64,000 nucleotides of DNA, taken from NCBI RefSeq assembly GCF_007671725.1, contig NZ_VCNM01000001.1, forward strand, positions 1,240,001 through 1,304,000. The letters run 5' to 3'. A program made the position numbers and the translations under genes. This DNA comes from Halorubrum depositum. GTDB taxonomy: Archaea > Halobacteriota > Halobacteria > Halobacteriales > Haloferacaceae. Numbering within the stretch: the stretch's first letter is position 1; each line of letters begins with the position of its first letter. The notes under the pieces are model-generated. The model was not told the origin of the DNA. It made no database searches and was given only the letters and a program-made list of their open reading frames with translations. Positions 1 through 64,000 of the stretch are shown here, piece after piece.

Positions 1-363
1 GAGCGGGCCCATGTCGAGCGACGCCATCTCCGGCGCGGGGTCGGTCCGGAGCGGCTCGTGTCGGAGGGCGTCGGGGGCCGCGGTCCCGCCGGTCGAGTGC
101 TGGAGGACGGCGTCGTCGGTGGCCTCGCGGACCGCGTCGGCGACCTCCTGAAACCGCTCGGCCGAGAAGGCGCGCTCGCCGTTGTCGCGGCGCGCGTGCA
201 GGTGGAGCACGCTCGCGCCCGCCGCCTCGCAGGCGGCCGCGGCCGACGCGATCTCCTCGGGGGTCTCGGGGAGGTCCGGGTGCGCCTCCTTCCCGTGGAC
301 GCCCCCGGTGAGCGCCGCGGTGATGATCGCGGGTTTCCCGTCGAGGTAGTCGTCGTAGGTCAT
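1..363 (-). CDS. BKACE (DUF849) beta-keto acid cleavage enzyme, partial
   Basis: The gene runs off the left edge, so only the N-terminal 121 residues are visible. The protein begins MTYDDYLDGKPAIITAALTG and continues with LHLHARRDNGE, which fits the start of the beta-keto acid cleavage enzyme fold, a TIM barrel with a metal-binding HxH (here HLH) on an early strand. Known members cleave beta-keto acids with acetyl-CoA, as in lysine fermentation (3-keto-5-aminohexanoate); the substrate here cannot be told. Its ATG overlaps the stop of the upstream small gene by 4 nt (ATGA), so the two are probably co-transcribed. The family call is fairly firm and the exact reaction is open. Confidence 0.75.
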   Translation of the reverse strand, partial: MTYDDYLDGKPAIITAALTGGVHGKEAHPDLPETPEEIASAAAACEAAGASVLHLHARRDNGERAFSAERFQEVADAVREATDDAVLQHSTGGTAAPDALRHEPLRTDPAPEMASLDMGPL

Positions 364-581
364 CGGTCGGCGTCGGTGGCGTCGCTCTCGTCTTCGATCG
401 ACTCCGGCTCGACGTAGAACTCGCAGTCCGTCGCGGGGTCGAGCCCGTACCGGGCGTTACAGACGTCGGCGCGCATCGGCTGCACGAACGACCCCGTCAC
501 GGTGCAGAACGCGCGGGCGGTCTCGAACGACTTCCCGTCGCCCTCCTCGCGGTACGCCAGGTGCGGACACGTCTCGGCCAT
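360..581 (-). CDS. Small Cys-containing haloarchaeal protein
   Basis: A 73-residue acidic protein beginning MAETCPHLAYREEGDG. It has four cysteines (residues 5, 26, 41 and 53) plus His7, a spacing that could bind a metal, but I do not recognise a named family. It sits directly upstream of the partial BKACE gene with an ATGA stop/start overlap, which suggests translational coupling. Acidic composition and GC match the neighbouring chromosome. No signal peptide or membrane segment is visible. It is probably a real conserved hypothetical gene because of the coupling and the well-spaced cysteines; its function is unknown. Confidence 0.65.
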   Translation of the reverse strand: MAETCPHLAYREEGDGKSFETARAFCTVTGSFVQPMRADVCNARYGLDPATDCEFYVEPESIEDESDATDADR

Positions 582-712
582 GGGGGACGGAGGCGAGCGA
601 GCGGCTTGAAACCACGCGTCGACGGGGATCGGAGCCGGTCGGCGGCGCCGTCCCCGGGACCGGGGCCCGTCTGACCGACGCTGTTTAACCGAACGCCCGA
701 GAACGGGGTGCC

Positions 713-1060
713 ATGGAGCCGGTCGACGACTGGCGGGCGGCGATCGCGGAGGCCGGGGAGCTCACCGGCCCGATCGCCGCCGCGATCGTCGGCGACCACG
801 GCGACCGCGGGCAGCGCGCTATCGAGGCGGTCGGCGAGGGGCGCGTGAAGCGATACCGCGATTTCACCGTCGTCGTCGGCCACGACGACGAGTACGTCGT
901 CGAGGACGGGGAGTGCACCTGCGCGGACGCGACGTACAACCTCGACGCCGAGGACCCGAGCGAGCGGTGCTGGCACGCCATCGCGGTCGACGTCGCCGAC
1001 GCGGTCGACCGCGTCGACCACCACGACATGTGGTACTCGGAAGTCCGCGAGTTCCTGTGA
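713..1060 (+). CDS. SWIM-type zinc finger protein
   Basis: A 115-residue protein. Cys68 and Cys70 (GECTCAD) are followed by Cys86 and His88 (RCWHAI), giving the CxC...CxH pattern of a SWIM zinc finger, a domain associated with DNA or protein binding. The region before it (VKRYRDFTVVVGHDDEYVV) forms the short strands that usually precede this finger. A TATA-like TTTAACC lies about 26 nt before the ATG, consistent with a leaderless transcript. Stand-alone SWIM proteins of this size are common in haloarchaea, but their partner is unknown. The domain call is good and the role is not known. Confidence 0.75.
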   Translation: MEPVDDWRAAIAEAGELTGPIAAAIVGDHGDRGQRAIEAVGEGRVKRYRDFTVVVGHDDEYVVEDGECTCADATYNLDAEDPSERCWHAIAVDVADAVDRVDHHDMWYSEVREFL

Positions 1061-1192
1061 GCGGGTCTCGGCCGCGGGCGGAGGCGAGGTTCCGGATCGG
1101 TCGCCGTTTAGCCGGATGAGGCGCCGAGACTCCGGATTTTCCACCCCCGCCAGTCGAAAACGTTTACAACGGCGGCCGGTCTCTCCTACGGT

Positions 1193-1672
1193 ATGGCGGA
1201 CTGTCCACTCGCCGACGAATGCCCCAGTTTCGACGAGCGAATCGAGGGGATGGGGTGTCAACACTACGGCAACAAGGGCGGCGCGGAGTGGTGTAACCAC
1301 TACGACATGCCCATCTACGAGCTGAAACAGCAGCCGGTCCAGCCCGGCGAACAGGTGATAGTCGAGGTCGACGACATCCACGAGAGCGGCGCGGGCGTCG
1401 GCCGCACCGACGACGGCTTCATCATCCTCGTCGACGGGCTACTCCCGCCGGCGCGCGCGGAGGTGCGGATTCACCGGGTGAAATCGAGCCACGCGACCGC
1501 CGAGGAGGTCGTCGAGCGCCTTCCAGAGGATCCGGACGCTGAAGACGAGGACGGCGACGACGCGGCCGACGCCGACGCGGACGGCGAGAGCGAGGACGAC
1601 GAGAGCGACCGGCGCCGCGACCGCCCGGACCGCGAACGGCTCGGGAGCCGCGAGAACTTCTGGGGCAAATAG
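1193..1672 (+). CDS. TRAM-domain protein; 3' end is the integration site
   Basis: A 159-residue protein. Four cysteines near the N terminus (residues 4, 10, 22, 34) may bind a metal. Residues about 49-108 form a TRAM domain (PGEQVIVEVDDIHESGAGVG, then GFIILVDGLLPPARAEVRI), a small RNA-binding beta-barrel found in tRNA-modification enzymes and as stand-alone proteins in archaea. The C-terminal third is a very acidic tail turning basic at the end. The last codons, TTC TGG GGC AAA TAG, fall in the attachment core of the integrated element; the right-hand copy at 9593-9601 would give Tyr/Phe-Trp-Gly-Lys then TGA, so integration leaves the protein end unchanged. A TTTACAA box lies about 30 nt upstream of the ATG. 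Confidence 0.85.
   Translation: MADCPLADECPSFDERIEGMGCQHYGNKGGAEWCNHYDMPIYELKQQPVQPGEQVIVEVDDIHESGAGVGRTDDGFIILVDGLLPPARAEVRIHRVKSSHATAEEVVERLPEDPDAEDEDGDDAADADADGESEDDESDRRRDRPDRERLGSRENFWGK
1660..1668 (+). other. attL core
   Basis: CTGGGGCAA at the end of the TRAM gene, identical to 9593-9601. It encodes the final Trp-Gly-Lys. The stop codon on this side (TAG) is supplied by the element. Confidence 0.85.
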
Positions 1673-1679
1673 GGCAGTG

Positions 1680-1700
1680 AGTGCGCATTTTGTGCGTACA
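1680..1700 (+). repeat. Left att-flanking arm repeat
   Basis: A 21-bp sequence starting 12 bp inside the left core. It is an imperfect inverted copy (17 of 21 positions match) of 9559-9579, which ends 13 bp before the right core. In the excised circle the two arms would flank the crossover core symmetrically, as expected for recombinase arm-type binding sites. Confidence 0.65.
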
Positions 1701-1738
1701 ACATTTCTGGCGAGTGAACACACTGGTTAGTTGAGCTA

Positions 1739-1748
1739 CATTTTTAAC
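1739..1748 (+). promoter_or_regulatory. TATA-like box of the left small-gene operon
   Basis: CATTTTTAAC is centred about 32 nt before the ATG at 1776, giving a near-leaderless transcript for the chain of small genes that follows. Confidence 0.5.
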
Positions 1749-1775
1749 ATCCCTGCGGTCGTACTGTAACCTGTA

Positions 1776-2045
1776 ATGTCTGATAGCGAGGAGTCTTCAG
1801 CGGGTAGCGACAGCACAACTCAAACCACCACAACAAACACCGTTGGAGGACAGGAACGCCCGAATAAGGTGAAACTGAAAGCCTGCGATTTGGAGGTCGA
1901 AGCCCAGAGTACAGAGATGGAAGCGGACGAGTTAGTCGAAGTGTTGTCGCCCGAAATGGAGTCGATTATGAAGCACCATTTAGCGGGCGAATACGAAGTC
2001 ATCGAACAGCGAGACCTGTTCGCCGCCCTATTCGGAGAGCAATAA
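1776..2045 (+). CDS. Small acidic orphan protein
   Basis: An 89-residue protein and the first gene of the element's left operon. Residues 1-27 are a Ser/Thr-rich, presumably disordered leader (MSDSEESSAGSDSTTQTTTT). The rest (KVKLKACDLEVEAQSTEM and the C-terminal HHLAGEYEVIEQRDLFAALF) looks like a small folded domain with strands followed by helices. No known family is recognised. The stop codon overlaps the next start (TAATG), so it is translationally coupled to the membrane protein downstream. A TATA-like box sits about 32 nt upstream. The coupling and clean coding frame make it likely real; its function is unknown. Confidence 0.6.
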   Translation: MSDSEESSAGSDSTTQTTTTNTVGGQERPNKVKLKACDLEVEAQSTEMEADELVEVLSPEMESIMKHHLAGEYEVIEQRDLFAALFGEQ

Positions 2046-2266
2046 TGGGAGTGCTGGCGTGGGCTGTCGTCATCGGTTGGACTGCTGTATTTGGGTGCGT
2101 GTACTGGTTTCTGGGAAGCAAAGGATGGATGGCATACTATCTGCTGATGGCTTCGCTCACAGGGTATTATAGCGTAGTTGCTGGGTCGTCGGTGGCTACG
2201 GGTATCGTGATGGGTTGGATGCTTCTCCCGTTCGGCGTTGGTGCCGCAGGAGGTGTCTTCGGATAA
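2045..2266 (+). CDS. Small membrane protein
   Basis: A 73-residue, strongly hydrophobic protein with two or three predicted membrane segments: about residues 3-22 (LAWAVVIGWTAVFGCVYWFL), 28-48, and 52-72 ending in a Gly-rich stretch (GVGAAGGVFG). It has almost no charged residues. Its start overlaps the previous stop and its own stop overlaps the next start (both TAATG), placing it in the middle of a tightly coupled operon. Small hydrophobic proteins in such elements can be holin-like, viral membrane or toxin proteins, but nothing in the sequence singles out one of these. Confidence 0.6.
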   Translation: MGVLAWAVVIGWTAVFGCVYWFLGSKGWMAYYLLMASLTGYYSVVAGSSVATGIVMGWMLLPFGVGAAGGVFG

Positions 2267-2625
2267 TGCTTCGGCGGGCATTTCTCGGAGGTGTTGGAGT
2301 TGCGTTTACAGGAGGGTTTGTGAAGTTTCTGAGCGAATGGTACCAACGCCCTGAATCTGAGTATGTGGAGTCGCTGTCGTTGGGAGTTCTCTCCGACACA
2401 ATTCAAATTCGGTTCGTTCACAATGAAGAGAAACGCAGGGAGGTAGTCCAGTATCTCACATACAACGAGCAGAGCGGTGAGATTGACTCTGTTAAGATGA
2501 TGGATGCCCGTTTACCCAGACAGTCGATAGACGCACCAGAGAATCCCGATAAATACCGTTTTGTATTGCTGGGAGAAGAGCAGAATGAATTGGAAAACTT
2601 CGAGTTAGATTTCGGCGTGATTTGA
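2266..2625 (+). CDS. Orphan protein with twin-Arg, signal-like N terminus
   Basis: A 119-residue protein using the ATG at 2266, chosen because it overlaps the preceding stop (TAATG); an earlier in-frame ATG at 2215 would overlap the membrane protein. The N terminus (MLRRAFLGGVGVAFTGGFV) has a twin-arginine pair and a short hydrophobic stretch, so it may be exported or membrane-anchored by the Tat route. The remainder (LGVLSDTIQIRFVHNEEKRR and onward) looks like a beta-rich soluble domain. No family is recognised. It ends with TGATG coupling to the next gene. Confidence 0.55.
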   Translation: MLRRAFLGGVGVAFTGGFVKFLSEWYQRPESEYVESLSLGVLSDTIQIRFVHNEEKRREVVQYLTYNEQSGEIDSVKMMDARLPRQSIDAPENPDKYRFVLLGEEQNELENFELDFGVI

Positions 2626-2885
2626 TGCCAGAGCCTGTAATAAGCGAATATCAACGGTGGCGGTGTGGCGACCAGAGAGTCATCTTAGGCATACGCAACG
2701 GGATAGCGATGTTCTCCCGTTGTTCGTGTAGTAGGGAGAACAGAGCGACAGAGATAGAACTGGACTCTGGAGATGTCTGGTCATATGAGACTTCGTACTG
2801 TGTACACACCTATACCACCCTTGCCCACTACTACGCAGAGTTCGCCAGCGGAGACCTTGCGACAGAGAGAGTGGATACTCGATGA
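2625..2885 (+). CDS. Small orphan protein
   Basis: An 86-residue protein starting at the ATG at 2625, which overlaps the previous stop (TGATG). It contains several cysteines (RCG, SRCSCSREN, YCVH) and no obvious membrane segment. The product may be a small metal-binding or disulfide protein, but no family is recognised. Its stop overlaps an ATG at 2882 that opens a 28-codon frame, continuing the chain of overlapping small genes. It is supported mainly by the operon-like coupling. Confidence 0.45.
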   Translation: MPEPVISEYQRWRCGDQRVILGIRNGIAMFSRCSCSRENRATEIELDSGDVWSYETSYCVHTYTTLAHYYAEFASGDLATERVDTR

Positions 2886-2968
2886 ACAGAAGAAAACTGA
2901 TTGAAACGGCGTCAGGGGTAGGGTTCAGTATGATTTCAGCGGCTCCAGACGAACAGAGAGAGGATTGA
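2882..2968 (+). CDS. 28-residue signal-peptide-like micro-ORF
   Basis: The frame reads MNRRKLIETASGVGFSMISA and then eight more residues before TGA. MNRRK followed by a short hydrophobic run resembles the Tat signals of the two lipoproteins further right (MNRRQYL...), but there is no lipobox cysteine and no mature protein. It starts inside the stop of the previous gene (ATGA). It could be the remnant of a truncated lipoprotein gene or a genuine micropeptide. Confidence 0.3.
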   Translation: MNRRKLIETASGVGFSMISAAPDEQRED

Positions 2969-3067
2969 GACATATCATTGTATTGAGCGTCTATCTTCTG
3001 CTCCCCCGTCAGTTATTGCCCTCTATTGTCGCCTGTGTGCGTGTTCTCAGGTATTCTCTCGGTGGAG

Positions 3068-3077
3068 GTTTTTAACC
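3068..3077 (+). promoter_or_regulatory. TATA-like box of the PIN-like gene
   Basis: GTTTTTAACC is centred about 28 nt before the ATG at 3100, so transcription would begin at or next to the start codon. Confidence 0.55.
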
Positions 3078-3099
3078 GAGGACGACGAAGTAAGAGTCT

Positions 3100-3870
3100 A
3101 TGACCGATTCTCAAAAGGTCAAGCGAGTCATACTGGACACCAACTACTGGATAGATTTCGTTGAAGAATACCCAGAGCGAACACCAAGGTTCCTTGAAGC
3201 GATTGACAATGACGATGTGAAGGTGTACATTACATTCGGGAATTTCATCGACCTGATTCGGTCTAATGAACAAGAAGGGCTTACCAAACTGATTCTCGGT
3301 GCGTCCGACCATTGTATTCCATCAACGATTCTTCGTGAGGAGTGTGTGATTTCAAATAATATTATTGACCTCATCCCTAGCGAGAATCATCGCCGAAATT
3401 TTTCTCAGGTGACCCAAGATATGGACACAGTTGAGACCTTCCAAGAAATTATCAAACACGCAGGTTGGAGTGCCTCAGATTGGTATTATTCAAATATAAA
3501 ACGAGATAGAGAGTTGTTGGAAGAACACGGGTATGATGAACTCAAGAACGGCGGGTATAAGGAATATCTCCAAAATGAACACGGGTCTCAGTATAATTCA
3601 CACGGAGTGGAGACAGTTTCAGATGTGAGGCACGAGGTCTTCCTTCAGCGGTTGAGAGTCATGACTCTGAATGAAAATATACGGGAGCAGGATGTTGCCG
3701 ACTTAGAAACTTGTACTCAAGCAATCGCTTCAGAGTGTAATATGCTGTTGATAGAGAAAAAGTGGGTAAATGTGGATTTGATTCAGAAGACAATACGAAA
3801 CCTTGATTCTGAGAAAGATATGACAGTGTACAAAGACTTCGAGAAGTTCCTCTCTGATTTGAAGCAGTAG
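3100..3870 (+). CDS. PIN-like domain protein (putative ribonuclease)
   Basis: A 256-residue protein. The N terminus (VKRVILDTNYWIDFVEEYP) has the hydrophobic strand followed by Asp13 typical of PIN-domain RNases, and a later segment (DLETCTQAIASECNMLLIEK) matches the second acidic site and following strand. The middle, roughly residues 80-190, is helical and charged. PIN proteins cut RNA in toxin-antitoxin systems and in defence. This one is larger than usual VapC toxins (about 130 residues) and no small antitoxin gene is next to it. It has its own leaderless-type promoter and low GC. It could be a defence cargo gene or a lone effector; the domain call is moderate. Confidence 0.6.
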   Translation: MTDSQKVKRVILDTNYWIDFVEEYPERTPRFLEAIDNDDVKVYITFGNFIDLIRSNEQEGLTKLILGASDHCIPSTILREECVISNNIIDLIPSENHRRNFSQVTQDMDTVETFQEIIKHAGWSASDWYYSNIKRDRELLEEHGYDELKNGGYKEYLQNEHGSQYNSHGVETVSDVRHEVFLQRLRVMTLNENIREQDVADLETCTQAIASECNMLLIEKKWVNVDLIQKTIRNLDSEKDMTVYKDFEKFLSDLKQ

Positions 3871-3873
3871 TTG

Positions 3874-4479
3874 TTACAGGCTCACAACCGTCTCAAATTC
3901 GAAGGTGACCTCACCGTCTGGCTCAGAACCGAACACCCCTGAGTTGTCGAATATGAACCGATGGTCTCCTTCAGGTAGTTGACCAGATATTGTGGTCTCA
4001 GAAACGCCTTCCTCGTAGTATCCGTCGTAAGTTACTGGTTGTTCTTCACCTCGATAGCGGTCAAACTCGTCAGCACTCATCCCGAGAATATCGATCTCTC
4101 CGCCGCCTTGGACTGACACACTAATTTCAAGATTGTATGTTCGCTGGAATTGTGCCTGCCGAACTGCGTATTGTCCTTCTCCGAGGGTTGCCTCACCTGT
4201 TACTGTTGCTGAGGTCTCGTCGTCTGTCTCTTCAAGGTTTGACCACGGGTCAGGGACATACTCGTGGGTTGGCTCAGGTTCGGTCTCCCCATCTGAAGTA
4301 TCGTCGTTCGTGGAACCGCCATTTGTTCCATTTGTGGATTCATCTTCAGAGTCACTATCAGTTCCACCCTCAGGGTCGGTCTCCTCGCCACCGTTCCCTT
4401 CACTCGTGTCTCCCGAACACCCTGCTAATGTGATGACAGAACTGGCTCCAATTGTTGTGAGGTACTGTCTGCGATTCAT
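3874..4479 (-). CDS. Tat lipoprotein
   Basis: A 201-residue secreted lipoprotein. It begins MNRRQYLTTIGASSVITLAG with Cys21 completing the lipobox, a haloarchaeal Tat lipoprotein signal. Residues about 22-80 are a low-complexity linker rich in Glu, Asp, Ser, Gly and Thr. The C-terminal domain, from about residue 90, is beta-rich (YNLEISVSVQGGGEIDILGM, and GDHRFIFDNSG) and resembles jelly-roll domains that bind ligands or membranes, but no family is assigned. It ends 3 nt from the convergent PIN-like gene and lies 9 nt downstream of a second lipoprotein with the same signal sequence, so the two are likely one operon and may be paralogues by signal exchange. Confidence 0.75.
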   Translation of the reverse strand: MNRRQYLTTIGASSVITLAGCSGDTSEGNGGEETDPEGGTDSDSEDESTNGTNGGSTNDDTSDGETEPEPTHEYVPDPWSNLEETDDETSATVTGEATLGEGQYAVRQAQFQRTYNLEISVSVQGGGEIDILGMSADEFDRYRGEEQPVTYDGYYEEGVSETTISGQLPEGDHRFIFDNSGVFGSEPDGEVTFEFETVVSL

Positions 4480-4488
4480 TCTACCACA

Positions 4489-4986
4489 TCAATTGTCAGG
4501 CGGGTAGTTGAACTCATCATACTCATATGTCTCTTCGTATTCAGTTAGTTCTTCGTCTCGTGTTGAAATGGTGATGTCGTAGTTAGTGATTTGGTCGTAG
4601 TGGTCTGGTGTTATATCCACGAGACCCATGTCATCTGTTTCAGTGGTTTCTGCGGGAAGGTCTCCTATTGTCAAACTCCCATCGTCGATTCGCTCATTCT
4701 CGATATACACATTGGCGTTGAATCTGATTAGTTCGAGGGTGATGTCGCTCACATTCTCGACTGTAACCTCTAATACCAACCCACTTCCAACTTGTGCGTG
4801 ACTGAATTCATGACTCTGGAGTTGAACAAAGTCTTCCAATCCGACGCTATCTTCTTCGTTTGAGTCCTCGTCATTTCCTCCGTTTGAATTCTCCTCAGAA
4901 CTCCCGCTGTCATCTGTCTCACCTGTACAGCCTGCCAGTCCAACTGTACTAACACCAATTGCTGTGAGGTACTGTCTTCGATTCAT
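4489..4986 (-). CDS. Tat lipoprotein, FxLYD-like domain
   Basis: A 165-residue protein beginning MNRRQYLTAIGVSTVGLAG with lipobox Cys20, nearly identical in the signal to its downstream neighbour. A short acidic linker follows. From about residue 55 the mature part (SGLVLEVTVENVSDITLELI, then YIENERI and TETDDMGLVDI) resembles the FxLYD-type beta-sandwich common in haloarchaeal surface lipoproteins. It is the first gene of a two-gene operon with a TATA-like box at 5007-5014. It would be anchored on the outside of the cell membrane; the ligand or partner is unknown. Confidence 0.75.
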   Translation of the reverse strand: MNRRQYLTAIGVSTVGLAGCTGETDDSGSSEENSNGGNDEDSNEEDSVGLEDFVQLQSHEFSHAQVGSGLVLEVTVENVSDITLELIRFNANVYIENERIDDGSLTIGDLPAETTETDDMGLVDITPDHYDQITNYDITISTRDEELTEYEETYEYDEFNYPPDN

Positions 4987-5006
4987 ACCAGTTGCTAACC
5001 AGTTGA

Positions 5007-5014
5007 GTATAAAG
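5007..5014 (-). promoter_or_regulatory. TATA-like box of the lipoprotein operon
   Basis: On the minus strand this reads CTTTATAC, about 24 nt before the ATG at 4986. Confidence 0.5.
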
Positions 5015-5039
5015 AAGGTTTGTAATCTGACTTATCAGT

Positions 5040-5321
5040 TCAGAATTTCAATTTAACTTGGCTTTCGTGAAGCCCCAGTGTCTCACCAACTTTAAACTGA
5101 ACAGTATGCCCATTGACTTCCGACTCAATCCATCCTGAACTGACTTCATCCAGTAGGTTGTTTTTGACAGTTGCTTCTGTGTACACTCCATCTGATTCTG
5201 AGATATTGATGTCTTCAACTTCCAACATCTCTTCTCTGTATTTTCCATCTGGGAGACTGTTCCAAATGGCATTGTGGAGCAATCGTTTCACCTCGTCGTC
5301 GGTATGGCTTTGTGGTGCCAT
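5040..5321 (-). CDS. Small orphan protein
   Basis: A 93-residue protein starting MAPQSHTDDEVKRLLHNAIW. It has an N-terminal helix with Asp-Asp-Glu, then alternating strands (DGVYTEATVKNNLLDEVSSG and NGHTVQFKVGETLGL). No cysteines, membrane segment or signal are seen. A TATA-like CCTTTTTATCC lies about 28 nt upstream of the ATG, giving a leaderless transcript of its own. No family is recognised. It lies between the lipoprotein operon and the 206-residue orphan, all read on the minus strand but each apparently with its own promoter. Confidence 0.55.
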   Translation of the reverse strand: MAPQSHTDDEVKRLLHNAIWNSLPDGKYREEMLEVEDINISESDGVYTEATVKNNLLDEVSSGWIESEVNGHTVQFKVGETLGLHESQVKLKF

Positions 5322-5342
5322 ACCCCCGTCTGGATTGTGGTC

Positions 5343-5353
5343 GGATAAAAAGG
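5343..5353 (-). promoter_or_regulatory. TATA-like box
   Basis: The minus strand reads CCTTTTTATCC, centred about 27 nt before the ATG at 5321. Confidence 0.5.
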
Positions 5354-5391
5354 TCAGTCGGGTAATTCACTCAACTGGTTTCACAATGTAC

Positions 5392-6012
5392 TCAATACCA
5401 ATAATTCGACTCTACTATCTTATTAACAGTTGTTGGAGACAGACTGGAACTCTTATACGCTTCATAGATTCCACCATCAGTATAGAGGATATACTGGTAC
5501 CCTCTTGTTTGATACACTTCAAGAACGGAGTCATCATCTGGAGAAGAAAATGTACTATCTGGTGTCTTATGCTCCGCTAATCCTCGAAGAAGGGCACAAT
5601 CAACCTCTTCACAACCTGTTTCAAGATATTCTCTCAGTTCTTCTTGTGCTTTCTTCTCAGCCATCTCCGTAAATACATCATAGAGATGGTCAATCCCCAT
5701 CTTATCTGTAATTTTGGAGTCATTGAGTTGGTTTTTGAGGTTGGCAATAACGCTATCTTCCGCATACACCAGAATGCCATCTAACGAGTTGATTCCATCG
5801 TGGGTGAATTCTATGACCACTTGCGTCGGAATATCTCGTACAGAGACCTCTCCAACCTGTGTGATTCTCTCAGGAATATCCTGTCTATCTACACCATAAA
5901 TTGTAATAATAATTATATTATTCTTGATGCCCTCCTCAGACACTGTAACTGCCATTGGATGCTGTTTAATAATCTTCTCAACCAAATTTTGGATACATGA
6001 TATTTCATTCAT
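5392..6012 (-). CDS. Orphan protein of the element
   Basis: A 206-residue soluble protein. The N-terminal half (IIIITIYGVDRQDIPERITQ and TQVVIEFTHDGI) shows alternating strands and helices. A central helical stretch (FTEMAEKKAQEELREYLE) is followed by a C-terminal segment with aromatic residues (YQTRGYQYILYTDGGIYEAY). Codon use is strongly AT-biased, more so than its neighbours. No family is recognised. The ATG at 6012 is preceded by a good TATA-like box about 30 nt away. It appears to be cargo of the integrated element; function is unknown. Confidence 0.6.
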   Translation of the reverse strand: MNEISCIQNLVEKIIKQHPMAVTVSEEGIKNNIIIITIYGVDRQDIPERITQVGEVSVRDIPTQVVIEFTHDGINSLDGILVYAEDSVIANLKNQLNDSKITDKMGIDHLYDVFTEMAEKKAQEELREYLETGCEEVDCALLRGLAEHKTPDSTFSSPDDDSVLEVYQTRGYQYILYTDGGIYEAYKSSSLSPTTVNKIVESNYWY

Positions 6013-6036
6013 GTCGACCCATTTGTAGGTAAAGAA

Positions 6037-6047
6037 CCATATAAATT
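6037..6047 (-). promoter_or_regulatory. TATA-like box
   Basis: The minus strand reads AATTTATATGG, centred about 30 nt before the ATG at 6012. Confidence 0.5.
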
Positions 6048-6371
6048 TTTCGGATTGGAGTTGGATGATTAGAGAATATACTGGAGATTCTTGAGTCTAT
6101 TCTAATAACAGAGGCTAAGAGACTTAACACACAGAAGTAGTTCTAATTTGTTCGAAATGGTAGCATATAGAGACAAGTCGAGTTGAGTTTGGTCTCTCTA
6201 TCCTCTCAGTCTAAATCCTCTGAATTCCCACCAATATTGGACATATGAAATTGAGTAGAAAATTAGCAGGTGTGATAGTCGGGGTGATTCTAAGACGCAC
6301 CTACAGTCATTGACACACTTCCACATGAAACTGGGTTCTATCCATCTGGCTCGGGACTCCAGTAGAGAGAT

Positions 6372-6392
6372 TCTCTCCCCTGTGGGGAGAGA
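6372..6392. repeat. GC-rich hairpin (9-bp stem, 3-nt loop)
   Basis: TCTCTCCCC, loop TGT, GGGGAGAGA. It stands out in an AT-rich stretch. It could be a transcription terminator, a replication structure or a protein-binding site. Confidence 0.6.
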
Positions 6393-6432
6393 TATCTCGG
6401 AGCCTGTCGGAGACGCCACTATTCACTGGGAT

Positions 6433-6467
6433 TTAGTAGGTGAAAATTAGTAGGTGATTTAGTAGGT
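6433..6467 (+). repeat. Three direct repeats of TTAGTAGGT
   Basis: Copies start at 6433, 6447 and 6459, spaced 14 and 12 bp apart, in an AT-rich stretch just beyond the 3' end of the 317-residue RHH-like protein gene. They look like iterons (tandem protein-binding sites). Confidence 0.6.
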
Positions 6468-6563
6468 TTTACACAGGGTGTCGATTAGAATCTGGAATCT
6501 CATTCATTAAACTCATCTCGTAGCACAGCGAGTCGATTTGACAAAAAGAAAAGCGAATATAGT

Positions 6564-7517
6564 TCAGACTGCGTCGTCTTCAATATCATCGAGGTAATCA
6601 CCTAACTCATCCACAGGCGACACATCCACACCCTGCGGCTCGTATGTGTCATAAACTGTCTCGATTGATTCTCGGATTTTCTCGGTATGGTCTTTGTCGG
6701 GTTTCCGCTTCAACTCGAAGTAATCCATCCATTTTTGAGACCACTCTTCGAGGTCGGCTTCGATGAGTTTCAGAGCCTCCTCGTTGGACGGCTCGTAATA
6801 CCCCCTTGCTCGTCGCTCTATATCGATACCTCTGAGTTGTCCTGTAAACGGGTTAACAGTCGCATTAAGACGCTCTCGAACCTTATCTGCGTAATTGGAC
6901 AGAGTTCGCTCTCCTACATCTGTATACTTGGTTACTTCGTTGTCAACGACAGCATCGATAAGTCCCGTATGATATACATCATCTAATTGGTCTCGTAGCA
7001 GGATTAACGCCAGCGGGACTGCTACCTTATCCGTTGCTGGGATTGTTAAATCATCAGGGATTTTGGCGGCATCAATGTCAGCATTATAGTTGCTGTGTAG
7101 TCGGTCTACCCAATCTGACTGCGTACCTGTGGATTTATCCACATACGCCTCTGCCTGTAATTCGAGAACCATCACATAGTCATAAATGGCTTTACTGAGG
7201 TACTGCCCGATTTTACGCTGTGAGTACACTCTACGAGCCTCTGCTCGGAACCTGTCTGCGAGGTCTTCTGGGCATCTGAAAGAGATTTCACTCGTCTCTC
7301 CACGAGTGTACGAATGAGGGTCGAGACGGTCTTCGGGAACATACTTAGAAGTTAATCTATGTTGGAGTACCTGTTGCGTTGGTGTTGGGTTAACTTTGAA
7401 CCTGATGACATCAATCAGAACAGCCTGCTTATACCCTCTACCGCCGTAATACTGCTCCGAATAGTTTACTAACGCTTCATACGATTCGTTCGAAATGGAA
7501 TATCCTAAGTGTTCCAT
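6564..7517 (-). CDS. RHH-like protein, candidate replication or partition protein
   Basis: A 317-residue protein, the largest orphan of the element. Residues about 75-116 (SEISFRCPEDLADRFRAEAR, then KIGQYLSKAIYDYV) look like a ribbon-helix-helix DNA-binding unit, and residues 5-40 (YSISNESYEALVNYSEQYYG) resemble another. The C-terminal two-thirds are helical and charged with no recognised catalytic motif. The gene lies next to the candidate origin (start at 7517, inverted repeats from 7631) and its 3' end faces the iteron-like repeats. A TATA-like box 28 nt upstream gives a leaderless transcript. By position it could be the replication initiator or a copy-control protein; that is inference. 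Confidence 0.6.
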   Translation of the reverse strand: MEHLGYSISNESYEALVNYSEQYYGGRGYKQAVLIDVIRFKVNPTPTQQVLQHRLTSKYVPEDRLDPHSYTRGETSEISFRCPEDLADRFRAEARRVYSQRKIGQYLSKAIYDYVMVLELQAEAYVDKSTGTQSDWVDRLHSNYNADIDAAKIPDDLTIPATDKVAVPLALILLRDQLDDVYHTGLIDAVVDNEVTKYTDVGERTLSNYADKVRERLNATVNPFTGQLRGIDIERRARGYYEPSNEEALKLIEADLEEWSQKWMDYFELKRKPDKDHTEKIRESIETVYDTYEPQGVDVSPVDELGDYLDDIEDDAV

Positions 7518-7538
7518 ATGTCAGTAAACGGATACCAA

Positions 7539-7548
7539 CCTTATAAGT
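7539..7548 (-). promoter_or_regulatory. TATA-like box of the 317-residue gene
   Basis: The minus strand reads ACTTATAAGG, centred about 27 nt before the ATG at 7517. Confidence 0.55.
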
Positions 7549-7630
7549 TTTACTGCGATATGTAAGCGAAGAAAAAGAGAAAATACCCGTCAAACCATAT
7601 ATACGGAGTATATAGCACCACGCCCACCTA

Positions 7631-7745
7631 AAGCGGAGATATTTTTCGAGTTATTATTCTGAGATGCCTCATTTCTGAGAGTAAGCGAGCAGGGACGGAG
7701 AAACACCACTCTCATTTTCAGATGTTCCGATTTCAGGAGTTTCAG
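7631..7745 (+). repeat. Left arm of a long inverted repeat
   Basis: The outer 30 nt (7631-7660) are a perfect reverse complement of 8012-8041. Further matches stay in register towards the centre: 7671-7681 with 7991-8001, 7727-7733 with 7939-7945, and 7739-7745 with 7927-7933. Confidence 0.85.
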
Positions 7746-7926
7746 GCGTTTGTCTCGCCGCTCTCACTGGAGTTAAGAGAGATTGCGGAGGGTCTCCCGA
7801 ACCTTCCACTCACATAATGAAGTCAAAAGGAACTATACTATACTACTATACTATAATATGTAAGTTGTTTGTTGTTGTTGTTGTTGTTTGTTGTTTATTT
7901 TTCTTAGTGAGTTACTCGCCGAAACT

Positions 7927-8041
7927 CTGAAACCTCTAAAATCGGTGCCTCTCAGAAAATCACCCCCTATTCATCGTCTTCGCTCTAAGGCTCTCAGAAA
8001 TAACCCCGTGAAGAATAATAACTCGAAAAATATCTCCGCTT
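7927..8041 (-). repeat. Right arm of a long inverted repeat
   Basis: Mirror of 7631-7745. Its perfect outer 30 nt (8012-8041) overlap the start of the zinc-finger micro-ORF. Confidence 0.85.
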
Positions 8042-8157
8042 CCGTTCAACCACTGAACAAATTTAGATGGCTCTGGGTGTGTGAGTGTACCCGAGTTAAC
8101 CGTCAGAAAGACCCATACTGTACAAAATGCGGGACTGAACAGCCTACAACTTCCTGA
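8008..8157 (+). CDS. RanBP2-like zinc finger micro-protein
   Basis: A 49-residue frame from GTG at 8008 (an upstream TTG at 7888 is possible but would cross the origin core). The C-terminal half, WVCECTRVNRQKDPYCTKCG, matches W-x-C-x-C-x3-N-x6-C-x2-C, very close to the RanBP2-type zinc finger, which usually binds RNA or ubiquitin. Its N-terminal codons lie in the right arm of the inverted repeat, and its end overlaps the convergent recombinase gene by 14 nt. The well-kept finger argues that it is translated. It might regulate the origin or the recombinase; that is speculation. Confidence 0.5.
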   Translation: MKNNNSKNISASVQPLNKFRWLWVCECTRVNRQKDPYCTKCGTEQPTTS

Positions 8158-9130
8158 GTACTTCAGAGTTCGGGTCGAAGGTCTTCGGTCTCGCCTGTTC
8201 GTTCTGAATCTTTCTCGTTTCTTCTTTCAACCCGACATAGTGAGATGTAACTTCGACTGAGTGATGTCCCATAAGTTTTCTCAGTATTTCCAGATTCATA
8301 CCTGCGGCGGCTCGATGGGTCGCATATGCGTGTCGGAAGTGATGAGCGGTAGGGTAATGTAAATCTCTTCCAGCGGCGTCCTCTCCGTACACCTCGCCGA
8401 CTCCTGAACGGTCTGATACACGGCGTACTATCGTATTGATATAGTTCGGCTGTACCTGTTCAGAGTTCTGTGTAACCACCAAATACGGGCTATTTTGAGC
8501 CGTCTTATACGCATCTCGTCCTCCGTAGTCCAGCCACTCCCTCAACACAGGTTTAATTTCGGACGAGTATGGAATTTTGCGAACTCCATCCGACTTTTTG
8601 TTTCGTACTTTAATTAGGTCTTTATCCCTGTCTATCCGTTGAAGAGTGAGTTCAGAGAGTTCGGCTGTACGAACTCCAGTCTCCCAGAGCATCCGTATGA
8701 TTAGTTCTTCTCTGGTGGTCTCACAGGCTTCCACGATAACGACATACTCAGGAACCTCTACCCATTGTGTTTCTTCTCCTTTGTATTTCTCTGATAAACT
8801 CTCGGTGTTGTATTTGTGGTCTCGCAGTACCTCTGCTAAGTCTTCCTTGTCTGATTCGTTGAAGAAGTGGGCGAGGTTATCCGAGTGTTGTTTTATCGTG
8901 GTATCGTTGAGGTTACGCTCTTCCCGTAGGTATTCAACTAAATCGTACATATCCACGCTTTCGAGGTCTCTCCAGCCGTCTGCGTGGTCGTACCATTCTG
9001 TGAATTCGCCGAGAATATGGAACGCCTGTCGGTAGTTGGCTTCGGTGTTAGCGTTTCCTTCGTTTTTACTTTTAACTTCCTTTACGAATTCTCGGAGGTC
9101 AGGGTCTCGAAGCCGCTTTTTCTCACTCAT
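8144..9130 (-). CDS. Tyrosine recombinase (integrase)
   Basis: A 328-residue integrase. The N-terminal core-binding domain (about residues 10-110) contains the SAM-like helical unit. The catalytic domain shows Arg154 (TGVRTAEL), a probable Lys178/179 in the beta-hairpin (RNKKSDG), His263-x-x-Arg266 (AHHFRHAYATH), His289 (LMGHHSVEV) and the nucleophile Tyr298 (TSHYVG). All catalytic positions are present, so it is probably active. It would integrate and excise the element at the TRAM gene end. It is the second gene of an operon with the RHH regulator, overlapping it by 8 nt, and lies at the element edge as is typical. Confidence 0.93.
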   Translation of the reverse strand: MSEKKRLRDPDLREFVKEVKSKNEGNANTEANYRQAFHILGEFTEWYDHADGWRDLESVDMYDLVEYLREERNLNDTTIKQHSDNLAHFFNESDKEDLAEVLRDHKYNTESLSEKYKGEETQWVEVPEYVVIVEACETTREELIIRMLWETGVRTAELSELTLQRIDRDKDLIKVRNKKSDGVRKIPYSSEIKPVLREWLDYGGRDAYKTAQNSPYLVVTQNSEQVQPNYINTIVRRVSDRSGVGEVYGEDAAGRDLHYPTAHHFRHAYATHRAAAGMNLEILRKLMGHHSVEVTSHYVGLKEETRKIQNEQARPKTFDPNSEVLRKL

Positions 9131-9524
9131 TTAGTTCCTCTTTTATTTCTACCGTCTGTCGTCGGTTCGCTTCAGCGATAGCCTCAAAAGACAACTCTCG
9201 CATTTCTCCTGCTGGAACCTGCTCTTCCTCAACTCGCTCTCCTATCTCTTTGACATCCTCTATAATATTCATTACTTTTCCGAACTCACTCCGCATCGTG
9301 CTGATTATCTCCTTCTGCTCTTTGGTCAGTTCGCCGTCGTCTTTCTCGTTCTCTCTGGCGATAAACTCAGTCACCGAACGACGCACGAGTTCCGCTTTTG
9401 TGTTGACTTTTGGGTTCTCTTCGACAAATGATTCCCAGTTCTCGTTTGTTCCGAGGTCGAGGCGAATGGTGAACCGTAGTTCATTGTTCTCGTCTTCTCC
9501 TTCATCGTCTCCGTCGTCTGGCAT
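9123..9524 (-). CDS. Ribbon-helix-helix regulator, recombinase operon
   Basis: A 133-residue acidic protein. Residues 14-57 (NELRFTIRLDLGTNENWESF, then KAELVRRSVTEFIARE) form a ribbon-helix-helix DNA-binding domain; the C-terminal half is charged and helical, probably coiled coil, for oligomerisation. It precedes and overlaps the recombinase gene by 8 nt. Its leaderless promoter (9545-9556) lies within a few bases of the att arm repeat at 9559-9579, so a protein bound there could both repress the operon and influence recombination. It may act as a repressor or as an excision factor. Confidence 0.75.
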   Translation of the reverse strand: MPDDGDDEGEDENNELRFTIRLDLGTNENWESFVEENPKVNTKAELVRRSVTEFIARENEKDDGELTKEQKEIISTMRSEFGKVMNIIEDVKEIGERVEEEQVPAGEMRELSFEAIAEANRRQTVEIKEELNE

Positions 9525-9544
9525 ATGGTACTGTATTGTGGTAC

Positions 9545-9556
9545 TATTCTAATAAG
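9545..9556 (-). promoter_or_regulatory. TATA-like box of the RHH-recombinase operon
   Basis: The minus strand reads CTTATTAGAATA, centred about 27 nt before the ATG at 9524 and touching the right att arm. Confidence 0.5.
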
Positions 9557-9558
9557 TC

Positions 9559-9579
9559 TGTGCGTACAAAGTTCGCACT
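9559..9579 (-). repeat. Right att-flanking arm repeat
   Basis: Inverted partner of 1680-1700 (17 of 21 positions match), ending 13 bp before the right core. Confidence 0.65.
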
Positions 9580-9592
9580 GAGTAGCGTATTA

Positions 9593-9601
9593 CTGGGGCA
9601 A
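9593..9601 (+). other. attR core
   Basis: CTGGGGCAA followed by GTGAGCGCG. In frame this is TGG GGC AAG TGA, the original Trp-Gly-Lys-stop of the TRAM gene before integration. Confidence 0.85.
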
Positions 9602-9672
9602 GTGAGCGCGTCCCGGGGTGGCCCCACCCCACGGACAGTCCGGACGCCGCCGATCGGTCTCCCCCGACCGAA

Positions 9673-9719
9673 CCCCTCAGTTCGAGGGGGGTCGAAACCG
9701 CCGTTTTTTGAGCGAGCGT
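9673..9719 (+). terminator. Possible terminator displaced from the TRAM gene
   Basis: A short stem (CCCCTC with GAGGGG, 9673-9689) followed by six T residues at 9714-9719. Before integration this would have lain about 70 nt after the TRAM stop codon. Confidence 0.35.
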
Positions 9720-9734
9720 CCCCTCGCGACGAGT

Positions 9735-10238
9735 ATGGTCGCAGACGACGGTCCGGCCGACGCCGACGCGGTCGACGACGCCGAGGACGTCGACGCCGCC
9801 GAGCTGCTGGAACGGTCCGGGTTCGACGCCGACGAGAGCGTCCTCACCGACCGGCAGGCGGAGGTGCTCGCGCTCCGCGAGCGGGGGCTCCGCCAGTCCG
9901 ACATCGCCGACCGGCTCGGCACGTCGCGCGCGAACGTCTCCAGCGTCGAGGCCAGCGCCCGCGACAACGTCGAGCGGGCCCGCGAGACGGTCGCGTTCGC
10001 GGAGGCGCTCGCGGCGCCGGTCCGCGTGAAGATCGAGCCCGGCACGGACCTGTACGACGCCCCGAAGCGCGTGTACGACGCCTGCGACGACGCGGGCGTG
10101 AAGGTGAACCAGACCGCGCCGGATCTGATGAAGACGATCGGCGACCGCGCCGGCGACGCGGTCCACGGCCGCGAGGTGCGCAGCCGGCTGTTCGTCACCG
10201 TCGACGCGAACGGACAGATCCGGGTGCGACACCCGTGA
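9735..10238 (+). CDS. Tfx-family DNA-binding protein
   Basis: A 167-residue protein from the ATG at 9735 (an upstream frame to 9618 is poorly haloarchaeal in sequence). Residues about 38-75 (LTDRQAEVLALRERGLRQSD, then DRLGTSRANVSSVE) form the helix-turn-helix of Tfx proteins. The C-terminal domain (VRVKIEPGTDLYDAPKRVYD, then APDLMKTIGDRAGD) is the Tfx-specific part. Methanogen Tfx activates the fmdECB formylmethanofuran dehydrogenase operon under molybdate; in haloarchaea the target is not known. Two molybdopterin-type oxidoreductases lie further downstream, but a regulatory link is only a guess. Confidence 0.8.
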   Translation: MVADDGPADADAVDDAEDVDAAELLERSGFDADESVLTDRQAEVLALRERGLRQSDIADRLGTSRANVSSVEASARDNVERARETVAFAEALAAPVRVKIEPGTDLYDAPKRVYDACDDAGVKVNQTAPDLMKTIGDRAGDAVHGREVRSRLFVTVDANGQIRVRHP

Positions 10239-10314
10239 GCGCCGGCGGGCGCCGCAGTCTCCGAATTCCGACTCTCGCTCCGCCGGCCGCTCCGCGGCCC
10301 CCGGATCCCGCCGC

Positions 10315-11343
10315 TCACTTCTCCAGCCGCTCCGCGACCCCGACGATCGTCGCGCCCGCGGTGACGGTCCCCTCGCGGGCGATCGAGTAGACGATCCCGT
10401 CGCGGTCGGCGGTCGCGGTCTGCAGCGGCTCGAACGTCGTCGGGTCGTGGACGACCCCGAGCCGCTCGCCCTCCGCGACCTCGTCGCCGACGGCGAGGTC
10501 GCGCTCCGGGGTGAACAGCCCCGATTCGGCGGCGTTCACGCGCCCGAGGTGGTTCCGCGCGACGGTGCCGTCCCACGACTCGGGCTCGCCGGGGAGCAGT
10601 CCCTCGCGACGGAGGACGCCGAGGGTCCCTTTTAATCCGTCCTCAACCGCCTCGGGGACGACCTCGCGGCTGTGCGCGAGCTCCGGCGTGATCGCGGGAA
10701 TACGCTCCCGAGTGGCGGCGACGCGGAGCTTGCCGGCGAAGCCGCGTTCGCTCCACTCCGCGTCGGCCTCGTCGCCCGCCGCCTCCGCGAGCAGGAGGTC
10801 GGTCCCGAACGCCTCCGCGAGCGACCGGCACTCCTCGTCGCCGCGCATATAGACGGTGTGAGTGAGCATCGCCGGCGACCCGGTGTGGAGGTCGACGATC
10901 GAGTCGGCCGCGCTCGCGAACCGCCAGAGGCGGCCCGCCATGCGCTCGTGGAGCGTCCCCCCGTCGTCGCCGGGCCAGCAGCGGTTCATGTTCGAGTGGG
11001 TCGCGTCGAGCGACTCCGGCGTCGTGTACGAGACCCGGTCGAACGTGAGCGGGTCGGCGACGGGGACCGTCACGAGGGTGCCGCCGAGGTCGGCCGCGTC
11101 CGCGGTCGTCGGATCCCCGCCCGTCAGCCGCTCGTGGAGCCGACGGAGGACCGCGGTCCCGTTCACCTCGCGGCCGTGCTGGGCGGCCTGCGCGTAGACG
11201 ACGGGGCCGCCGTCCGCCGGAACGTCGAGTTCGGGCCCGTCCGGCCCCTCCGCGAGGCCTCCCTCGCCGTAGACGTGGACGGTCGTGCGGACCGGGACGC
11301 CCGAGGGGAGCCTCGCGAGGACGAGTTCGCTGGCGTCGTGCAT
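10315..11343 (-). CDS. Succinylglutamate desuccinylase/aspartoacylase-family hydrolase
   Basis: A 342-residue M14-like zinc deacylase. The zinc motif AAQHGREVNG (HxxE) is at about residues 53-62 and a further ligand lies in IVDLHTGS. Other family signatures include SNMNRCWPGDD, where the family normally has an arginine/asparagine substrate-binding NxNR. The C-terminal part (VGDEVAEGERLGVVHDP, then GIVYSIAREGTVTAGA) is a biotinyl-like barrel. It probably hydrolyses an N-acyl amino acid or a related amide; the substrate is not defined by sequence. It faces the Tfx gene and is transcribed alone, with the ATG 120 nt from the divergent MBL gene. Confidence 0.8.
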   Translation of the reverse strand: MHDASELVLARLPSGVPVRTTVHVYGEGGLAEGPDGPELDVPADGGPVVYAQAAQHGREVNGTAVLRRLHERLTGGDPTTADAADLGGTLVTVPVADPLTFDRVSYTTPESLDATHSNMNRCWPGDDGGTLHERMAGRLWRFASAADSIVDLHTGSPAMLTHTVYMRGDEECRSLAEAFGTDLLLAEAAGDEADAEWSERGFAGKLRVAATRERIPAITPELAHSREVVPEAVEDGLKGTLGVLRREGLLPGEPESWDGTVARNHLGRVNAAESGLFTPERDLAVGDEVAEGERLGVVHDPTTFEPLQTATADRDGIVYSIAREGTVTAGATIVGVAERLEK

Positions 11344-11463
11344 ACCGGAGGGTCGGGCCTGAAGCGCTTATAAATCGGGGGCGCCGGGCGGCGTCGGCCG
11401 TCCCGCCGGGCGGCCCGCTCGACCGCGGACGCTAAGTCGGTGGGTCGACGAGACGGAGCCGAG

Positions 11464-12291
11464 ATGCGGGTCACGCTCCTCGGCACCGGCGACACGACGG
11501 GGACGCCGACCGTCGGCTGCGACTGCGACACCTGCGCCGCGGCCCGCGAGCGGGGAGTGTCGCGCTCGCGGTTCTCCGTCCACGTCGCCAACGAGCGCAC
11601 CGGCGAGTCGCTGCTCGTCGACTTCAGCCCGGACTTCAGACAGCAGTTCCTCGACGCCGACGTTCCCCTCCCCGACGCCGGGGTCGTGACGCACATCCAC
11701 TTCGACCACCTCGACGGGCTCGGCAACGTCTACCGGCTGGTCGACGGGCTCCCGGTCCACGCGCCGAACGAGACCGACCCCGCCACAGACGAGAGCGTCG
11801 CCGAGACGATCCGCGCGAAGTACGACTACCTGGAGGACCGGATCGGCGTCCACGCCCGCGAGCCGTTCGAGCCCTTCGAGACCTGCGGGCTCGAGATCCG
11901 GTTCGTCCCCGTCGACCACCCGCCCCTCCTCTGTTACGGCGTCGTCATCGAGGACCCGGAGACGGGCGCGACGCTCTCGCTGACCGGCGACACGAGCTAC
12001 GACGTGCCCGAGCGCTCCCGCGAGGCGCTCGCCGGGGCCGACCTCCTCTTGGCCGACGCCATCGTCCCCGCCTCGCTCTGCGAGCACCACCCGATGGGCG
12101 GGCGCCACGAGGGGCCCGACGGCGTCCCGCGCACGTTCGGCACGAAGCACATGACCCGGGAGGGGGCGCTCGCGCTCGCCGACGAGCTTGACGCCGACCG
12201 CACTCGGCTCGTCCACGTCGCGCACTACTACCCGCCGGACGAGGCGTTCGCGGAGCCGCTCGCGGTCGACGGTGAAGTGTACGAGCTATAG
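11464..12291 (+). CDS. Metallo-beta-lactamase-fold hydrolase (PhnP/PqqB type)
   Basis: A 275-residue protein. It begins MRVTLLGTGDTTGTPTVGCD with a CDCDTC cysteine cluster, as in PhnP-type phosphodiesterases where an extra zinc is bound. The catalytic zinc motif is THIHFDHLDG, a later Asp is in LSLTGDTSYD, and the last His lies in VHVAHYYPP. It likely cleaves a small phosphodiester or related ester. The ATG at 11464 is preferred because it opens the conserved strand. Its stop overlaps the end of the convergent MFS gene by 6 nt. Confidence 0.8.
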   Translation: MRVTLLGTGDTTGTPTVGCDCDTCAAARERGVSRSRFSVHVANERTGESLLVDFSPDFRQQFLDADVPLPDAGVVTHIHFDHLDGLGNVYRLVDGLPVHAPNETDPATDESVAETIRAKYDYLEDRIGVHAREPFEPFETCGLEIRFVPVDHPPLLCYGVVIEDPETGATLSLTGDTSYDVPERSREALAGADLLLADAIVPASLCEHHPMGGRHEGPDGVPRTFGTKHMTREGALALADELDADRTRLVHVAHYYPPDEAFAEPLAVDGEVYEL

Positions 12292-13485
12292 CGTCCCGGT
12301 TACACCGATCGTCCGCCTCCGAACGACCGCGAGCCCACCGATCGACAGCAGTCCGAGCAGCGCGCCGACGGCGAGCGTCGGGAACGCGAGGGAGTACCCC
12401 GACCGGTCGAGGACGAGTCCGAAGACGACGGGCGAGATCACGGTCGTCGTGAACCCGACCAGCGACTGAACGGAGAGGGCGGTTCCGACGTGCGCGTCGT
12501 CGACGACTTCCGTCACCATCGTCGATGTCGGCGCGCTGTCCATCGTTATGACGACGCCGTACGCGAGGACGATCGGGACGAGCGCGACGATCGGAAGATC
12601 CCCGAGCAATCCGAAGACGAGGCTCAGCGACGCGCTCGCCGTCAGTCCGATCGCGATCGTCCGCGGGCGTCCGATCCGATCGCTGAGCCAGCCGCCGGTC
12701 AGGTTTCCGACGCTGCCGAGCGCGATCATCGAGCCGACGACGAACCCCGGAAGCAGCGCCGACCCGGTGGCTGCGAACGCGGGTGCCGCCACGAGGAACG
12801 CCAAGAGCCAGTTCCGCGCGCCGAACAGCTCCCAGTTGTGCCAGGCGTAGACGCTGACCGTCAACAGGTACTCGCGGTTCCCCAACACCGAGCGATCGAA
12901 CCCTGCACCGCCGCCCTCCGCCCGGTCGGGGTGATCGCGGGTCAATCCGAGCATGAACGGCGGCACGAACAGCGCACCGGCGCTCGTGGAAGCGATCGCG
13001 AGCCGCCAACTGACCGCGTCGGCGATCGCGGTCGAGAACACGAACGAGAGCCCGGACCCGAGCGAGAACGCGCCGATGTACAGCCCGAGCGCCCGGCCGC
13101 GCGCCGATTCGGGGAACCAATCCGTGACGAACCGCATCCCCGGGACGTAGACGCCGGCCATGAACAGGCCGGAGCAGAATCGAAGCCCCGTCCCCGCGAC
13201 GAACCCGTCCGCGACGCCGGCGAACAGGAGGCTCGGACCTCCGGCCCCGGCCGCTCCGACCGCGATCACCCACCGAGGCGAGTAGCGGTCCGCCAACCAG
13301 CCCGCGGGGACGATCGCCACGAGATAGCCCGCCTGGAACGCCCCGAAAATGATCCCGGCTTCGGTCCCCGAGAGACCCCACTCGTCGACGACGGACGGCA
13401 GGACGGCGGAGTAGTTGAACCAGACGAGGACCGAAAAGAACAGCGACGCCGCGGTCACGACGAGCACCCGGCGGCGTTCACGCAT
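12286..13485 (-). CDS. MFS transporter
   Basis: A 399-residue permease with about 12 membrane helices. The conserved loop between helices 2 and 3 is present (GWLADRYSPRW), and the second half repeats it (GGWLSDRIGRPR). I start at the ATG at 13485 (MRERRRVLVVTAASLFFS), which places the first helix right after a basic cytoplasmic stretch; the much longer open frame upstream overlaps the next gene. The sequence resembles nitrate/sugar-type MFS carriers in general, without a specific substrate signature. Its end overlaps the MBL hydrolase by 6 nt, convergent. Confidence 0.8.
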   Translation of the reverse strand: MRERRRVLVVTAASLFFSVLVWFNYSAVLPSVVDEWGLSGTEAGIIFGAFQAGYLVAIVPAGWLADRYSPRWVIAVGAAGAGGPSLLFAGVADGFVAGTGLRFCSGLFMAGVYVPGMRFVTDWFPESARGRALGLYIGAFSLGSGLSFVFSTAIADAVSWRLAIASTSAGALFVPPFMLGLTRDHPDRAEGGGAGFDRSVLGNREYLLTVSVYAWHNWELFGARNWLLAFLVAAPAFAATGSALLPGFVVGSMIALGSVGNLTGGWLSDRIGRPRTIAIGLTASASLSLVFGLLGDLPIVALVPIVLAYGVVITMDSAPTSTMVTEVVDDAHVGTALSVQSLVGFTTTVISPVVFGLVLDRSGYSLAFPTLAVGALLGLLSIGGLAVVRRRTIGVTGTL

Positions 13486-13618
13486 CCGTGTGAGGTCCTC
13501 CTCGACGGCGGCGATGGTTCTTTGGGTTCCGGCGATCGGTCTCCGCCCCGAGTGTGCGAACCGGAGTAGCGTCGACGGGCTGTACCCTTTTGCCTCGGTA
13601 GCACGTAGCCCGATCGAG

Positions 13619-14755
13619 ATGGGAACGGGGCTCGGCATCCGTGGGGCGCTCCGCGAGGCCGTCGACCGCCTCGAGCCCCCGCCGCGCGCGGTCGACTGGT
13701 CGCTGTTCGCGTTCGTCGCCGCGGAGGTCGTCACCGGGCTCGTCTCCTTCACCGTCGGCGTCCCCGAGGGGTGGCCCCTCTTTTGGCTCCACCGCTCGCT
13801 CGGGTTCGCCATCGTCGTCCTGCTCGCGTGGAAGCTCGCGCGCGTCCGGGGCCGGCTCACGGACCCGAGCCTGTGGCGCCGGTCGACGGCGCTGTCGGTC
13901 CTGACGCTCGTCGCCGCCCTGGGAGCCCTTTCGACCGGGATCGTCTGGGTCTTCGGGCTCGACGTGCGGCTCTCCTACTGGACGCTCCTCTCGGTCCACG
14001 TCGGGTTCGGACTGGTCCTGCTCCCGCTGGTGGCCGCGCACGCGACGACCCGGTTCCGGCTCCCGCGGCGGGTCGACTTCGAGCGCCGACGGACCGCGGT
14101 GCGGTACACGGTCCTGCTGGCCGCCGGCGCGGCGACCTATCGGCTCCAGCAGGGCGTCAACGACCTCCTCGACACGGCCGGCGCGGACCGGCGGTTTACC
14201 GGGTCACAGCCCCGCGAGGGCGAGGGGAACGGCGCGTTCCCGGTCACCTCGTGGGTCGCCGACGACCCCGACCCGATCGACCGAAAGGCGTACCGGCTGC
14301 GGGTCGAGGGGCTCGTGAGCGACCCCGTCGAACTGACCGCCGACGAGGTCGCGGCCGGCCACGAGACGGCGGCCCTGCTCGACTGCACGAGCGGCTGGTA
14401 CACGGTGCAGGAGTGGGGCGGGATCCGCGTCGGCGACCTGCTCGACGCGGCCGGGGGGTCGGAGGCGGCCGGCGGCTTCGGGGACGCCGGCGACTCGGAC
14501 CGCGAGCCGGCCTACGTCCGGTTCACGTCAGTGACGGGGTACCGCTGGAGCCTCCCGCTCGACGAGGCCGAGGACGCCCTGCTCGCCACCCACGTCGGCG
14601 GCGAGCGATTGTCCCACGGCCACGGCGCGCCCGCCCGGCTCGTCGCTCCCGATCGGAGGGGGTTCCAGTGGGTGAAGTGGGTGACGCGCGTGGAGGTGCG
14701 GGCGGAGTACGACCTCGGGCAGTGGGTGGTGACGCTGGTGAGCGGGTTCGAGTAG
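13619..14755 (+). CDS. Molybdopterin sulfite-oxidase-like protein with membrane domain
   Basis: A 378-residue fusion. Residues about 25-170 contain four membrane helices resembling a cytochrome b561/DUF4405-type unit (WPLFWLHRSLGFAIVVLLAW, and SVHVGFGLVLLPLVAAHATT, with candidate heme histidines). The C-terminal part (AYRLRVEGLVSDPVELTADE) is a sulfite-oxidase-family molybdopterin domain; its Mo-ligand cysteine is in LLDCTSGWYTVQEWGGI. The late GFQWVKWVTRVEV is a family signature. It probably passes electrons across the membrane; the substrate is uncertain. A second protein of similar design is at 24231-25778. Confidence 0.8.
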   Translation: MGTGLGIRGALREAVDRLEPPPRAVDWSLFAFVAAEVVTGLVSFTVGVPEGWPLFWLHRSLGFAIVVLLAWKLARVRGRLTDPSLWRRSTALSVLTLVAALGALSTGIVWVFGLDVRLSYWTLLSVHVGFGLVLLPLVAAHATTRFRLPRRVDFERRRTAVRYTVLLAAGAATYRLQQGVNDLLDTAGADRRFTGSQPREGEGNGAFPVTSWVADDPDPIDRKAYRLRVEGLVSDPVELTADEVAAGHETAALLDCTSGWYTVQEWGGIRVGDLLDAAGGSEAAGGFGDAGDSDREPAYVRFTSVTGYRWSLPLDEAEDALLATHVGGERLSHGHGAPARLVAPDRRGFQWVKWVTRVEVRAEYDLGQWVVTLVSGFE

Positions 14756-14787
14756 CCGGCTCTCCGGCGGCTCGAGTGGAGGACCGA

Positions 14788-17250
14788 CTACTCGTACTCG
14801 CTGCCGACGACCTCGCGGATGCGCTCGGCGGTCACCGGGCCGACGCCTTCGACCTCCAGCAGGTCGTCCTCGGGCGCGGTCATGACGGCCTCGACGGTGC
14901 CGAAGTGTTCGAGCAGGGTCCGGGCCGTGACCGGGCCGATGTCGGCGATGGCGGAGACGACGTACTCCTGCTGTTCCGCGCGGGTCTTCGTCGTCTTCTC
15001 CCCGTGGACGCTCACCTCGCGGTCGCGCGTCTCCTGCTCCCGCTTGGCGATGGTCGCGAGGAGTTCCGTGGTGTCTCCCTCGTCCTCGGTCCGGAGGACG
15101 CTCACGTCGAAGTCGACCGCGAGCGACGCGAGCGCGCCGCGGATCGCGTTGGGGTCGATGTCGCGCTGGCCGTAGAGGTTCGTCCCCTCGACGACCATCA
15201 CGGGGCGGGCGTACGCCCGCGAGAGCTCGCCGACCTGCTCGAACATCGAGCGGTCGGCGTCGAGCATCGAGTCGACGAAGTCGGCCGCCGACTTGCGCTC
15301 GACGGCGACCCGGTCGGAGAGCACGTAGTCGCCGACCGCGAGCGTCTCCAGCCGGGTGACGAGCCCGTCGCGGGTCGAGAGGTTCTTCGCGATGGAGGAG
15401 TCGAGCTCGCGCTGGTCGACGACGACCTCGACACCGTCGTCGACGCCGGCGGTCGCGACGACGCCGTCGTCGTCGCCGTCGGCTTCCGCGTCGCTCTCGT
15501 CGTCCGTCTCGTCTCCGCCCGCGCGCGCCTCCGCCGCGAAGTCGGTCAGTCCGGCGTCGTCGTTACTACCGTCGGCGGGGTCGTCGCTCCCGTCACCGCC
15601 GTCGTTGGCGTCGCCGGCGTTCCCGTCGGGCTCCGGCTCGGCATCGCGCTCGGCGGACCCCCCGGCGAACGCGTCGAGGCCGGCCTGCCCGTCGTCGCCC
15701 ACGGTCTCCTCGATGTCGTCGGTGGCCTCCTTCAGCTCGGCGAGCTGACTGGCCATCTTTTTTTCGCGCCGCCGCGAGATCCAGAAGAACGCCTCGTCGC
15801 GGGTGTCCTCGGCCATCAGGACGACCACCTTCCCCTCCGCCTGCCGGCCGGTCCGCCCCTTGCGCTGGATCGAGCGGATCGCGGTGGGGACCGGCTCGTA
15901 GAAGCAGACCAGGTCGACCTCGGGGACGTCGAGCCCCTCCTCGGCGACGCTCGTGGAGACCAGCACCTCGAACTCGCCGGCCTTGAAATCGTCGAGGGTC
16001 TCCTGCTGCTGTTTCTGGGTCATCCCGTCGGAGCCCTCCTTGTCGCCCTGCCCGACGAACTTCCGGACGTCGAAGCTCGCGGAGAGGAACTCCACGAGCG
16101 CCTCCGCGGTGTCGCGGGACTCCGTGAACAGGATGGCGCGCTCGCCCTCGTTGATCCCGAGGGTTTCGGCCAAGAGGATCCGGGCCTTCGAGAACTTCGG
16201 GTGGAGCCCGTCGAACGCCTCCGCCTTCCGCATCGCCTCCCGCACCTTGGGGTCGGCGACCATCCGCTGGCTCGCCTTCGACGCCCCCGAGGAGCGGGCG
16301 GCCTCGCGCTGCCGTTCGAAGTAGCGCCGGACGGACTCGACCGACTGCGTCTCGACCAGCTCGGTCGCGCGTCTGAGCTTCATCACCTCGGCGTGGGTGC
16401 TCATCCCCTTGTACCCGTCCGACTGGTCGTTGTCCATCATCTGCTTCAGCTGTCCGCGCATCTTGTTGAGGTCCTTCTGCGAGAGGTCCGGGTTCGTCGT
16501 GTTGGTCACGCCGAGCGACTTGAGCTTCTCCAGTCGGTCGGTGATCACCTCGTTGAGCGCGTCGCGGATTTCGAGGACCTCGTCCGGGAGCGTCACCTGC
16601 TCCCACTGTACGTCGGTGTCGTGGGTGTACTCGTCGACGTCGGCGTCCGCCTCGGTCATCACCTCGACGTTCGAGAGCCCGAGGTTTTCACAGACCGTCT
16701 CGATCTCCTCGGTGTCGCCGCCGGGCGAGGCCGACATCCCGGTGACGAGCGGGTCGGCCGCGTCGGCGTGGTACCGCTCCGCGATGTAGACGTACGCGTA
16801 GTCGCCGGTCGCGCGGTGGCACTCGTCGAAGGTGAGGTGAGTCACGTCCCGCAGCGAGATCCGGTTGCCGACCAGGTCGTTCTCGACGACCTGCGGGGTC
16901 GCGATCACGATCCGGGCGTCGTTCCAGAGCGCGGCGCGGTCGTCCGGTTTCACGTCCCCGGTGAAGACGACGATCTCGTCGTCCGGGACCGAGAGAGCCT
17001 CGCGGTAGAAGTCGGCGTGCTGCTGAACGAGGGGTTTGGTGGGGGCCAAGAAGAGCGCCTTCCCGCCGACCTCGTAGAGGCGCTCGGCGGTGACGAGCAG
17101 GCTGACCGTGGTCTTGCCGAGGCCGGTCGGGAGACAGACGAGGGTGTGGTCGCGGGCCGCGGACTCCGCCAACTGGAGCTGGTAGCGGCGCTCCTGGAGG
17201 AAGTCGTCGACGAGCAGGGGTCTGTCGATGCCGGCGGCCTCGGTCGCCAT
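14788..17250 (-). CDS. hef: Hef helicase-nuclease
   Basis: An 820-residue full-length Hef, the archaeal relative of FANCM/XPF. The helicase half has Walker A (PTGLGKTT, about residues 41-48), DECH (TFDECHRA) and motif VI (QRKGRTGRQAEG). The acidic linker (about residues 510-590) varies in this family. The nuclease half begins near DGVEVVVDQRELDSSIAKNL and shows the VERKSAADF active site. Two helix-hairpin-helix motifs end the protein (IGPVTARTLLEHFG and VEGVGPVTAERIREVV). It unwinds and cuts stalled replication forks. All catalytic motifs are intact. It lies 53 nt downstream of a 34-residue micro-ORF. Confidence 0.95.
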   Translation of the reverse strand: MATEAAGIDRPLLVDDFLQERRYQLQLAESAARDHTLVCLPTGLGKTTVSLLVTAERLYEVGGKALFLAPTKPLVQQHADFYREALSVPDDEIVVFTGDVKPDDRAALWNDARIVIATPQVVENDLVGNRISLRDVTHLTFDECHRATGDYAYVYIAERYHADAADPLVTGMSASPGGDTEEIETVCENLGLSNVEVMTEADADVDEYTHDTDVQWEQVTLPDEVLEIRDALNEVITDRLEKLKSLGVTNTTNPDLSQKDLNKMRGQLKQMMDNDQSDGYKGMSTHAEVMKLRRATELVETQSVESVRRYFERQREAARSSGASKASQRMVADPKVREAMRKAEAFDGLHPKFSKARILLAETLGINEGERAILFTESRDTAEALVEFLSASFDVRKFVGQGDKEGSDGMTQKQQQETLDDFKAGEFEVLVSTSVAEEGLDVPEVDLVCFYEPVPTAIRSIQRKGRTGRQAEGKVVVLMAEDTRDEAFFWISRRREKKMASQLAELKEATDDIEETVGDDGQAGLDAFAGGSAERDAEPEPDGNAGDANDGGDGSDDPADGSNDDAGLTDFAAEARAGGDETDDESDAEADGDDDGVVATAGVDDGVEVVVDQRELDSSIAKNLSTRDGLVTRLETLAVGDYVLSDRVAVERKSAADFVDSMLDADRSMFEQVGELSRAYARPVMVVEGTNLYGQRDIDPNAIRGALASLAVDFDVSVLRTEDEGDTTELLATIAKREQETRDREVSVHGEKTTKTRAEQQEYVVSAIADIGPVTARTLLEHFGTVEAVMTAPEDDLLEVEGVGPVTAERIREVVGSEYE

Positions 17251-17302
17251 CGGCGACGCTTCGCCGCCGTCGGCCTAAAGCCTTCGCGAAGCGGGGTGAA
17301 AG

Positions 17303-17407
17303 TTATCGTTCGGCGGAGCGCTCCTCTCGGTGCTCCTCGGGTACGTCCTCGTCGACCAGCTCCGCCCACTCCGCGAGCCGGTCTCCGGATGGTGTTTGCG
17401 CGCTCAT
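17303..17407 (-). CDS. 34-residue micro-protein upstream of hef
   Basis: The frame reads MSAQTPSGDRLAEWAELVDE then DVPEEHREERSAER. It is acidic, amphipathic and helix-prone. It ends 53 nt before the hef start on the same strand and has a TAAAATAG box about 35-40 nt before its ATG, so hef may be expressed from this promoter. The rest of the 17251-17561 gap shows only promoter-like AT-rich sequence. Confidence 0.4.
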   Translation of the reverse strand: MSAQTPSGDRLAEWAELVDEDVPEEHREERSAER

Positions 17408-17561
17408 CAGGGGACGGATCTCCGTGGTACGTCTTAACAGTTACTCCTATTTTACACGGTTTCACATCGGTCCGGCGCCGTCGAGGCGCGCGGCCGACGA
17501 CGGCGCGAGAGGGTCGACCGCGACTCGCACCCCTTTTACCGTTCACGCGCGTCCGGCCGGC

Positions 17562-18002
17562 ATGAGCAAACTCGACGAGTTCCTCGCCGGCGAGCGGCTC
17601 GACGACGTCGTCTTCTACCTGAGCGACGCGTACCTCGACGACGACTCCCGGCTCCGCAACGTCGGCACCGAGACGGGCGAGGGCGTGCGGCTGATCCTCG
17701 ACGGCGAGACCGGCCGGTCGGCGTTCGAGGCCGGCACGGGGATGGGCGCGATGGAGTTCGCGAAGACCGCGATGGGCGCCGAGGGGACGATCGCCCGGTC
17801 GCTCGACGGCGGGGAGTGCCCCTTCGCGGACGACGCACCCGACGAGGACCACGACGTCAGCTTCGTCTTCGCGTTCGCGGAGGCGCAGAACGAGGAGGTC
17901 GGCGGGCTCTACGCCGAGGGCGACGTGGTCCACGCGTACGCTCACTGCGCCTGCGGCGAGAGCTACTCGCACAAGTGGATCGTCGGCGACCGCGACGAGT
18001 AA
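17562..18002 (+). CDS. Conserved haloarchaeal protein (possibly DUF5807)
   Basis: A 146-residue acidic soluble protein starting MSKLDEFLAGERLDDVVFYL at the ATG at 17562. It contains MGAMEFAKTAMGAEGTIARS and a C-terminal CACGESYSHKW that could contribute to metal binding together with an earlier Cys (GGECPFADD). I think it belongs to a haloarchaea-restricted family, possibly the one labelled DUF5807, but I cannot verify that here. A TTTTACC box lies about 28 nt upstream. It is convergent with the acyl-CoA synthetase. Function is unknown. Confidence 0.7.
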   Translation: MSKLDEFLAGERLDDVVFYLSDAYLDDDSRLRNVGTETGEGVRLILDGETGRSAFEAGTGMGAMEFAKTAMGAEGTIARSLDGGECPFADDAPDEDHDVSFVFAFAEAQNEEVGGLYAEGDVVHAYAHCACGESYSHKWIVGDRDE

Positions 18003-18029
18003 GAGTCGGAGACCACAGCGGGCCTGGTC

Positions 18030-19682
18030 TTATCCCTGCTCGGGCGCGTCCTCCTCCGGCACCGACCCCTCCACGAGCGACTGGTCGGCGTACCGCTCCC
18101 GGAGGTCCTTCTTCGAGAACTTCCCGGTGGCGGTCTTCGGCACCTCGTCGATGAACTCCACCGCGTCGGGAACCCACCACTTCGGGTACTCGTCGCGGAG
18201 TCCGGACTCGATCTCCTCGACTAAGGCCTCGCGGTCGACGCCGTCGGCCGCGACGACGAACGCGACCGGGCGCTCCTGCCAGCGCTCGTGGGGGACGCCG
18301 ATGACGGTCGCCTCGCTCACGCCGTCGTACGCCATGATCGCGTTCTCCAGCTCGACGCTGGAGATCCACTCGCCGCCCGACTTGATCACGTCTTTCGTGC
18401 GGTCGACGAGCTTGAGGTAGCCGTCCTCGTCGACGGTGACCACGTCGCCGGTCTTCAGCCAGCCGTCGACGAACTCCTCCTCGCTGGCCTCGGGCCGGGC
18501 GAAGTACTCCTTGGTGACCCACGGGCCCCGGACCCGGAGCTCGCCGAAGTCCTCGCCGTTCCACGGCACCTCCTCGCCGTCCTCGTCGATCACCTCGAAC
18601 TCCAGCCCGGGGGCGACGAGCCCCTGTTTCGACCGCTTGTCGACCTGCGTCTCGTAGTCGGCGTCACGCAGGTCGTCGGTGAGGTGAGAGACGGTGCCGA
18701 TCGGCGACATCTCGGTCATCCCCCACGCGTGGAGCACCTCGACGTCCCGGTCGTCGTACCACTCGATCAGCGCCCGCGGAGCGGCCGCGCCGCCGACGAT
18801 CACGGTGTCGAGCGTCGAGAGGTCGACGTCGTTCCCCTCGGCGATGTACTCCCGGAGCCCGAGCCAGACGGTCGGGACCCCCGCCGAGATGGTCACGCCC
18901 TCTTCCTCGATCAGCGCCGCGAGGTCGGCCGGACTCGGCGACGGGCCGGGGTAGACGTGTTTCGCGCCCGCCGCGGTCGCGGTGAACGGCATCCCCCACG
19001 CGTTGACGTGGAACATGGGAACGACCGGCATCACCACGTCGGAGTCCTCCATCGGGATCCCCTGCGGCGTCTGCGAGGCCATCGTGTGGCTCCACAGCAT
19101 CGACTGCGTGTACTCGACGCCCTTCGGCTTCCCCGTCGTCCCGGAGGTGTAACAGAGCCCGGCCGGCTGGTCGCTCGGGAGTTCGGGCCAGTCGTACTCG
19201 GTCGGCTGGTCCGCGACGAACTCCTCGTAGGGCGTGGCGTCGAGCTCGTCGATCTCGGACGAGCCCATCACGACGAAGTCGACGTCGGCGAACTCCTCGG
19301 CGCCCTCGGCCGCCGCCGCGAGCTTCGGAGCCAGCGACGGGTCGACGAAGATTATCTCGTCGTCGGCGTCGTCGACGATGTACCGGATGTGCTCGTCCGG
19401 CAGCAGGGGGTTGATCGTGTGGAGCTGCGCGCCGGTGTTCGGGACGCCGAAGTACGTCTCGAAGTGACGCGTGTGGTTCCAGCAGAACGTCGCGATCCGG
19501 TCGCCGCGCTCGATCCCGCGGTCGTCGAGCGCGTTCGCGAGCCGGGCGGTGCGGTCGGCGTACTCGGCGTACGTGTGTCGCGTGCGGCCCTCGTGGGTCC
19601 GGGAGACGATCTCCGTGTCGGGGTACAGTCGTTCGGCGCGCCACAGGAACGGTCGGAGCGTCTGCGAGTGTCCACCGGGCAT
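18030..19682 (-). CDS. Fatty-acid/medium-chain acyl-CoA synthetase (AMP-binding)
   Basis: A 550-residue ANL-superfamily enzyme. The phosphate-binding loop is YTSGTTGKPKGVEYTQ, the adenine motif is AWGMTEMSP, the Asp for ribose is in DGWLKTGDVV, the hinge is VDRTKDVIKSGGEWIS and the catalytic Lys is in PKTATGKFSKKDL. This set is complete. It activates a carboxylic acid to its CoA ester via an acyl-adenylate. The length and the GGEWIS pattern match the long/medium-chain fatty-acid group; the natural chain length is not determined. It is a single gene, convergent with the preceding gene. Confidence 0.88.
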   Translation of the reverse strand: MPGGHSQTLRPFLWRAERLYPDTEIVSRTHEGRTRHTYAEYADRTARLANALDDRGIERGDRIATFCWNHTRHFETYFGVPNTGAQLHTINPLLPDEHIRYIVDDADDEIIFVDPSLAPKLAAAAEGAEEFADVDFVVMGSSEIDELDATPYEEFVADQPTEYDWPELPSDQPAGLCYTSGTTGKPKGVEYTQSMLWSHTMASQTPQGIPMEDSDVVMPVVPMFHVNAWGMPFTATAAGAKHVYPGPSPSPADLAALIEEEGVTISAGVPTVWLGLREYIAEGNDVDLSTLDTVIVGGAAAPRALIEWYDDRDVEVLHAWGMTEMSPIGTVSHLTDDLRDADYETQVDKRSKQGLVAPGLEFEVIDEDGEEVPWNGEDFGELRVRGPWVTKEYFARPEASEEEFVDGWLKTGDVVTVDEDGYLKLVDRTKDVIKSGGEWISSVELENAIMAYDGVSEATVIGVPHERWQERPVAFVVAADGVDREALVEEIESGLRDEYPKWWVPDAVEFIDEVPKTATGKFSKKDLRERYADQSLVEGSVPEEDAPEQG

Positions 19683-19904
19683 ACCTTACACACCATGGCG
19701 TCGAGAACTATGAACATTGCCATGATTGATGGTGATGGATCGGCGGCGTGAGGGGCTCGGCCGATCGTGTATGAAAGCTGGTCGCAGATCAGCGGCGAAC
19801 GCCGCCAAAAACCCGTCCGTTCGCTTATAAGCAGTTGCTGATGGAACGACGGAGAACACCGCCAAAGCCCCGCTCCGCACGGCACCTCACGCCTCCCCAG
19901 CCTC

Positions 19905-19983
19905 GTCGCTGGCACCCTCTGCTTCGCTTCGGGAGCCAGCGACTCCCTCGCACGCGCTCCTCGTGGCCGCCCTTGGCGGCCAC
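19905..19983. repeat. Palindrome-rich sequence, possible dispersed repeat
   Basis: It contains a 9-bp inverted repeat (GTCGCTGGC at 19905-19913 with GCCAGCGAC at 19935-19943) and then a strong hairpin (GTGGCCGCC at 19963-19971, loop CTT, GGCGGCCAC at 19975-19983) whose stem continues imperfectly outward. The style resembles non-coding repeat elements scattered in Halorubrum-type genomes; a copy elsewhere was not found in this window. Confidence 0.45.
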
Positions 19984-20016
19984 TCGGAGGCGCGCGCCGA
20001 CCGCACGATAGTATAT

Positions 20017-20024
20017 AAAAAAAA
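20017..20024 (-). terminator. T-tract terminator after metX
   Basis: Eight consecutive T residues on the minus strand, five nucleotides past the metX stop codon, as in archaeal T-stretch terminators. Confidence 0.6.
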
Positions 20025-20029
20025 GTCCG

Positions 20030-21313
20030 CTATCCCCGAAAGAGGCTCGCGTGCACCGGCGCGTGGTCGGACTCGGGACGCGCGGACTCGTCGCCCTCGC
20101 CGCCGTCGTCGGAGACGGCCCGGCCCTCGACGCCCTCCGCGAGGAAGTCGCGGAGCGGCGGGCCGACGTGCTCGGGCTCGACGAGGAAGGCGTCGTGGCC
20201 GTGGTCGGAGTCGATCACGTGGTGGGCGACGGGGACGTCGCGGTCGCGGAAGGCGGTCGCGAGCGACGCGGACTGCTCGACGGTGAAGTGCCAGTCGGCG
20301 GTGAAGCTCATCAGCAGCGCCTCGCCCTCGAAGGCGGCGAGGGCGTCGGCGTCGGTACCGTGGCCGGCGGAGAGGTCGTACTCGTCCATCGCGCGCGTGA
20401 GGTAGAGGTAGCTGTTGGCGTCGAAGCGCTCGCTGAACCCCTCGGCCTGGTAGTCGAGGTACGACTCCACCTCTCGGTACGGGAAGAAGGCCGCCGTCGG
20501 CTCCGGCGGCAGCCCGAGGTCGCCCTCCTCGCGGGTCAGCGAGTCGCGGCCCGCGGAGCGGCGGCCGAACTTGCGCTCCATCGACGCCTTCGAGAGGTAC
20601 ATGATGTGGCCGATCTGGCGGGCCAGGGCGAGCCCCTCGTCGGGCGAGGGGCGGTCCTCGCCGTAGTAGTCGCCGCCGTTCCAGTTGGGGTCCGCGCGGA
20701 TCGCGCGGCGGGCGACCGCGTCGAGCGCGAGGCATTGCGCGTCGAGCCGCCCGGCGGTCGCGATGGGGACGATCCGATCGACGTCGTCCGGGTAGCGCTT
20801 CGCCCACTCCAGGACGTTCATCCCGCCGACGCTCCCGCCGACGACGGCGCGCAGGCGTCCCACGCCGAGCTCGTCGAGCAGGCGGCGCTGAGCGCGCGCC
20901 CAGTCTTCGACCTGCACCGGCGGGAACGCGGTCCCCCACCGGTCGTGGTCGGGCTCGTCGGGGAGGTCGAGGTCGGCGGGGCGCTCGCTCGCCGGGCCGG
21001 TCGTGCCGTAACAGGAGCCGGGGACGTTCGCGCAGACGACGAAGTACTCCGTCGTGTCGATCGCCTTCCCCGGGCCGACGATGTCGTCCCACCACGCGCG
21101 GGCCTGTCCCGCCTGCCCGGCGTCCCGCTCGGGGGACGGCGAGCGCGCGACGTTCTGGCTCCCGGTGAGCGCGTGGCAGACTAACACGACGTTGTCGCCG
21201 TCGAACTCGCCGTGCGTCTCGTAGGCGACCTCCAGGTCGGGGACCGACTGACCGCACTCGAAGACGAACTCGCCGAGCGAGACGGTCCCCTCCTCCGAGG
21301 GCGTCGCGCTCAT
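20030..21313 (-). CDS. metX: Homoserine O-acetyltransferase
   Basis: A 427-residue alpha/beta hydrolase-fold acyltransferase. The nucleophile elbow is [15 protein letters not shown], the oxyanion/family motif is [12 protein letters not shown], the catalytic Asp lies in [13 protein letters not shown] and the His in [24 protein letters not shown] is a MetX signature. It acetylates homoserine for methionine synthesis; some relatives use succinyl-CoA, but haloarchaeal proteins paired with MetY are normally acetyl-type. It is the second gene of an operon, one nucleotide after metY, and is followed by a T-tract. The C-terminal 30 residues are an acidic, low-complexity tail. Confidence 0.9.
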
Positions 21314-21314
21314 C

Positions 21315-22607
21315 TCACTTCCCCCCGGCCGCGCGCTCGCCCGCCGACAGCCCGCGGTCGAGGTCGGCGATCACGTCGTCGGGGTCCTCGATCCCGACGG
21401 AGAGCCGGAGCATGTCGGGGAAGACGCCGGCGAGCCGCTGCTGGGTCTCGTCCATCTGCGCGTGCGTGGTGGAGGCGGGGTGGATGACGAGCGTCTTCGC
21501 GTCGCCGACGTTGGCGAGGAAGCTCGTCAGCTCGACGGACTCGCACAGCGTCTTCGCGGCCTCGTAGCCGCCGTCGACGCCGAACGTGACCATCCCGCCG
21601 AACCCGTCCAGGTACTCGGCGGCGTTGTCGTGGCTCGGGTGGTCCTCGAAGCCGGGGTACGTCACCCAGCCGACCCGGTCGTCGTCGCGGAGGAACTCGG
21701 CGACCGTCCGCGCGTTCTCGCAGTGACGGTCCATCCGGAGCGGGAGCGTGTTGAGCCCCTGGATCGTCTGCCACGCGTCGAAGGGGGACTGCTGGCCGCC
21801 CGTCGGGCGCACGCCGCGCTGGCGGGCGACGTTGCCGAAGGCGGCGTCGCCGAACCGCTCGACGAAGTCGATCGGGAAGGCGGGCGACTCCCCGTCCAGT
21901 TCGTCGTAGTCGGCGTCCGGGTGGTCCCACGGGAACTGCCCGCCGTCGACGACGACGCCGCCGACGGTGGTCCCGTTGCCCGTGATCCACTTCGTCGTCG
22001 ACTCCCAGGTGATGTCGGCGCCGTGCTCGAACGGCCGACAGAGGTACGGGGTCGCGAACGTGTTGTCGACGACGAGCGGCACCGCGTTGTCGTGGGCGAT
22101 CTCCGCGAGCCGCTCGAAGTCCGGCGTGACGAGGGAGGGGTTCGCGATCGTCTCCACGTGGACGAACGCGGTGTCCTCGTCGATCACGTCCGCGTACGCC
22201 TCGTAGTCGAGCGTGTCGACGAGCCGGGCCTCGACCCCGCGGCGGTCCGCGATGCTGGTGAGGTACGCGGCCGTCCCGCCGTACATCTCGGAGCTGGCGA
22301 CGACGTTGTCGCCCGCGCTCGCGAGCACGGTCGTTATCGCGTCGAAGGCGGCCATCCCCGAGCCGGTTGCGACCGCGTCCGTCCCGCCGGAGAGGTCGGC
22401 GATCCGGTCCTCCAGGGCGCTCACGGTCGGGTTGGAGAGCCGGGAGTAGATGTGACCCTCCGCCCGGAGCGCGTACAGCTCCGCCGCCGTGTCCGCGTCG
22501 TCGAAGACGAACGAGGTCGTCTGGTGGATCGGGGTCGCGCGCGACCCGGTCGCCGGGTCGGCCTCGGCGCCGGCGTGGAGACTCCGGGTGTTGAACCCAC
22601 GTGTCAT
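21315..22607 (-). CDS. metY: O-acetylhomoserine sulfhydrylase
   Basis: A 430-residue PLP enzyme of the Cys/Met metabolism family. It opens with [20 protein letters not shown], shows the family [11 protein letters not shown], and the PLP Lys lies in [13 protein letters not shown]. The late [18 protein letters not shown] is typical of sulfhydrylases as opposed to cystathionine enzymes, as is the large insert around residues 220-270. With MetX it makes homocysteine directly from O-acetylhomoserine and sulfide. It is the first gene of the metY-metX operon with a TATA-like box about 31 nt upstream. Confidence 0.92.
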
Positions 22608-22634
22608 GTGTGTAGTGCATATATCTGCAAAGGT

Positions 22635-22641
22635 CTATAAC
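22635..22641 (-). promoter_or_regulatory. TATA-like box of metY-metX
   Basis: The minus strand reads TTATAGA, about 31 nt before the metY ATG at 22607. Confidence 0.5.
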
Positions 22642-22784
22642 CGTCAGTTACGGCAAGTGATGCCTCGGTCTCCCCCGCCGAGGTGCGCGGCGTCGCTCCG
22701 TCTCCCCCGCCGCTTCGTCCGGCCGCGCTCGGCCGTCCCCACCGAAGCGTGAGTTTATCCCCGATCGCGAGCCAACGAGAGGTA

Positions 22785-24206
22785 ATGGCAGTCGCCGACT
22801 CACCCGTGCCGGACCTCGCCGGACGCGCGAGCGCCTGCGCCGACCGCCTCCGCGCCGCCGACCGGGTGCTGCTCGCGTCCCACATCGACGCCGACGGGCT
22901 GACGAGCGCCGCGGTCGCCTCGTCGGCGCTGGCGCGCGCCGAGATCGACCACGAGGTCGTCTTCGAGAAGCAGCTGGACGCCGAGTCGATCGCGGGGATC
23001 GCCGCACGCGAGTTCGACGTGGTGCTGTTCACCGACTTCGGCTCCGGCCAGCTCGACGTGATCGCCGAGCACGAGGACCGCGGGGACTTCGTCCCCGTGA
23101 TCGCCGACCACCACCAGCCGGCCGACCGCGACACGGAGTTCCACCTCAATCCCCTCCTCGAAGGGATAAACGGCGCGAGCGAGCTGTCCGGCGCGGGCGC
23201 CAGCTACGTGCTCGCCCGGGCGCTGGAGGGGCCCGACGGCGACAACCGCGACCTCGCCGCGCTCGCGGTCGTCGGCGCGGTCGGGGACATGCAGGACTCC
23301 GACGGGGGGCTCGTCGGCGCCAACGAGGCTATCGTCGCCGACGGCGTCGACGCCGGGGTCATCGAGACGCGCACCGATCTCGACCTGTACGGGAGACAGA
23401 CGCGCCCGCTCCCGAAGCTGCTGGAGTACGCCTCGGACGTGAAGATCCCGGGGATCTCGAACGACGAGGCGGGGGCGATCGCGTTCCTCGGCGACCTCGA
23501 CGTCGACGTGAAGCGCGACGGCGAGTGGCGCCGGTGGGTCGACCTCGACGGCGCGGAGCGGCAGGTCCTCGCGTCGGCGCTGATGCGCCGCGCCGTCGCC
23601 TCCGGCGTCCCCGCCGACCGGATCGAGGCGCTCGTCGGGACCTCCTACACGCTCGTCGACGAGGAGCCCGGCACGGAGCTGCGGGACGTCAGCGAGTTCT
23701 CCACCCTGCTCAACGCCACCGCCCGGTACGAGCGCGCCGACGTCGGCCTCGCGGTGTGTCTCGGCGACCGCGGCGACGCACTTGCCGAGGCGCGGCGGCT
23801 CCTCCGGACCCACCGCCGGAACCTCTCCGAGGGGCTCCAGTGGGTGAAGACGGAGGGCGTCACCGAGGAGGAGCACCTCCAGTGGTTCGACGCCGGCTCG
23901 CGGATCCGCGAGACGATCGTCGGGATCGTCGCCGGGATGGCGATCGGGTCGCCGGCGGTCGACCGCTCGAAGCCCGTGATCGCGTTCGCGGAGGAGAGCG
24001 CCGAGGAGCTGAAGGTGTCCTCGCGGGGCTCGCACGCCCTCGTGCGGCGCGGACTCGACCTCTCCGCGGTGATGCGCGAGGCGAGCCGAGCGGTCGGCGG
24101 CGACGGCGGGGGCCACGACGTCGCCGCGGGCGCGACGATCCCGAGCGACGAGCGCGACGCGTTCGTCGCCGAGGCGGACCGGCTGGTCGGCGAGCAGCTC
24201 TCGTGA
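22785..24206 (+). CDS. RecJ-like DHH-family nuclease/phosphoesterase
   Basis: A 473-residue protein using the ATG at 22785, with a TTTATCC box about 29 nt upstream. The N-terminal DHH domain has LLASHIDADGLTSA (motif I), FTDFGSG (motif II), IADHHQPAD (motif III, DHH) and VVGAVGDMQDS (motif IV). The C-terminal DHHA1-like domain ends in RAVGGDGGGHDVAAGATI, the GGGH motif that binds the substrate. It is probably a single-strand-specific DNA exonuclease or the archaeal GAN/RecJ replisome nuclease. Both groups exist in haloarchaea and I cannot separate them here. Confidence 0.85.
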   Translation: MAVADSPVPDLAGRASACADRLRAADRVLLASHIDADGLTSAAVASSALARAEIDHEVVFEKQLDAESIAGIAAREFDVVLFTDFGSGQLDVIAEHEDRGDFVPVIADHHQPADRDTEFHLNPLLEGINGASELSGAGASYVLARALEGPDGDNRDLAALAVVGAVGDMQDSDGGLVGANEAIVADGVDAGVIETRTDLDLYGRQTRPLPKLLEYASDVKIPGISNDEAGAIAFLGDLDVDVKRDGEWRRWVDLDGAERQVLASALMRRAVASGVPADRIEALVGTSYTLVDEEPGTELRDVSEFSTLLNATARYERADVGLAVCLGDRGDALAEARRLLRTHRRNLSEGLQWVKTEGVTEEEHLQWFDAGSRIRETIVGIVAGMAIGSPAVDRSKPVIAFAEESAEELKVSSRGSHALVRRGLDLSAVMREASRAVGGDGGGHDVAAGATIPSDERDAFVAEADRLVGEQLS

Positions 24207-24230
24207 CCTGACCGCCGAGCGCCGAGGCGC

Positions 24231-25778
24231 TCACTCCCCGACCGTGCGGCGGACCCAGCCGGACGCGCCGGTCGGCGACGGGTCCGACGGCTCTCGGGTC
24301 TGTCTGTTCCCCTCGCCGTCGACCGCGCGGACGACGACCTCGTGGGCGCCGTCGGGGTCGAAGGCGTGGCGCCACTGCCGCCAGACGTCCGCGTCGGGGA
24401 GGGGGTCAGAGAGGGAGGCGTCGGTCCACGAGCCGCCGCCGTCGGTCGACACCTCGACCCGCTCGATCCCTCGCGTCCCGGCGTAGGCGTGGCCGGCCAG
24501 CTCGATCCGGCCGTCGTCGAGCTCCGTGATCCCCTCGTCCCAGAGCTTGGCGACCGTCTTCACCTCGCCGGTCCCCTCCCAGCCGCGCTCCTCCCAGTAG
24601 CCGTCCTCCTCGACGTTCAACAGCTCGATCTCCGAGAGCCACTTCACGTTCGTCTCCCCCCAGTGGCCCGGGATCAGCACCCGGACCGGGTGGCCGTGGC
24701 CGGGCGGGAGCTCCGTCCCGTTCATCCCCCACGCGAGGAACCCCTCGGCGAGGACGTCGACCGGGAACTGGACGTAGTAGCCGTCGTCGCCGCGCAGCAT
24801 CGCGCAGTTGCAGTCGCCCTCGGGGTCGACGGACTCGAGCAGGGGGCGGATCGGCGTCCCCGTCCAGACGGCGTTGTCCAGCTTGCGGCCGTTCAGGCTC
24901 TCGCCGACGCACCGCAGCGTCACCGCGCGGTGCTCGACGGGCCGGTCGATCAGCTCGTCGAAGGGTACCGTCCGCTCGGCGCCGGTCTCGCCGGTGAACG
25001 TCAGCGACCACTCGGCCGCGGTGACCTCCGGATCGAACTGCGCGATGTCGACGTTGTAGAAGTCGCCGATCGGGCTCACCATACCGAGGAGGTCGTCGCT
25101 CTCGACCGCCAGCGAGGTCGACTCGACCTCCTGCAGGCGATCGCTCGCGCCCTCGGACCGCGGGGCGTCGGCGAGCGCCTCGTCGTCCTCCGGCGCGGGC
25201 ACCCGCCGACCGACGACCGCCGCGACGACGAACCCGAGCGTCCCCGCGGCGACGCCGAGCGTCCGTCGACGCACCGCGTCGACGGTCGTCGTCGGGTCGG
25301 CCGCGACCGAGGGTCCGTCTCCGGACGCCGGGTCGGGAGACGATGACGACCGAGTCGACGTTGGGGGGAGCCCGCCGAGCGCGACGACGGCCGCCGCGGG
25401 GAGCGCCACGCCCAGCGCACCGGTCGGGTCACCGGTCAGGCCGGCGGCGAGGGGCCACGACGCCAGACCGGTCGTCGCGGCGCCGACCGACGCCCGATCG
25501 AGGCGCGCGGAGAGTCGGAGGCCGGCGAGCGCGATCAACCCGAACAGTCCGATCACGGCCGCGAACGCCATGGCGACGTGGATCAGGTGCCCCGCGTCGC
25601 CGACGGTCTCGATCACGAAGGTCACGATCGGTCCGGGCGTCAGGTTGACGATGGCCTGATCGACGGGCCGGACGACGAACGCGGGCGACCACCCCGTGAC
25701 GAGGTACGAGCCGGCGACCCCGGCAGTCCCGGCCGCCGCCGCGAGCAACGCGTTTCGTCGCTCGGTAACGTCTAACAT
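24231..25778 (-). CDS. Sulfite-oxidase-like molybdopterin protein, membrane-anchored
   Basis: A 515-residue protein. The first about 130 residues hold several membrane helices (two or three clear ones) and another lies at about residues 172-190, after a Ser/Pro-rich linker. The catalytic domain has the Mo-ligand Cys in VTLRCVGESLNGRKLDNAVW, then GHGHPVRVLIPGHWGETNVK, matching sulfite-oxidase-type enzymes, and a C-terminal Mo-co dimerisation domain (VEVSTDGGGSWTDA, then WRQWRHAFDP). It is the longer, classical form of the family, whereas the copy at 13619-14755 lacks the dimerisation domain. The electron donor is not predicted with confidence. Confidence 0.85.
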   Translation of the reverse strand: MLDVTERRNALLAAAAGTAGVAGSYLVTGWSPAFVVRPVDQAIVNLTPGPIVTFVIETVGDAGHLIHVAMAFAAVIGLFGLIALAGLRLSARLDRASVGAATTGLASWPLAAGLTGDPTGALGVALPAAAVVALGGLPPTSTRSSSSPDPASGDGPSVAADPTTTVDAVRRRTLGVAAGTLGFVVAAVVGRRVPAPEDDEALADAPRSEGASDRLQEVESTSLAVESDDLLGMVSPIGDFYNVDIAQFDPEVTAAEWSLTFTGETGAERTVPFDELIDRPVEHRAVTLRCVGESLNGRKLDNAVWTGTPIRPLLESVDPEGDCNCAMLRGDDGYYVQFPVDVLAEGFLAWGMNGTELPPGHGHPVRVLIPGHWGETNVKWLSEIELLNVEEDGYWEERGWEGTGEVKTVAKLWDEGITELDDGRIELAGHAYAGTRGIERVEVSTDGGGSWTDASLSDPLPDADVWRQWRHAFDPDGAHEVVVRAVDGEGNRQTREPSDPSPTGASGWVRRTVGE

Positions 25779-25853
25779 AGTCTACCTCGGGGTTACAGTC
25801 ACTTGAACCACGTCCTCGGCGGTCGGGTGCCAGCGGCCGTCGTCGACGTCGCG

Positions 25854-26417
25854 TCAGGCCTCGCCGAGGTCTCGGAACATCGCACGGTAGTCGTCGGAGG
25901 ACAGCGACTCGCCGAGGTCGTCGATGTCGGCGTCGAGGTCGTCCAGCCGGTCGACGAGCTCGGCGTACGCCTCGTTGCCCTCGCGCTGGGCGGCGGGTTT
26001 CTGTGAGCTGAGCACCGCGCGCTTGCTCGCGAGGGCCGCGGCCTCTTGGACGAGGGTGTCGTACTCGCTGCGGGTGAGAAGGGTGTCGATCGCCGCCAGC
26101 AGCTTCGAGCGGCTGACGGGCTTGGTGAGGTAGAGGTCGAACCCCATGCCGATGATGTCGAAGTCGGGCTCGACGGCGGTGACCATCGCGACCCGGCAGT
26201 CGTAGCCGGCCTCGCGGATGCGTGCGAGCACGTCGTCGCCGCTCCCGTCCGGGAGTCGGCGGTCGAGAAGCACCACGTCGACGCTCGCGTCGACCCGGTC
26301 GATCGCCTCCGCGACGGTCTCGGCGAGGTCGACGTCGTACTCCCCCTCGAGGAAGCCGGCGTACAGCGCGGCGATGTCGGGTTCGTCCTCAACGACGAGG
26401 ACCGAGGGATCGCTCAC
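25854..26417 (-). CDS. HalX-type response regulator
   Basis: A 187-residue regulator that starts with GTG at 26417. Residues 1-118 are a receiver domain: DEPD acidic pocket, phosphorylatable Asp in VVLLDRRLPDGSG, Thr in VAMVTAVEPDFD and Lys in LYLTKPVSRSKL. The C-terminal 60 residues (EAAALASKRAVLSSQKPAAQ, then EAYAELVDRLDDLDADID) are the HalX domain, a haloarchaeal coiled-coil output unit whose target is not known. It is divergent from the KaiC-like gene with about 150 nt between. A nearby histidine kinase is not present in the window. Confidence 0.88.
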   Translation of the reverse strand: MSDPSVLVVEDEPDIAALYAGFLEGEYDVDLAETVAEAIDRVDASVDVVLLDRRLPDGSGDDVLARIREAGYDCRVAMVTAVEPDFDIIGMGFDLYLTKPVSRSKLLAAIDTLLTRSEYDTLVQEAAALASKRAVLSSQKPAAQREGNEAYAELVDRLDDLDADIDDLGESLSSDDYRAMFRDLGEA

Positions 26418-26533
26418 CGCCGATCACCGCCGGGGTCGACGGGGGGCGCTTCACCAGGCATATACGAACGGGCGGCGTGTCGAGAAATAAAGCTGTCGCC
26501 GTCGATTCGGTCGACCGGCCGCGTCGGATCGTC

Positions 26534-26542
26534 TTTTATATA
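26534..26542 (+). promoter_or_regulatory. TATA box of the KaiC-like gene
   Basis: TTTTATATA, centred about 29 nt before the ATG at 26567, which fits a leaderless start there. Confidence 0.6.
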
Positions 26543-26566
26543 CTCCCGTCGCTAATGGTGGGACGA

Positions 26567-27295
26567 ATGTCAGAACTCGTCTCCACCGGGGTCGAGGGGC
26601 TCGACTCGATCCTTACCGGCGGCATCACGGAGCGGTCGACGGTGCTCGTCTCCGGGAACCCCGGGACCGGAAAGAGCATCTTCGGGATTCAGTACCTCTA
26701 TCACGGCGTCGCGGAACACGGCGAGCGCGGCGTCTACGTCTCCTTCGAGGAAGACGAGGCGGACATCCGCGGCGCCGCGGAGTCGATCGGTCTCGACGGG
26801 TTCGGCGACGCCGTCGACGACGGCGACATCGTGATCTTGGACAAGCGGGAGATGCTCCGCGAGACCGACTTCTCGACGGCGGTCGACCGGCTGCTCGACA
26901 CCATCGAGGACGGCGAGTTCGACCGGCTCGTGCTCGACTCGCTGTCGATGTTCCAGCTCTTCTTCGACGCCGAACAGGAGAAGCGGACGTACCTCCTGAA
27001 GTTCTCCGACATCCTCAAGGCGAACGGGCTGACCTCGCTGCTCATCAACGAACAGGGCGCCGTGTTCCCGGACACGGAGGTCGGGCTGGAGAACTTCCTC
27101 ACGGACGGGAACATCTACTTCATCCAGACGCCGACGGACTCGGGCGTCAACCGGTACGTCTGGGTGGCGAAGATGCGGAAACAGGACATCGACACCGACA
27201 TCTTCCCGATGGAGATCGGCGAGGGCGGGATCACCGTCCACGAGCGGGCCGGCGGGTTCTCGATGATGGGGCGGTCCGACGAGCCGTCGTTCTGA
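26567..27295 (+). CDS. KaiC-like RecA-fold ATPase (single domain)
   Basis: A 242-residue protein from the ATG at 26567; an ATG four codons earlier (26555) is possible but lies too close to the TATA box for a leaderless start. Walker A is VSGNPGTGKSIFG (residues about 28-40), the catalytic glutamates are in VSFEEDEAD, and Walker B is DRLVLDSLSMF. It is a single KaiC/RecA domain, without the second domain of cyanobacterial KaiC. In haloarchaea such proteins are signal-transduction ATPases; ArlH is a relative, but the real ArlH is at 38920. Its position between a response regulator and the archaellin genes suggests a role in motility or signalling. Confidence 0.8.
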   Translation: MSELVSTGVEGLDSILTGGITERSTVLVSGNPGTGKSIFGIQYLYHGVAEHGERGVYVSFEEDEADIRGAAESIGLDGFGDAVDDGDIVILDKREMLRETDFSTAVDRLLDTIEDGEFDRLVLDSLSMFQLFFDAEQEKRTYLLKFSDILKANGLTSLLINEQGAVFPDTEVGLENFLTDGNIYFIQTPTDSGVNRYVWVAKMRKQDIDTDIFPMEIGEGGITVHERAGGFSMMGRSDEPSF

Positions 27296-27360
27296 TTCGG
27301 ACCGGGGAGAGACCGCGGGTATCGACGGCGCGAAAGGGGAACGGGGTGGTCGCTGCGGCG

Positions 27361-27699
27361 CTACTGACTCGACGAGAGGTCGCGCCACACGTCGTCGAGC
27401 CGGTTCTTCACCGCGGAGCGCTCTTCGACCTCGATCGTGAGCCCGTCGCGGAAGTCGACCTCGACGCCGTCGACCTTCCGGCGGTACACCTTCACGCGGC
27501 GGTGTTCGTCCGAGAGCGGACGGTCGTGGAGCTCGAGCAGGTCAGCCTCCTCGAGCTCGTTGATCCGGCGGTAACACGTCGCGATCGGGACGTCGAGCTC
27601 GTCGCTCAGGTCCTGCGCGGACATCGCGTCGCCGGTTGCCGTCAGGATGTCCGTGTTGTACTTGTTACCGAGCACCGTGATCAGGTCGTCCCCCACCAT
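27361..27699 (-). CDS. Winged-helix transcriptional regulator
   Basis: A 112-residue DNA-binding protein. Residues about 3-75 form an ArsR-like winged helix (NKYNTDILTATGDAMSAQDL, then DVPIATCYRRINELEEADLL, wing DEHRRVKVYRR). The remaining residues are an acidic, strand-rich tail. It is divergent from the small membrane protein that follows, sharing a 186-nt promoter region; such pairs of a winged helix and a short three-helix membrane protein recur in haloarchaea. Lying just upstream of the archaellin genes, it is a candidate regulator of motility, which is an inference from position. Confidence 0.75.
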   Translation of the reverse strand: MVGDDLITVLGNKYNTDILTATGDAMSAQDLSDELDVPIATCYRRINELEEADLLELHDRPLSDEHRRVKVYRRKVDGVEVDFRDGLTIEVEERSAVKNRLDDVWRDLSSSQ

Positions 27700-27885
27700 T
27701 CACGTTATCGCTGTTGATTTTTGCGGCTTAAAAGGATACCGGTGGTTACGGGCGCCACAGATCCCGGGACGAGCCCGCGACGGTGGCCGTATCGGGTTCT
27801 GCGACCCCGCGGTCGCGAAAGGCGATGTTATCGCCGGTGATAGCCGCCACCGTGGGTTTATGTGTCGACTCCGAGCAGGCCGGGT

Positions 27886-28224
27886 ATGGAGCTCATCGAG
27901 GGGTTGTATCTCGTGACGACCACCGTGTTGGCGGGCGCGAGCGCGACGCTGGCGGCGTTCGCGGTCGCCGCGTACCGGTCGTCGGGCCGCACCGCGATGG
28001 CGTACCTGGCCGTCGGCTTCGGGCTCGTCGTCGTCGCGGCGGTCGCGACGCCCGTCGCCGGTTTCCGGACGTCGTTCGCCAACGCGGAGGCGCTGCTTTT
28101 GATCAACACCGGGCTGCTGGCGGCGTCGATGGCGCTCGTCGCGGGGAGTCTCGCCGTCTACGAGCCCGGGACGCAGGAGTTCGTGATTCCTGAGTCCGAA
28201 CTCGCGCGGATCCAAGACCGGTAG
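27886..28224 (+). CDS. Small three-helix membrane protein
   Basis: A 112-residue membrane protein starting MELIEGLYLVTTTVLAGASA at the ATG at 27886 (the in-frame earlier ATG at 27862 is less likely). Three membrane helices are clear: about residues 5-29, 35-60 (MAYLAVGFGLVVVAAVATPV) and 68-92 (LLINTGLLAASMALVAGSLA). It has a short charged C-terminal tail (VIPESELARIQDR). It looks like a haloarchaea-restricted membrane family, possibly DUF7521. It is the partner of the divergent winged-helix gene and may sense a membrane or redox signal; function is unknown. Confidence 0.65.
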   Translation: MELIEGLYLVTTTVLAGASATLAAFAVAAYRSSGRTAMAYLAVGFGLVVVAAVATPVAGFRTSFANAEALLLINTGLLAASMALVAGSLAVYEPGTQEFVIPESELARIQDR

Positions 28225-28574
28225 CGGCCCTAGAAGGCGCGAAGCGCGGAGCGGGAAGAGGGTTCGTCTCGGCGAATTTTCACGGTTCAAACGCGACGTC
28301 CGCCGGTCAGGCTCGACTCTCGATCGACAGTCGCGTCGACAGTCGATCGCCCGGTGTCTGCGCGCCCGTGCATCGACGCCCGGATTATCTGGTCCGATAA
28401 CCGAGGCGACATATCGTTGATAATTGTAGGAATTATATACTCGTAAATATCTCTATAATCGCATGACTGCAGCGTTTTATCAGGTCGAATAATCGGCACG
28501 GAGTCTTTAATAGGGAAATTCCGCACTCAACTGATAACGCCCGCCGGGCAGGCCGGGGGCCAACGCAACACACA
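28225..28574. promoter_or_regulatory. Archaellin promoter region
   Basis: About 350 nt without a supported gene. It includes an 8-bp inverted repeat (CGATCGAC at 28321-28328 with GTCGATCG at 28342-28349), an AT-rich stretch at 28386-28460, and a TATA-like TTTAATAGG at 28506-28514. Confidence 0.5.
28506..28514 (+). promoter_or_regulatory. TATA-like box of the archaellin operon
   Basis: TTTAATAGG. It implies a transcript start near 28535 and a 5' leader of about 40 nt, unusual among the mostly leaderless genes here. Confidence 0.5.
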
Positions 28575-29165
28575 ATGTTCGAAACCATACTGGACGAGGA
28601 AGAGCGCGGTCAAGTGGGGATCGGGACCCTCATCGTGTTCATCGCGATGGTGCTGGTGGCGGCGATCGCCGCCGGCGTCCTGATCAACACGGCCGGCTTC
28701 CTCCAGACGCAGGCGGAGGCGACGGGCGAAGAGAGTACATCACAGGTGAGCGACCGGCTACAGGTCGTGAGCCAGTCCGGCATCGTCAACAGCAGCGGCG
28801 ATCAGATCAACGTCACAGACATTGATTTCGTCGTCGCGAAGGCTCCGGGTGCGGGCAGCATCGATCTCAACCAGACGAGCGTCGAACTCATCGGTGCGAA
28901 CGGGCAGGAGACGTTCCAGCTCGACGAGATCGGCTCCGAAAACGTCGAGATCTTCACGAGCCCGGACCAGGACACCGTCGTCCTGACGGACAGCAGTGAC
29001 CGGGCGGAGGTCAGCGTCGACCTCGACGACCAGGTCACGTACGGGAACCTCTCCACCGGCGACCGGCTGTCGGTGACGTTCACGACGGCGTCCGGCGCGA
29101 CGACGACGACGGAGATTCGCGTGCCGACGACGCTGACGAAGGACCAGACCTCGGTGAGGCTGTAA
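28575..29165 (+). CDS. arlB1: Archaellin (major filament subunit)
   Basis: A 196-residue archaellin. The prepilin-type signal ends ERGQ, with cleavage expected before [20 protein letters not shown], the hydrophobic polymerisation helix (about residues 14-46). The rest is the beta-rich outer domain with several N-x-S/T sites (NSSG, NVTD, NQTS, NLST) available for the S-layer-type N-glycosylation of haloarchaea. It has a short acidic leader ([13 protein letters not shown]). It is the first of two tandem archaellins two nucleotides apart, co-transcribed from the promoter near 28506. Confidence 0.95.
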
Positions 29166-29167
29166 CA

Positions 29168-29857
29168 ATGTTCGAATTTATCAACAACAACGACGAACGC
29201 GGCCAAGTTGGTATCGGCACGCTCATCGTGTTCATCGCGATGGTGCTCGTCGCTGCCATCGCCGCCGGTGTGCTGATCAACACCGCCGGCTTCCTGCAAT
29301 CGCAGGCTGAGGCGACCGGGCAAGAAAGTACGGACCTCGTCTCCGAGCGCATCGACGTCACGAGCACGGTCGGCATCGTGAACGAGACTGACGGTGCCTC
29401 GACCGGCGATCTACAGGAGATCCGCGTGGGCGTCGCCGGCGCGGCCGGCTCCAACCAGATCGACTTGAGCTCCGCGACCATACAGGCGGTCGGCCCGAAC
29501 GGGCAGCGGAACCTGATCTTCACCGACACGAACGTGACCGGTGACTCCGGGACCCCACTGAGCGACCTCTCCGAGGGGTCAAAGATCAGTGCGATACCCG
29601 ACGGCACGTTCGCGGTCCAGAACTCTTCCGGTAACTTCGTCAACGCGAGCGAAGCAGTCCTGAATGACGAGGAGCGGTTCACCGTCGTGTTCAACCCCGA
29701 GACGGAGCCGTTCGGTACCGGTGCAGGGAACGGCGTGTACTTCGGTGAAGGCGACACCTCGTCGCTCGACATCGTCTCGCCCTCGGGCGCGACGACCTCC
29801 GTTGAACTCCGTGCCCCCGACCTCTTCAACGAGGACGGCGAAGCGGTCCGGCTCTAA
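29168..29857 (+). CDS. arlB2: Archaellin (second filament subunit)
   Basis: A 229-residue archaellin with the same cut site (ERGQ before VGIG) and a nearly identical N-terminal 50 residues to the preceding gene, even at the DNA level, which points to a duplication kept similar by gene conversion. The outer domain is different and longer ([20 protein letters not shown], and a [12 protein letters not shown] glycosylation-prone stretch). Tandem archaellins often make filaments of two subunit types or allow switching between them. It starts two nucleotides after the first archaellin stop. Confidence 0.95.
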
Positions 29858-29942
29858 CGAGCCTCGAACAGCCCCCTAACTAGCGTCCCGGCGGATCCCT
29901 CCGCCCGGAACACCTATTTTCTCGCACCACGACGGCTACTCC

Positions 29943-30614
29943 ATGAGTGACTACGACGCACCGGCGTCCGACCCGGACGCGCCGCCCGCGGACCCCGACG
30001 AGCTCGACTTCACCGACGACGAGAGCGTCGTCGAGATCGGGGAAGGGAGGTACGTCGTCGGGACGAACGGCAGGCCCAACGTCGGTCGATCGCGGCCGCA
30101 GCGGCGACCCGCCGACGAGTCCGGGTTCACCGCCGCGGACCCCGCGAGCCCCGCGGAGCGCCGCCCGCCGGGCGCGGACCCGCAGGCGAACGCCGCCGGT
30201 CCGGGCGTCGCGGATCCCGGTGCGACCGAGGGAGATCGCGGCGCTCGCGGCGACGTCGGCGTCGACCGACAGGCGGTGAGCCGGTGGCTGGCGAGCTCCT
30301 TCGACGGCGACGGCTTCACCTACGGGATCGACGCGACGCTCCACGCCGACGGCGACACCAGCCGCCAGCGGATGGTGTCGAACGACGTGACGGCGACGTT
30401 CGACTCGCTCGTGACGTGGTTCGCGTCGAACGCGGGCCCGAGCTCGCCGACGCCGGAGGCGCTCGGGCTCCTCCTCGTCGCCTCGGAGACGACCGTCGAC
30501 GTGCCGCCGGTGGCGATAAAGCGGTTCGCCGCGAGCCGGGGGCTCACGGCGAGCGACAGCATCGGCGACCTCGTCCGCGCCGCGGAGGAGGCGGACGGGT
30601 TCCGGATCGAGTGA
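29943..30614 (+). CDS. Conserved protein of the archaellum region
   Basis: A 223-residue soluble protein. Residues 1-105 are disordered and acidic (Asp/Pro-rich), and residues about 105-223 form a small helical domain (VSRWLASSFDGDGFTYGIDA, then EALGLLLVASETTVDVPPVA). No catalytic motif, signal or membrane segment is seen. It follows the archaellins by 85 nt on the same strand and is not one of the canonical arl proteins. It is probably a haloarchaeal cluster-specific protein. Function is unknown; a role in archaellum assembly is plausible from position only. Confidence 0.65.
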   Translation: MSDYDAPASDPDAPPADPDELDFTDDESVVEIGEGRYVVGTNGRPNVGRSRPQRRPADESGFTAADPASPAERRPPGADPQANAAGPGVADPGATEGDRGARGDVGVDRQAVSRWLASSFDGDGFTYGIDATLHADGDTSRQRMVSNDVTATFDSLVTWFASNAGPSSPTPEALGLLLVASETTVDVPPVAIKRFAASRGLTASDSIGDLVRAAEEADGFRIE

Positions 30615-30629
30615 GGCCGGCGGCGGAAG

Positions 30630-31109
30630 TTACAGGAATGCCAGCAGCGCCGCGCCGAGCACCCCGAATATCGCGTACAACCCGGCCATCACCTCGCGTT
30701 TCAGCGGGCTCCCGAGCGGCTCCGCCGTCAGTCGACGGACCGGCGGGAGGATCGCGATCCCGCCGAGGATCAGGAGGAAGGCGCCGACCTGCGGAACCAG
30801 CGTGAGCGCGACGACGATCGTCCCGTACCCCGCGACGTAGCAGCCGCGCCGCCAGAGCTGTTCGCGGTCGGTGAGCTCCTCGGTCGGGACGAAGCCGGCG
30901 ACGCCGTCACCGCCCGAGTCGCTTCCGCCGCTACCTCCACCTCCGCCGCCCGCCGCCCCCGAGTCGGCGGCGACCTGCCGGGCCTGTTGCTGCACGTACT
31001 CGTCGAGCTCCTCGGCGGCCGCCTCGGTCTGGGGGGCGCCGCAGTCGACGCAGTAGCGGGCCTCGTCGTCGATCGACGACTCGCACCGGGGACAGGTCTT
31101 CATCCTCAT
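30630..31109 (-). CDS. Zinc-ribbon membrane protein
   Basis: A 159-residue protein. The N terminus has a zinc ribbon of the CxxC...CxxC type (KTCPRCESSIDDEARYCVDC, Cys5/8/20/23 counting from MRMK). A Gly/Ser-rich linker follows at about residues 55-70 and then two or three membrane helices (CYVAGYGTIVVALTLVPQVG, LILGGIAILPP and the C-terminal YAIFGVLGAALLAFL). An ATG two codons in (31103) is an alternative start. This layout is common in haloarchaea; function is unknown. It is transcribed opposite to the archaellum genes around it. Confidence 0.75.
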   Translation of the reverse strand: MRMKTCPRCESSIDDEARYCVDCGAPQTEAAAEELDEYVQQQARQVAADSGAAGGGGGGSGGSDSGGDGVAGFVPTEELTDREQLWRRGCYVAGYGTIVVALTLVPQVGAFLLILGGIAILPPVRRLTAEPLGSPLKREVMAGLYAIFGVLGAALLAFL

Positions 31110-31353
31110 CGGAACGGCACCGCGGTCGGGCTTAACTCTTCGGGGCTCGTCTCCGCGATCGATCCGGCCGCAGTCGGTCGATTCATCGCGATTCGCAGCG
31201 CGGCGGTCGGCGCCGGTTCTCCGAGGCGATAATCGGGAGGGTACGCTTTAGTCGCTGAGATCCCGACGATGTAGCAACACGACGGCGCACCGTTCACGCG
31301 GTTCGGCCCCGTTGCGACGAGACCGACACCACGATGACCGCCTCGACACCACG

Positions 31354-33735
31354 ATGACCTCCAGAGCTCCACCGGACGGCGCGGATCCGTCCGAGAGGAC
31401 GACGAGCGCCGGTTCCGGAAGCTGCCGGCGCGAGGAGGTGACGGAGGACGAAAGCGGGGGAGCCGCGCTGCGCGCCTGGCTTTCGACTCTCAGCGTCGTC
31501 CTGGTCGCTCTCGCGGTGTGCCTCTCGCTTTTCGGCGCCGCGGCCACGGCCACCGCCGCGGCGACCGTCTCGGAGGAGGACGCGGTGGCGGTCGGGGGAG
31601 GCGACGCCGTCTCGGCGATCGAGACCGACGGAGCGGCGGAACGGGGCGACGCCGTCAGTCGCGAGATCGACGGGTCGTTCAGCCGACCGACGTACACCGG
31701 GACGGCCGGGGACGTCGTGGAGATCAGACACGCGGTCGACGCCTCGGGGGACGACACAGCCTACCTGCTCGTCGGCGGGAACCGCCTCACCGACTCCGGC
31801 GGGACGATCGGTTTCGTCGACGTGCTCCGGGTGAGCGGCGGATCGACGACGATCAACACGCGTCTCATCGGGACGAACGAGAGCGACGTCGACAGCTGCA
31901 GCGACGACGACGTGTCCTGCGACCTCGAGTTCAGGAACGGGGACGGCGACGTGATCGCCGATAGCCTCGGGAACCTCTCCGGGGTCGGCTCGACCGGCGC
32001 GGGCGGCCTCGCGCGGCCCCTGGTCCCGGAGCGGTACCGGCTCGCGATCACCAACGGCACCTTCGTCGTCCGTGACTCGGGAGCGGTCGATCCGGTCGAG
32101 GTGGCCGCGGAGTCCGACCTCGTGTTGCGGGAGCCGTCGTTCCGCGACGAGGTCGAGGTGTTCACGACCGCGGACGCCGACGTGATCGCCGACGGCGAGG
32201 AGGGGGACGAATCCGTCGGAGCCCTCAGGGAGAACGGGCTGGACCGCACGGCGGTGACGAAGGGCGACCGCGTCGTGCTCGGCTTCGAGGCGACCGGGAT
32301 CTGGGGCGCCCTCTCGCACTTCGCGGATCGGCGGTCCGGCGAGTCGGGCGAGGACGGGACCGCGATCGAGGCCGGGACCGCGATCGACCATCGCGTCCTC
32401 GTCGACCTCCTCGAGGCCGAGGAGGGCGTCTCGCTGACGGTCCGGCAGACGAACCCCGGCCGGAACGAACGGCGCGCGGAGCTGGACCTCGCGGACGCCG
32501 ACCCCGACGACGTCACCCTCTTCCTCGCGGAGGCGGAGCAACTCCGACGCGGGGACGCCGACAGGAGCGGGCTGCCCGGTCGGTTCTACCTCGCGATAGA
32601 CACGAGCGACGGCGGACCGTTCACCGAGGACGTCGAGCCGGGCGACGAGTTCGCGGTCGAGTTCGCCCTGGAGGGGACCGAGAGCGAGCGCTACGCGTTC
32701 CGGGACGGGGGGGAACCGCCCGCGGCGTTCGACCCGGCGTCCGCGACGGACGACCGGATCTCGGAGCAGTACCCGTATCACGGGACCGATGACGGTCGGG
32801 TCAGCGCCGAGGCGTCGTTCGGCGTCCGGGAGCGGTACCTCCGGTACGACGACGTCACCGACGACGGCGACCTCCTGGTCGAGACCGACGACGGGACGAT
32901 CACCGGGACGACCTCGATCCTCCCGGTTACGGAGCTGTCGGCGACGATCGTTCGGGACACGAACGAGACCCCGAACCGGACCGAGTCCGAGCTGGCGATC
33001 GAGGACGGGAACTTCACCGTGGACAGCGGACTCGCCGGCGTGCCGCCCGGTGCGAGAGCGAGCTACCGACTCTACAGGGGCCAGTCCCTGCAGGACAGCC
33101 GGACGGTCATCGTCGTCGAGAACGCCTCGGACCCCGACCGGTTGCGGCTGGCGAACGCGACGACGACGAATCTGACTGTGACCCGCGGCGAGTCGCTGGG
33201 GAACCTCTCCGCGGCGGTGCGGAACGTCGGCCAACTGCGGAACAGGGAGCGCCTGACGCTCGACGTCGACGACGGGGAGATCGTCGAGGAGCGACGCGTC
33301 ACGGTCGCGCCGGGGGACGAACGGAACGAGACGTTCGAGGGGCTCGACGCCGACCTCGAACCGGGCGAGTACCCGTACTCGCTGACCATCGACGGGGACA
33401 GGGTCAACGGAACGCTGATCGTGGAGGCCGACCCCGCGGTGACGCGGGTGGACGACGGCGACGCGGACGGTGAGGGAGCGACCGACCAAGCGGGTGACGG
33501 CACCGGCGATGCGGAGGACGGCACCGACGGCGGCGGGGAGCCGGACGACACCGACGGCGACGGAAGCTCGGACGGCGGATCCGGGGAGGAATTCGACGAC
33601 GACGGAGAGGCGCCGGACGAAGGGCCTCCCGACGAGGCGCCGGCGACGCTCCTCCCGTTCGGGATCGGAACGCGCGAGACGTTCGGCGGGACGGTCCTCG
33701 TCGGCGCGACGTACATTCTCGGCCACTGGGTCTGA
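31354..33735 (+). CDS. Secreted surface protein, BGTF-like repeats
   Basis: A 793-residue exported protein starting at the ATG at 31354, preferred over an upstream TTG because the ATG sits in the usual context. A hydrophobic signal/anchor is at about residues 36-60 (LSTLSVVLVALAVCLSLFGA). The body is beta-rich and resembles the BGTF domain of haloarchaeal surface proteins (TAGDVVEIRHAVDASGDDTA), with a second copy-like region further on. A Thr/Asp/Gly/Glu-rich stretch (about residues 700-760) leads to a hydrophobic C terminus (GGTVLVGATYILGHWV), possibly a cell-surface anchor. Many N-x-S/T sites are present. It lies inside the motility region but is not a known archaellum part. Confidence 0.7.
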   Translation: MTSRAPPDGADPSERTTSAGSGSCRREEVTEDESGGAALRAWLSTLSVVLVALAVCLSLFGAAATATAAATVSEEDAVAVGGGDAVSAIETDGAAERGDAVSREIDGSFSRPTYTGTAGDVVEIRHAVDASGDDTAYLLVGGNRLTDSGGTIGFVDVLRVSGGSTTINTRLIGTNESDVDSCSDDDVSCDLEFRNGDGDVIADSLGNLSGVGSTGAGGLARPLVPERYRLAITNGTFVVRDSGAVDPVEVAAESDLVLREPSFRDEVEVFTTADADVIADGEEGDESVGALRENGLDRTAVTKGDRVVLGFEATGIWGALSHFADRRSGESGEDGTAIEAGTAIDHRVLVDLLEAEEGVSLTVRQTNPGRNERRAELDLADADPDDVTLFLAEAEQLRRGDADRSGLPGRFYLAIDTSDGGPFTEDVEPGDEFAVEFALEGTESERYAFRDGGEPPAAFDPASATDDRISEQYPYHGTDDGRVSAEASFGVRERYLRYDDVTDDGDLLVETDDGTITGTTSILPVTELSATIVRDTNETPNRTESELAIEDGNFTVDSGLAGVPPGARASYRLYRGQSLQDSRTVIVVENASDPDRLRLANATTTNLTVTRGESLGNLSAAVRNVGQLRNRERLTLDVDDGEIVEERRVTVAPGDERNETFEGLDADLEPGEYPYSLTIDGDRVNGTLIVEADPAVTRVDDGDADGEGATDQAGDGTGDAEDGTDGGGEPDDTDGDGSSDGGSGEEFDDDGEAPDEGPPDEAPATLLPFGIGTRETFGGTVLVGATYILGHWV

Positions 33736-33771
33736 GGGCGGAGGCCGCGGGCGCCGTCAGCGGGGGTCGAG

Positions 33772-33810
33772 CCGACGCCGGCGTCGGCGGTTCTCATCGC
33801 TGAGAACCGC
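33772..33810. repeat. Palindrome and hairpin before cheY
   Basis: CCGACGCCGGCGTCGG (33772-33787) is a perfect 16-bp palindrome. It is followed by a 9-bp stem with a 6-nt loop (GCGGTTCTC 33787-33795, GAGAACCGC 33802-33810). It may be a terminator for the surface-protein gene or an operator for the che-arl operon. Confidence 0.55.
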
Positions 33811-33853
33811 AGGGGAGCCGTTAAGTGATCGCTGCGCCCCGCTTCAGACAACA

Positions 33854-34210
33854 ATGGCAACGCGCGTGCTCATCGCGGACGACTCGGAGTTCATGCGGAA
33901 CCTCCTTCGGGAGATCCTCGAGGGGGAGTTCGAGATCGTCGGCGAGGCCGAGAACGGCGTGGAGGCGGTCAACATGTACGAGGAGCACGGCCCGGACCTC
34001 GTGATGATGGACATCGTGATGCCGATCCGCGACGGGATCGAGGCGACGACGGAGATCCTCGAGGGGAACCCGGAGGCGACGGTGATCATGTGCACCAGCG
34101 TGGGCCAGGAGGAGAAGATGAAGGCCGCCATCAAGGCCGGCGCGGAGGGGTACATCACGAAGCCGTTCCAGAAGCCGAACGTGCTCGACGCCATCGGATC
34201 GGCGGTATAA
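33854..34210 (+). CDS. cheY: CheY response regulator
   Basis: A 118-residue stand-alone receiver domain. Asp9-Asp10 (IADDSEFMR), the phosphorylated Asp54 (VMMDIVMPIRDG), Thr/Ser (MCTSVGQ) and Lys (YITKPFQKPN) are all present. It carries the chemotaxis signal from CheA to the archaellum, in archaea through adaptor proteins. The ATG at 33854 gives the normal CheY length. Its stop overlaps the cheC start (TAATG), so it is the first gene of a che-arl operon. A weak TTAAGT box lies about 22 nt upstream. Confidence 0.93.
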   Translation: MATRVLIADDSEFMRNLLREILEGEFEIVGEAENGVEAVNMYEEHGPDLVMMDIVMPIRDGIEATTEILEGNPEATVIMCTSVGQEEKMKAAIKAGAEGYITKPFQKPNVLDAIGSAV

Positions 34211-35418
34211 TGCGGGTCGACGTCCGGGCGCTCGGCGCGTGCAACCGCCTGGCGGAGCGCGGGGCCGAACAGGCCGCCGGCGCGCTCGCCGACCTCACGG
34301 GGACCGACCTCGCGGTGGAGGTCACGGGCGCGAGCGTCGCCAGCGGCGAGGACCTCGCCGAGGCGTTCGCGGGCCGCGAGTCGATCGGCGTGAGCGTCGG
34401 GCTTCGCGGCGGCCTAGAGGGGGAGGCGGTGCTCGCGTTCGACGCCGCCAACGTCGACGCCCTGCTCTCGCTTTTACCCGGCGGCGCGTCGATGGAGCGC
34501 AGCGCGGTGACCGAGGTCGGCAACATCGCGCTCGGCGGCTTCCTCGACGGCTGGGCGAACTACCTCGGGAAGGCGATCGACATGACGCCGCCGCGCTACT
34601 TCGAGGCCGACGGCGCCGCCGTCCTCCCGGACGGCGCGCTCGCCGGCGACGGCGTCTTCCTCTTCGAGAGCCGGCTGGACGCGACGACGACCGACCTCGA
34701 CTTCTCCATCTACATGCTCCCCGACTCCGGGCAGTTCCGGGACCTCGTCGTCGGGAAGACGGCGCCGGCCGCCGCCCCGGGCGCCGAGGCGGCGAGGGAG
34801 GGCGCGGCGGAAGGCGACACCGGGAGCACCGCGGTCCCGTACGAGTCGCTGTCGACGTTCGCGTCGCTGGCGAAGCGGGGGTCGGCGAACGCCGCCGACA
34901 ACATCGCGATGATGACCGGCCTCGACACGACCGTCGACGTGAGCCGGCTGCGGTTCGTCCCGCTCGCGGACGTCCCCGCCGAGGTCGGCGTCGAGCCCCA
35001 CGCGGGCACCGTCTTCGAGCTGCAGGGGGAGCCGAGCGGCTACCTCGCGATCCTCTTCGAGGAGGAGTCGGCGGCGAAGATAGCGGCGGCGATGCTGCCG
35101 AGCGAGCCGGACGAGCCGCTCGGGGGAATGGCGGAGAACGCGCTCTGCGAGCTCGGCAACGTGATGACGAGCGGGTTCATCGACGGCTGGGCGAACGTGC
35201 TCGGCACCTCGATCAGCCACTCGCCGCCGGAGTTCGTCCACGACATCGGCTCGGCGGCGATCAGCCCGCTGGTCGCCAAGCTGAGCCGCCGGCAGGACTA
35301 CGGATTCGTGATCGACGCCGCGATCCAGACGGAGGGCGTGCAGGCGCGCTGCGACGTGTACGCGCTCCCGGACGAGCGCGAACTGGCTCGGGCCCTCGAC
35401 CGCCTCTCCGAGACGTGA
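34210..35418 (+). CDS. cheC: CheC, tandem phosphatase-like protein
   Basis: A 402-residue protein with two CheC-type domains. The signature S/D-x3-E-x2-N-x21-P appears twice: SAVTEVGNIALGGFLDGWAN with its Pro, and NALCELGNVMTSGFIDGWAN with its Pro, although the second has Asn instead of the first Ser/Asp. CheC dephosphorylates CheY-P and binds CheD to set adaptation. An Ala/Gly-rich linker separates the domains. It is coupled to cheY upstream (TAATG) and its end overlaps cheD. Confidence 0.9.
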   Translation: MRVDVRALGACNRLAERGAEQAAGALADLTGTDLAVEVTGASVASGEDLAEAFAGRESIGVSVGLRGGLEGEAVLAFDAANVDALLSLLPGGASMERSAVTEVGNIALGGFLDGWANYLGKAIDMTPPRYFEADGAAVLPDGALAGDGVFLFESRLDATTTDLDFSIYMLPDSGQFRDLVVGKTAPAAAPGAEAAREGAAEGDTGSTAVPYESLSTFASLAKRGSANAADNIAMMTGLDTTVDVSRLRFVPLADVPAEVGVEPHAGTVFELQGEPSGYLAILFEEESAAKIAAAMLPSEPDEPLGGMAENALCELGNVMTSGFIDGWANVLGTSISHSPPEFVHDIGSAAISPLVAKLSRRQDYGFVIDAAIQTEGVQARCDVYALPDERELARALDRLSET

Positions 35419-35966
35419 GCCGCCCCTCGTCGTCCCGCGGTCGCGGGTCGCGAGACCGGGACGGCAGCGACGACGAGGGGCGGCGCGGCGACGGCGGCGG
35501 GGGGCGCATCAGGGTCGGCGTCGGCGAACTGGCCGTGGCGACCGACGGGGAGACGCTGACGACGAGCGGGCTCGGCTCCTGCGTCGCCGTCGCGCTCGCC
35601 GACGAGCGGGCGGGCGTCCGCGGGCTCCTCCACGCGATGTTACCCGCGAGCGACGAGACGCGGACGGCCGCCGCCCGCCGGGGGAAGTACGTCGACGCCG
35701 GCATCGACGCGCTCGTCGACGAGCTCGTCGCGGCCGGCGCGGCGCCCGGGCGGCTGGAGGCTCGCGTCGCCGGCGGCGCCGAGATGCTCGACCTCACCGA
35801 CGCCGTCGGCCCGCGGAACGTCGAGCGAACCGAGCGGTGTCTCGCGTCGGCCGGCGTCCCGATCGTCGCCAGCGACGTCGGCGACGGCGTCGGTCGGACG
35901 GTCCGGTTCGGACCGGACGGCGGGCTCGTCGTCCGGGCGGCGGACGGGTTCGAGCGCACCCTGTGA
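35415..35966 (+). CDS. cheD: CheD receptor deamidase
   Basis: A 183-residue protein that probably starts with GTG at 35415, overlapping the cheC stop by 4 nt. Residues 1-30 are a Ser/Arg/Gly-rich leader. The CheD domain carries the catalytic Cys in TSGLGSCVAVALADE and the His in GLLHAMLPA, and the conserved GGAEM near the C-terminal half. It deamidates glutamines on chemoreceptors and is controlled by CheC. The longer open frame upstream is a shadow over cheC. Confidence 0.88.
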   Translation: MSRPSSSRGRGSRDRDGSDDEGRRGDGGGGRIRVGVGELAVATDGETLTTSGLGSCVAVALADERAGVRGLLHAMLPASDETRTAAARRGKYVDAGIDALVDELVAAGAAPGRLEARVAGGAEMLDLTDAVGPRNVERTERCLASAGVPIVASDVGDGVGRTVRFGPDGGLVVRAADGFERTL

Positions 35967-36061
35967 ACGCGCCGGTCGGCGCACCCGCCGAGCGGGACGG
36001 TCCTCGCCCCGTCACCGGCGGGACACGCGCTTGCAGTCCCCGAGTTCTGTTCTTCTCACTG

Positions 36062-36072
36062 TTGATATTTTG
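36062..36072 (+). promoter_or_regulatory. AT-rich promoter before the arlCE gene
   Basis: TTGATATTTTG lies in an otherwise GC-rich gap of 146 nt, about 45 nt before the ATG at 36113. It could start a second transcript for the arl genes. Confidence 0.45.
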
Positions 36073-36112
36073 AGGGGTGAATTGAAGTGTGTTCTGCGGG
36101 TCGTACTCGGTA

Positions 36113-37969
36113 ATGGGCCTCGAACTACCGGTGTGGGGAGCTCCAACGGCCGCTTGGGCAGTCGCCACGCTGGGGCTCGTCGGTGCGAGCGTCCTCGACC
36201 GCTTCCTCGACGACGGCGGCTCCGACGACGACTCGGGAGGCATGGGCGGCGACGACGACCCCTTCGGCGGCGGAGGGATGGGCGGCGGTGGCGGCATGGG
36301 CGGCGGTGGCGGCATGGGCGACGACTTCGACGACTTCGACGGGATGGACGAGTGGGACGACGGCTTCGACGACGGCGGCGGTGGCGGCGGCGCCGACACC
36401 GACGAGCTGGAGAAGCGGCTCGACGACTTGGAGAACGAGGTCGCCTCGCTCTCCTCGACGGTGTCCACGGTCCGGTCGGAGAACGAGGAGATCTCGGCCG
36501 CGGTCGACGACATCGAGGAGGACGTCAGGAACCTGCTCGACATCTACGAGATGGTCACCCGCGGGATCAACCCCTTCGTCGACGACTCCAGCGGCTTCGA
36601 CAGCGTCAGCGGCGGCGGCGAGGGGTCGTTCGGGCTCTTCGACGACGACGAGGCGGACGACGGGGGAGACGAGCTCGACGAGGACGTCGCGAACGCGGAC
36701 GCCGACGGCTTCTTCGACGACGAGATGCTCGACGACGGGTTCGACGACGGCGGCGACGAGTTCGACGAGCTGGACGGGGAACCGGACGACGACCACACGG
36801 ACGACGGCGACTCCGCCGACGCCTCGTCCGAGGCCGCGGCGGCGGACGAGGGAGACGACATGAACGACGACGGAAAGAGCTTCAGCGAACTGAAAGAGGA
36901 GTACGACGCCGGGGAGGCCGACTGGGCCGACGAGGAGGGGGACGACGGCGACGCGGACGAGGACCCGTTCGAGGACGAGGCCGACTCGTTCGACGACGGG
37001 GACGACTCGTTCGACGACCTCGGCGACGAGACGGATCCGTTCGACGGCGAGGACGGCTCGTTCGACGACCTCGACGACGGCGTCGACTCGTTCGACGAGG
37101 GAGCGGCGAGCGACGCCGAGCCCGCGACGAACGGCCACGAACGAGATCCCGAACCGGAGCCCGAGCCGGCGGCCGAGCGGGCGCGCGGTCCGCAGCCCGG
37201 CGGCGACCCGGCCGAGGCGAACGGCGGCGGCTTCGAGTACGTCGGCGAGGACGACCTCTCCGGGAGCCGCGGGAAGCCGTACCTCACGTCGCTTCCCGGC
37301 GACTACGTCGGCGATCTCCTCGTGATGGAGTGGCTGGAATTCCTCGTCTCCGAGAGCGACGTCACCGACGCGGTGCGCGCGATCAACTACTACGAGCGCA
37401 TCGAGTGGGTCGGCCCGGAGGCCGCGGCGCGGCTCCGCGACTTCCTCTCCGGGTTCGGCACGATCGACCGCAACCTCGTCGACCGACCGGGGACCGACCG
37501 GCTCGTCCGGGAGCACCACACCCGCAGCCTCCGGTACGTGACCCAGCTCAACGGGACGAGCGGCCACCTCCTGCTGCTCGATCGATGGGACGACCTCGCC
37601 GGCGGCTCGCTGGTCGGCGGCGGCCCGCCCCCCGTCGGCGGACGCGACCGCAGTCGTGATCGCGGCCGACGGGAGGACCGCGGCGGTCGGCGGCGCGACG
37701 AGCCAGAGGGGCGTCGGCGGGACGACGGCGAGGGGCGCTCCCGCGACGACACCCCGGAGCCCCAGCGCGACGACGCCCCGGAGCGACGGGACGACCGCAG
37801 AGCGAACGGCCGCGGCGACGCGGGAGGCCGCGACGGAGTCGCGGATCGCGGCGACGACCGACCCGACGGACGCGATCGGAACGGCGGCTCCCCGCGGCCC
37901 ATGAACGACCCGAACCCGCGTTCCGACCGCGCCGATCCGGCCGACGGAGGGTGGGGCGATGGGCGTTAG
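36113..37969 (+). CDS. arlCE: Fused ArlC-ArlD/E archaellum protein
   Basis: A 618-residue protein starting at the ATG at 36113 (an upstream GTG at 36089 is possible). Residues 8-30 are a hydrophobic segment, then comes a Gly/Met/Asp-rich stretch. Residues about 96-160 (DELEKRLDDLENEVASLSST) are the coiled-coil ArlC part. A long acidic, Asp-rich region follows. Residues about 388-499 (GKPYLTSLPGDYVGDLLVME, then RAINYYERIEWVGPEAAARL) are the ArlD/E domain. The last about 115 residues are an unusual Arg/Asp/Gly-rich tail. ArlCDE forms the cytosolic ring that receives the Che signal. It overlaps arlF by 11 nt. Confidence 0.85.
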   Translation: MGLELPVWGAPTAAWAVATLGLVGASVLDRFLDDGGSDDDSGGMGGDDDPFGGGGMGGGGGMGGGGGMGDDFDDFDGMDEWDDGFDDGGGGGGADTDELEKRLDDLENEVASLSSTVSTVRSENEEISAAVDDIEEDVRNLLDIYEMVTRGINPFVDDSSGFDSVSGGGEGSFGLFDDDEADDGGDELDEDVANADADGFFDDEMLDDGFDDGGDEFDELDGEPDDDHTDDGDSADASSEAAAADEGDDMNDDGKSFSELKEEYDAGEADWADEEGDDGDADEDPFEDEADSFDDGDDSFDDLGDETDPFDGEDGSFDDLDDGVDSFDEGAASDAEPATNGHERDPEPEPEPAAERARGPQPGGDPAEANGGGFEYVGEDDLSGSRGKPYLTSLPGDYVGDLLVMEWLEFLVSESDVTDAVRAINYYERIEWVGPEAAARLRDFLSGFGTIDRNLVDRPGTDRLVREHHTRSLRYVTQLNGTSGHLLLLDRWDDLAGGSLVGGGPPPVGGRDRSRDRGRREDRGGRRRDEPEGRRRDDGEGRSRDDTPEPQRDDAPERRDDRRANGRGDAGGRDGVADRGDDRPDGRDRNGGSPRPMNDPNPRSDRADPADGGWGDGR

Positions 37970-38420
37970 CGTCTCCGCGTCGACGGCCATCATCGTCGCG
38001 GGGCTGTTCTTCGCGTTCACCGCGTTCTACCCCGTCGCGGCCAACGGCTTCGACCGCGTCACCGACGCGCAACAGGGGATCCAGGAGCGCTCGCTGGAGC
38101 GGCAGAACACCGACTTCGCCGTGACGAACGCGACGTACGACGGCACGACGCTGACGGTCAACGCCACCAACGACGGCTCCGTCGGGCTGGTCGCGAGCGA
38201 CGCGACGCTCGTCGTCGGCAACGAGTACGTCGACGTGGGCGGGCCGAACGCGACCACGACCGTCGACGGCGACGGCGACACCGAGCTCTGGCTCGGCGGC
38301 GAGACGCTGACGGTGACCGTGAACGAGACGGACCTCTCGACCGACGTGGTCGCGAACGAGACCCGCGTCGTCCTCGTGGTCGAGTCCGGGGTCCGCGACG
38401 CCGCGGAGGTGAGCGCGTAG
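37959..38420 (+). CDS. arlF: ArlF stator protein
   Basis: A 153-residue protein with an N-terminal membrane helix (ASTAIIVAGLFFAFTAFYPV, about residues 7-28) and a beta-sandwich outside domain containing several N-x-S/T sites (NATY, NATN, NATT). It is the archaellum stator part that binds the S-layer outside the membrane with ArlG. It overlaps the arlCE end by 11 nt and its stop is directly followed by arlG. Confidence 0.9.
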   Translation: MGVSVSASTAIIVAGLFFAFTAFYPVAANGFDRVTDAQQGIQERSLERQNTDFAVTNATYDGTTLTVNATNDGSVGLVASDATLVVGNEYVDVGGPNATTTVDGDGDTELWLGGETLTVTVNETDLSTDVVANETRVVLVVESGVRDAAEVSA

Positions 38421-38918
38421 ATGGCCAGCGTTCCGGTGTCGCACCTCATCCTGTTCATCGCGAGCCTCGTGATCGCCGCCGGCGTCGTCGGCACGATCAC
38501 GACCGGCGTCGACCGCGTGAGCGCGGCCGTCGAGGACGCCGGGATCGACGCGACCGAGCAGCTCCGGACCGACGTGACGGTCATCTCCGACGCGAGCGCC
38601 GGGGTGTACAACGAGAGCGGGAACGAGAACGTGACGCTGCTGATAAAGAACACCGGGACGCAGCGGCTCAACCCCGACGGCTCCGGGATCGACGTCGTCT
38701 TCGACGGGAGCTACGTCCCCCCGAGCGCGACGGAGGGGGAGCTCCTCTCCGCCGGCTCGGGCGCGGCGTGGGACCGCGGGGACGTGCTGCGGCTCACGAT
38801 CGACACCAACCGGTTGGGCGAGACGAACGACGGCCTCGATCCGGGGACGGACCACCGGGTGTACCTCACGGTGAACGGCGACGAGGAGCTGTTCCAGTTC
38901 CGCACGGAGGCGAACTGA
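38421..38918 (+). CDS. arlG: ArlG stator protein
   Basis: A 165-residue protein with an N-terminal membrane helix (SHLILFIASLVIAAGVVGTI, about residues 7-26) followed by a beta-rich domain (ENVTLLIKNTGTQRLNPDGS). It is the partner of ArlF in the stator complex. It follows the arlF stop without spacing and is followed by arlH after one nucleotide. Confidence 0.9.
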   Translation: MASVPVSHLILFIASLVIAAGVVGTITTGVDRVSAAVEDAGIDATEQLRTDVTVISDASAGVYNESGNENVTLLIKNTGTQRLNPDGSGIDVVFDGSYVPPSATEGELLSAGSGAAWDRGDVLRLTIDTNRLGETNDGLDPGTDHRVYLTVNGDEELFQFRTEAN

Positions 38919-38919
38919 G

Positions 38920-39672
38920 ATGCCCCGCACCGACAACCTGCTCTCGATCGGACTCGGCGAGCGCGACCGGCTGAACAAGGAGCTCGGCGGGGGGATCCCC
39001 CGCGGCAGCATCGTCCTCATGGAGGGCGACTACGGCGCCGGCAAGAGCGCCATCTCCCAGCGGTTCGCCTACGGGCTCGTCGAGGAGGGGGCGTCCGTCA
39101 CGATGATGTCGACGGAGCTCACCGTCCGCGGGTTCATCGACCAGATGCACTCGCTGGAGTACGACATGGTGAAGCCGCTCCTGAACGAGGAGCTGCTCTT
39201 CCTCCACGCCGACTTCGACTCCGGGGGCGCGTTCTCCGACGGCGACGGCGAGCGAAAGGAGCTACTCAAGCGACTGATGAACGCCGAGGCGATGTGGAAC
39301 TCCGACGTCGTCTTCCTCGACACGTTCGACGCCATCTTCCGGAACGACCCGACGTTCGAGGCGCTCGTCCGGAAGAACGAGGAGCGGCAGGCCGCACTGG
39401 AGATCATCTCCTTCTTCCGCGACATCATCTCGCAGGGGAAGGTCGTCGTGCTCACCGTCGACCCCTCGGCGGTCGACGACGACGCCATCGGCCCGTTCCG
39501 GTCGATCGCGGACGTGTTCCTCCAGCTGGAGATGATCGAGGTCGGCAACGACATCCGCCGGCAGATCAACGTGAAGCGCTTCGCGGGGATGGGCGAACAG
39601 GTCGGGGACACGATCGGGTTCTCGGTCCGGTCGGGCACCGGAATCGTGATCGAGAGCCGCAGCGTCGCGTGA
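38920..39672 (+). CDS. arlH: ArlH ATP-binding motor regulator
   Basis: A 250-residue KaiC/RecA-fold protein. Walker A is MEGDYGAGKSAISQ (residues about 34-47) and Walker B is DVVFLDTFDAIF. It binds ArlI and the ArlCDE ring and depends on its nucleotide state to assemble the motor. The usual KaiC catalytic EE is replaced by STELT, as expected for ArlH. It is separated from arlI by a 73-nt gap that contains no clear promoter. Confidence 0.93.
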   Translation: MPRTDNLLSIGLGERDRLNKELGGGIPRGSIVLMEGDYGAGKSAISQRFAYGLVEEGASVTMMSTELTVRGFIDQMHSLEYDMVKPLLNEELLFLHADFDSGGAFSDGDGERKELLKRLMNAEAMWNSDVVFLDTFDAIFRNDPTFEALVRKNEERQAALEIISFFRDIISQGKVVVLTVDPSAVDDDAIGPFRSIADVFLQLEMIEVGNDIRRQINVKRFAGMGEQVGDTIGFSVRSGTGIVIESRSVA

Positions 39673-39745
39673 TGGCGCCGACCGTCTGCGACGGGACCGC
39701 CGTCTCGGGCGGACGAGAGGCGAACGACGGAGCAGAGAGGAGACC

Positions 39746-41419
39746 ATGACCGAACACGGAACCGCGAAACCGTCGGAAGAGCTCCGGAAGGCCGCCATGC
39801 GGCGGCCGCACCTCCGGGAACACCTCCGGGAGTTCAAGCAGATCACGGGGGAGTTCCCGCAGTTCATCGAGGAGCCGAAAGACGAGTACGAGTCGAACCG
39901 CCCGAACGTCATCTACCCCGTCGGCGGGCCGATCTACAGCCACATCTACGGCGACCTCGGGCAGGACACGAAGTACTACGCCATCGAACCGGAGGTGTCC
40001 GGCCCGCAGGCCGAGATCCTCAATCAGGTGAAGAGCCGGCTGCTCTCCGCGAGCGGCCAGCACAGCGCTCCCGACTCGGAGGCGGAGTACGACGACCTCA
40101 TCGAGGAGCTGTTAGAGGAGGTGACCCACGTCGACGACGGGACCACCGGGTGGCGCCGCGGGCTCTCGAAGATCCGGAACTTCGGGAGGCTCTCCGTCAC
40201 GGAGGAGACGTACGAGAACATCCGCTACCGGCTCAACCGCGACATCGTCGGGCTCGGCCCCCTCGAACCGGTGATGCGCGACCCGGCCAACGAGGACATC
40301 CACGTCATCGGCCCGAAGGAGTGCCACGTCGACCACGGCACCTTCGGCATGCTGGAGACGACCGTCGACTTCGGCACCAAAGGGGAGTTCGACAACTGGC
40401 TGCGCAACATGGGCGAGCGGATCGGCGACCCGCTCTCCGACTCCGACCCCATCGTCGACTCCACGCTGCCGGACGGATCGCGTATCAACATCATCTACTC
40501 CGACGACGTCTCGCTGAAGGGGTCCTCGCTCACGATCCGACAGGGCGACGAGGTGCCGCTGTCGATCAACCAGATCACCAACTGGGGGACGCTGTCGCCG
40601 CAGCTGGCGGCGTACCTCTGGCTCTGTCTGGAGAACGAGCAGACGGTGTTCGTCGTCGGGGAGACGGCGTCCGGGAAGACGACGACGCTGAACGCCATCC
40701 TCTCGTACATCCCCGACGACTCGAAGATATACACCGCGGAGGACACCGCCGAGGTCATCCCGCCGCACAGCACCTGGCAGCAGCTGCTGACCCGCGAGGG
40801 GGGCGGCGAGGGCAGCTCCGACGTCGACATGTTCGATCTGGTCGCCGCGGCGCTACGGTCGCGTCCCGACTACATCATCGTAGGCGAGGTCCGGGGCGCC
40901 GAGGGGCGCATGGCGTTCCAGGCGGCCCAGACCGGCCACCCGGTCATGCTGACGTTCCACGCGTCGGACATCGTCTCGATGATCCAGCGGTTCACCTCCG
41001 AGCCGATCAACGTGCCGGAGACGTTCATGGACAACGCGGACGTGGCGCTGTTCCAGAACCGGGTGAAGCAGGGCGACAAGGTGTTGCGCCGGGTGACGAG
41101 CGTCCAAGAGATCGAGGGGTACTCCAAGGAGATGGAGGGGGTCGTCACCCGCGAGGTGTTCAGCTGGGACCCCGTCGAAGACGAGATCGTCTTCCAGGGG
41201 ATGAACAACTCCTACGTGCTCGAAGAGCAGATCGCGACGCTGCTCGGCTACGCCGACACCCGCGACATCTACGACGACCTGGAGTTCCGCGCGGAGCTCA
41301 TCGAGCGGATGATCCAGGAGGGCATCTTGGGCTACCACGAGGTGAACGACGCGATCAACTCCTTCCAGCGCGACGGCGTCGAGGGGCTCCCCTTCGACAT
41401 GCACCGGAACGTCAGGTGA
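39746..41419 (+). CDS. arlI: ArlI motor ATPase
   Basis: A 557-residue type IV secretion/pilus-type ATPase. Walker A is VVGETASGKTTTLNAIL, Walker B is DYIIVGEVRGAEGRMAF, and a His box lies in LTFHASD. The N-terminal about 150 residues are the haloarchaeal extension and domain that contacts ArlH and ArlJ. It powers both assembly and rotation of the archaellum. The ATG at 39746 gives the normal length. It ends 57 nt before arlJ. Confidence 0.93.
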   Translation: MTEHGTAKPSEELRKAAMRRPHLREHLREFKQITGEFPQFIEEPKDEYESNRPNVIYPVGGPIYSHIYGDLGQDTKYYAIEPEVSGPQAEILNQVKSRLLSASGQHSAPDSEAEYDDLIEELLEEVTHVDDGTTGWRRGLSKIRNFGRLSVTEETYENIRYRLNRDIVGLGPLEPVMRDPANEDIHVIGPKECHVDHGTFGMLETTVDFGTKGEFDNWLRNMGERIGDPLSDSDPIVDSTLPDGSRINIIYSDDVSLKGSSLTIRQGDEVPLSINQITNWGTLSPQLAAYLWLCLENEQTVFVVGETASGKTTTLNAILSYIPDDSKIYTAEDTAEVIPPHSTWQQLLTREGGGEGSSDVDMFDLVAAALRSRPDYIIVGEVRGAEGRMAFQAAQTGHPVMLTFHASDIVSMIQRFTSEPINVPETFMDNADVALFQNRVKQGDKVLRRVTSVQEIEGYSKEMEGVVTREVFSWDPVEDEIVFQGMNNSYVLEEQIATLLGYADTRDIYDDLEFRAELIERMIQEGILGYHEVNDAINSFQRDGVEGLPFDMHRNVR

Positions 41420-41476
41420 TCGCGGCGATGGTCGAGTCGACCGGGACGGCGGAGATGAAGGGGGTCGTACGGTAGC

Positions 41477-43213
41477 ATGTCGGTGAAAGGGGTCGGCAAC
41501 GGGCTCGCGACCGCGGCCGAGTTGACCTCGGCGGTCATGGAGTCGTACGACAGGCTCGACATCTCGAAGCGGAAGTACGTCGGGCTCGTGTTGCTCCCCG
41601 CGGTGCTCGTCTTCGCCGCGAGCGTCGTCGGCCTGTTCGTCCTCCCCCTGCCGTTCGCGGCGCGGGTCCCCGTCCCGATGTTCGGCGGGCTCGTGCTGGT
41701 CGCGGCGGTGATCTACCCGAAGATCTACCTCTCCAGCTTAGAGAACCAGATCGACAACCAGCTCCACCTCGTGATGACGCACATGACCGTGCTGTCGACG
41801 ACGAACATCGACCGCATGGAGGTGTTCCGGACCTTGGCGAACGAGGAGGAGTACGGGGTCGCCGCCGAGGAGATCGCCCGCGTCGTCCACCTCGTCGACA
41901 CGTGGAACCAGAGCCTCGACGACGCGTGTCGCCGGCGGGCCGAGGAGGTCCCCTCCGACGCGATGGCCGACTTCTTCGACCGCCTCGGCTACACGATGGG
42001 GGCGGGCCAGTCGCTAGAGGAGTTCCTCGTCTCCGAGCAGGACGTCATGCTCGCGAAGTACGAGACGGTGTACGAGTCCTCGCTGGCGAACTTAGAGGTG
42101 ATGAAGGACCTGTACATGTCGATGATCCTCTCGATGACGTTCGCCCTCGTCTTCGCCATCGTCCTCCCGATCCTCACCGGGAACGACCCGACGGCGACGG
42201 TGGCGGCCGTCATCGTCCTGTTCGTCTTCGTCCAGCTCGGCTTCTACGCGATGATCCGGGCGACCTCCCCGTACGACCCGATCTGGTTCCACCCGGAGGA
42301 GCGCGCGCCGGGCGACCTGAAGCTGTGGGCGTCGCTCGGGGTCGGCGGCGGGCTCTCCTTCCTGATCATCGGGATCACCGCGGCCGGGATGTTCGGCTAC
42401 GGCCCCGGGCTCCCCGGCCTGCTCTGGTTCGTCGACGACGTCCGGCTCCCGCTGTACCTCGCGGTCCCCATCTCGCCGCTGATCGTCACCGGAATCGTCC
42501 TCCGGAAGGAGGAACGGATGATCACGGCCCGCGACGGCGAGTTCCCCTCCTTCGTCCGGGCGCTCGGGGCCACCGAGAGCGCCAAGCAGTCGACGACGAC
42601 GGACGTGTTGACGACGCTGCGCGACAAGAACTTCGGCGACCTCTCGCCCGCCATCGAGCGCCTCTACCGCCGGCTCAACATGCGCATCAGCACCGAGGGC
42701 GCATGGGAGCAGTTCACGTACGACACGCGGTCGTACCTCATCCAGAAGTTCTCCGAGATGTACCTCGTCGGCCGGCGGATGGGCGGGGACCCGAAGATGC
42801 TCGGCGAGCTGATATCGAAGAACATGAACGCCGTGAACCAGCTCCGCGAGCAGCGGCGGCAGGCGGCGATGACGTTCATCGGGCTGCTGTACGGGATCAC
42901 GGCGGCGGCGACGTTCGCCTTCTTCATCGGGTTGGAGATCGTCGCGATCTTGGCGGATCTCACGGCCGACTTCGGACTTGAACAGATGGACATCGGCCAG
43001 ATCGTCTACCCCGGCGCGTACGACATCCCGCTGATCGAGTACCTGCTGCTCACGGTGGTTCTGTTCAACGCCGCGCTCTCCTCGCAGATGATCCGGCGGA
43101 TCGACGGCGGCAACCCCGCGAACGGGTACATCCACTTCGTCCTGCTGACGTGGCTCGGCGCGGCGACGGCGATCGCGACCCGGACGCTGGTGAACGCGAT
43201 CTTATCGATTTAA
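41477..43213 (+). CDS. arlJ: ArlJ membrane platform protein
   Basis: A 578-residue polytopic membrane protein of the TadC/GspF family. Membrane helices appear in pairs near residues 35-85, 205-255, 275-330 and at the C-terminal end (about 460-575), with large cytoplasmic loops that contain the ArlI-binding region. It anchors the motor in the membrane. It is the last gene of the arl operon; the prepilin peptidase that cuts archaellins is elsewhere in the genome. Confidence 0.92.
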   Translation: MSVKGVGNGLATAAELTSAVMESYDRLDISKRKYVGLVLLPAVLVFAASVVGLFVLPLPFAARVPVPMFGGLVLVAAVIYPKIYLSSLENQIDNQLHLVMTHMTVLSTTNIDRMEVFRTLANEEEYGVAAEEIARVVHLVDTWNQSLDDACRRRAEEVPSDAMADFFDRLGYTMGAGQSLEEFLVSEQDVMLAKYETVYESSLANLEVMKDLYMSMILSMTFALVFAIVLPILTGNDPTATVAAVIVLFVFVQLGFYAMIRATSPYDPIWFHPEERAPGDLKLWASLGVGGGLSFLIIGITAAGMFGYGPGLPGLLWFVDDVRLPLYLAVPISPLIVTGIVLRKEERMITARDGEFPSFVRALGATESAKQSTTTDVLTTLRDKNFGDLSPAIERLYRRLNMRISTEGAWEQFTYDTRSYLIQKFSEMYLVGRRMGGDPKMLGELISKNMNAVNQLREQRRQAAMTFIGLLYGITAAATFAFFIGLEIVAILADLTADFGLEQMDIGQIVYPGAYDIPLIEYLLLTVVLFNAALSSQMIRRIDGGNPANGYIHFVLLTWLGAATAIATRTLVNAILSI

Positions 43214-43269
43214 CGTCGGACAGAGCGCTCGCGTCGCGTGACTGGTCGTACCGGTTCGGTAGCCGCGTC

Positions 43270-43722
43270 TCAAGCCGCTTCGATAGCCACGTTTGTCGGA
43301 GTCGGATTTTCGATGTTGTCGCCGACCGGACACCGCTGCTCGACTTCCGCGGCCAACGCCTCCAGCGCTTCCTCGTCGGCGTCGGACTCGACTTCGATGC
43401 GCACGTCGATCTCCTGATATCCCGCTCGGGGGTCCTCGTCGATGCCCAGGAATTTCCGGGGGTCGAGGTCGCCTTCGATATCTATCGAGACGTTTTCGAG
43501 GTCGATTCCGCGCTCTTCGCCGACGGTGTGCACCACGACGTTGAGACAGCCGGCCCACGCACCGATGAGGTATTCGACGGGGTTCGGTCCGTCGTTCGTC
43601 CCCCCGAGCGACGACGGCTCATCGACGACGAACGCGAACTCGCGTGCCTCGACGACCGTCTTCGTTTCGCTCTCGCTCTCGGCCGATACTGCGAACCGCT
43701 CGGTGTGACCTGCCTCGCTCAT
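43270..43722 (-). CDS. OsmC-family peroxide-detoxifying protein
   Basis: A 150-residue OsmC/Ohr-family protein. The two redox cysteines lie in LIGAWAGCLNVVVHTVGEE and EVEQRCPVGDNI, as in OsmC-like hydroperoxide reductases. It probably reduces organic hydroperoxides or acts on related thiols. It begins MSEAGHTERFAVSAESESET and has the acidic haloarchaeal composition. It is a single gene, convergent with arlJ, 57 nt apart. Confidence 0.85.
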   Translation of the reverse strand: MSEAGHTERFAVSAESESETKTVVEAREFAFVVDEPSSLGGTNDGPNPVEYLIGAWAGCLNVVVHTVGEERGIDLENVSIDIEGDLDPRKFLGIDEDPRAGYQEIDVRIEVESDADEEALEALAAEVEQRCPVGDNIENPTPTNVAIEAA

Positions 43723-43914
43723 AGATTCATTCGACGGGACGTCACCGCTTCAAGCGACCGGCAGTGGGCATATACGCTGACGTCCGTGACGTTCGTTGGT
43801 CAGCCGATTCGCCGTCGAAAGCGGCTCATACTATCGATACTGCGTATCTTGGGACCTGTCAGAGGTCGTTCATCGCGGCAAGTATTGAGAGCGGAGCAGA
43901 GCGTTCGCTGCTGG

Positions 43915-44853
43915 CTACCCCTCGAACAGCGTCGGCTCGGGCACCTCCTCGTCCGCCGCCTCGCGCCACGACCGACTCGGATTCCACCCGAACAGCCGCT
44001 CGGCCTTCGCGACCGCGTACGCGCCTCGGTCGTCGCCCTCGGAGAGGACGTTGCCGTCGATCGCGCAGTCGGCCGGGATCTCTCCGTACGACTCGCGCAG
44101 GAGGTCGAGCAGGGGGCGACCGAGCGCGTTGTCGGCCGCGACGCAGTTGACCGCCTCGTGGGCGCCGGACGTCACGGCCGGGTCCGACCCTCCCGTCCCC
44201 GCGAGCGCGGCGGCGACGAGGTCGGCGACGTCGCGGGCGTCGACGTACGACCAGAAGTTGCCGGCGCCGGCGTCGAGGTCGTCGACGTACCCGTCGCTCC
44301 GGCAGGCGTACGCGCCGGGGAACTGGATCCACGACGGTCGGATCGAGACCGCGGGGACGCCCTCGCGGCGCGCGACCGCGCCGGCGGCCGCTTCCGCCGT
44401 CACCTTCGAGAGCCCGTACGGGTCCTCGGGGCGGAGAGGGTGATCCTCGGTGATCGGGAGCTCGTCCGGGAACGGCGTCGGGTCGGCAAAGAAGAAGCCG
44501 TACGCGCCGTCGCTCGACGCCTGCACGATCCGGGCGTCGGCGCGGCCGGCGGCGTCGAGGACGTTCTTCGCGGCGTGAACGTTCGTCTCGAACACGCGCC
44601 CGTCGGGGTGGGTGCCCGCGACCGGGATCGCCGCCCAGTGGACGACCGCGTCGGGGTCGACCGCGTGGACGACGTCGAGCGCCTCCCCGCGGTCGGCGAG
44701 GTCGGCGGCGCGGAACGAGACGTGCGGGGCCGGGTCGGCGTCGAGGCCCGGGTGGTCGTAGTCGACGACGACGACCTCGTGGTCGCCGGCGAGTCGGTCG
44801 ACGACCCAGCGCCCGGAGGCGCCGCGGCCGCCGGTGACGAGGACGGTCTCCAT
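43915..44853 (-). CDS. NAD-dependent epimerase/dehydratase (SDR)
   Basis: A 312-residue extended SDR. The NAD motif is VTGGRGASGRWVVDRLAG and the active site YxxxK is in DPYGLSKVTAEA. The rest shows the extended-SDR substrate domain. It likely acts on a nucleotide sugar or a similar compound, such as a uronate dehydrogenase-like reaction; the SSDGAYGFFF and FWSYVDARDVADLV motifs fit the family but do not define the substrate. The start at 44853 gives the proper N terminus; the longer open frame to 45237 overlaps HtpX upstream. It is divergent from htpX. Confidence 0.85.
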   Translation of the reverse strand: METVLVTGGRGASGRWVVDRLAGDHEVVVVDYDHPGLDADPAPHVSFRAADLADRGEALDVVHAVDPDAVVHWAAIPVAGTHPDGRVFETNVHAAKNVLDAAGRADARIVQASSDGAYGFFFADPTPFPDELPITEDHPLRPEDPYGLSKVTAEAAAGAVARREGVPAVSIRPSWIQFPGAYACRSDGYVDDLDAGAGNFWSYVDARDVADLVAAALAGTGGSDPAVTSGAHEAVNCVAADNALGRPLLDLLRESYGEIPADCAIDGNVLSEGDDRGAYAVAKAERLFGWNPSRSWREAADEEVPEPTLFEG

Positions 44854-45000
44854 GCGTGCGGGTCGCCCGCGGCGGGGGAAAAGCGCACCGTCGTCGCGTC
44901 GCGGGCGGGCGGGACCGATCGTCGTCGGGCGACCGCACGGCCGCGGCGGCCTGCCGGGAACCCCGGCAGGCTTTAATCCGGCGAACGGTAAACCCGGAGT

Positions 45001-45873
45001 ATGGAATGGAAGACCGACTGGGGACTCCGTGGACGCATGGGGTTCACGATGTTCCTGCTGTTCGCCCTCTACGTCGTGTTCATCGGCGTCCTCATCGAGG
45101 TGTTCAATGTCGGGATCATCTTCACGCTCGCGATGTTCGGCGCGTTCTCGTTCGCCCAGTACTTCTTCAGCGACAAGCTCGCCCTGCGGAGCATGGGCGC
45201 CCGCGAGGTGAGCGCCGACGAGTACCCGGACCTCCACCGCCGGATCGAACGCCTGAGCCAGCAGGCCGACCTCCCGAAGCCGACGGTCGCCGTCGCGGAC
45301 ACGCAGGTGCCGAACGCGTTCGCGACCGGCCGGAACAAGAAGAACGCGACCGTCGCGGTGACGACCGGGCTGCTTCGGTCGTTAGACGAGGACGAGCTCG
45401 ACGGCGTGCTCGCGCACGAGCTCGCGCACGTGAAGAACCGCGACGTGATGGTGATGACCATCGCCTCGTTCCTCTCGACGATCGCCTTCTTCATCGTCCG
45501 ATGGGGATGGTTGTTCAGCGGGAACAACCGACAGGGCGCGCCGGTCATCGTCGCCATCGTCGTCTCGATCCTCGTCTGGATCGTCTCGTTCCTGCTGATC
45601 CGGGCGCTCTCGCGGTACCGCGAGTACACCGCCGACCGCGGCGCCGCGCTGATCACGGGGAAGCCCGGCGCGCTCGCGTCGGCCCTGATGACTATCGACG
45701 GGCGGATGGACCGCGTCCCGGAGGAGGACCTCCGGCAGGAGGCGGAGATGAACGCGTTCTTCATCATCCCGATCCGCTCCGGCTTCATCGGCAAGATCGC
45801 CTCGACGCACCCGTCGACCGAGAACCGCGTCGAGCGGCTCCGCGAGCTCGAACGCGAGATGGAGACCGCCTGA
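45001..45873 (+). CDS. htpX: HtpX membrane zinc protease
   Basis: A 290-residue membrane protease. Two helices at the start (about residues 14-55) are followed by the zinc motif HELAH (His139-Glu140...His143) and another two helices at about 155-205. The third ligand is in YREYTADRGAAL. It degrades misfolded membrane proteins. A TTTAATCC box lies about 30 nt upstream of the ATG. The family is clear; M48 proteases of this type are widespread. Confidence 0.93.
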   Translation: MEWKTDWGLRGRMGFTMFLLFALYVVFIGVLIEVFNVGIIFTLAMFGAFSFAQYFFSDKLALRSMGAREVSADEYPDLHRRIERLSQQADLPKPTVAVADTQVPNAFATGRNKKNATVAVTTGLLRSLDEDELDGVLAHELAHVKNRDVMVMTIASFLSTIAFFIVRWGWLFSGNNRQGAPVIVAIVVSILVWIVSFLLIRALSRYREYTADRGAALITGKPGALASALMTIDGRMDRVPEEDLRQEAEMNAFFIIPIRSGFIGKIASTHPSTENRVERLRELEREMETA

Positions 45874-45985
45874 GTCGGCGGGATCGATCGGTCGCGGTCC
45901 GGCGGCCGGTCGGGTGAGCCGTCCGGACCCGGCAAACGCGAACGCGAAGTGCGCCGTTTTTGTCGTCGGGCCGAGCACGGCAGCC

Positions 45986-47281
45986 ATGGGTCTGCTCGCC
46001 GATCCGACGAAGCGACGCTGGCTCGGGTGGGGGTCGCTCGCGGTCGTCTTCCTGCTCGTCAACGTGCACCGGCTCTCGACGGCGGTGCTGTCCGAGCAGC
46101 TGATCGACGCGTTCGGCATCACGGCGGCGCAGCTCGGGACGCTGCACGCCTCCTTCTTCATCATCTACGCCGCCGTCCAGATCCCGACCGGCGTGCTGGC
46201 GGACCGGTACGGCGCGCGGTACGTCGGGGCCGCGGGCGCGGTCGTGCTCAGCGTCGGCGCGATCGGCTTCACGCTCAGCGGGAGCTACCTCTCGGCGTTC
46301 CTCTTCCGCGGGGCGATCGGGCTCGGGAGCGGTGTGATCTTCGTCTCCACGCTCCGCTTCTGCGCGAACTGGTTCCGCGTCGACGAGTTCGCGACGATGA
46401 CGGGCGTGACGACCGGTATCGCCGGGCTCGGCGCGATCTTCGCCACGGTGCCCCTGGCGGTCGCCATCGACCGCGTCGGCTGGCGTCCGACGGTGCTCGC
46501 GCTCGCGGCCGTCGGCTTCCTCGCGGCCGTGGCCGTCTTCGCGCTCGTGCGTCGATCGCCGCGCGACGCCGGGCTCGACCCGATCGAGAACGTCCCGGAG
46601 CAGCCGTCGATAACGCTCGACGAGACCGTCGGGCACCTGCGCGCGCTGCTGTCCGACCCCGACCAGTGGCTGCTCTCGGTCGTGTTCTTCTCGGCGATGG
46701 GCTCGATCCTCACCGTGATCGGCCTGTGGGGCGTCCCGTATCTCGTCGTCGTCTACGGGCTCGACGTGACGACCGCCTCGTCGTTCACGCTCGTCGGGGC
46801 GATCGGCATGCTGCTCGGCGCGCCGGCGACGGGGCGCGTCTCGGATCGGCTCGGGACGCGTCTGGGCCCGATGATCGCCGGACTCGGTCTGTTCACGCTC
46901 GTGCTCGGAGTCGTCCCCGTCTTCGGCGACCCGCCGCTTCCCGTCGTCGGCGCGACGTTCTTCCTGATCGGGTTCAGCCTCGGGTTCGTCATGCTCGCGC
47001 TCCCGATCATCAAGGAGAAGTACCCGGCCGGCGCGAGCGGGGTCGCCACGGCGACCGTGAACGGGGCCGGATTCGTCGGCGGCGCGGTCCTCCCGACGGC
47101 CATGGGGTTCGTCCTCGACGGCTACCGGACGGGCGACGTCGTCTCCGGGGCCGTCGCCTACACCGAGCTCGGCTACCGGATCGCCTTCTCGCTCACGACG
47201 GTCGCCGTCGGCCTCGCCTTCTGCAGCGCCGTCTGGCTCGCCGTCCGAGAGCGACGGCGACCGAGCGCGGGCGGTCGGTGA
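45986..47281 (+). CDS. MFS transporter
   Basis: A 431-residue permease with about 12 membrane helices. The MFS loop motif is GVLADRYGARY, repeated in the second half (GRVSDRLGTRLG). I use the ATG at 45986 (MGLLADPTKRRWLGWGSLAV). The pattern suits nitrate/oxalate-formate type MFS carriers, without a specific signature. It is monocistronic, 112 nt after htpX. The 635 nt after it hold no convincing gene. Confidence 0.82.
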   Translation: MGLLADPTKRRWLGWGSLAVVFLLVNVHRLSTAVLSEQLIDAFGITAAQLGTLHASFFIIYAAVQIPTGVLADRYGARYVGAAGAVVLSVGAIGFTLSGSYLSAFLFRGAIGLGSGVIFVSTLRFCANWFRVDEFATMTGVTTGIAGLGAIFATVPLAVAIDRVGWRPTVLALAAVGFLAAVAVFALVRRSPRDAGLDPIENVPEQPSITLDETVGHLRALLSDPDQWLLSVVFFSAMGSILTVIGLWGVPYLVVVYGLDVTTASSFTLVGAIGMLLGAPATGRVSDRLGTRLGPMIAGLGLFTLVLGVVPVFGDPPLPVVGATFFLIGFSLGFVMLALPIIKEKYPAGASGVATATVNGAGFVGGAVLPTAMGFVLDGYRTGDVVSGAVAYTELGYRIAFSLTTVAVGLAFCSAVWLAVRERRRPSAGGR

Positions 47282-47916
47282 AGCCCCGGACGCGCTTCCG
47301 CCGTCCCGGTCGGTGATCCCGCGATAGTTCGAGATAGTACCAAAACTACATACACTCACTCATTTTGAGGCATAGGCCGATAGAGTACGACCGGAGACAG
47401 GAGATCCGAGATGAGTCCGCGAGCAGACGGTGAGAGTCCGACTCGCTCTTCGAACGAACGGGGCGAGCGGGCTCGGCAGAATGAATCGAACGCTCGGATG
47501 AAATCGGGATGGGGCGGCAATATTTAAATAAAACATGGATAATAGATCGATCTGTCACTTCAAAGCGCCGCCGTGAGGCGTCCGTGATCGATGCCGACGC
47601 ACTCCGGGAACGCGTGCGACGGCCTCTCCACCGGCGAGCGCTCGCGGAACGAGCTAGTACGAAGTTTACGAGATGTGAGCGTATTTTCGATACATCAGAT
47701 TGTAGTTATATTCTCGTGGCGGAGCTTCGGTCGAGATACGCGGGCGCGGATCGGCCCTCGCTGGAAACGGTCGGCGTCCGAGTGAGGTCAGAATAACAAC
47801 AGTACTCGTGTTAGTCGAAGCCGCGACGGAGCGCAGGCGGGCGGTCGTCGGACGGCGGACCATCGCATTCGAGCACGTCGAACGGAGAAACGGCCGCGAA
47901 CGGCCTCAGTCCGGCG
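47282..47916. other. Non-coding stretch between convergent genes
   Basis: About 635 nt. A frame at 47509-47796 exists but lacks haloarchaeal composition and any domain. An AT-rich run (ATATTTAAATAAAACATGG, about 47519-47537) looks like a promoter without a gene, possibly a relic of a decayed gene. Confidence 0.55.
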
Positions 47917-48702
47917 CTACGAGTGCGCGATGTTGAGTTCGAGTTCGTTCGCCGCGCCGAGGAGGAGATCCGGTATCTCGGACTCGAGTCGGTCCCCGTT
48001 CAGGCGATGAGAGGGCCCGGTGACGCTGAGCCCGCCGATCACCTCGCCGTCGGGGCCGCAGATGGCGACGCCGACGGCGTGGGTCCCGCGAAGCGACTCC
48101 TCCCTGTTGAAGAAGTAGCCGCGCTCGCGCCCCGCCTCGATCTCCGCGCGGAGCTCGTCCGGGTCGGTGATGGTGTGTTCCGTCACCGGATCGAACGACA
48201 TGCGTTCGAACATGTCGGACAGCTCTGACTCGGGCAGCTCGGCGAGGATCGCCTTCCCGGCCGACGCCGCGTACAGGGGGATGCGACTGCCGATACCGGG
48301 GTCGGTGCGGACCGCTTGGTCCCCGACGGCCCGCGCGAGGTACACCGCCTTCCCGTGTTCCTCGACGAAGAACTGAGCCCGCTCCCCGGTGACCGCCGCG
48401 ATCTCCTCGACTTTCTGGCGGACGAGGTCGTACCCGCGGTAGCTGCTCCGGGCCGTGACGCCGACCTCGAGGAACCGGAGCCCGACGTGGTAGCCGCCGT
48501 CGCGCCGGACGACGTAGCCGAGGTCCTCCAGCGTGTGGAGGTGGCGGTGCACCGTGCTCTTCGCGTAGTCGAGCTCGGCCGCCAGCTCGGCCAGCGACGC
48601 GCCGTCGTTGTCGACGAGCCGTTGCACGACGTCGAACATCGTTTCGGCGGTCCGTACCGCGTCTCGTTCCGGCTCGTCGGCGCCTGTCGGCCGTTCGTCC
48701 AT
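47917..48702 (-). CDS. IclR-family transcriptional regulator
   Basis: A 261-residue regulator starting at the ATG at 48702. Residues about 18-80 are the winged helix-turn-helix (ETMFDVVQRLVDNDGASLAE, then YAKSTVHRHLHTLEDLGYVV). The rest is the IclR ligand-binding domain (GKAILAELPE, AASAGKAI, RGTHAVGVAICGPDG). IclR proteins respond to small organic acids. It is divergent from the MFS gene with a perfect 8-bp inverted repeat between them, and it is the likely regulator of the sugar-acid genes to the right. Confidence 0.9.
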   Translation of the reverse strand: MDERPTGADEPERDAVRTAETMFDVVQRLVDNDGASLAELAAELDYAKSTVHRHLHTLEDLGYVVRRDGGYHVGLRFLEVGVTARSSYRGYDLVRQKVEEIAAVTGERAQFFVEEHGKAVYLARAVGDQAVRTDPGIGSRIPLYAASAGKAILAELPESELSDMFERMSFDPVTEHTITDPDELRAEIEAGRERGYFFNREESLRGTHAVGVAICGPDGEVIGGLSVTGPSHRLNGDRLESEIPDLLLGAANELELNIAHS

Positions 48703-48730
48703 ACACACGCGTCGGACTCCGGCCACATAA

Positions 48731-48751
48731 GCGTTCGATTCCGTCGAACGC
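48731..48751. promoter_or_regulatory. Candidate IclR operator
   Basis: GCGTTCGA, TTCCG, TCGAACGC: a perfect 8-bp inverted repeat between the divergent IclR and MFS genes. Confidence 0.55.
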
Positions 48752-48819
48752 GTACTGACGGTCGCGGCCGTCGCCGGCGGCGACGCGCCGACACGCGGCC
48801 GACTGCCCCAACGCGTAGG

Positions 48820-48826
48820 TTTAATT
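48820..48826 (+). promoter_or_regulatory. TATA-like box of the MFS gene
   Basis: TTTAATT, about 27 nt before the GTG at 48850, giving a leaderless transcript. Confidence 0.5.
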
Positions 48827-48849
48827 CGGGCGACCGTCTGCGGCCAAGC

Positions 48850-50100
48850 GTGGTATCGTTCTCGTCGATCGCGGGAGCCGACTCGGGGATCGTCCGGGAG
48901 CGGCCCTTCCAGCTCCTGCTGCTCATCAACGTGCTCCCGCCGCTCGGCACCGCGCTCCTCTCGCCGGTGCTCGGCTCGCTCGTCGAGCCGCTGGGCGCGT
49001 CGACGGCGAACATCGGGCTCATGATGTCGGCGTTCACCGCGCCGTCGATCGTCGTCATCCCGATCGCGGGCGTGATCTCCGACCGGTACGGGCGGCGCCC
49101 GGTGCTGATCTTCGGACTCGTCTGGTTCGGGCTCACCGGGACCGCCATCGCCTTCGTCTCCACGTTCGCCGCGGCGCTCGCCCTCCGCGCGCTCCAGGGG
49201 ATCGGCTTCGCCGCGCTCACGCCGATCATCATCACCAGCCTCGGCGACCTGTACGCGGGGACGAAGGAGGCGACCGCACAGGGGCTCCGGTTCACCGGCT
49301 CGGGGCTCTCGCAGACGGCGTTCCCGCTGGCCGCGGGCGTCCTCGTCGGGATGGCGTGGCAGTACCCGTTCCTGCTGTACGCCGTCGCCTTCCCGATCGC
49401 GGCGGTCGTCTACCTGTACTTCGAGGAGCCGCTCGACGAGGCGGCCGACGAGGGGTCGGAGGCGGGGCTCCGGGCGCAGCTCGGCGACATGCGCGCGCTG
49501 GTCGCGCACCGCCGGGCGTGGACGATGGTCGTCGCGCGGGGGAGCGCGAACGTCGCGTGGTTCGGCTTCCTCACGTACAACTCGATCCTCGTCGTCAACG
49601 TCCTCGGCTACACGCCGGCGGAGGCGGGGGCGCTCGCGGCGCTCGCGAGCCTCACGTACGCGCTCGCGGCGACGCAGGCCGGCCGGATCGCCGACGTGTT
49701 CGACGACCGGCTCTACCCGCTCGTCGCCACGAACCTGTCGATGGGGGCCGGTCTCGCGCTGGCCTTCCTCGCCCCGTCGCTCCCGGTCGCCGCCGTCGGC
49801 GTCGCCTTCATGGGGATCGGGTTCGGGCTCGTGCTCTCCATCTACCGGAGCGTCATCACGACGCTCCCGCCCGCGGACCTGCGGGGCGGACTCGTCAGCC
49901 TCGGCGAGGGGAGCGGGCGCGCGGCGGCGACGGCGACTCCGGTGTTCATGGGCGTCGCCGTCGCGGTCGCGACCGGACCGCTCGGGTTCGAGACGGCGGT
50001 CCGCGCGGTCGGGGTCGGCACGGGCCTGCTCGGCGGGGGCGTCGGAATCGTCTGCCTCCTCCTGATGAGCGCGTCGCCGCCGATCCGGATGGGGGAGTAG
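48850..50100 (+). CDS. MFS transporter, GTG start
   Basis: A 416-residue MFS permease. I use GTG at 48850 because it lies at the leaderless position after a TATA-like box. The MFS motif is GVISDRYGRRPVLIFGLVW and about 12 helices are present. The start is a short cytoplasmic stretch (SFSSIAGADSGIVRERPFQL). It resembles efflux or organic-acid carriers. It is divergent from the IclR gene and likely under its control. It stands just before the 2-hydroxyacid dehydrogenase. Confidence 0.82.
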   Translation: MVSFSSIAGADSGIVRERPFQLLLLINVLPPLGTALLSPVLGSLVEPLGASTANIGLMMSAFTAPSIVVIPIAGVISDRYGRRPVLIFGLVWFGLTGTAIAFVSTFAAALALRALQGIGFAALTPIIITSLGDLYAGTKEATAQGLRFTGSGLSQTAFPLAAGVLVGMAWQYPFLLYAVAFPIAAVVYLYFEEPLDEAADEGSEAGLRAQLGDMRALVAHRRAWTMVVARGSANVAWFGFLTYNSILVVNVLGYTPAEAGALAALASLTYALAATQAGRIADVFDDRLYPLVATNLSMGAGLALAFLAPSLPVAAVGVAFMGIGFGLVLSIYRSVITTLPPADLRGGLVSLGEGSGRAAATATPVFMGVAVAVATGPLGFETAVRAVGVGTGLLGGGVGIVCLLLMSASPPIRMGE

Positions 50101-50188
50101 CGCTCGGAGGCGACCCCGCGGCGTCGACCCGCGACCCCGACCACCGGCACCCACGGGTACTTTATCGGCCGACCGCGACGCGTGGACC

Positions 50189-51148
50189 ATGTCCACCATC
50201 GACGTCGCGGTGCTCGACGACGACGCGCACGGGATCCCGGCGGCCGACTACGCGGAGATACTCGACCGCCGCCTCCCGGACCGCGAGGTGCGGCTCGCGG
50301 CCACGCCCGACGAGCACGACCGCTACCTGCGGGAGGCGACGGTGATCGCCGGGAAGTACATCGACGCCGAGGAGGTGGCGGCCGCCGAGAACCTGCGGCT
50401 GTTCGCGTGCAACGCCGCCGGCGTCGACCACCTCCCGCTGGACGCGCTCGCCGAGCGCGGCGTCGCGGTGACGAACGCCTCCGGGGTCCACGGGCCGTGC
50501 ATCGCCGAACACGTGCTCGGCTCGGTGCTGACGTTCGCGCGGCGGCTCGACGAGGGGCGCCGCCGCCAGCGGCGCCGAGAGTGGCGCCGCTTCCAGTCGT
50601 TCACCGAGCTCGCCGGCAGCACCGTGACCGTCGTCGGCCTCGGCTCTATCGGCGAGGCCGTGGTCGAGCGGTTCCGCGGGTTCGACGTCGACACGATCGG
50701 GGTCCGCCACACCGTCGCGAAGGGCGGCCCGACCGACGAGGTGGTCGGGTACGACGACCTCGCCGACGTGCTGCCGGGGACGGACGTGCTCGTCCTCGCG
50801 TGTCCCCTCACCGAGACGACCGAGGGGCTGGTCGGCGAGGCCGAGCTCGCCGCGCTGCCGACGGACGCGATCGTCGTCAACGTCGCGCGCGGCGGCGTGA
50901 TCGACACGTCGGCTCTCGTGGACGCGCTCCGGGCGAACGCGCTCCACGGCGCCGCGCTCGACGTCACCGACCCCGAGCCGCTCCCGAGCGACCACGACCT
51001 GTGGGGGTTCGAGAACGTCTTCCTGACCCCGCACGTCGCGGGCCACACGCCGAAGTACTGGGAGCGGTGCGCCGACATCGTCGTCGAGAACCTCGAACGG
51101 GTCGGCGAGACCGGCGAGTACGAGGGGCTGAGGAATCAGGTCGCGTAG
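50189..51148 (+). CDS. D-2-hydroxyacid dehydrogenase
   Basis: A 319-residue NAD(P)-dependent enzyme. The nucleotide motif is VVGLGSIGEAVVERF, the catalytic Arg is in VNVARGGVIDT, the Glu in DVTDPEPLP and the His in TPHVAGHT. It reduces a 2-keto acid such as glyoxylate or hydroxypyruvate, or oxidises the D-hydroxyacid. A TTTATCG box lies about 25 nt before the ATG. Placed between the MFS gene and the catabolic cluster, it could handle the hydroxyacid released by the pathway. Confidence 0.88.
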   Translation: MSTIDVAVLDDDAHGIPAADYAEILDRRLPDREVRLAATPDEHDRYLREATVIAGKYIDAEEVAAAENLRLFACNAAGVDHLPLDALAERGVAVTNASGVHGPCIAEHVLGSVLTFARRLDEGRRRQRRREWRRFQSFTELAGSTVTVVGLGSIGEAVVERFRGFDVDTIGVRHTVAKGGPTDEVVGYDDLADVLPGTDVLVLACPLTETTEGLVGEAELAALPTDAIVVNVARGGVIDTSALVDALRANALHGAALDVTDPEPLPSDHDLWGFENVFLTPHVAGHTPKYWERCADIVVENLERVGETGEYEGLRNQVA

Positions 51149-51188
51149 GCGAGAGAGCGGCCGAATCGGGGGAGAGCGGGAGAGAGCG

Positions 51189-52349
51189 TTACTGGTACGC
51201 CTGCATCCCGGTGAGGTCCTCGCCGAGGATCAGCGTGTGGATGTCGTGGGTGCCCTCGTAGGTGTACACCGTCTCCATGTTCGTCATGTGGCGCATCGGC
51301 GAGTAGTCGGCGGTGATCCCGTTGCCGCCGAGCATCTCGCGGGCGATCCGCGACTGGTCGCGGGCGGTCCGGACGTTGTTGCGCTTGGCCATCGAGACGT
51401 GCTGCGGCCGCATCTCGCCCGCCTCCTTGAGGTCCGCGAGCCGGTGGGCGAGCAGCTGCGCGAGCGTGATCTGCGTCGCCATCTCCGCGAGCTTCTGCTG
51501 TTGCATCTGGAAGCCGCCGATCGGCTTGCCGAACTGCTCGCGGTCGGTGGCGTACTGCCGAGCGACCTCGAAGCAGTCCTGCGCGGCGCCGACCGCGCCC
51601 CACGCGATGCCGTAGCGGGCCTGCGTCAGACAGGACAGCGGCCCCTTCATCCCCGTCACCTCGGGGAGGACGTTCTCGGCGGGAACGTGCACGTCCTGGA
51701 GACTGATCTCGCCCGTGATCGACGCGCGCAGGCTGAGCTTCTCGTCGATCTTGTTGGTGGTGACGCCGTCGCGGTCGGTCTCGACGAGGAAGCCGCGGAC
51801 GGGGGTGCCGTCCTCGGTGTGGTCCTTCGCCCAGACGACGGCGACGTCCGAGATCGGGGAGTTCGTGATCCACGTCTTCGAGCCGTTCAAGACGTAATCG
51901 TCACCGTCGGCCTCGGCGCGCGTCTCCATCGCGGAGGGGTTCGAGCCGTGCTCCGGCTCCGTGAGTCCGAAGCAGCCGACCGCCTCGCCGGTGCCGAGCT
52001 TCGGCAGCCACTCCTCCTTCTGCTCGTCGCTGCCGAACGCGTGGATCGGGTACATCACCAGCGCGCCCTGCACGCTCGCCATCGAGCGGAGCCCGGAGTC
52101 GCACGCCTCCAGCTCGCGCATCAGCAGGCCGTACGCCGTCTCGCTGACGCCCGGCAGGCCGTACCCCTCCAGGTTCGGCGCGTAGAATCCCATCTCGCCC
52201 ATCTTCGGGATGAGCTCTTCGGGGAACGTGCCGTCGATCCAGTGCTGGCCGATGTCGTCGACCTCGCCGTCGATGAACGACCGGGCGGAGTCGACGAGCA
52301 TCCGCTCCTCCTCGGACAGGGTCGACTCCATGTCGAAGTAATCGAGCAT
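51189..52349 (-). CDS. Glutaryl-CoA-dehydrogenase-like acyl-CoA dehydrogenase
   Basis: A 386-residue flavoprotein. It follows glutaryl-CoA dehydrogenases closely from memory: DSGLRSMASVQ holds the Arg that binds the distal carboxylate, CFGLTEPEHGSNPSAMETRA, the LNGSKTWITNSP loop, LSLRASITGEI, TQARYGIAWGAVGAAQ and the catalytic Glu in TYEGTHDIHTLILG. It would oxidise and decarboxylate glutaryl-CoA, or act on a similar dicarboxylyl-CoA. It has its own promoter (minus strand CTTATTTATCC at about 52370-52380) and a GATCGC/GCGATC inverted repeat at 52352-52365. Confidence 0.85.
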   Translation of the reverse strand: MLDYFDMESTLSEEERMLVDSARSFIDGEVDDIGQHWIDGTFPEELIPKMGEMGFYAPNLEGYGLPGVSETAYGLLMRELEACDSGLRSMASVQGALVMYPIHAFGSDEQKEEWLPKLGTGEAVGCFGLTEPEHGSNPSAMETRAEADGDDYVLNGSKTWITNSPISDVAVVWAKDHTEDGTPVRGFLVETDRDGVTTNKIDEKLSLRASITGEISLQDVHVPAENVLPEVTGMKGPLSCLTQARYGIAWGAVGAAQDCFEVARQYATDREQFGKPIGGFQMQQQKLAEMATQITLAQLLAHRLADLKEAGEMRPQHVSMAKRNNVRTARDQSRIAREMLGGNGITADYSPMRHMTNMETVYTYEGTHDIHTLILGEDLTGMQAYQ

Positions 52350-52473
52350 ACGATCGCTTGCGATCCCAAGGATAAATAAGTATACTCTCGGCGGCCGAGC
52401 GGTCGGGATCGGGCGTCGCCACGGGCGCCGAGGGGTGCCCGAGGTCGGCCCCGCGAAGGCGACCGAAACCGCC

Positions 52474-53691
52474 TCAGAACCCGTCGGTCCCCTCGAGGAG
52501 GTGCTCCTCGACGACGTCCATGTCCAGCTCGATCCCGAGGCCGGGCGTCTCGGGGACTTCGATGCGGCCGTCCTCGATCAGCGGCTCGTCGCGCGCCAGC
52601 AGGTCGTCCCACCAGTCGACCTCCAGCGCGTGGTACTCCAGGAGGTCGAAGTTCGGCGTGGCCGCGCCGAGGTGGACGCAGGCCATCGTCCCCACCGGGC
52701 TACAGACGTTGTGCGGGGACATCGGCATGTAGTTCTCCTCGGCGCGGTCGGCGATCCGCATCGTCTCCGTGAGGCCGCCGACCGTGGCCGGGTCCGGGGT
52801 GACGACGTCGACGCCGTGCTCGTAGATCAGGTCCGACAGCTCGAAGACGCGGAACCGGTTCTCGCCGGTCGCGACCGGCGTCCGGGTGGCCTTCGTCACC
52901 TCCTTCTGGGCCTCCATGTTCTCCGGCGGGATCAGGTCCTCTAACCACATCAGGTCGAACTCCTCTAACTCGTGGGCGAGCCGCTTCGCGCTCTCGACGG
53001 AGTAGTCCCAGTGGCAGTCGAACGCGAGGTCGACGTCGTAGCCGATCTCCTCGCGCACGGCCGCGACGATCTCCTTTTTCTCCCGGATCGCCGCGTTCGT
53101 CAGGCGCCCGTTGTACGGGTCGTTCTCGTTGTCCGCGGGGAGGTCGAGGTCGAACTTCAGCGCCTCGAACCCCATGTCGGTGACGCGGGCGGCCTCGGCG
53201 GCGTACGCCTCCGGGGAGTACGCCTCGGCCTCGGCGTAGGCGGTGGCGCCGTCCTCCACCGCGTACGCCTCGCCGGCGTGGCAGTCGCAGTAGAGCCGGA
53301 CCTCGTCGCGGTACTTCGAGCCGAGCAGCTGGTAGACCGGGAGGCCGAGGATCTTCCCGGCGGCGTCCAGCAGCGCGATCTCGATGCCGGAGGCCGCGGT
53401 GACGACCTTCCCGGTCGTGCCGCCGTGGCCCGACATCTCCTGGAAGATGTACCGCACGAGGCGCTCGACGTCGAGCGGGTTCTCGCCGATGAGGAACCGG
53501 TTCGTGTACTCGACGAGCTCCGGGACGCCGCCGCCGCGGTACGACTCGCCGATGCCGGTGACGCCGGCGTCGGTCTCCACCTTGATCAGGTTCCACTCGA
53601 AGTTCCCCTCGACGACGCAGGCGTCGATGTTCGTGATCTGTACGTCTCGGTCCGGGTCGCGGGTGTCGATCTGGTCTGAGTAGTCTCGCAT
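52474..53691 (-). CDS. Enolase-superfamily sugar-acid dehydratase
   Basis: A 405-residue mandelate racemase/muconate lactonizing-type enzyme. The acidic metal ligands are seen in DLAFDCHWDYS, MWLEDLIPPENM and ATGENRFR. The basic residue is in ALKFDLD (instead of KxK), and an active-site His may be in MSPHNVCSPVG. N-terminal capping is typical. It probably dehydrates an aldonate (gluconate, galactonate, rhamnonate or a relative). It lies 28 nt after the other dehydratase, same strand, and 124 nt before the acyl-CoA dehydrogenase. Confidence 0.85.
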   Translation of the reverse strand: MRDYSDQIDTRDPDRDVQITNIDACVVEGNFEWNLIKVETDAGVTGIGESYRGGGVPELVEYTNRFLIGENPLDVERLVRYIFQEMSGHGGTTGKVVTAASGIEIALLDAAGKILGLPVYQLLGSKYRDEVRLYCDCHAGEAYAVEDGATAYAEAEAYSPEAYAAEAARVTDMGFEALKFDLDLPADNENDPYNGRLTNAAIREKKEIVAAVREEIGYDVDLAFDCHWDYSVESAKRLAHELEEFDLMWLEDLIPPENMEAQKEVTKATRTPVATGENRFRVFELSDLIYEHGVDVVTPDPATVGGLTETMRIADRAEENYMPMSPHNVCSPVGTMACVHLGAATPNFDLLEYHALEVDWWDDLLARDEPLIEDGRIEVPETPGLGIELDMDVVEEHLLEGTDGF

Positions 53692-53719
53692 GTGTGTGGT
53701 TGAATGGTATTCGTCGGGG

Positions 53720-54829
53720 TCAGTCGTCTCTGAACCGCTCCAGCGCGTCCTCGTCCAAGGGGACGCCGTGACCGGGGCGGTCCGGGAGGTCGATGGTGCC
53801 GTCGTCGCCGGGCTTCACGGGATCGGCGACGACGTCGTCGAACGCCTTCACATCCATGTCGCGGTAGAAGTACTCCACCCAGAGGCCGTTCTCGATGGCG
53901 CCGAGCAGGGAGGCGTGGATGTTCCAGTTGTAGTGGGGCGCGATCTGAATGTCGTACGCCGAGGCGTGGTTCGCGATCTTCAGCCACTCCGTCACCCCGC
54001 CGCAGACGGTGACGTCGGGCTGGAGGATCGTCGCCGCGCCCGTGTCGGCGAGCCGGGCGAAGTTGTGCCGCGTTCCCTCCAGCTCGCCGGTGGCGACGGG
54101 GTAGTCGATCCCGTCGTTCACCTCGGCCATCGTGTCGACGCGGTCGATCATCACGGGCTCCTCGATGAAGTACGGGTCGTACGGCTCGAACGCCCGGCAG
54201 TTGCGGAGCGCCTCCGTGCTGGACTCCCAGACGCCGTTGGCGTCGAGCAGGAGGGTTCGGTCGTCGCCGATCTCGTCTCGCACCGCGGCGACGCGCTCGG
54301 CCTCCTCTCCGGCCGAGAGGCGGCCGACCTTCATCTTCACGACGTCGTGGCCCTCGTCGAGGTAGCGCCGCATCTCGCCGCGGAGCGCCTCGTGACCCTT
54401 GTCGTCGCGGTAGTAGCCCCCGCTGGCGTACGACGGGACCGACTCGGAGTGGCCGCCCAGTAGCTTGTGGAGGGGCATGTCGGCGGCCTTCGCCTTCACG
54501 TCCCAGAGCGCGATGTCGACGGTGGAGATGGCGCGCAGGAAGAGGCCGGTCCGGCCGATCTGGACGTTGCCCTCGTACATCTCGTGCCACAGGCGCTCGG
54601 TGTCGCGGGGGTCCTCGCCGACGAGGATCGGTTCGAGCAGCGACTCGACCGCGTCGGCGATGAGGCCGGCGCCCTCGTACCCCAGCGAGTAGCCGACACC
54701 CTCGTGGCCGGTGTCCGTCCGCACGTACGTGATCGCGTGGTCCCGATAGGTGAGCGTCCGGTTGGAGAAGGAGACGGGCGACTCCAGCGGCAGCTTGATC
54801 GGGAACGACTCGACTTCGGTTATCTGCAT
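53720..54829 (-). CDS. Mandelate racemase/muconate lactonizing-type enzyme
   Basis: A 369-residue enolase-superfamily enzyme starting at the ATG at 54829 (MQITEVESFPIKLPLESPVS). The base KxK is in DVVKMKVGRLS, metal ligands are in LLLDANGVW, YFIEEPV and ATGELEGTRH, and a further His is in PHYNWNIHAS. The first gene of a two-gene operon, divergent from the LarA-family gene by 114 nt. It is a dehydratase or racemase for a sugar acid; the substrate cannot be read from the sequence. Confidence 0.85.
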   Translation of the reverse strand: MQITEVESFPIKLPLESPVSFSNRTLTYRDHAITYVRTDTGHEGVGYSLGYEGAGLIADAVESLLEPILVGEDPRDTERLWHEMYEGNVQIGRTGLFLRAISTVDIALWDVKAKAADMPLHKLLGGHSESVPSYASGGYYRDDKGHEALRGEMRRYLDEGHDVVKMKVGRLSAGEEAERVAAVRDEIGDDRTLLLDANGVWESSTEALRNCRAFEPYDPYFIEEPVMIDRVDTMAEVNDGIDYPVATGELEGTRHNFARLADTGAATILQPDVTVCGGVTEWLKIANHASAYDIQIAPHYNWNIHASLLGAIENGLWVEYFYRDMDVKAFDDVVADPVKPGDDGTIDLPDRPGHGVPLDEDALERFRDD

Positions 54830-54943
54830 ACGTGCAGCGGCGTCACACGGGTACAAGTAGACCCCCGTATCGGCAACACTCTCAGCCGCGGCGGTCGTGA
54901 CCGCTCACCCGCAGCTTTTGTATCGGGGCCGCGAGGGCCCCAC

Positions 54944-56269
54944 ATGGAGTTCCCCGACCGATCCGACGTGGACGGGCTCATCGACCCGCAGCCGCTCCCG
55001 GGGTTCGCGCGGGTGCGGTACGAGCCGGAGACCGACCGCCTCGACGACCCCGTCGGGGCGGCGCGCGAGGCGCTCGACGACCTCGACCTCGACCTCGACG
55101 GCCTTCCCGCGGGCGCGACCGTGGCCGTCGGGGTCGGCAGCCGCGGGATCGACCGCATCGACGAGGTCGCCGCGGCGGTCGTCGACCGGCTCACCGAGCG
55201 CGGTCTCGACCCCGTGGTGGTGCCGGCGATGGGCAGTCACGGCGGCGCGACCCCCGAGGGGCAACGCGAGGTGCTGGAAGCGCTCGGGGTCACCGAGGAG
55301 ACGGTCGGCGCCCCGATCGACGCCCGAATGGCAGCCGAGGAGCTGGCGACGGTGACCGTGGGCGACGCCGACCTCCCCGTGTACTTCTCGGAGGCGGCGC
55401 TCGCGGCCGACGCCGTCCTCGTCGTGAACCGCGTGAAGGCGCACACCAACTTCACCGGACCCGTCGAGAGCGGGCTCGCGAAGATGACCGTCGTCGGGCT
55501 GGGCAAGCAGCGCGGCGCGAAGTCGTTCCACTCGACGGCGATCGCCGAGGGGTACGTCGAGGCGCTGACGGCCGCGCTCGACGTCATCGAGCGCGAGACG
55601 CCGCTCCTCGGCGGGATCGCGCTCGTCGAGAACTTCGAGGAGGAGGTCGGGCACCTGGAGGCCGTCCCCGCGGGCTCGTTCATCGACCGCGAGCCGGAGC
55701 TGCTGGAGCGCGCGTACGAGGAGATGCCGACGCTCCCGATCGACGACGTCGACCTCCTCGTCGTCGACGAGATCGGCAAGGAGATCTCCGGCGCCGGGAT
55801 GGACACGAACGTCATCGGTCGCTACCGCGTCCTCAACGCGCCCGACCCGGAGACGCCCGACGTCGACCTCATCTACGTGCGGGGGTTGACCGAGGCGACG
55901 AAGGGGAACGGCAACGGGATCGGGCTCGCGGACCTCACTCGGCGGAGCGCGGTCGACCAGCTGGACCTGAAGAAGACGTACGCGAACGCGCTCACCAGCG
56001 GGTCGCTCGCGAAGTCGAAGCTCCCCGTGGTGGCGCCGGACGACGAGTTCGCGCTCCGGACCGCGCTGGCGGCGCTCGGCGGCTACGACCCCGAGACCGT
56101 CCGCATCGTCTGGATCCGGAACACGCAGGACCTCGGGGAGCTCCGCGTCTCCGACGCCGGCGTCGACGACCTCCCCGCGGCGGCGACGGTGGTCGGCCGG
56201 GAGACGGTCGGGTTCGAGGACGGGACGGCGGGGTTCGAGGCCTCGGCCGACGACGGCTCGGGCGCGTAG
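54944..56269 (+). CDS. LarA-like (lactate racemase domain) protein
   Basis: A 441-residue protein with the lactate-racemase N-terminal domain. The family motif is VVVPAMGSHGGATPEGQREV, and further conserved stretches are NRVKAHTNFTGPVESGLAKM and VVGLGKQRGAKSFHST. Known LarA enzymes use a nickel-pincer nucleotide and interconvert 2-hydroxyacids, including sugar acids in some subgroups; the genes that build the cofactor (larB, larC, larE) are not in this window. The ATG at 54944 starts a catabolic operon running to 58325 or further. Confidence 0.75.
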   Translation: MEFPDRSDVDGLIDPQPLPGFARVRYEPETDRLDDPVGAAREALDDLDLDLDGLPAGATVAVGVGSRGIDRIDEVAAAVVDRLTERGLDPVVVPAMGSHGGATPEGQREVLEALGVTEETVGAPIDARMAAEELATVTVGDADLPVYFSEAALAADAVLVVNRVKAHTNFTGPVESGLAKMTVVGLGKQRGAKSFHSTAIAEGYVEALTAALDVIERETPLLGGIALVENFEEEVGHLEAVPAGSFIDREPELLERAYEEMPTLPIDDVDLLVVDEIGKEISGAGMDTNVIGRYRVLNAPDPETPDVDLIYVRGLTEATKGNGNGIGLADLTRRSAVDQLDLKKTYANALTSGSLAKSKLPVVAPDDEFALRTALAALGGYDPETVRIVWIRNTQDLGELRVSDAGVDDLPAAATVVGRETVGFEDGTAGFEASADDGSGA

Positions 56270-56331
56270 GGCGGTCCCGGCCCCTTGCCTCTAGGGAAAC
56301 GTTTTCACGCCGCACTCGGGATGAGTGAGAC

Positions 56332-57120
56332 ATGGACCTACAGATCGACGGGAACGCGGCCCTCGTCACGGCGTCGTCCAGCGGACTCGGCAAGGCATCG
56401 GCGAAGGCGTTGGCCCGCGAGGGCGTCGACGTCGTCATCAACGGCCGCGACGAGGAGCGACTGGCGGCCGCGAAAGAGGAGGTCGAGGCGGTCGCGACCG
56501 GCGAGGTCGTCGCGCAGCCGGCCGACCTGACCGACGCCGACGAGGTGGCGGCCCTGGTGGAGACCACGGTCGACGAGTTCGGCACGATCGACCACCTCGT
56601 GACGAGCGCGGGCGGCCCGCCGTCGGGCGCCTTCCTCGACACCGACGACGAGGACTGGCAGCACGCCTACGACCTGCTCGTGATGAGCGTCGTCCGGCTG
56701 GCGCGGGAGTCGTACCCGCACCTCAAGGAGGGCGACGGCGGCACCATCGTCAACATCACCTCCCGGAGCGTGAAGGAGGCCATCGATAGCCTCGTGCTGT
56801 CGAACTCCGTCCGGATGAGCGTCATCGGGTTAGAGAAGACGCTCTCGAAGGAGTTCGCGCCGGAGGTACGCGCGAACGCCGTCCTCCCCGGCCCTCACGA
56901 GACGAGCCGCATCCGCGACCTCGTCGAGGCCGCCGTCGAGCGCGGCGACTACGACTCCTACGAGGAGGGGCTCGACGACTGGGCGGGGAACCCGCTGGAG
57001 CGCATCGGCGACCCGATGGAGCTCGGCAACACCGTCGCGTTCCTCTCGTCGCCGAAGTCCGGCTACGTCAACGGCACCGCGCTCCCGATCGACGGCGGCT
57101 CGACCGGGGCGAACCTATGA
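56332..57120 (+). CDS. Atypical SDR dehydrogenase
   Basis: A 262-residue short-chain dehydrogenase fold. The nucleotide motif is VTASSSGLGKASAKALA, the structural NAG is replaced (TSAGGPPSG), and the C-terminal part ends in GTALPIDGGSTG. The catalytic YxxxK is absent: the equivalent stretch is SNSVR before VIGLEKTLSKEF, so Tyr is Ser and Lys is Arg. It overlaps the cupin gene by 4 nt. In related diketo-hydrolase pathways an SDR oxidises the 2-keto-3-deoxy acid; the altered active site leaves its reaction open. Confidence 0.8.
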   Translation: MDLQIDGNAALVTASSSGLGKASAKALAREGVDVVINGRDEERLAAAKEEVEAVATGEVVAQPADLTDADEVAALVETTVDEFGTIDHLVTSAGGPPSGAFLDTDDEDWQHAYDLLVMSVVRLARESYPHLKEGDGGTIVNITSRSVKEAIDSLVLSNSVRMSVIGLEKTLSKEFAPEVRANAVLPGPHETSRIRDLVEAAVERGDYDSYEEGLDDWAGNPLERIGDPMELGNTVAFLSSPKSGYVNGTALPIDGGSTGANL

Positions 57121-57464
57121 GACCGGTCGCGTTCGACGAGGCGGAGACGTACGAGCCCGAGAAGGGGTGGCGGCGCGTGTCGATGGCCGGCAGCGACCAG
57201 TTCTCCTTCGAGTGGTTCGAGAAGCCGCCGGGACACAGCTCGCCGATGCACGACCACGAGAACGAGCAGGTCTGCCTCTGCTTGGAGGGCGAGCTCACGG
57301 TCGCCACCGAGGACGACGAAGTGACGCTCCAGAAGAACGACTCCGTCTTGCTGGAGTCCAACGAGGCCCACAGAGTGGAGAACACCGGCGACGAGCGCGC
57401 GGTCGGCCTCGACGTGTTCGCGCCCGGGCGCTCGTTCGACTTCTGGACGGACCGCGAGGAGTGA
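57117..57464 (+). CDS. Single-domain cupin
   Basis: A 115-residue cupin. The metal-binding motif is PGHSSPMHDHENEQVCLCLEGELTV (residues about 39-63, H-x-H and Glu) and the second motif contributes a His in ESNEAHRVENTG. Small cupins like this act as isomerases or as lyases on sugar acids, or have a structural role. It overlaps the SDR stop (ATGA) and precedes the FAH-family gene by 39 nt, so all three are probably one operon. Confidence 0.85.
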   Translation: MRPVAFDEAETYEPEKGWRRVSMAGSDQFSFEWFEKPPGHSSPMHDHENEQVCLCLEGELTVATEDDEVTLQKNDSVLLESNEAHRVENTGDERAVGLDVFAPGRSFDFWTDREE

Positions 57465-57503
57465 GATGAACGGAGCGAACGCGCGAAACGGGGCGGTCTC
57501 CGG

Positions 57504-58325
57504 ATGAAGTACCTCGCACGCACCGCGACCGGCGACCCCCTGCTCGGCGACGAGAGGGGGTACGTCCCCCTCGGCGCGGTCGAGCCCGACCTGGAGAGCG
57601 TCCGCGACGCGCTCCCCCGGGCGGCCGCGGGGACGCTCGGCGACGTCGCCGACGCGACCGCCGACGCCGTCCCGGCCGAGGACGTCTCGTTCGGCGCGCC
57701 GCTGGAATCGTTCGGGAAGCTGTGGGGGATCGGGCTGAACTACGAGGAGCACGCCGGCGACCTCGACGAGCAGCGCCCGACGGAGCCGGCGAGCTTCATG
57801 AAGCCGTCGTCGGTCCTGACGGGGCCGGGCGGCCCGATCCGGCTGCCGCCGACCGAGCAGAGCGAGCGGGTGACCGCCGAGGCGGAGCTGGCCGTCGTGA
57901 TGGGCCGAACCTGCCGGAACGTCGACGAGGGCGACGTGGACGGCGTGATCGCGGGGTTCCTCCCCGTGATCGACATGACGGCCGAGGACGTGCTCCAGCG
58001 GAACCCGCGCTTCCTCACGCGGGCGAAGAGCTACGACACGTTCCTCGTGCCCGGCGCCGCGCTCGCGGTGCCGGAGGAGCCGCTCGACTTGGAGTCGCTC
58101 TCGGTGCGGACCGAGGTCAACGGCGAGGTCCGGGCGGAAAACGAGATCCGGAACATGCTGTTCCCGCCGGCGGAGATCGTCTCGTTCCACTCCGACGTGA
58201 TGACGCTGGAGCCGGGCGACCTGTTCAGCACCGGAACGCCCGGCGCGGCGCCCATCGACCCCGGCGACGAGGTGCGGGCGGTCGTCGAGTCGATCGGCAC
58301 GGTCGACGCGCCGGTGACGCGGTAG
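57504..58325 (+). CDS. Fumarylacetoacetate-hydrolase-family enzyme
   Basis: A 273-residue FAH-family protein. It shows LWGIGLNYEEHAGDL, PASFMKPSSVLTGPGGPI, the metal ligands in VTAEAELAVVMG and PVIDMTAEDVLQRNP, then RAKSYDTFLVPG and STGTPGAAPI. Known relatives hydrolyse 2,4-diketo-3-deoxy sugar acids (as in rhamnose or fucose degradation) or acylpyruvates. With the dehydratases and SDR nearby, diketo-acid hydrolysis to pyruvate and a hydroxyacid is the best guess. Confidence 0.85.
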   Translation: MKYLARTATGDPLLGDERGYVPLGAVEPDLESVRDALPRAAAGTLGDVADATADAVPAEDVSFGAPLESFGKLWGIGLNYEEHAGDLDEQRPTEPASFMKPSSVLTGPGGPIRLPPTEQSERVTAEAELAVVMGRTCRNVDEGDVDGVIAGFLPVIDMTAEDVLQRNPRFLTRAKSYDTFLVPGAALAVPEEPLDLESLSVRTEVNGEVRAENEIRNMLFPPAEIVSFHSDVMTLEPGDLFSTGTPGAAPIDPGDEVRAVVESIGTVDAPVTR

Positions 58326-58431
58326 GAGGGCCGGACGCGACCCGCGGCGGCGACGGACCGAGCCTCTGCCCGTTGTCGTCGGCCGGCACTGGCAGCCATC
58401 TTTATTACCCGCTGTTCGGTTAGGTTTCCGT

Positions 58432-58860
58432 ATGTACCGCGTACTGCTCCCCGTCGGCGGGGAGGCCGAGCACGTACTGGCCGCGGCGGACGCCGTCGCG
58501 TCGCTGCCGAACGCCGCCGACGAGGTCGAGGCGGTGATACTCAACGTCTACGAGGGGTTCGAGGTCAGCGGCGAGGGAGGCCGCGTCGACTCCGAGGACG
58601 TGTGGAACGAGGAGAACTACCCGGAGAGCGTCGACGCCGTCGAGGACCGGCTGACGGAGGCCGGCGTCGAGACGACCAGGCGGCGCGAGCACGGCGACCC
58701 CGCCGAGACGATCATCGAGGTCGCCGAGGAACTCGACGTCGACAACGTCACCATGAGCGGGCGCCGCCGGAGCCCGACCGGCAAGATGCTGTTCGGGAGC
58801 ACGACCCAGTCGGTGTTGCTCGCGGCCGACCGACCGGTGACGGTCATCCTCGACGAATAA
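58432..58860 (+). CDS. Universal stress protein (UspA family)
   Basis: A 142-residue UspA. The nucleotide-binding signature GRRRSPTGKMLFGSTTQSVL fits the ATP-binding type, and the fold starts MYRVLLPVGGEAEHVLAAAD. A TTTATTACC box lies about 28 nt upstream, giving a separate leaderless transcript. UspA genes often lie next to transporters in haloarchaea and may regulate them. It lies between the FAH gene and the TRAP solute receptor. Confidence 0.88.
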   Translation: MYRVLLPVGGEAEHVLAAADAVASLPNAADEVEAVILNVYEGFEVSGEGGRVDSEDVWNEENYPESVDAVEDRLTEAGVETTRRREHGDPAETIIEVAEELDVDNVTMSGRRRSPTGKMLFGSTTQSVLLAADRPVTVILDE

Positions 58861-58971
58861 CCCGTCGGCCGCGACGTGTTCGGCGGTCGTCACGACGGGG
58901 AATATTCTCCCCGTTTAAACTGAAACAAACAGATACATTGTTAATGATCGACTGATTTTACACGGTTGAGC

Positions 58972-60105
58972 ATGGCAGAAAACTCAGTCAATCGACGCAA
59001 GTTCCTGTACGGCACGGGCGCGGTAGGCATCACCGGACTCGCCGGATGTAGCGGCGGCGACGGTGGGGACGGTTCCGACGGCTCTGACGGTTCCGACGGT
59101 TCCGACGGTTCCGACGGCTCTGACGGTTCCGACGGTTCCGACGGTTCCGACGGCGGCAGCGAGGACCTCTCGCTGCGCGTCGGGACGTCGGCCGGCGGGA
59201 CGCAGGACGTCGGCCTCGCCGTCGAGCGCGCGGTGAGCCAGGAGAGCGACACCCTGAGCTACTCGACGATCGAGAGCCCGGGCTACATCGGGACGATCCG
59301 CCGGATGGCGAACAACCAGTTCAACGCCGGCATCACCGACAACAACTCGCTGGCGAAGGCGCTCGACGACAGGGGCGCGTTCGAGGAGCAGGGCGTCGAG
59401 CGCATCCCGCAGTACGGCTTCTACGCGTTCCCGTACAGCATCTACGTCATCGCCCGCGACGGCACGGGGATCGAGACGTTCGACGACCTCGCCGGCGCGA
59501 ACGTCTACCCGGCGGAGCCGGGCTACTCGACGCGTGCGACGACGCTCGACGTCTGGTCGCAGGAGCCGACGGCTGACGTCTACGAGGAGATGAACATCCA
59601 GAACATGGGCGTCGACTCCGCGCCCGGCGCGATGGAGGAGGGCAACATCGACGCCTGCATCGCGTACGGGACGCCCGGCGTGCGGTACACCGGGTTCGTT
59701 CAGGAGATCGCCTCCCGGATCGACGTCCACTACGTCGAGCCGACGGACGCGCTTCGGGAGTCCGCCGAGTCGTACCCGGGCGCCGGGTTCGGCACCACGA
59801 GCTACGACGAGTGGCCCATCGCGGACACCGACATCGGCACCGACGAGGTGTTCCACTGGAACCTCGAAGTGAACTACACGTTCAACCCCGAGGCGAACCC
59901 GGACGCCGTCTACGAGCTGTGCCGCGTCGTCGACGAGCACAACGACACGGTCAACGAGGGCGAAGAGCAGTTCAACGACTTCGAATCCACCGCGGACATG
60001 CTCGGCTCGGCCCGCGAGAACATCCCGGTCCACCGCGGCGCCGTGCAGTACTACAAGGACAACGACGCGTGGGACGACAGCCTGACCGAAGGCGACAGCG
60101 CCTGA
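58972..60105 (+). CDS. TAXI-family TRAP solute-binding lipoprotein
   Basis: A 377-residue lipoprotein starting MAENSVNRRKFLYGTGAVGI with a Tat signal and lipobox Cys in LAGCSGG. A (Gly-Ser-Asp)9 linker follows. The mature part (LRVGTSAGGTQDVGLAVERA, then DLAGANVYPAEPGYSTRAT) is a TAXI-type TRAP receptor that captures an organic acid outside the cell. The ATG at 58972 follows a plausible promoter (TTTAAACT near 58916). It precedes the fused permease, with which it forms the transporter. Confidence 0.9.
   Translation: MAENSVNRRKFLYGTGAVGITGLAGCSGGDGGDGSDGSDGSDGSDGSDGSDGSDGSDGSDGGSEDLSLRVGTSAGGTQDVGLAVERAVSQESDTLSYSTIESPGYIGTIRRMANNQFNAGITDNNSLAKALDDRGAFEEQGVERIPQYGFYAFPYSIYVIARDGTGIETFDDLAGANVYPAEPGYSTRATTLDVWSQEPTADVYEEMNIQNMGVDSAPGAMEEGNIDACIAYGTPGVRYTGFVQEIASRIDVHYVEPTDALRESAESYPGAGFGTTSYDEWPIADTDIGTDEVFHWNLEVNYTFNPEANPDAVYELCRVVDEHNDTVNEGEEQFNDFESTADMLGSARENIPVHRGAVQYYKDNDAWDDSLTEGDSA
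59071..59151 (+). repeat. 9-bp minisatellite encoding (Gly-Ser-Asp)9
   Basis: Nine units, GGTTCCGAC with GGCTCTGAC at positions 2 and 6, so a 36-bp block of four units has itself been duplicated. It forms the linker behind the lipid anchor. Confidence 0.8.
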
Positions 60106-60201
60106 TCGGCGGGTAAACCGGCTTTCCTCCCCGCTCTCCGGGGCGTACCGATCAGTAATTTAAAATCCTCGAACACGTAATCGACAATCCAGACACCAAC
60201 C

Positions 60202-60264
60202 ATGACACGACCCACCACGCCCGGGCGGACGAATATCATCTCTAACGTACGCTGGCACCAATGA
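60202..60264 (+). CDS. 20-residue leader ORF before the TRAP permease
   Basis: The frame reads MTRPTTPGRTNIISNVRWHQ and then TGA, which overlaps the permease ATG (ATGA). A TAATTTAAAATCC stretch about 30-45 nt upstream could be a promoter. Translation of this frame could couple to, or control, the permease start. Confidence 0.35.
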   Translation: MTRPTTPGRTNIISNVRWHQ

Positions 60265-62252
60265 GCACGGAAACGGCCTCGACGGAGCCCGACTCCGGAC
60301 TGCTTCGGGGGCTCGACGTCACGGTCACGGCGGCGGCGCTGCTGTTCTGGGCGGGGGTGCTCTACTGGGCCCAGACGCAGGCCATCTCGCAGGTGCGGTT
60401 CGCCACCGCGTTCGTCGGCGGTATCCTGACCGTCTACGCGCTCAACGAGACGCGGCTCGCCATCGCCGACGGAGACTGGATCGACGGCGCCGTGTTGATC
60501 CCCGCGTCGCTGGCGCTGATGACCGCGTCGGCGTTCTTCGCGATCAACTTCCAGGACGTCTACCTCCAGCGCCAGGGGTACGCGCTCGAGCACGAGTACA
60601 TGCTCGCGCGGCTCGTCGTCCTCTCGCTGATGTACCTCACGTGGCGCGAGTTCGGCAACGTGTTCCTCGGACTCATCTTCGCCGTGTTCGCGTACGCGAT
60701 GTACGGGAACTACGTCCCGGGCGTGTTGGGGCACGCGGGGATGCAACAGGCGACGCTGCTGCAGGCGACGGTCACGGACCTGTACGGCTTCTACGGGAGC
60801 CTCACGCAGATCACGGCCTCGTGGATCGCGCCGTTCCTGCTGTACGCCGGCCTGCTGTTCGCGTACGGCGCGTTCGACCTGATCCTGCGGGTCGCCATCG
60901 TGGCCGCGAAGTACATCGAGTCCGGCATCGCTCAGACCGCCGTGCTCTCCTCGGCTGTCATCGGCTCGATCAACGGCTCATACACCGCTAACGCGGCGAT
61001 GACGGGATCGTTCACCATCCCGACGATGCAGGAGGCCGGGATGGAGGGCCACCGCGCGGCCGGCATCGAGGCGGTCGCCTCGACCTCCGGGCAGGTGCTC
61101 CCGCCAGTGATGGGCGCGTCCGCGTTCGTGATGGCGTCGTACCTCGGCGTCCCGTACCTCGACATCGTCGTCGCCGGGCTCGTGCCGGCCGCGATCCTGG
61201 TCGTCTCCATCTCCATCGCGGTCCACTACCTCGCCATCGCCGACTCCAGCAGCCAGGACATGGAGTTCTCCGAGTTCTTCGACGAAGAGCTCTCGACGGA
61301 GAAGAAGATATTCGAGGCGCTCCGCTTCGGCGTCCCGTTCGCGCTGCTCATCTACCTGCTCGGGATCGTCCAGTACACGGTGATGACGTCCGCGCTGTAC
61401 ACGGTGGTCGCGATGATGGTCACCGGGGTGCTCATGCCGCCGCTCCAGCGGGTCGTGGACAGTTCGGGCACCAGCCCGGTCGGAGAGTTCGTCACGCAGG
61501 TGAAAAACACCGTTCACGGGATCCGGCGCGGCGCCATCATCCTGGCGCCGATCGCGATCATCCTGGTCGTCATCAGCGGCGTCGTGAACCTGTTCAGCAC
61601 GACCGGCATCCCGGCGAAGATCGCGCTGCTGCTCATCAACATCTCGGGCGGCGTGCTGCTGTTCGCGGTGCTGCTCGGGATGGGCGTCGCCATCCTGATG
61701 GGCGTCGGCATGCCGACGGTCGCCGCGTACGTCATCGTGGCCATCCTCATCGTGCCGACCTTCGTCTCGGACTTCAACGTCGCGCCGATCACGGCCCACT
61801 ACACGATGTTCTACGCGGCCATCCTCGCGGGGATCACGCCGCCGGTGGCGACCGCGGCGGTGATCGCGGCGGGGATCGCGGAGGCGAACTTCTGGCGGAC
61901 CTGCGGCGCCGCGGTCCGGATCGCCGCGCCGCTGTTCGTTCTCCCGGTCGCGTTCGTCTACAACCCCGCCATGATCTCGATGGAACCCGGACTCGGCACG
62001 CTGTACGTCGGACTGCTCGTGCTGCTCGGCGCAGTGACGATCATCTACGGGCTGAACTACCCGTTCAAGATGCGCCCCGGACGGAAGCTCGGCGCGCGGG
62101 CCCTGCTCGCGACGCTCGGCGTCCTCATCATGACGTACCCGAGCGACGTCGCGAAGATCGCCGGGATCGCCGTCTTCGCCGCCGTCTTCGTGGCCGAGAA
62201 GGTGATGATCCGCGGTCTCAAGCTGCCGTTCGGCAGGGGGGCGAGCCAATGA
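60261..62252 (+). CDS. TRAP transporter fused permease (DctQ-DctM)
   Basis: A 663-residue protein with about 16 or more membrane helices. The N-terminal part (about residues 15-130) is the small DctQ-like unit; the DctM-like unit follows with SVIGSINGSYTANAAMTGSF and the late MGVAILMGVGMPTVAAYVIV and AAILAGITPPVATAAVIAAG, characteristic of TAXI-TRAP fused permeases. Transport is normally sodium-driven. It overlaps the following 77-residue gene by 4 nt. The likely cargo is an organic or sugar acid. Confidence 0.9.
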   Translation: MSTETASTEPDSGLLRGLDVTVTAAALLFWAGVLYWAQTQAISQVRFATAFVGGILTVYALNETRLAIADGDWIDGAVLIPASLALMTASAFFAINFQDVYLQRQGYALEHEYMLARLVVLSLMYLTWREFGNVFLGLIFAVFAYAMYGNYVPGVLGHAGMQQATLLQATVTDLYGFYGSLTQITASWIAPFLLYAGLLFAYGAFDLILRVAIVAAKYIESGIAQTAVLSSAVIGSINGSYTANAAMTGSFTIPTMQEAGMEGHRAAGIEAVASTSGQVLPPVMGASAFVMASYLGVPYLDIVVAGLVPAAILVVSISIAVHYLAIADSSSQDMEFSEFFDEELSTEKKIFEALRFGVPFALLIYLLGIVQYTVMTSALYTVVAMMVTGVLMPPLQRVVDSSGTSPVGEFVTQVKNTVHGIRRGAIILAPIAIILVVISGVVNLFSTTGIPAKIALLLINISGGVLLFAVLLGMGVAILMGVGMPTVAAYVIVAILIVPTFVSDFNVAPITAHYTMFYAAILAGITPPVATAAVIAAGIAEANFWRTCGAAVRIAAPLFVLPVAFVYNPAMISMEPGLGTLYVGLLVLLGAVTIIYGLNYPFKMRPGRKLGARALLATLGVLIMTYPSDVAKIAGIAVFAAVFVAEKVMIRGLKLPFGRGASQ

Positions 62253-62482
62253 GCGACGACGACTCTCCCGAGGCGGTCGCCGAGCAGTCCGCACAGCAGG
62301 CCGGCGGTCTCGGGGAGATCATCCCGGAGCCGCTGATGCCGGTGTGGAACCGGGTCGAGAAGGTGCAGGCGTTCCGCCGGACCCACGGCGAGAAGTACGT
62401 CGGCGCCCTCGAGCTGCTCACCGCGCTCGCGCTCACGGCCGGCTACGTCTGGTGGCTGCTCATCTTCCTCGAACTGCTGTGA
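62249..62482 (+). CDS. Small membrane protein of the TRAP operon
   Basis: A 77-residue protein beginning MSDDDSPEAVAEQSAQQAGG. Residues 1-50 are soluble and mixed-charge (VWNRVEKVQAFRRTHGEKY), then a C-terminal membrane helix follows (ELLTALALTAGYVWWLLIFL). It overlaps the permease stop (ATGA), so it is translated with it. It is not one of the standard TRAP subunits and may be an accessory that stabilises the fused permease. Confidence 0.7.
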   Translation: MSDDDSPEAVAEQSAQQAGGLGEIIPEPLMPVWNRVEKVQAFRRTHGEKYVGALELLTALALTAGYVWWLLIFLELL

Positions 62483-62518
62483 ACGGGCGCGCGACGTAGC
62501 GCCCCTCCGAACGCTTTT

Positions 62519-63991
62519 TTACTCGAACCACTCGGCCGCGCGCTCGACGTCCTGCGGGATGTGGTACTCCCGCTCGCAGACGTCGTCGAGGTACGAGCGC
62601 AGCTCGGGCGCGAATTCGGGGTGCGCGCAGCGCTCGATTATCAGCTCCGCGCGCTCGACCGGCGAGAGCCCGCGCACGTCGGCGACGCCCTGCTCGGTGA
62701 CGAAGACGTCGACGTCGTGTTCCGTGTGGTCGACGTGGAACGTCTGCGGGACGACCCGCGAGACCGCGCCGTCGTCGAGCGCGGAGGGGAGCGCACACAC
62801 CGTGATCAGCGAGTTCCGGTTGAAGTCGGCCGAGCCGCCGACGCCGTTTATCATGCGCTCGCCGCGGACGTGCGTGGAGTTGACGTTGCCGTAGAGGTCG
62901 AACTCGATGGCGCTGTTGACGCCGACCACGCCGAACTGGTCGATGAGCCCCGGGTGGTTGGAGACGTCGGCCGGCCGGAGCACCACGTCCTCGGCGTAGC
63001 GCTCGACGTCCTCGAAGAGGCGCTGTTGGCCCTCGTCGGTGAGCGCGAGCGACGTCGCGCTCGCGGCTTCCAGCCCGCCGGCGTCGAGCATGTCGAAGAG
63101 GCCGTCCTGGATGAGCTCGCCGAAGTACACCACCTCGCGGTCGCCGAAGTCGAGCGCCTGGAGCTCGCCCATCAGGGCGTTGCCGAGCGAGCCGACGCCG
63201 AACTGGAGGTGGACCGCGTCGTCGAAGACGGGGGACCGCTCCAGCTCCTCGCGGAGGAACGAGCCGAGGTTGGCGGCGATCGCGAGGTCGTCGTCGGTCG
63301 GGTCCCGGAAGGTGTACGTCGAGTCGGGGATCTCCGTCTCGACGACGCCCGCGAGCTTCTCGGGGTCGAACTCGACGTGTGGGGTGCCGATTCGCTCTCC
63401 GGGGTCGGAGAGGGGGATCGGTCCGCGGTCCGGCGGCGCGTCCGGTCGGTACACGTCGTGGAGCGCCTGCAGTTCGAGCGGCTGGTGGCGGTTTAATTCG
63501 ACGTACAGCTCGTCGGCGGCCTCGACGAAGGCGGGCACCTGCCCGAGCGACGTGGAGGGAACGAACCAGTCCTCGCCGACCGCGACCGCCTCGACGACGG
63601 CGACGTCGGGGTCGACGAGCCCGCCGTACTGGACCTCGTCGCCGATCGAGGAGGCGTTGCGGTCGCTGAAGGCGATCTCGCGGGCGTCGGTCTTCTCGCG
63701 GGCGACCCGCGACGACTGGTAGGAGAACCGGCGCTCGACGGCCCCGGAGCCGACGAGATCGACGTCGATCTCGTCGCCGACCTTCCCGCTGGCGACCAGC
63801 GTGAGCGACAGGTCGCGGGGCGACTCCGCCAGCGCGAGCGGGATCGCCTTCGGGTAGCCGACGCTGCCGAAGCCGCTCGTGAGCACCGTCGCGTCGGCGT
63901 CGATCGCGGCGGCCGCCGTCTCCGCGTCGACGAGCGGGACGTCGCCGTGGAGCCGGCGCTCGACCGGCAGTCGGTCGGGTCCGCGGCTCAT
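62519..63991 (-). CDS. Acetyl-CoA hydrolase/CoA-transferase
   Basis: A 490-residue CoA-transferase of the succinyl-CoA:acetate type. The catalytic Glu is in GVNSAIEFDLYGNVNSTHV and the CoA-site loop is in INGVGGSADFNRNSLI. The C-terminal ARG/GLSP-containing stretch (GVADVRGLSPVERAELIIER) is typical. It transfers CoA between an acid and acetate or hydrolyses acetyl-CoA. It is convergent with the TRAP operon and could activate an acid product of the cluster. Confidence 0.88.
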   Translation of the reverse strand: MSRGPDRLPVERRLHGDVPLVDAETAAAAIDADATVLTSGFGSVGYPKAIPLALAESPRDLSLTLVASGKVGDEIDVDLVGSGAVERRFSYQSSRVAREKTDAREIAFSDRNASSIGDEVQYGGLVDPDVAVVEAVAVGEDWFVPSTSLGQVPAFVEAADELYVELNRHQPLELQALHDVYRPDAPPDRGPIPLSDPGERIGTPHVEFDPEKLAGVVETEIPDSTYTFRDPTDDDLAIAANLGSFLREELERSPVFDDAVHLQFGVGSLGNALMGELQALDFGDREVVYFGELIQDGLFDMLDAGGLEAASATSLALTDEGQQRLFEDVERYAEDVVLRPADVSNHPGLIDQFGVVGVNSAIEFDLYGNVNSTHVRGERMINGVGGSADFNRNSLITVCALPSALDDGAVSRVVPQTFHVDHTEHDVDVFVTEQGVADVRGLSPVERAELIIERCAHPEFAPELRSYLDDVCEREYHIPQDVERAAEWFE

Positions 63992-64000
63992 CGGTCGCCT

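Follow-up and report, generated by a model that had tools for sequence, protein, structure and literature searches.

For the SNJ2 provirus, an essential origin hairpin has been described 176-197 nt past the stop codon of the rep gene, with a binding repeat before the hairpin (PMC13107129). The same work, from 2026, presents Rep-Arvir, a protein without a recognisable Rep domain, as a new initiator family with endonuclease activity (PMC13107129). The SNJ2 att core is given as 13 bp (PMC8371274). According to what is described for plasmid pRN1 of Sulfolobus, a stem-loop downstream of the rep gene is required, orf56 codes for a transcriptional repressor of the rep operon and orf904 for the Rep (PMC4234260). 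An AT-rich region between inverted boxes is stated to be common in archaeal origins (PMC7776575), and a division into sites for binding and sites for nicking has been described for rolling-circle origins (PMC5714925). The protein treated here, P0001, is a compact candidate for another such initiator family.

The window, a stretch of 64,000 nt from Halorubrum depositum, carries at 1660-9592 an integrative element which has a tyrosine integrase and att direct repeats, and whose site is uninterrupted in relatives. The element is 7,933 bp long with 45.7% GC and lies within DNA of ~70% GC; the drop from about 70% to 40-50% GC is found between 1.7 and 9.5 kb. The TRAM-like host gene at 1193-1672 codes for a product ending in ENFWGK, and its end is overlapped by the attL copy. 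On the other side, alignments to many relatives start at window position 9593, and 27 of the 29 genomes searched match some of 9580-10280. Among 13 loci of relatives the uninterrupted host gene end (…AACTTCTGGGGCAAGT…) was found in five, the exact 9-mer CTGGGGCAA lies only elsewhere in two and is missing in six. The 9-mer at both ends together with the uninterrupted sites of relatives implies that 1660-9592 entered the last codons of the host gene. These codons are restored by the element with a changed stop codon, TAG here against TGA/TAG in relatives. The arms around the att core resemble inverted repeats by eye. The coordinates of the features are collected in Table 1.

Table 1. Features of the integrated element, in window coordinates.
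Feature	Position	Strand	Basis or remark
attL core CTGGGGCAA	1660-1668	plus	end of host gene 1193-1672 (…FWGK stop)
Hairpin, 9-bp core stem TCTCTCCCC/GGGGAGAGA, 3-nt loop	6367-6398		166-197 nt past P0001 stop, beside direct repeats
Three iteron-like direct repeats TTAGTAGGT (starts 6433, 6447, 6459)	6433-6467	plus	shuffles
P0001, 317 aa, orphan, candidate replication initiator or origin-binding protein	6564-7517	minus	open frame, coding statistics, no relatives
Possible winged-helix-like region of P0001, residues 148-275	6693-7076	minus	low-confidence model (pLDDT 41.5), phrog_19949, HxlR-like L101 alignment
Possible ribbon-helix-helix (RHH) of P0001, residues 66-130: strand ISFRCP, helices EDLADRFRAEARR, IGQYLSKAIYDYV	7128-7322	minus	by eye; PHROG E = 0.083; low-confidence helices
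P0001 upstream sequence, TATA-like CTTATAAGG ~27 nt 5' of ATG, leaderless type	7518-7580	minus	read from sequence
Long inverted repeat, outer arms 30 bp identical (7631-7660 / 8012-8041)	7631-8041		shuffles, ssDNA folding, copy search
AT-rich core within inverted repeat, possible unwinding element, ACTATACTATACTACTATACTATA and GTT repeats	7800-7910		AT content, tandem repeats
Tyrosine integrase, 328 aa	8144-9130	minus	Pfam PF00589 (Phage_integrase), E = 7.8e-27
RHH-like protein, 133 aa, overlaps integrase start	9123-9524	minus	similar frames directly upstream of sister integrases
attR core CTGGGGCAA	9593-9601	plus	homology to relatives begins here

The element resembles the SNJ2-type integrase modules in having a small accessory gene beside the integrase and a short att core, 9 bp here. 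It differs from them in the target: the SNJ2-type modules use a tRNA gene, the present element the 3' end of a gene for a protein. No archaeal pleolipovirus integrase is found among the matches listed, which are 20 of the 43 phage records matching the integrase. Sister integrase loci were collected from 17 of 56 other genomes (integrase matches at E <= 1e-25) and number 18. In 16 of them the integrase is immediately preceded by a frame like the 133-aa protein (E < 0.001), and in the other two the frame there gives E 0.16 and 0.37. Judged from these comparisons, the 133-aa frame and the integrase form a conserved pair, and the small protein is likely to be an integrase partner or regulator.

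A first reading made from the sequence only placed a protein of 317 residues at 6564-7517; an uninterrupted frame of 317 codons has exactly these coordinates and runs on the minus strand. When the element was shuffled 300 times, with single-base composition alone preserved, the longest stop-free run was 248 codons and the median 131. The codon score against the other genes of the element is +0.24 for the P0001 frame and -0.36 to -0.70 for the remaining five frames, and GC by codon position is alike in P0001 (0.59, 0.35, 0.47) and the integrase (0.57, 0.34, 0.50). Because the length is beyond that found in shuffles, the codon score is the sole positive one and the codon-position GC is like that of the integrase, P0001 is a real gene and codes for a protein, second only to the integrase in length among the element proteins. 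By comparison with haloarchaeal promoters in general, CTTATAAGG is a putative TATA-like promoter element of the gene.

Within the collections searched (plasmids, phages, IMG/VR and haloarchaeal genomes) P0001 is the orphan it was said to be. No relative was obtained by tblastn, at E 1e-5 or E 10, in 72,556 plasmid and 50,697 phage records, the phages giving two chance-level matches (E 4 and 9) at E 10. Scans with a peptide pattern, which detect close relatives only, gave four stretches in IMG/VR and 19 in genome_contigs (84,980 species genomes), none of which encodes a relative. A search of 391 genomes of the same class returned the self-match alone at E <= 0.001. The search of its own family (170 genomes, E <= 10) and those of three other families (146, 125 and 26 genomes), all sets which overlap with the class set, gave only weak matches, the best at 7.2e-4, and none was upheld on inspection. 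Rejected in this way were L086, which overlaps a PurE-like frame, L100 and L088, where the aligned frame looks like a member of the nucleotidyltransferase family, and L102 and L103, which show no resemblance. The HxlR-like protein of L101 was rejected as not significant (E 0.003 per genome, the top of 146), and the CopG-like protein of L082 was dropped (E 0.004 on the per-genome scale, E 0.002 in another comparison). General search terms in the open-licence literature found no description of the element or of P0001.

It had also been stated that no known haloarchaeal Rep is seen in the element. A Pfam scan of the ORFs and a motif scan of 12 proteins are both negative and agree with this. The Pfam scan found no Rep domain among the ORFs scanned; among the 12 proteins neither the His-hydrophobic-His motif of HUH proteins nor Walker A, G....GK[ST], was present (0 of 12 for each), so that the signature of Orc1/Cdc6 and other P-loop initiators is lacking. 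There is no Orc gene in the element, and the lack of a RepH-type protein was judged solely by the absent Pfam match. P0001 itself has no Pfam match to Rep_trans PF02486, and without this domain its YxxK strings at residues 106, 125 and 209 carry little weight. Nor does it match DUF7845 of the betapleolipovirus Rep in Pfam, a domain which the positive control, HGPV-1 ORF14, matches at 1e-115, and it contains no KHYY as in the KHYYM-like catalytic Tyr motif. Pairwise BLASTP with Rep-Arvir gave E = 0.033 over 37 aa. By any of these comparisons P0001 is not a Rep-Arvir. The present case is like the Rep-Arvir / RepSNJ2 betapleolipovirus elements in that a small haloarchaeal integrative element lacks a recognisable Rep and codes for its own initiator, a putative one here; it is unlike them in the size of the protein (317 aa vs 544 aa in HGPV-1) as well as in the missing DUF7845 and KHYY. 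The further claim that P0001 would be the only large DNA-binding candidate is right when the integrase at 8144-9130 is set aside.

The label RHH-like was not confirmed by the searches. Pfam, NCBIfam and PDB sequences gave no RHH match with the whole protein or a fragment of it (no significant profile in Pfam or NCBIfam for the whole or for residues 66-130), and the label comes from inspection only. PHROG 6506 (Arc-like) aligns from residue 73 on, with E = 0.18 for the whole protein and 0.083 for the fragment, which is not significant, and a profile made from the RHH family that the element itself carries aligned elsewhere on P0001 and did not pick out the putative RHH region. The look of an RHH is given by residues 72-125, GETSEISFRCPEDLADRFRAEARR…IGQYLSKAIYDYV, and the CopG-like match of L082 covers the putative strand and the first helix. 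A full-length AlphaFold model made from the single sequence has a pLDDT of 39.8, with low-confidence helices at 84-96 and 100-124; a second such model (pLDDT 41.5) is unusable like the first. In this second, poor model residues 166-271 follow the order helix-helix-long helix-hairpin-helix, and the alignment with the HxlR-like protein of L101, not significant, is compatible with a winged helix. A winged helix in residues 148-275 is thus suggested at most. Compared with initiators that bind iterons through a winged helix, P0001 has a suggestive helix-hairpin order (pLDDT 41.5) and repeats beside its gene. The profile phrog_19949 (function unknown) gave E 0.0043 with the whole protein and 9.5e-4 with a fragment; it was dropped as a lead, with matches in 0 of the 391 genomes and in none of the controls.

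P0001 has non-coding DNA on its two sides, 626 bp at 7518-8143 up to the integrase and about 550 bp at 6013-6563, which is large for a compact element. The position of the gene between two repeat regions, direct repeats on one side and an inverted repeat on the other, was correctly described before. The inverted repeat, with 30 of 30 positions identical in its arms, is the longest exact one of the element; 200 dinucleotide shuffles gave a mean of 13.4 and a maximum of 20. The arms extend inward with imperfect complementarity, and CTCTCAGAAA occurs at 7672(-), 7949(+) and 7991(+). Folded as ssDNA, 7600-8070 reaches -74 kcal/mol (z -7.4), and none of 100 shuffles was as good. AT content peaks inside the inverted repeat, at 77% over the 60 bp that start at 7840, the highest value for any such stretch of the element; tandem repeats are found at 7832-7895 in this core. 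An 18-mer of the repeat arm matched 12 stretches in IMG/VR and 43 in genome_contigs, one match each and none titled haloarchaeon, which is taken as chance. A frame on the plus strand, 7888-8157, runs over the right arm, and its last part, with CxC...CxxC, resembles a zinc ribbon without reaching significance (Pfam Zn_Ribbon_1 E 0.036).

Downstream of the gene, TTAGTAGGT is the sole triple 9-bp repeat of the element, and none of 300 shuffles held such a triple; a degenerate fourth repeat, TTAGCAGGT, is found at 6263. The nearby hairpin ranks first of 2,631 windows of 40 nt when RNA parameters are used (-22.7 vs -16.4 for the next). For the triple and the hairpin windows it should be noted that the shuffles preserve only single-base composition. 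With DNA parameters the hairpin has a z of -3.4, with 0 of 200 shuffles as good; the region 6013-6563 as a whole folds no better than shuffles (z -1.1). The hairpin pattern was found in 12 IMG/VR contigs, none of which has the iteron or encodes anything related to the 12 element proteins (E < 0.05).

A gene with repeats and a hairpin on one side and a palindrome around AT-rich DNA on the other is arranged like a replication module. The arrangement is close to that of SNJ2: a hairpin is found here 166-197 nt past the stop codon, almost the distance of the essential hairpin there (176-197 nt), and repeats precede it. The hairpin sequences of the element and of the betapleolipovirus origin are unrelated, and a similarity to that origin was rejected, the longest word in common with the HGPV-1 region downstream of rep being a chance-like 10 nt. 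The likeness to pRN1 is a stem-loop downstream of a gene, which in pRN1 is the origin; the difference is that repressor and Rep are separate there, and P0001 resembled neither in any search. The haloarchaeal Orc1/Cdc6 origins likewise have an AT-rich stretch between inverted repeats, and the element differs from them in having neither an Orc gene nor a Walker A motif. GC skew does not mark the repeats; its extremes, at 9512 and 3880, track gene direction. This counts against placing an origin at 7.6-8.0 kb, or at any rate lends it no support.

Our tentative explanation, to which we give somewhat less than an even chance, is that P0001 is the origin-binding replication initiator of a 7.9-kb integrative haloarchaeal plasmid. 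The integrase would excise the element to give a 7.9-kb circle, and P0001 would bind the repeats in the non-coding DNA that flanks its gene on both sides and bring in the replication machinery of the host, so that the circle could replicate autonomously. The upstream inverted repeat with its AT-rich centre might be the opening site, or the single-strand origin if replication is by rolling circle, and the downstream triple repeat with the hairpin might serve for binding and control, or as double-strand origin. The layout would fit both modes. In a rolling-circle version the repeats would be the binding site, the hairpin the nick site and the long palindrome the single-strand origin; in a theta version the DNA would open at the palindrome, with inverted binding sites on either side as Orc origins have them, and the repeats would be the control site. 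Since no catalytic signature is visible in P0001, we lean towards an origin binder without endonuclease activity; an endonuclease that escapes recognition, as happened with Rep-Arvir, is a less likely alternative. The candidate module would span about 6.0-8.15 kb of the window and comprise P0001 with a short non-coding stretch on each side. In its fullest form the proposal is that P0001 represents a new initiator family, unrelated in sequence to HUH, Rep_trans, Rep-Arvir, RepH and Orc1/Cdc6 and possibly made of an RHH and a winged helix, with a two-sided origin of iterons and hairpin downstream and the inverted repeat around its AT-rich core upstream; in all these particulars it is unlikely, at odds of perhaps one in four or five.

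The earlier suggestion of a replication or copy-control protein is a reasonable one, unproven, and its support is positional. The missing known Rep and the orphan status stand, and the position has been strengthened by the hairpin and the AT-rich core; the RHH part found no significant support. For an initiator speaks that four extremes of the element flank P0001, namely the longest exact inverted repeat, the AT-richest 60 bp, the only triple 9-mer and the strongest local hairpin, features which were spotted after looking, so that their joint occurrence does not amount to a formal test, and that no recognised Rep is found elsewhere in the element. Against it count that P0001 has neither a significant DNA-binding domain nor a catalytic motif, and that no homologue exists in the collections searched with which a co-conservation of gene and repeats could be demonstrated. 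The two flanks have no 10-mer in common, which also argues against an initiator, since shared words might be expected if one protein bound both. Finally, an own Rep may be dispensable in elements of this kind, because at least one sister locus, L064, shows no large Rep candidate and none of the 18 sister loci has a long inverted repeat, exact and of at least 20, in the 6 kb that follow the integrase; four of the 18 have perfect palindromes there, but short ones of 16-18 nt.

That P0001 is a DNA-binding regulator, for copy control, partition or a lysogeny-type switch, with the element replicated by host initiators that act on its origin or by another unrecognised protein, is in our opinion rather doubtful, yet it deserves attention. 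The weak traces of an RHH and of a winged helix are more usual in regulators, and Orf56 of pRN1 is an RHH protein. It represses the rep operon according to the pRN1 account (PMC4234260), and an AT-rich core between inverted repeats is like what is described for host-type archaeal origins (PMC7776575). On the other hand, 317 aa is large for a repressor, a second Rep candidate was not seen in the element, and a regulator is likewise left without a significant domain match. If P0001 were instead unrelated cargo (defence, anti-defence, toxin or accessory) in an incidental position, and the island spread by excision and integration only, one would understand the sister L064 region, and orphan genes are common in such islands; the neighbours here include two lipoproteins and, by inspection, a PIN-like protein. 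We consider this quite unlikely, as the four cis features flank exactly P0001. Should the module not replicate autonomously, the element would illustrate an integrative island that has no Rep of its own. It is very unlikely that the repeats serve other functions altogether, the inverted repeat being what is left of a MITE, or a structure in the transcript past the integrase, and the 6367-6398 hairpin being a terminator. Like terminators, the hairpin has a high GC content and a short loop, and it is located past the end of P0001, but no T-run follows it on the P0001 strand. The MITE was rejected on the lack of a second copy in 167 family genomes, its own genome included; by eye there is no target-site duplication, and the inverted repeat region has no match in Rfam.

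Other genes of the element have relatives at the sister loci. L065 shares most of the cargo, with relatives of the 206-aa protein (E 3e-34) and of a lipoprotein (9e-7); it has no P0001 and no recognised Rep. The 206-aa protein (window 5392-6012), which belongs to no family, has its relative at L065 16593-17261, in another genus and adjoining the lipoprotein gene, and by this comparison the two appear to be a shared cargo unit. The adjacent lipoprotein-like genes of the element, 3874-4479 and 4489-4986, begin with a 44-nt stretch that is 84% alike and are a probable duplication. The first plus-strand gene, 1776-2045 (89 aa), has a relative in the same genus at L080 3286-3561 (E 1e-11), ~6 kb from the integrase. 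At L066 9187-10225 the integrase is read as two overlapping frames, as if frameshifted. The sister element at L063 14672-19443 codes for membrane- or surface-like proteins and a Zot-like ATPase (Pfam Zot E 0.0034, below the cut-off), and looks like a filamentous- or pleomorphic-virus-like element.

Follow-up and report, generated by a model that had tools for sequence, protein, structure and literature searches.

Does the long inverted repeat beside an integrase gene in Halorubrum depositum mark a replication origin, and if so, to what kind of replicon would it belong? The repeat lies in a window of 64,000 nucleotides (contig NZ_VCNM01000001.1, positions 1,240,001–1,304,000; coordinates below are those of this window, unless another locus is named), where it fills part of a 626-bp gap with a tyrosine integrase gene on one side and a gene for a 317-aa protein on the other (Table 1). 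A preliminary description drawn from the sequence had proposed a likely plasmid origin, perhaps of an unstudied replicon type.

The inverted repeat is far beyond chance. Its outer 30 bp are perfectly matched and complementarity continues inward in register, with gaps, to ~7783/7897; in gapped local alignment, one arm scored 98 against the reverse complement of the other, compared to best scores of 58 in 1000 mononucleotide shuffles and 59 in 200 dinucleotide shuffles (z = 10.2). The inner arms are significant without the outer 30 bp, as their local score of 50 was matched by one of 2000 shuffles and the score of their in-register 86-nt global alignment was reached by none of 2000. The AT-rich core, a candidate duplex-unwinding element, contains a CTATA tract (~7831–7857) and a GTT tract (~7864–7895). 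By nearest-neighbour energy, the 60- and 100-bp windows with the lowest stability in the surrounding element begin at 7814 and 7815, and the stretch 7814–7914, which overlaps the core, has the lowest stability of the whole element. The preliminary description of a perfect 30-bp outer arm, of matched arms in register and of a core with CTATA and GTT repeats is thus confirmed. The repeat also contains four exact copies of TTCTGAGA, two per arm and all pointing to the core, which the preliminary description had not noted. None of 1000 shuffles gave four copies of any four-letter 8-mer, and two of the copies face partner sequences without the box and so are not a product of arm pairing. The spacing of the two right-arm copies corresponds to about four helical turns.

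Table 1. Features of the repeat, of the element that carries it and of related loci.
Feature	Position	Strand	Remarks
Left arm	7631..7783	no strand	Outer 30 bp (7631–7660) perfect; shuffle-tested alignment
Right arm	7897..8041	no strand	Outer 30 bp (8012–8041) perfect; shuffle-tested alignment
AT-rich core, candidate duplex-unwinding element	7826..7905	no strand	76% A+T, 80 bp, low duplex stability
TTCTGAGA box 1, candidate iteron	7657..7664	+	
TTCTGAGA box 2	7673..7680	+	Part of TTTCTGAGAG
TTCTGAGA box 3	7950..7957	-	Part of TTTCTGAGAG; 42 bp from box 4
TTCTGAGA box 4	7992..7999	-	Part of TTTCTGAGAG
317-aa orphan gene, candidate origin-binding protein or initiator	6564..7517	-	Weak ribbon-helix-helix (RHH) signal at ~residues 72–125
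TATA-like CTTATAAG	7540..7547	-	~25 bp upstream of 317-aa gene start, outside repeat
206-aa protein	5392..6012	-	Relatives in L026 (49%) and L017 (33%)
Tyrosine integrase, 328 aa	8144..9130	-	PF00589, E = 7.8e-27
133-aa RHH-type protein	9123..9524	-	Module with integrase in related elements
att core CTGGGGCAA, left end	1660..1668	+	3' end of TRAM-domain gene (...ENFWGK-stop)
att core CTGGGGCAA, right end	9593..9601	+	
L026 gene block	RHH coding to ~5986; Int 5976–6947; 206-aa gene 9344–9967		700-bp gap; orphan gene 378 aa
Related insertion positions	L015 ~7155; L016 ~7540; L018 ~9620		

A short segment bounded by 30-bp terminal inverted repeats could also be a decayed transposon end pair or a MITE. 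However, the repeat is single-copy in the host genome, with no second match at up to three mismatches, no target-site duplication was found in its flanks, its inner arms are complementary too, and it has a positional analogue in another element (L026, see below); we consider this origin of the repeat highly improbable and have rejected it. Lying between the two genes, the repeat might alternatively encode a structured RNA or an attenuator, as it folds strongly as RNA on both strands (z = -8.2 and -7.4). That fold is, however, a consequence of the inverted repeat and is of near-equal strength on the two strands; Rfam matches were none above chance, the gene downstream has a TATA box of its own that lies outside the repeat, and a terminator-like site was looked for and not found. 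An Rfam RNA was accordingly rejected, and we regard an RNA function in general as very unlikely.

The repeat is part of an island of ~45% G+C (about 1.66–9.6 kb) within Halorubrum DNA of ~70% G+C. The 9-bp CTGGGGCAA occurs at both island ends, and the joined flanks are uninterrupted in many congeners (e.g. G279, with 87% identity over positions 4–332; in L031 the uninterrupted site reads TTCTGGGGCAAGTGA). Positions 1660–9592 therefore constitute an inserted element of ~7.93 kb. Judged from the sequence, the insertion rebuilds the final codons of the TRAM-domain gene that it targets, which preserves the end of the protein, and the att cores together with the uninterrupted site point to a mobile, circularisable element with defined ends, for which excision is predicted. 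Near these ends lie GTGCGCATTTTGTGCGTAC and GTGCGTACAAAGTTCGCAC (1680–1702 and 9560–9579), which are mutually inverted and are possibly arm-binding sites of the integrase.

The integrase family targets the 3' ends of protein-coding genes ending in -FWGK or -FWAK, namely the TRAM-domain gene here and aIF5B (infB) in L015, L016 and L018. Another Halorubrum carries an eroded element at the same TRAM-gene site (L035; G194:C41:69500–72600), which keeps the RHH gene and a lipoprotein gene and has lost the integrase, and the site looks like an insertion hotspot. An 89-aa gene (1776–2045) lies at the distal end of the element studied here, and a relative with 58% identity occupies the distal end of an element in G108, another Halorubrum (L038, reverse complement 8658–8849); this distal end is common to both elements, while their middles differ. 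A 256-aa protein (3100–3870) begins like a PIN-domain ribonuclease (VILDTNYWIDF) and has no family match; it is possibly a toxin or nuclease cargo, with no antitoxin visible.

The 317-aa protein next to the repeat is an orphan. It had no match in Pfam, NCBIfam or PADLOC and no relatives in 72,556 plasmids, 50,697 phage records, IMG/VR or GTDB contigs, nor, save for two sub-threshold matches, in 391 Halobacteria genomes or 52 genomes of the genus. Both of these come from the genus. The first lies within the open frame of an RHH-like chromosomal regulator, where the alignment is confined to residues 46–92; the second was not significant on re-checking. The protein had been described as RHH-like on first inspection, and what stands of this label is a faint resemblance: RHH_1 gave E = 0.11 against the isolated domain, short of the Pfam cutoff, and a strand-helix-helix is present in the low-confidence model of residues 1–132 predicted by AlphaFold without an alignment (pLDDT 58, and 40 for the whole protein). 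Foldseek found no significant fold match with these low-confidence models, which are too poor for its result to be meaningful. DNA binding by the protein is at most plausible on these grounds. As the protein is without relatives, its role, and with it the assignment of the gene as initiator, rests on position.

The distance of CTTATAAG from the ATG would be as expected for a leaderless haloarchaeal transcript, and the repeat lies ~90 bp upstream of this promoter. The arrangement would suit a non-replicative platform for the orphan protein, either an autoregulatory or a centromere-like (partition) site, and the weak RHH signal would suit it too, RHH proteins being repressors and centromere binders. 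Against this, the scan of the element proteins gave no ParA-type ATPase, and an operator would need far less than arms of ~150 nt with a perfect 30-bp outer repeat and a melting core. We consider such a platform unlikely.

A second, independent case of the same arrangement, which strengthens the observation, is found in element L026 of Halorubrum sp. JWXQ-INN 858. The gene order is the same (RHH, Int, inverted repeat, orphan gene, 206-aa gene), with a repeat in the same gap, a homologous 206-aa gene and a CTTATAAGG box before the orphan gene, which is the same TATA-like box as CTTATAAG. The arms of the L026 repeat are ~240 nt long and score 74, where shuffles reached no more than 59 (z = 6.3). 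When 220 AT-rich windows of 650 bp from eight loci were compared, the repeat described here (98) and that of L026 (70) ranked first and second, with inverted-repeat scores of at most 57 in the remainder. The L026 repeat differs in being longer and less perfect, without perfect outer arms, and its element differs in integrase subfamily and cargo. Its genes at 10460–16836 encode a DUF499 ATPase, a PglZ-like protein and a DUF1156/HmaB-like DNA methyltransferase, which are candidate defence cargo.

There is no detectable homology between the 317-aa protein and the 378-aa L026 protein found at the same place, and a homologue search with the latter found none. Homology between the two repeats was considered on the strength of a whole-region alignment (score 83, 0 of 300 shuffles) and is not claimed, the best p value in arm-by-arm comparison being 0.012 among 12 tests. 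With neither the repeats nor the orphan proteins detectably homologous, what recurs is therefore an arrangement and not an inherited sequence.

Neither repeat nor orphan gene occurs in six further loci, elements or relics, that have related RHH modules (in most cases with Int as well). Both are missing from the elements with integrases like the one here (L015, L016, L017 and L018), from the relic L035, which shares the att site, and from L038, whose integrase is 90% identical to that of L026 and whose RHH-Int block shares 80% DNA identity with the L026 block, homology stopping 7 bp past the integrase stop codon. Inverted repeats downstream of the L017 integrase (score 56–59) lie inside the shuffle range and overlap a coding region, and were rejected. 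Repeat and orphan gene are thus present or absent jointly, and it is therefore the orphan gene, not the integrase, whose distribution the repeat follows. In this small sample (two loci with both, six with neither), the pattern favours a cassette for replication (or maintenance) that is exchanged as a whole, and argues against both an accessory site of the integrase and an invertible switch.

Such a switch, in which the integrase next door would invert the DNA between the perfect 30-bp repeats, had seemed conceivable from the adjacent tyrosine recombinase gene and the perfection of the outer arms. The integrase core CTGGGGCAA is, however, absent from the arms, the interior is self-complementary, which is needless for a switch, the L026 counterpart lacks perfect outer arms, and related integrases occur without such a repeat. 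A switch is extremely improbable in our view and was likewise rejected.

Among characterised haloarchaeal replicons, the closest anatomical parallel is with the proven autonomously replicating sequence of the Halobacterium sp. NRC-1 chromosome. There an inverted repeat of 33 bp encloses AT-rich DNA of 189 bp next to orc7, and each of the three parts is required (PMC1906834, PMC1447603). Both loci combine a long, near-perfect repeat (30 bp here) around AT-rich DNA with a position directly upstream of a presumed binder gene. They differ in that the present locus has no ORB or G-string and no Orc1/Cdc6 gene, contains four TTCTGAGA boxes, is larger and belongs to a 7.9-kb integrative element. The best matches of ORB-derived patterns to the repeat had at least three mismatches, or there were none within five, and shuffles did equally well; Orc1/Cdc6-type boxes, which the preliminary description had not seen, are thus absent on a pattern search, and an ORB origin was rejected. 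The neighbours of the repeat are the 317-aa orphan and the tyrosine integrase, with no AAA+/Cdc6 match. By analogy, then, the repeat appears to have NRC-1-type origin anatomy yet would fall outside the Orc1/Cdc6-dependent class, because it has neither an ORB nor an orc/cdc6 gene.

Replication of pNRC100 needs an AT-rich region upstream (5') of repH (PMC1906834, PMC1447603), and here, similarly, AT-rich non-coding DNA precedes a gene that differs from those of other replicons. The repH papers cited describe no long inverted repeat there (PMC1906834, PMC1447603), and in the comparison made, with curated family models, the 317-aa protein matched none.

The main alternatives to a theta origin are the non-replicative binding platform discussed above and a rolling-circle or single-strand origin. 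In the latter, a hairpin in single-stranded DNA would be the nick site or the start of the complementary strand, and a hairpin role of this kind has been proposed for SNJ2 and for bacterial single-strand origins. The repeat strand does fold as DNA into a long hairpin (z = -7.6). Betapleolipoviruses have hairpin origins beside a Rep, of which Rep-Arvir is a DUF7845 endonuclease with a catalytic Tyr and a MarR-like domain (PMC13107129), and the element resembles SNJ2 and these viruses in that it is small, haloarchaeal and integrative, carries its integrase close to the putative replication module and has a hairpin-capable candidate origin beside a candidate initiator gene. However, the SNJ2 hairpin is short (~22 nt) and lies downstream of rep (PMC13107129), whereas the repeat here exceeds 400 bp and lies upstream of the gene. 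Among the element proteins scanned, there was no HUH/Tyr Rep match in Pfam, PHROG or NCBIfam, no Rep_trans match, and no DUF7845 (Rep-Arvir) match in Pfam, assuming that the model is present in the Pfam copy used. An origin of this type would, moreover, have no need of an AT-rich core in the loop, and we think it quite unlikely.

We return to theta replication, which would probably start from 7631–8041 as follows. The element would be excised at CTGGGGCAA and circularised, and the 317-aa protein would bind the outer 30-bp arms, the inward-facing TTCTGAGA boxes or both. The bound protein may then bring the two arms together by looping and strain open the core, where the MCM helicase and replisome of the host would load. 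Of the explanations tested, an origin best fits the position, the anatomy and the joint occurrence with a candidate initiator gene. That the region is an origin of some kind is fairly probable, and by analogy with known origins we lean, by a narrower measure, towards the specific reading that it is the replication origin of the element with the 317-aa protein as candidate initiator. Counting against an origin are that the 317-aa protein has no relatives, that neither this protein nor the repeat shows convincing sequence similarity to its L026 counterpart, that there are two cases in all and that integrated elements need not replicate independently.

The plasmid origin of the preliminary description therefore holds in part, in that anatomy, position and candidate gene fit, while the host is an integrated element and not a known plasmid. 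Its further suggestion of an unstudied replicon type is possible, as searches of plasmids, phages, IMG/VR, GTDB contigs and Halobacteria genomes turned up nothing related to the repeat or the 317-aa gene. The search of plasmids for the arms that it had proposed found no relative, and the repeat DNA gave only low-complexity CTATA matches and chance matches in plasmids, phages and the 391 Halobacteria genomes. We raise tentatively, as a possibility that we would not call probable, a new archaeal replicon class in which small haloarchaeal integrative elements carry exchangeable cassettes of repeat, melting core and initiator, each in its own unrelated version, with an initiator that would evolve fast and outside the known Rep families.

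In many archaeal plasmids and viruses, no replication gene can be recognised. The candidate cassette described here is compact (~1.6 kb), comprising one defined cis site and one candidate protein. If the origin reading is true, it would represent a type of initiator unlike Orc1/Cdc6, RepH, HUH or Rep-Arvir, and would provide a new origin for shuttle vectors.
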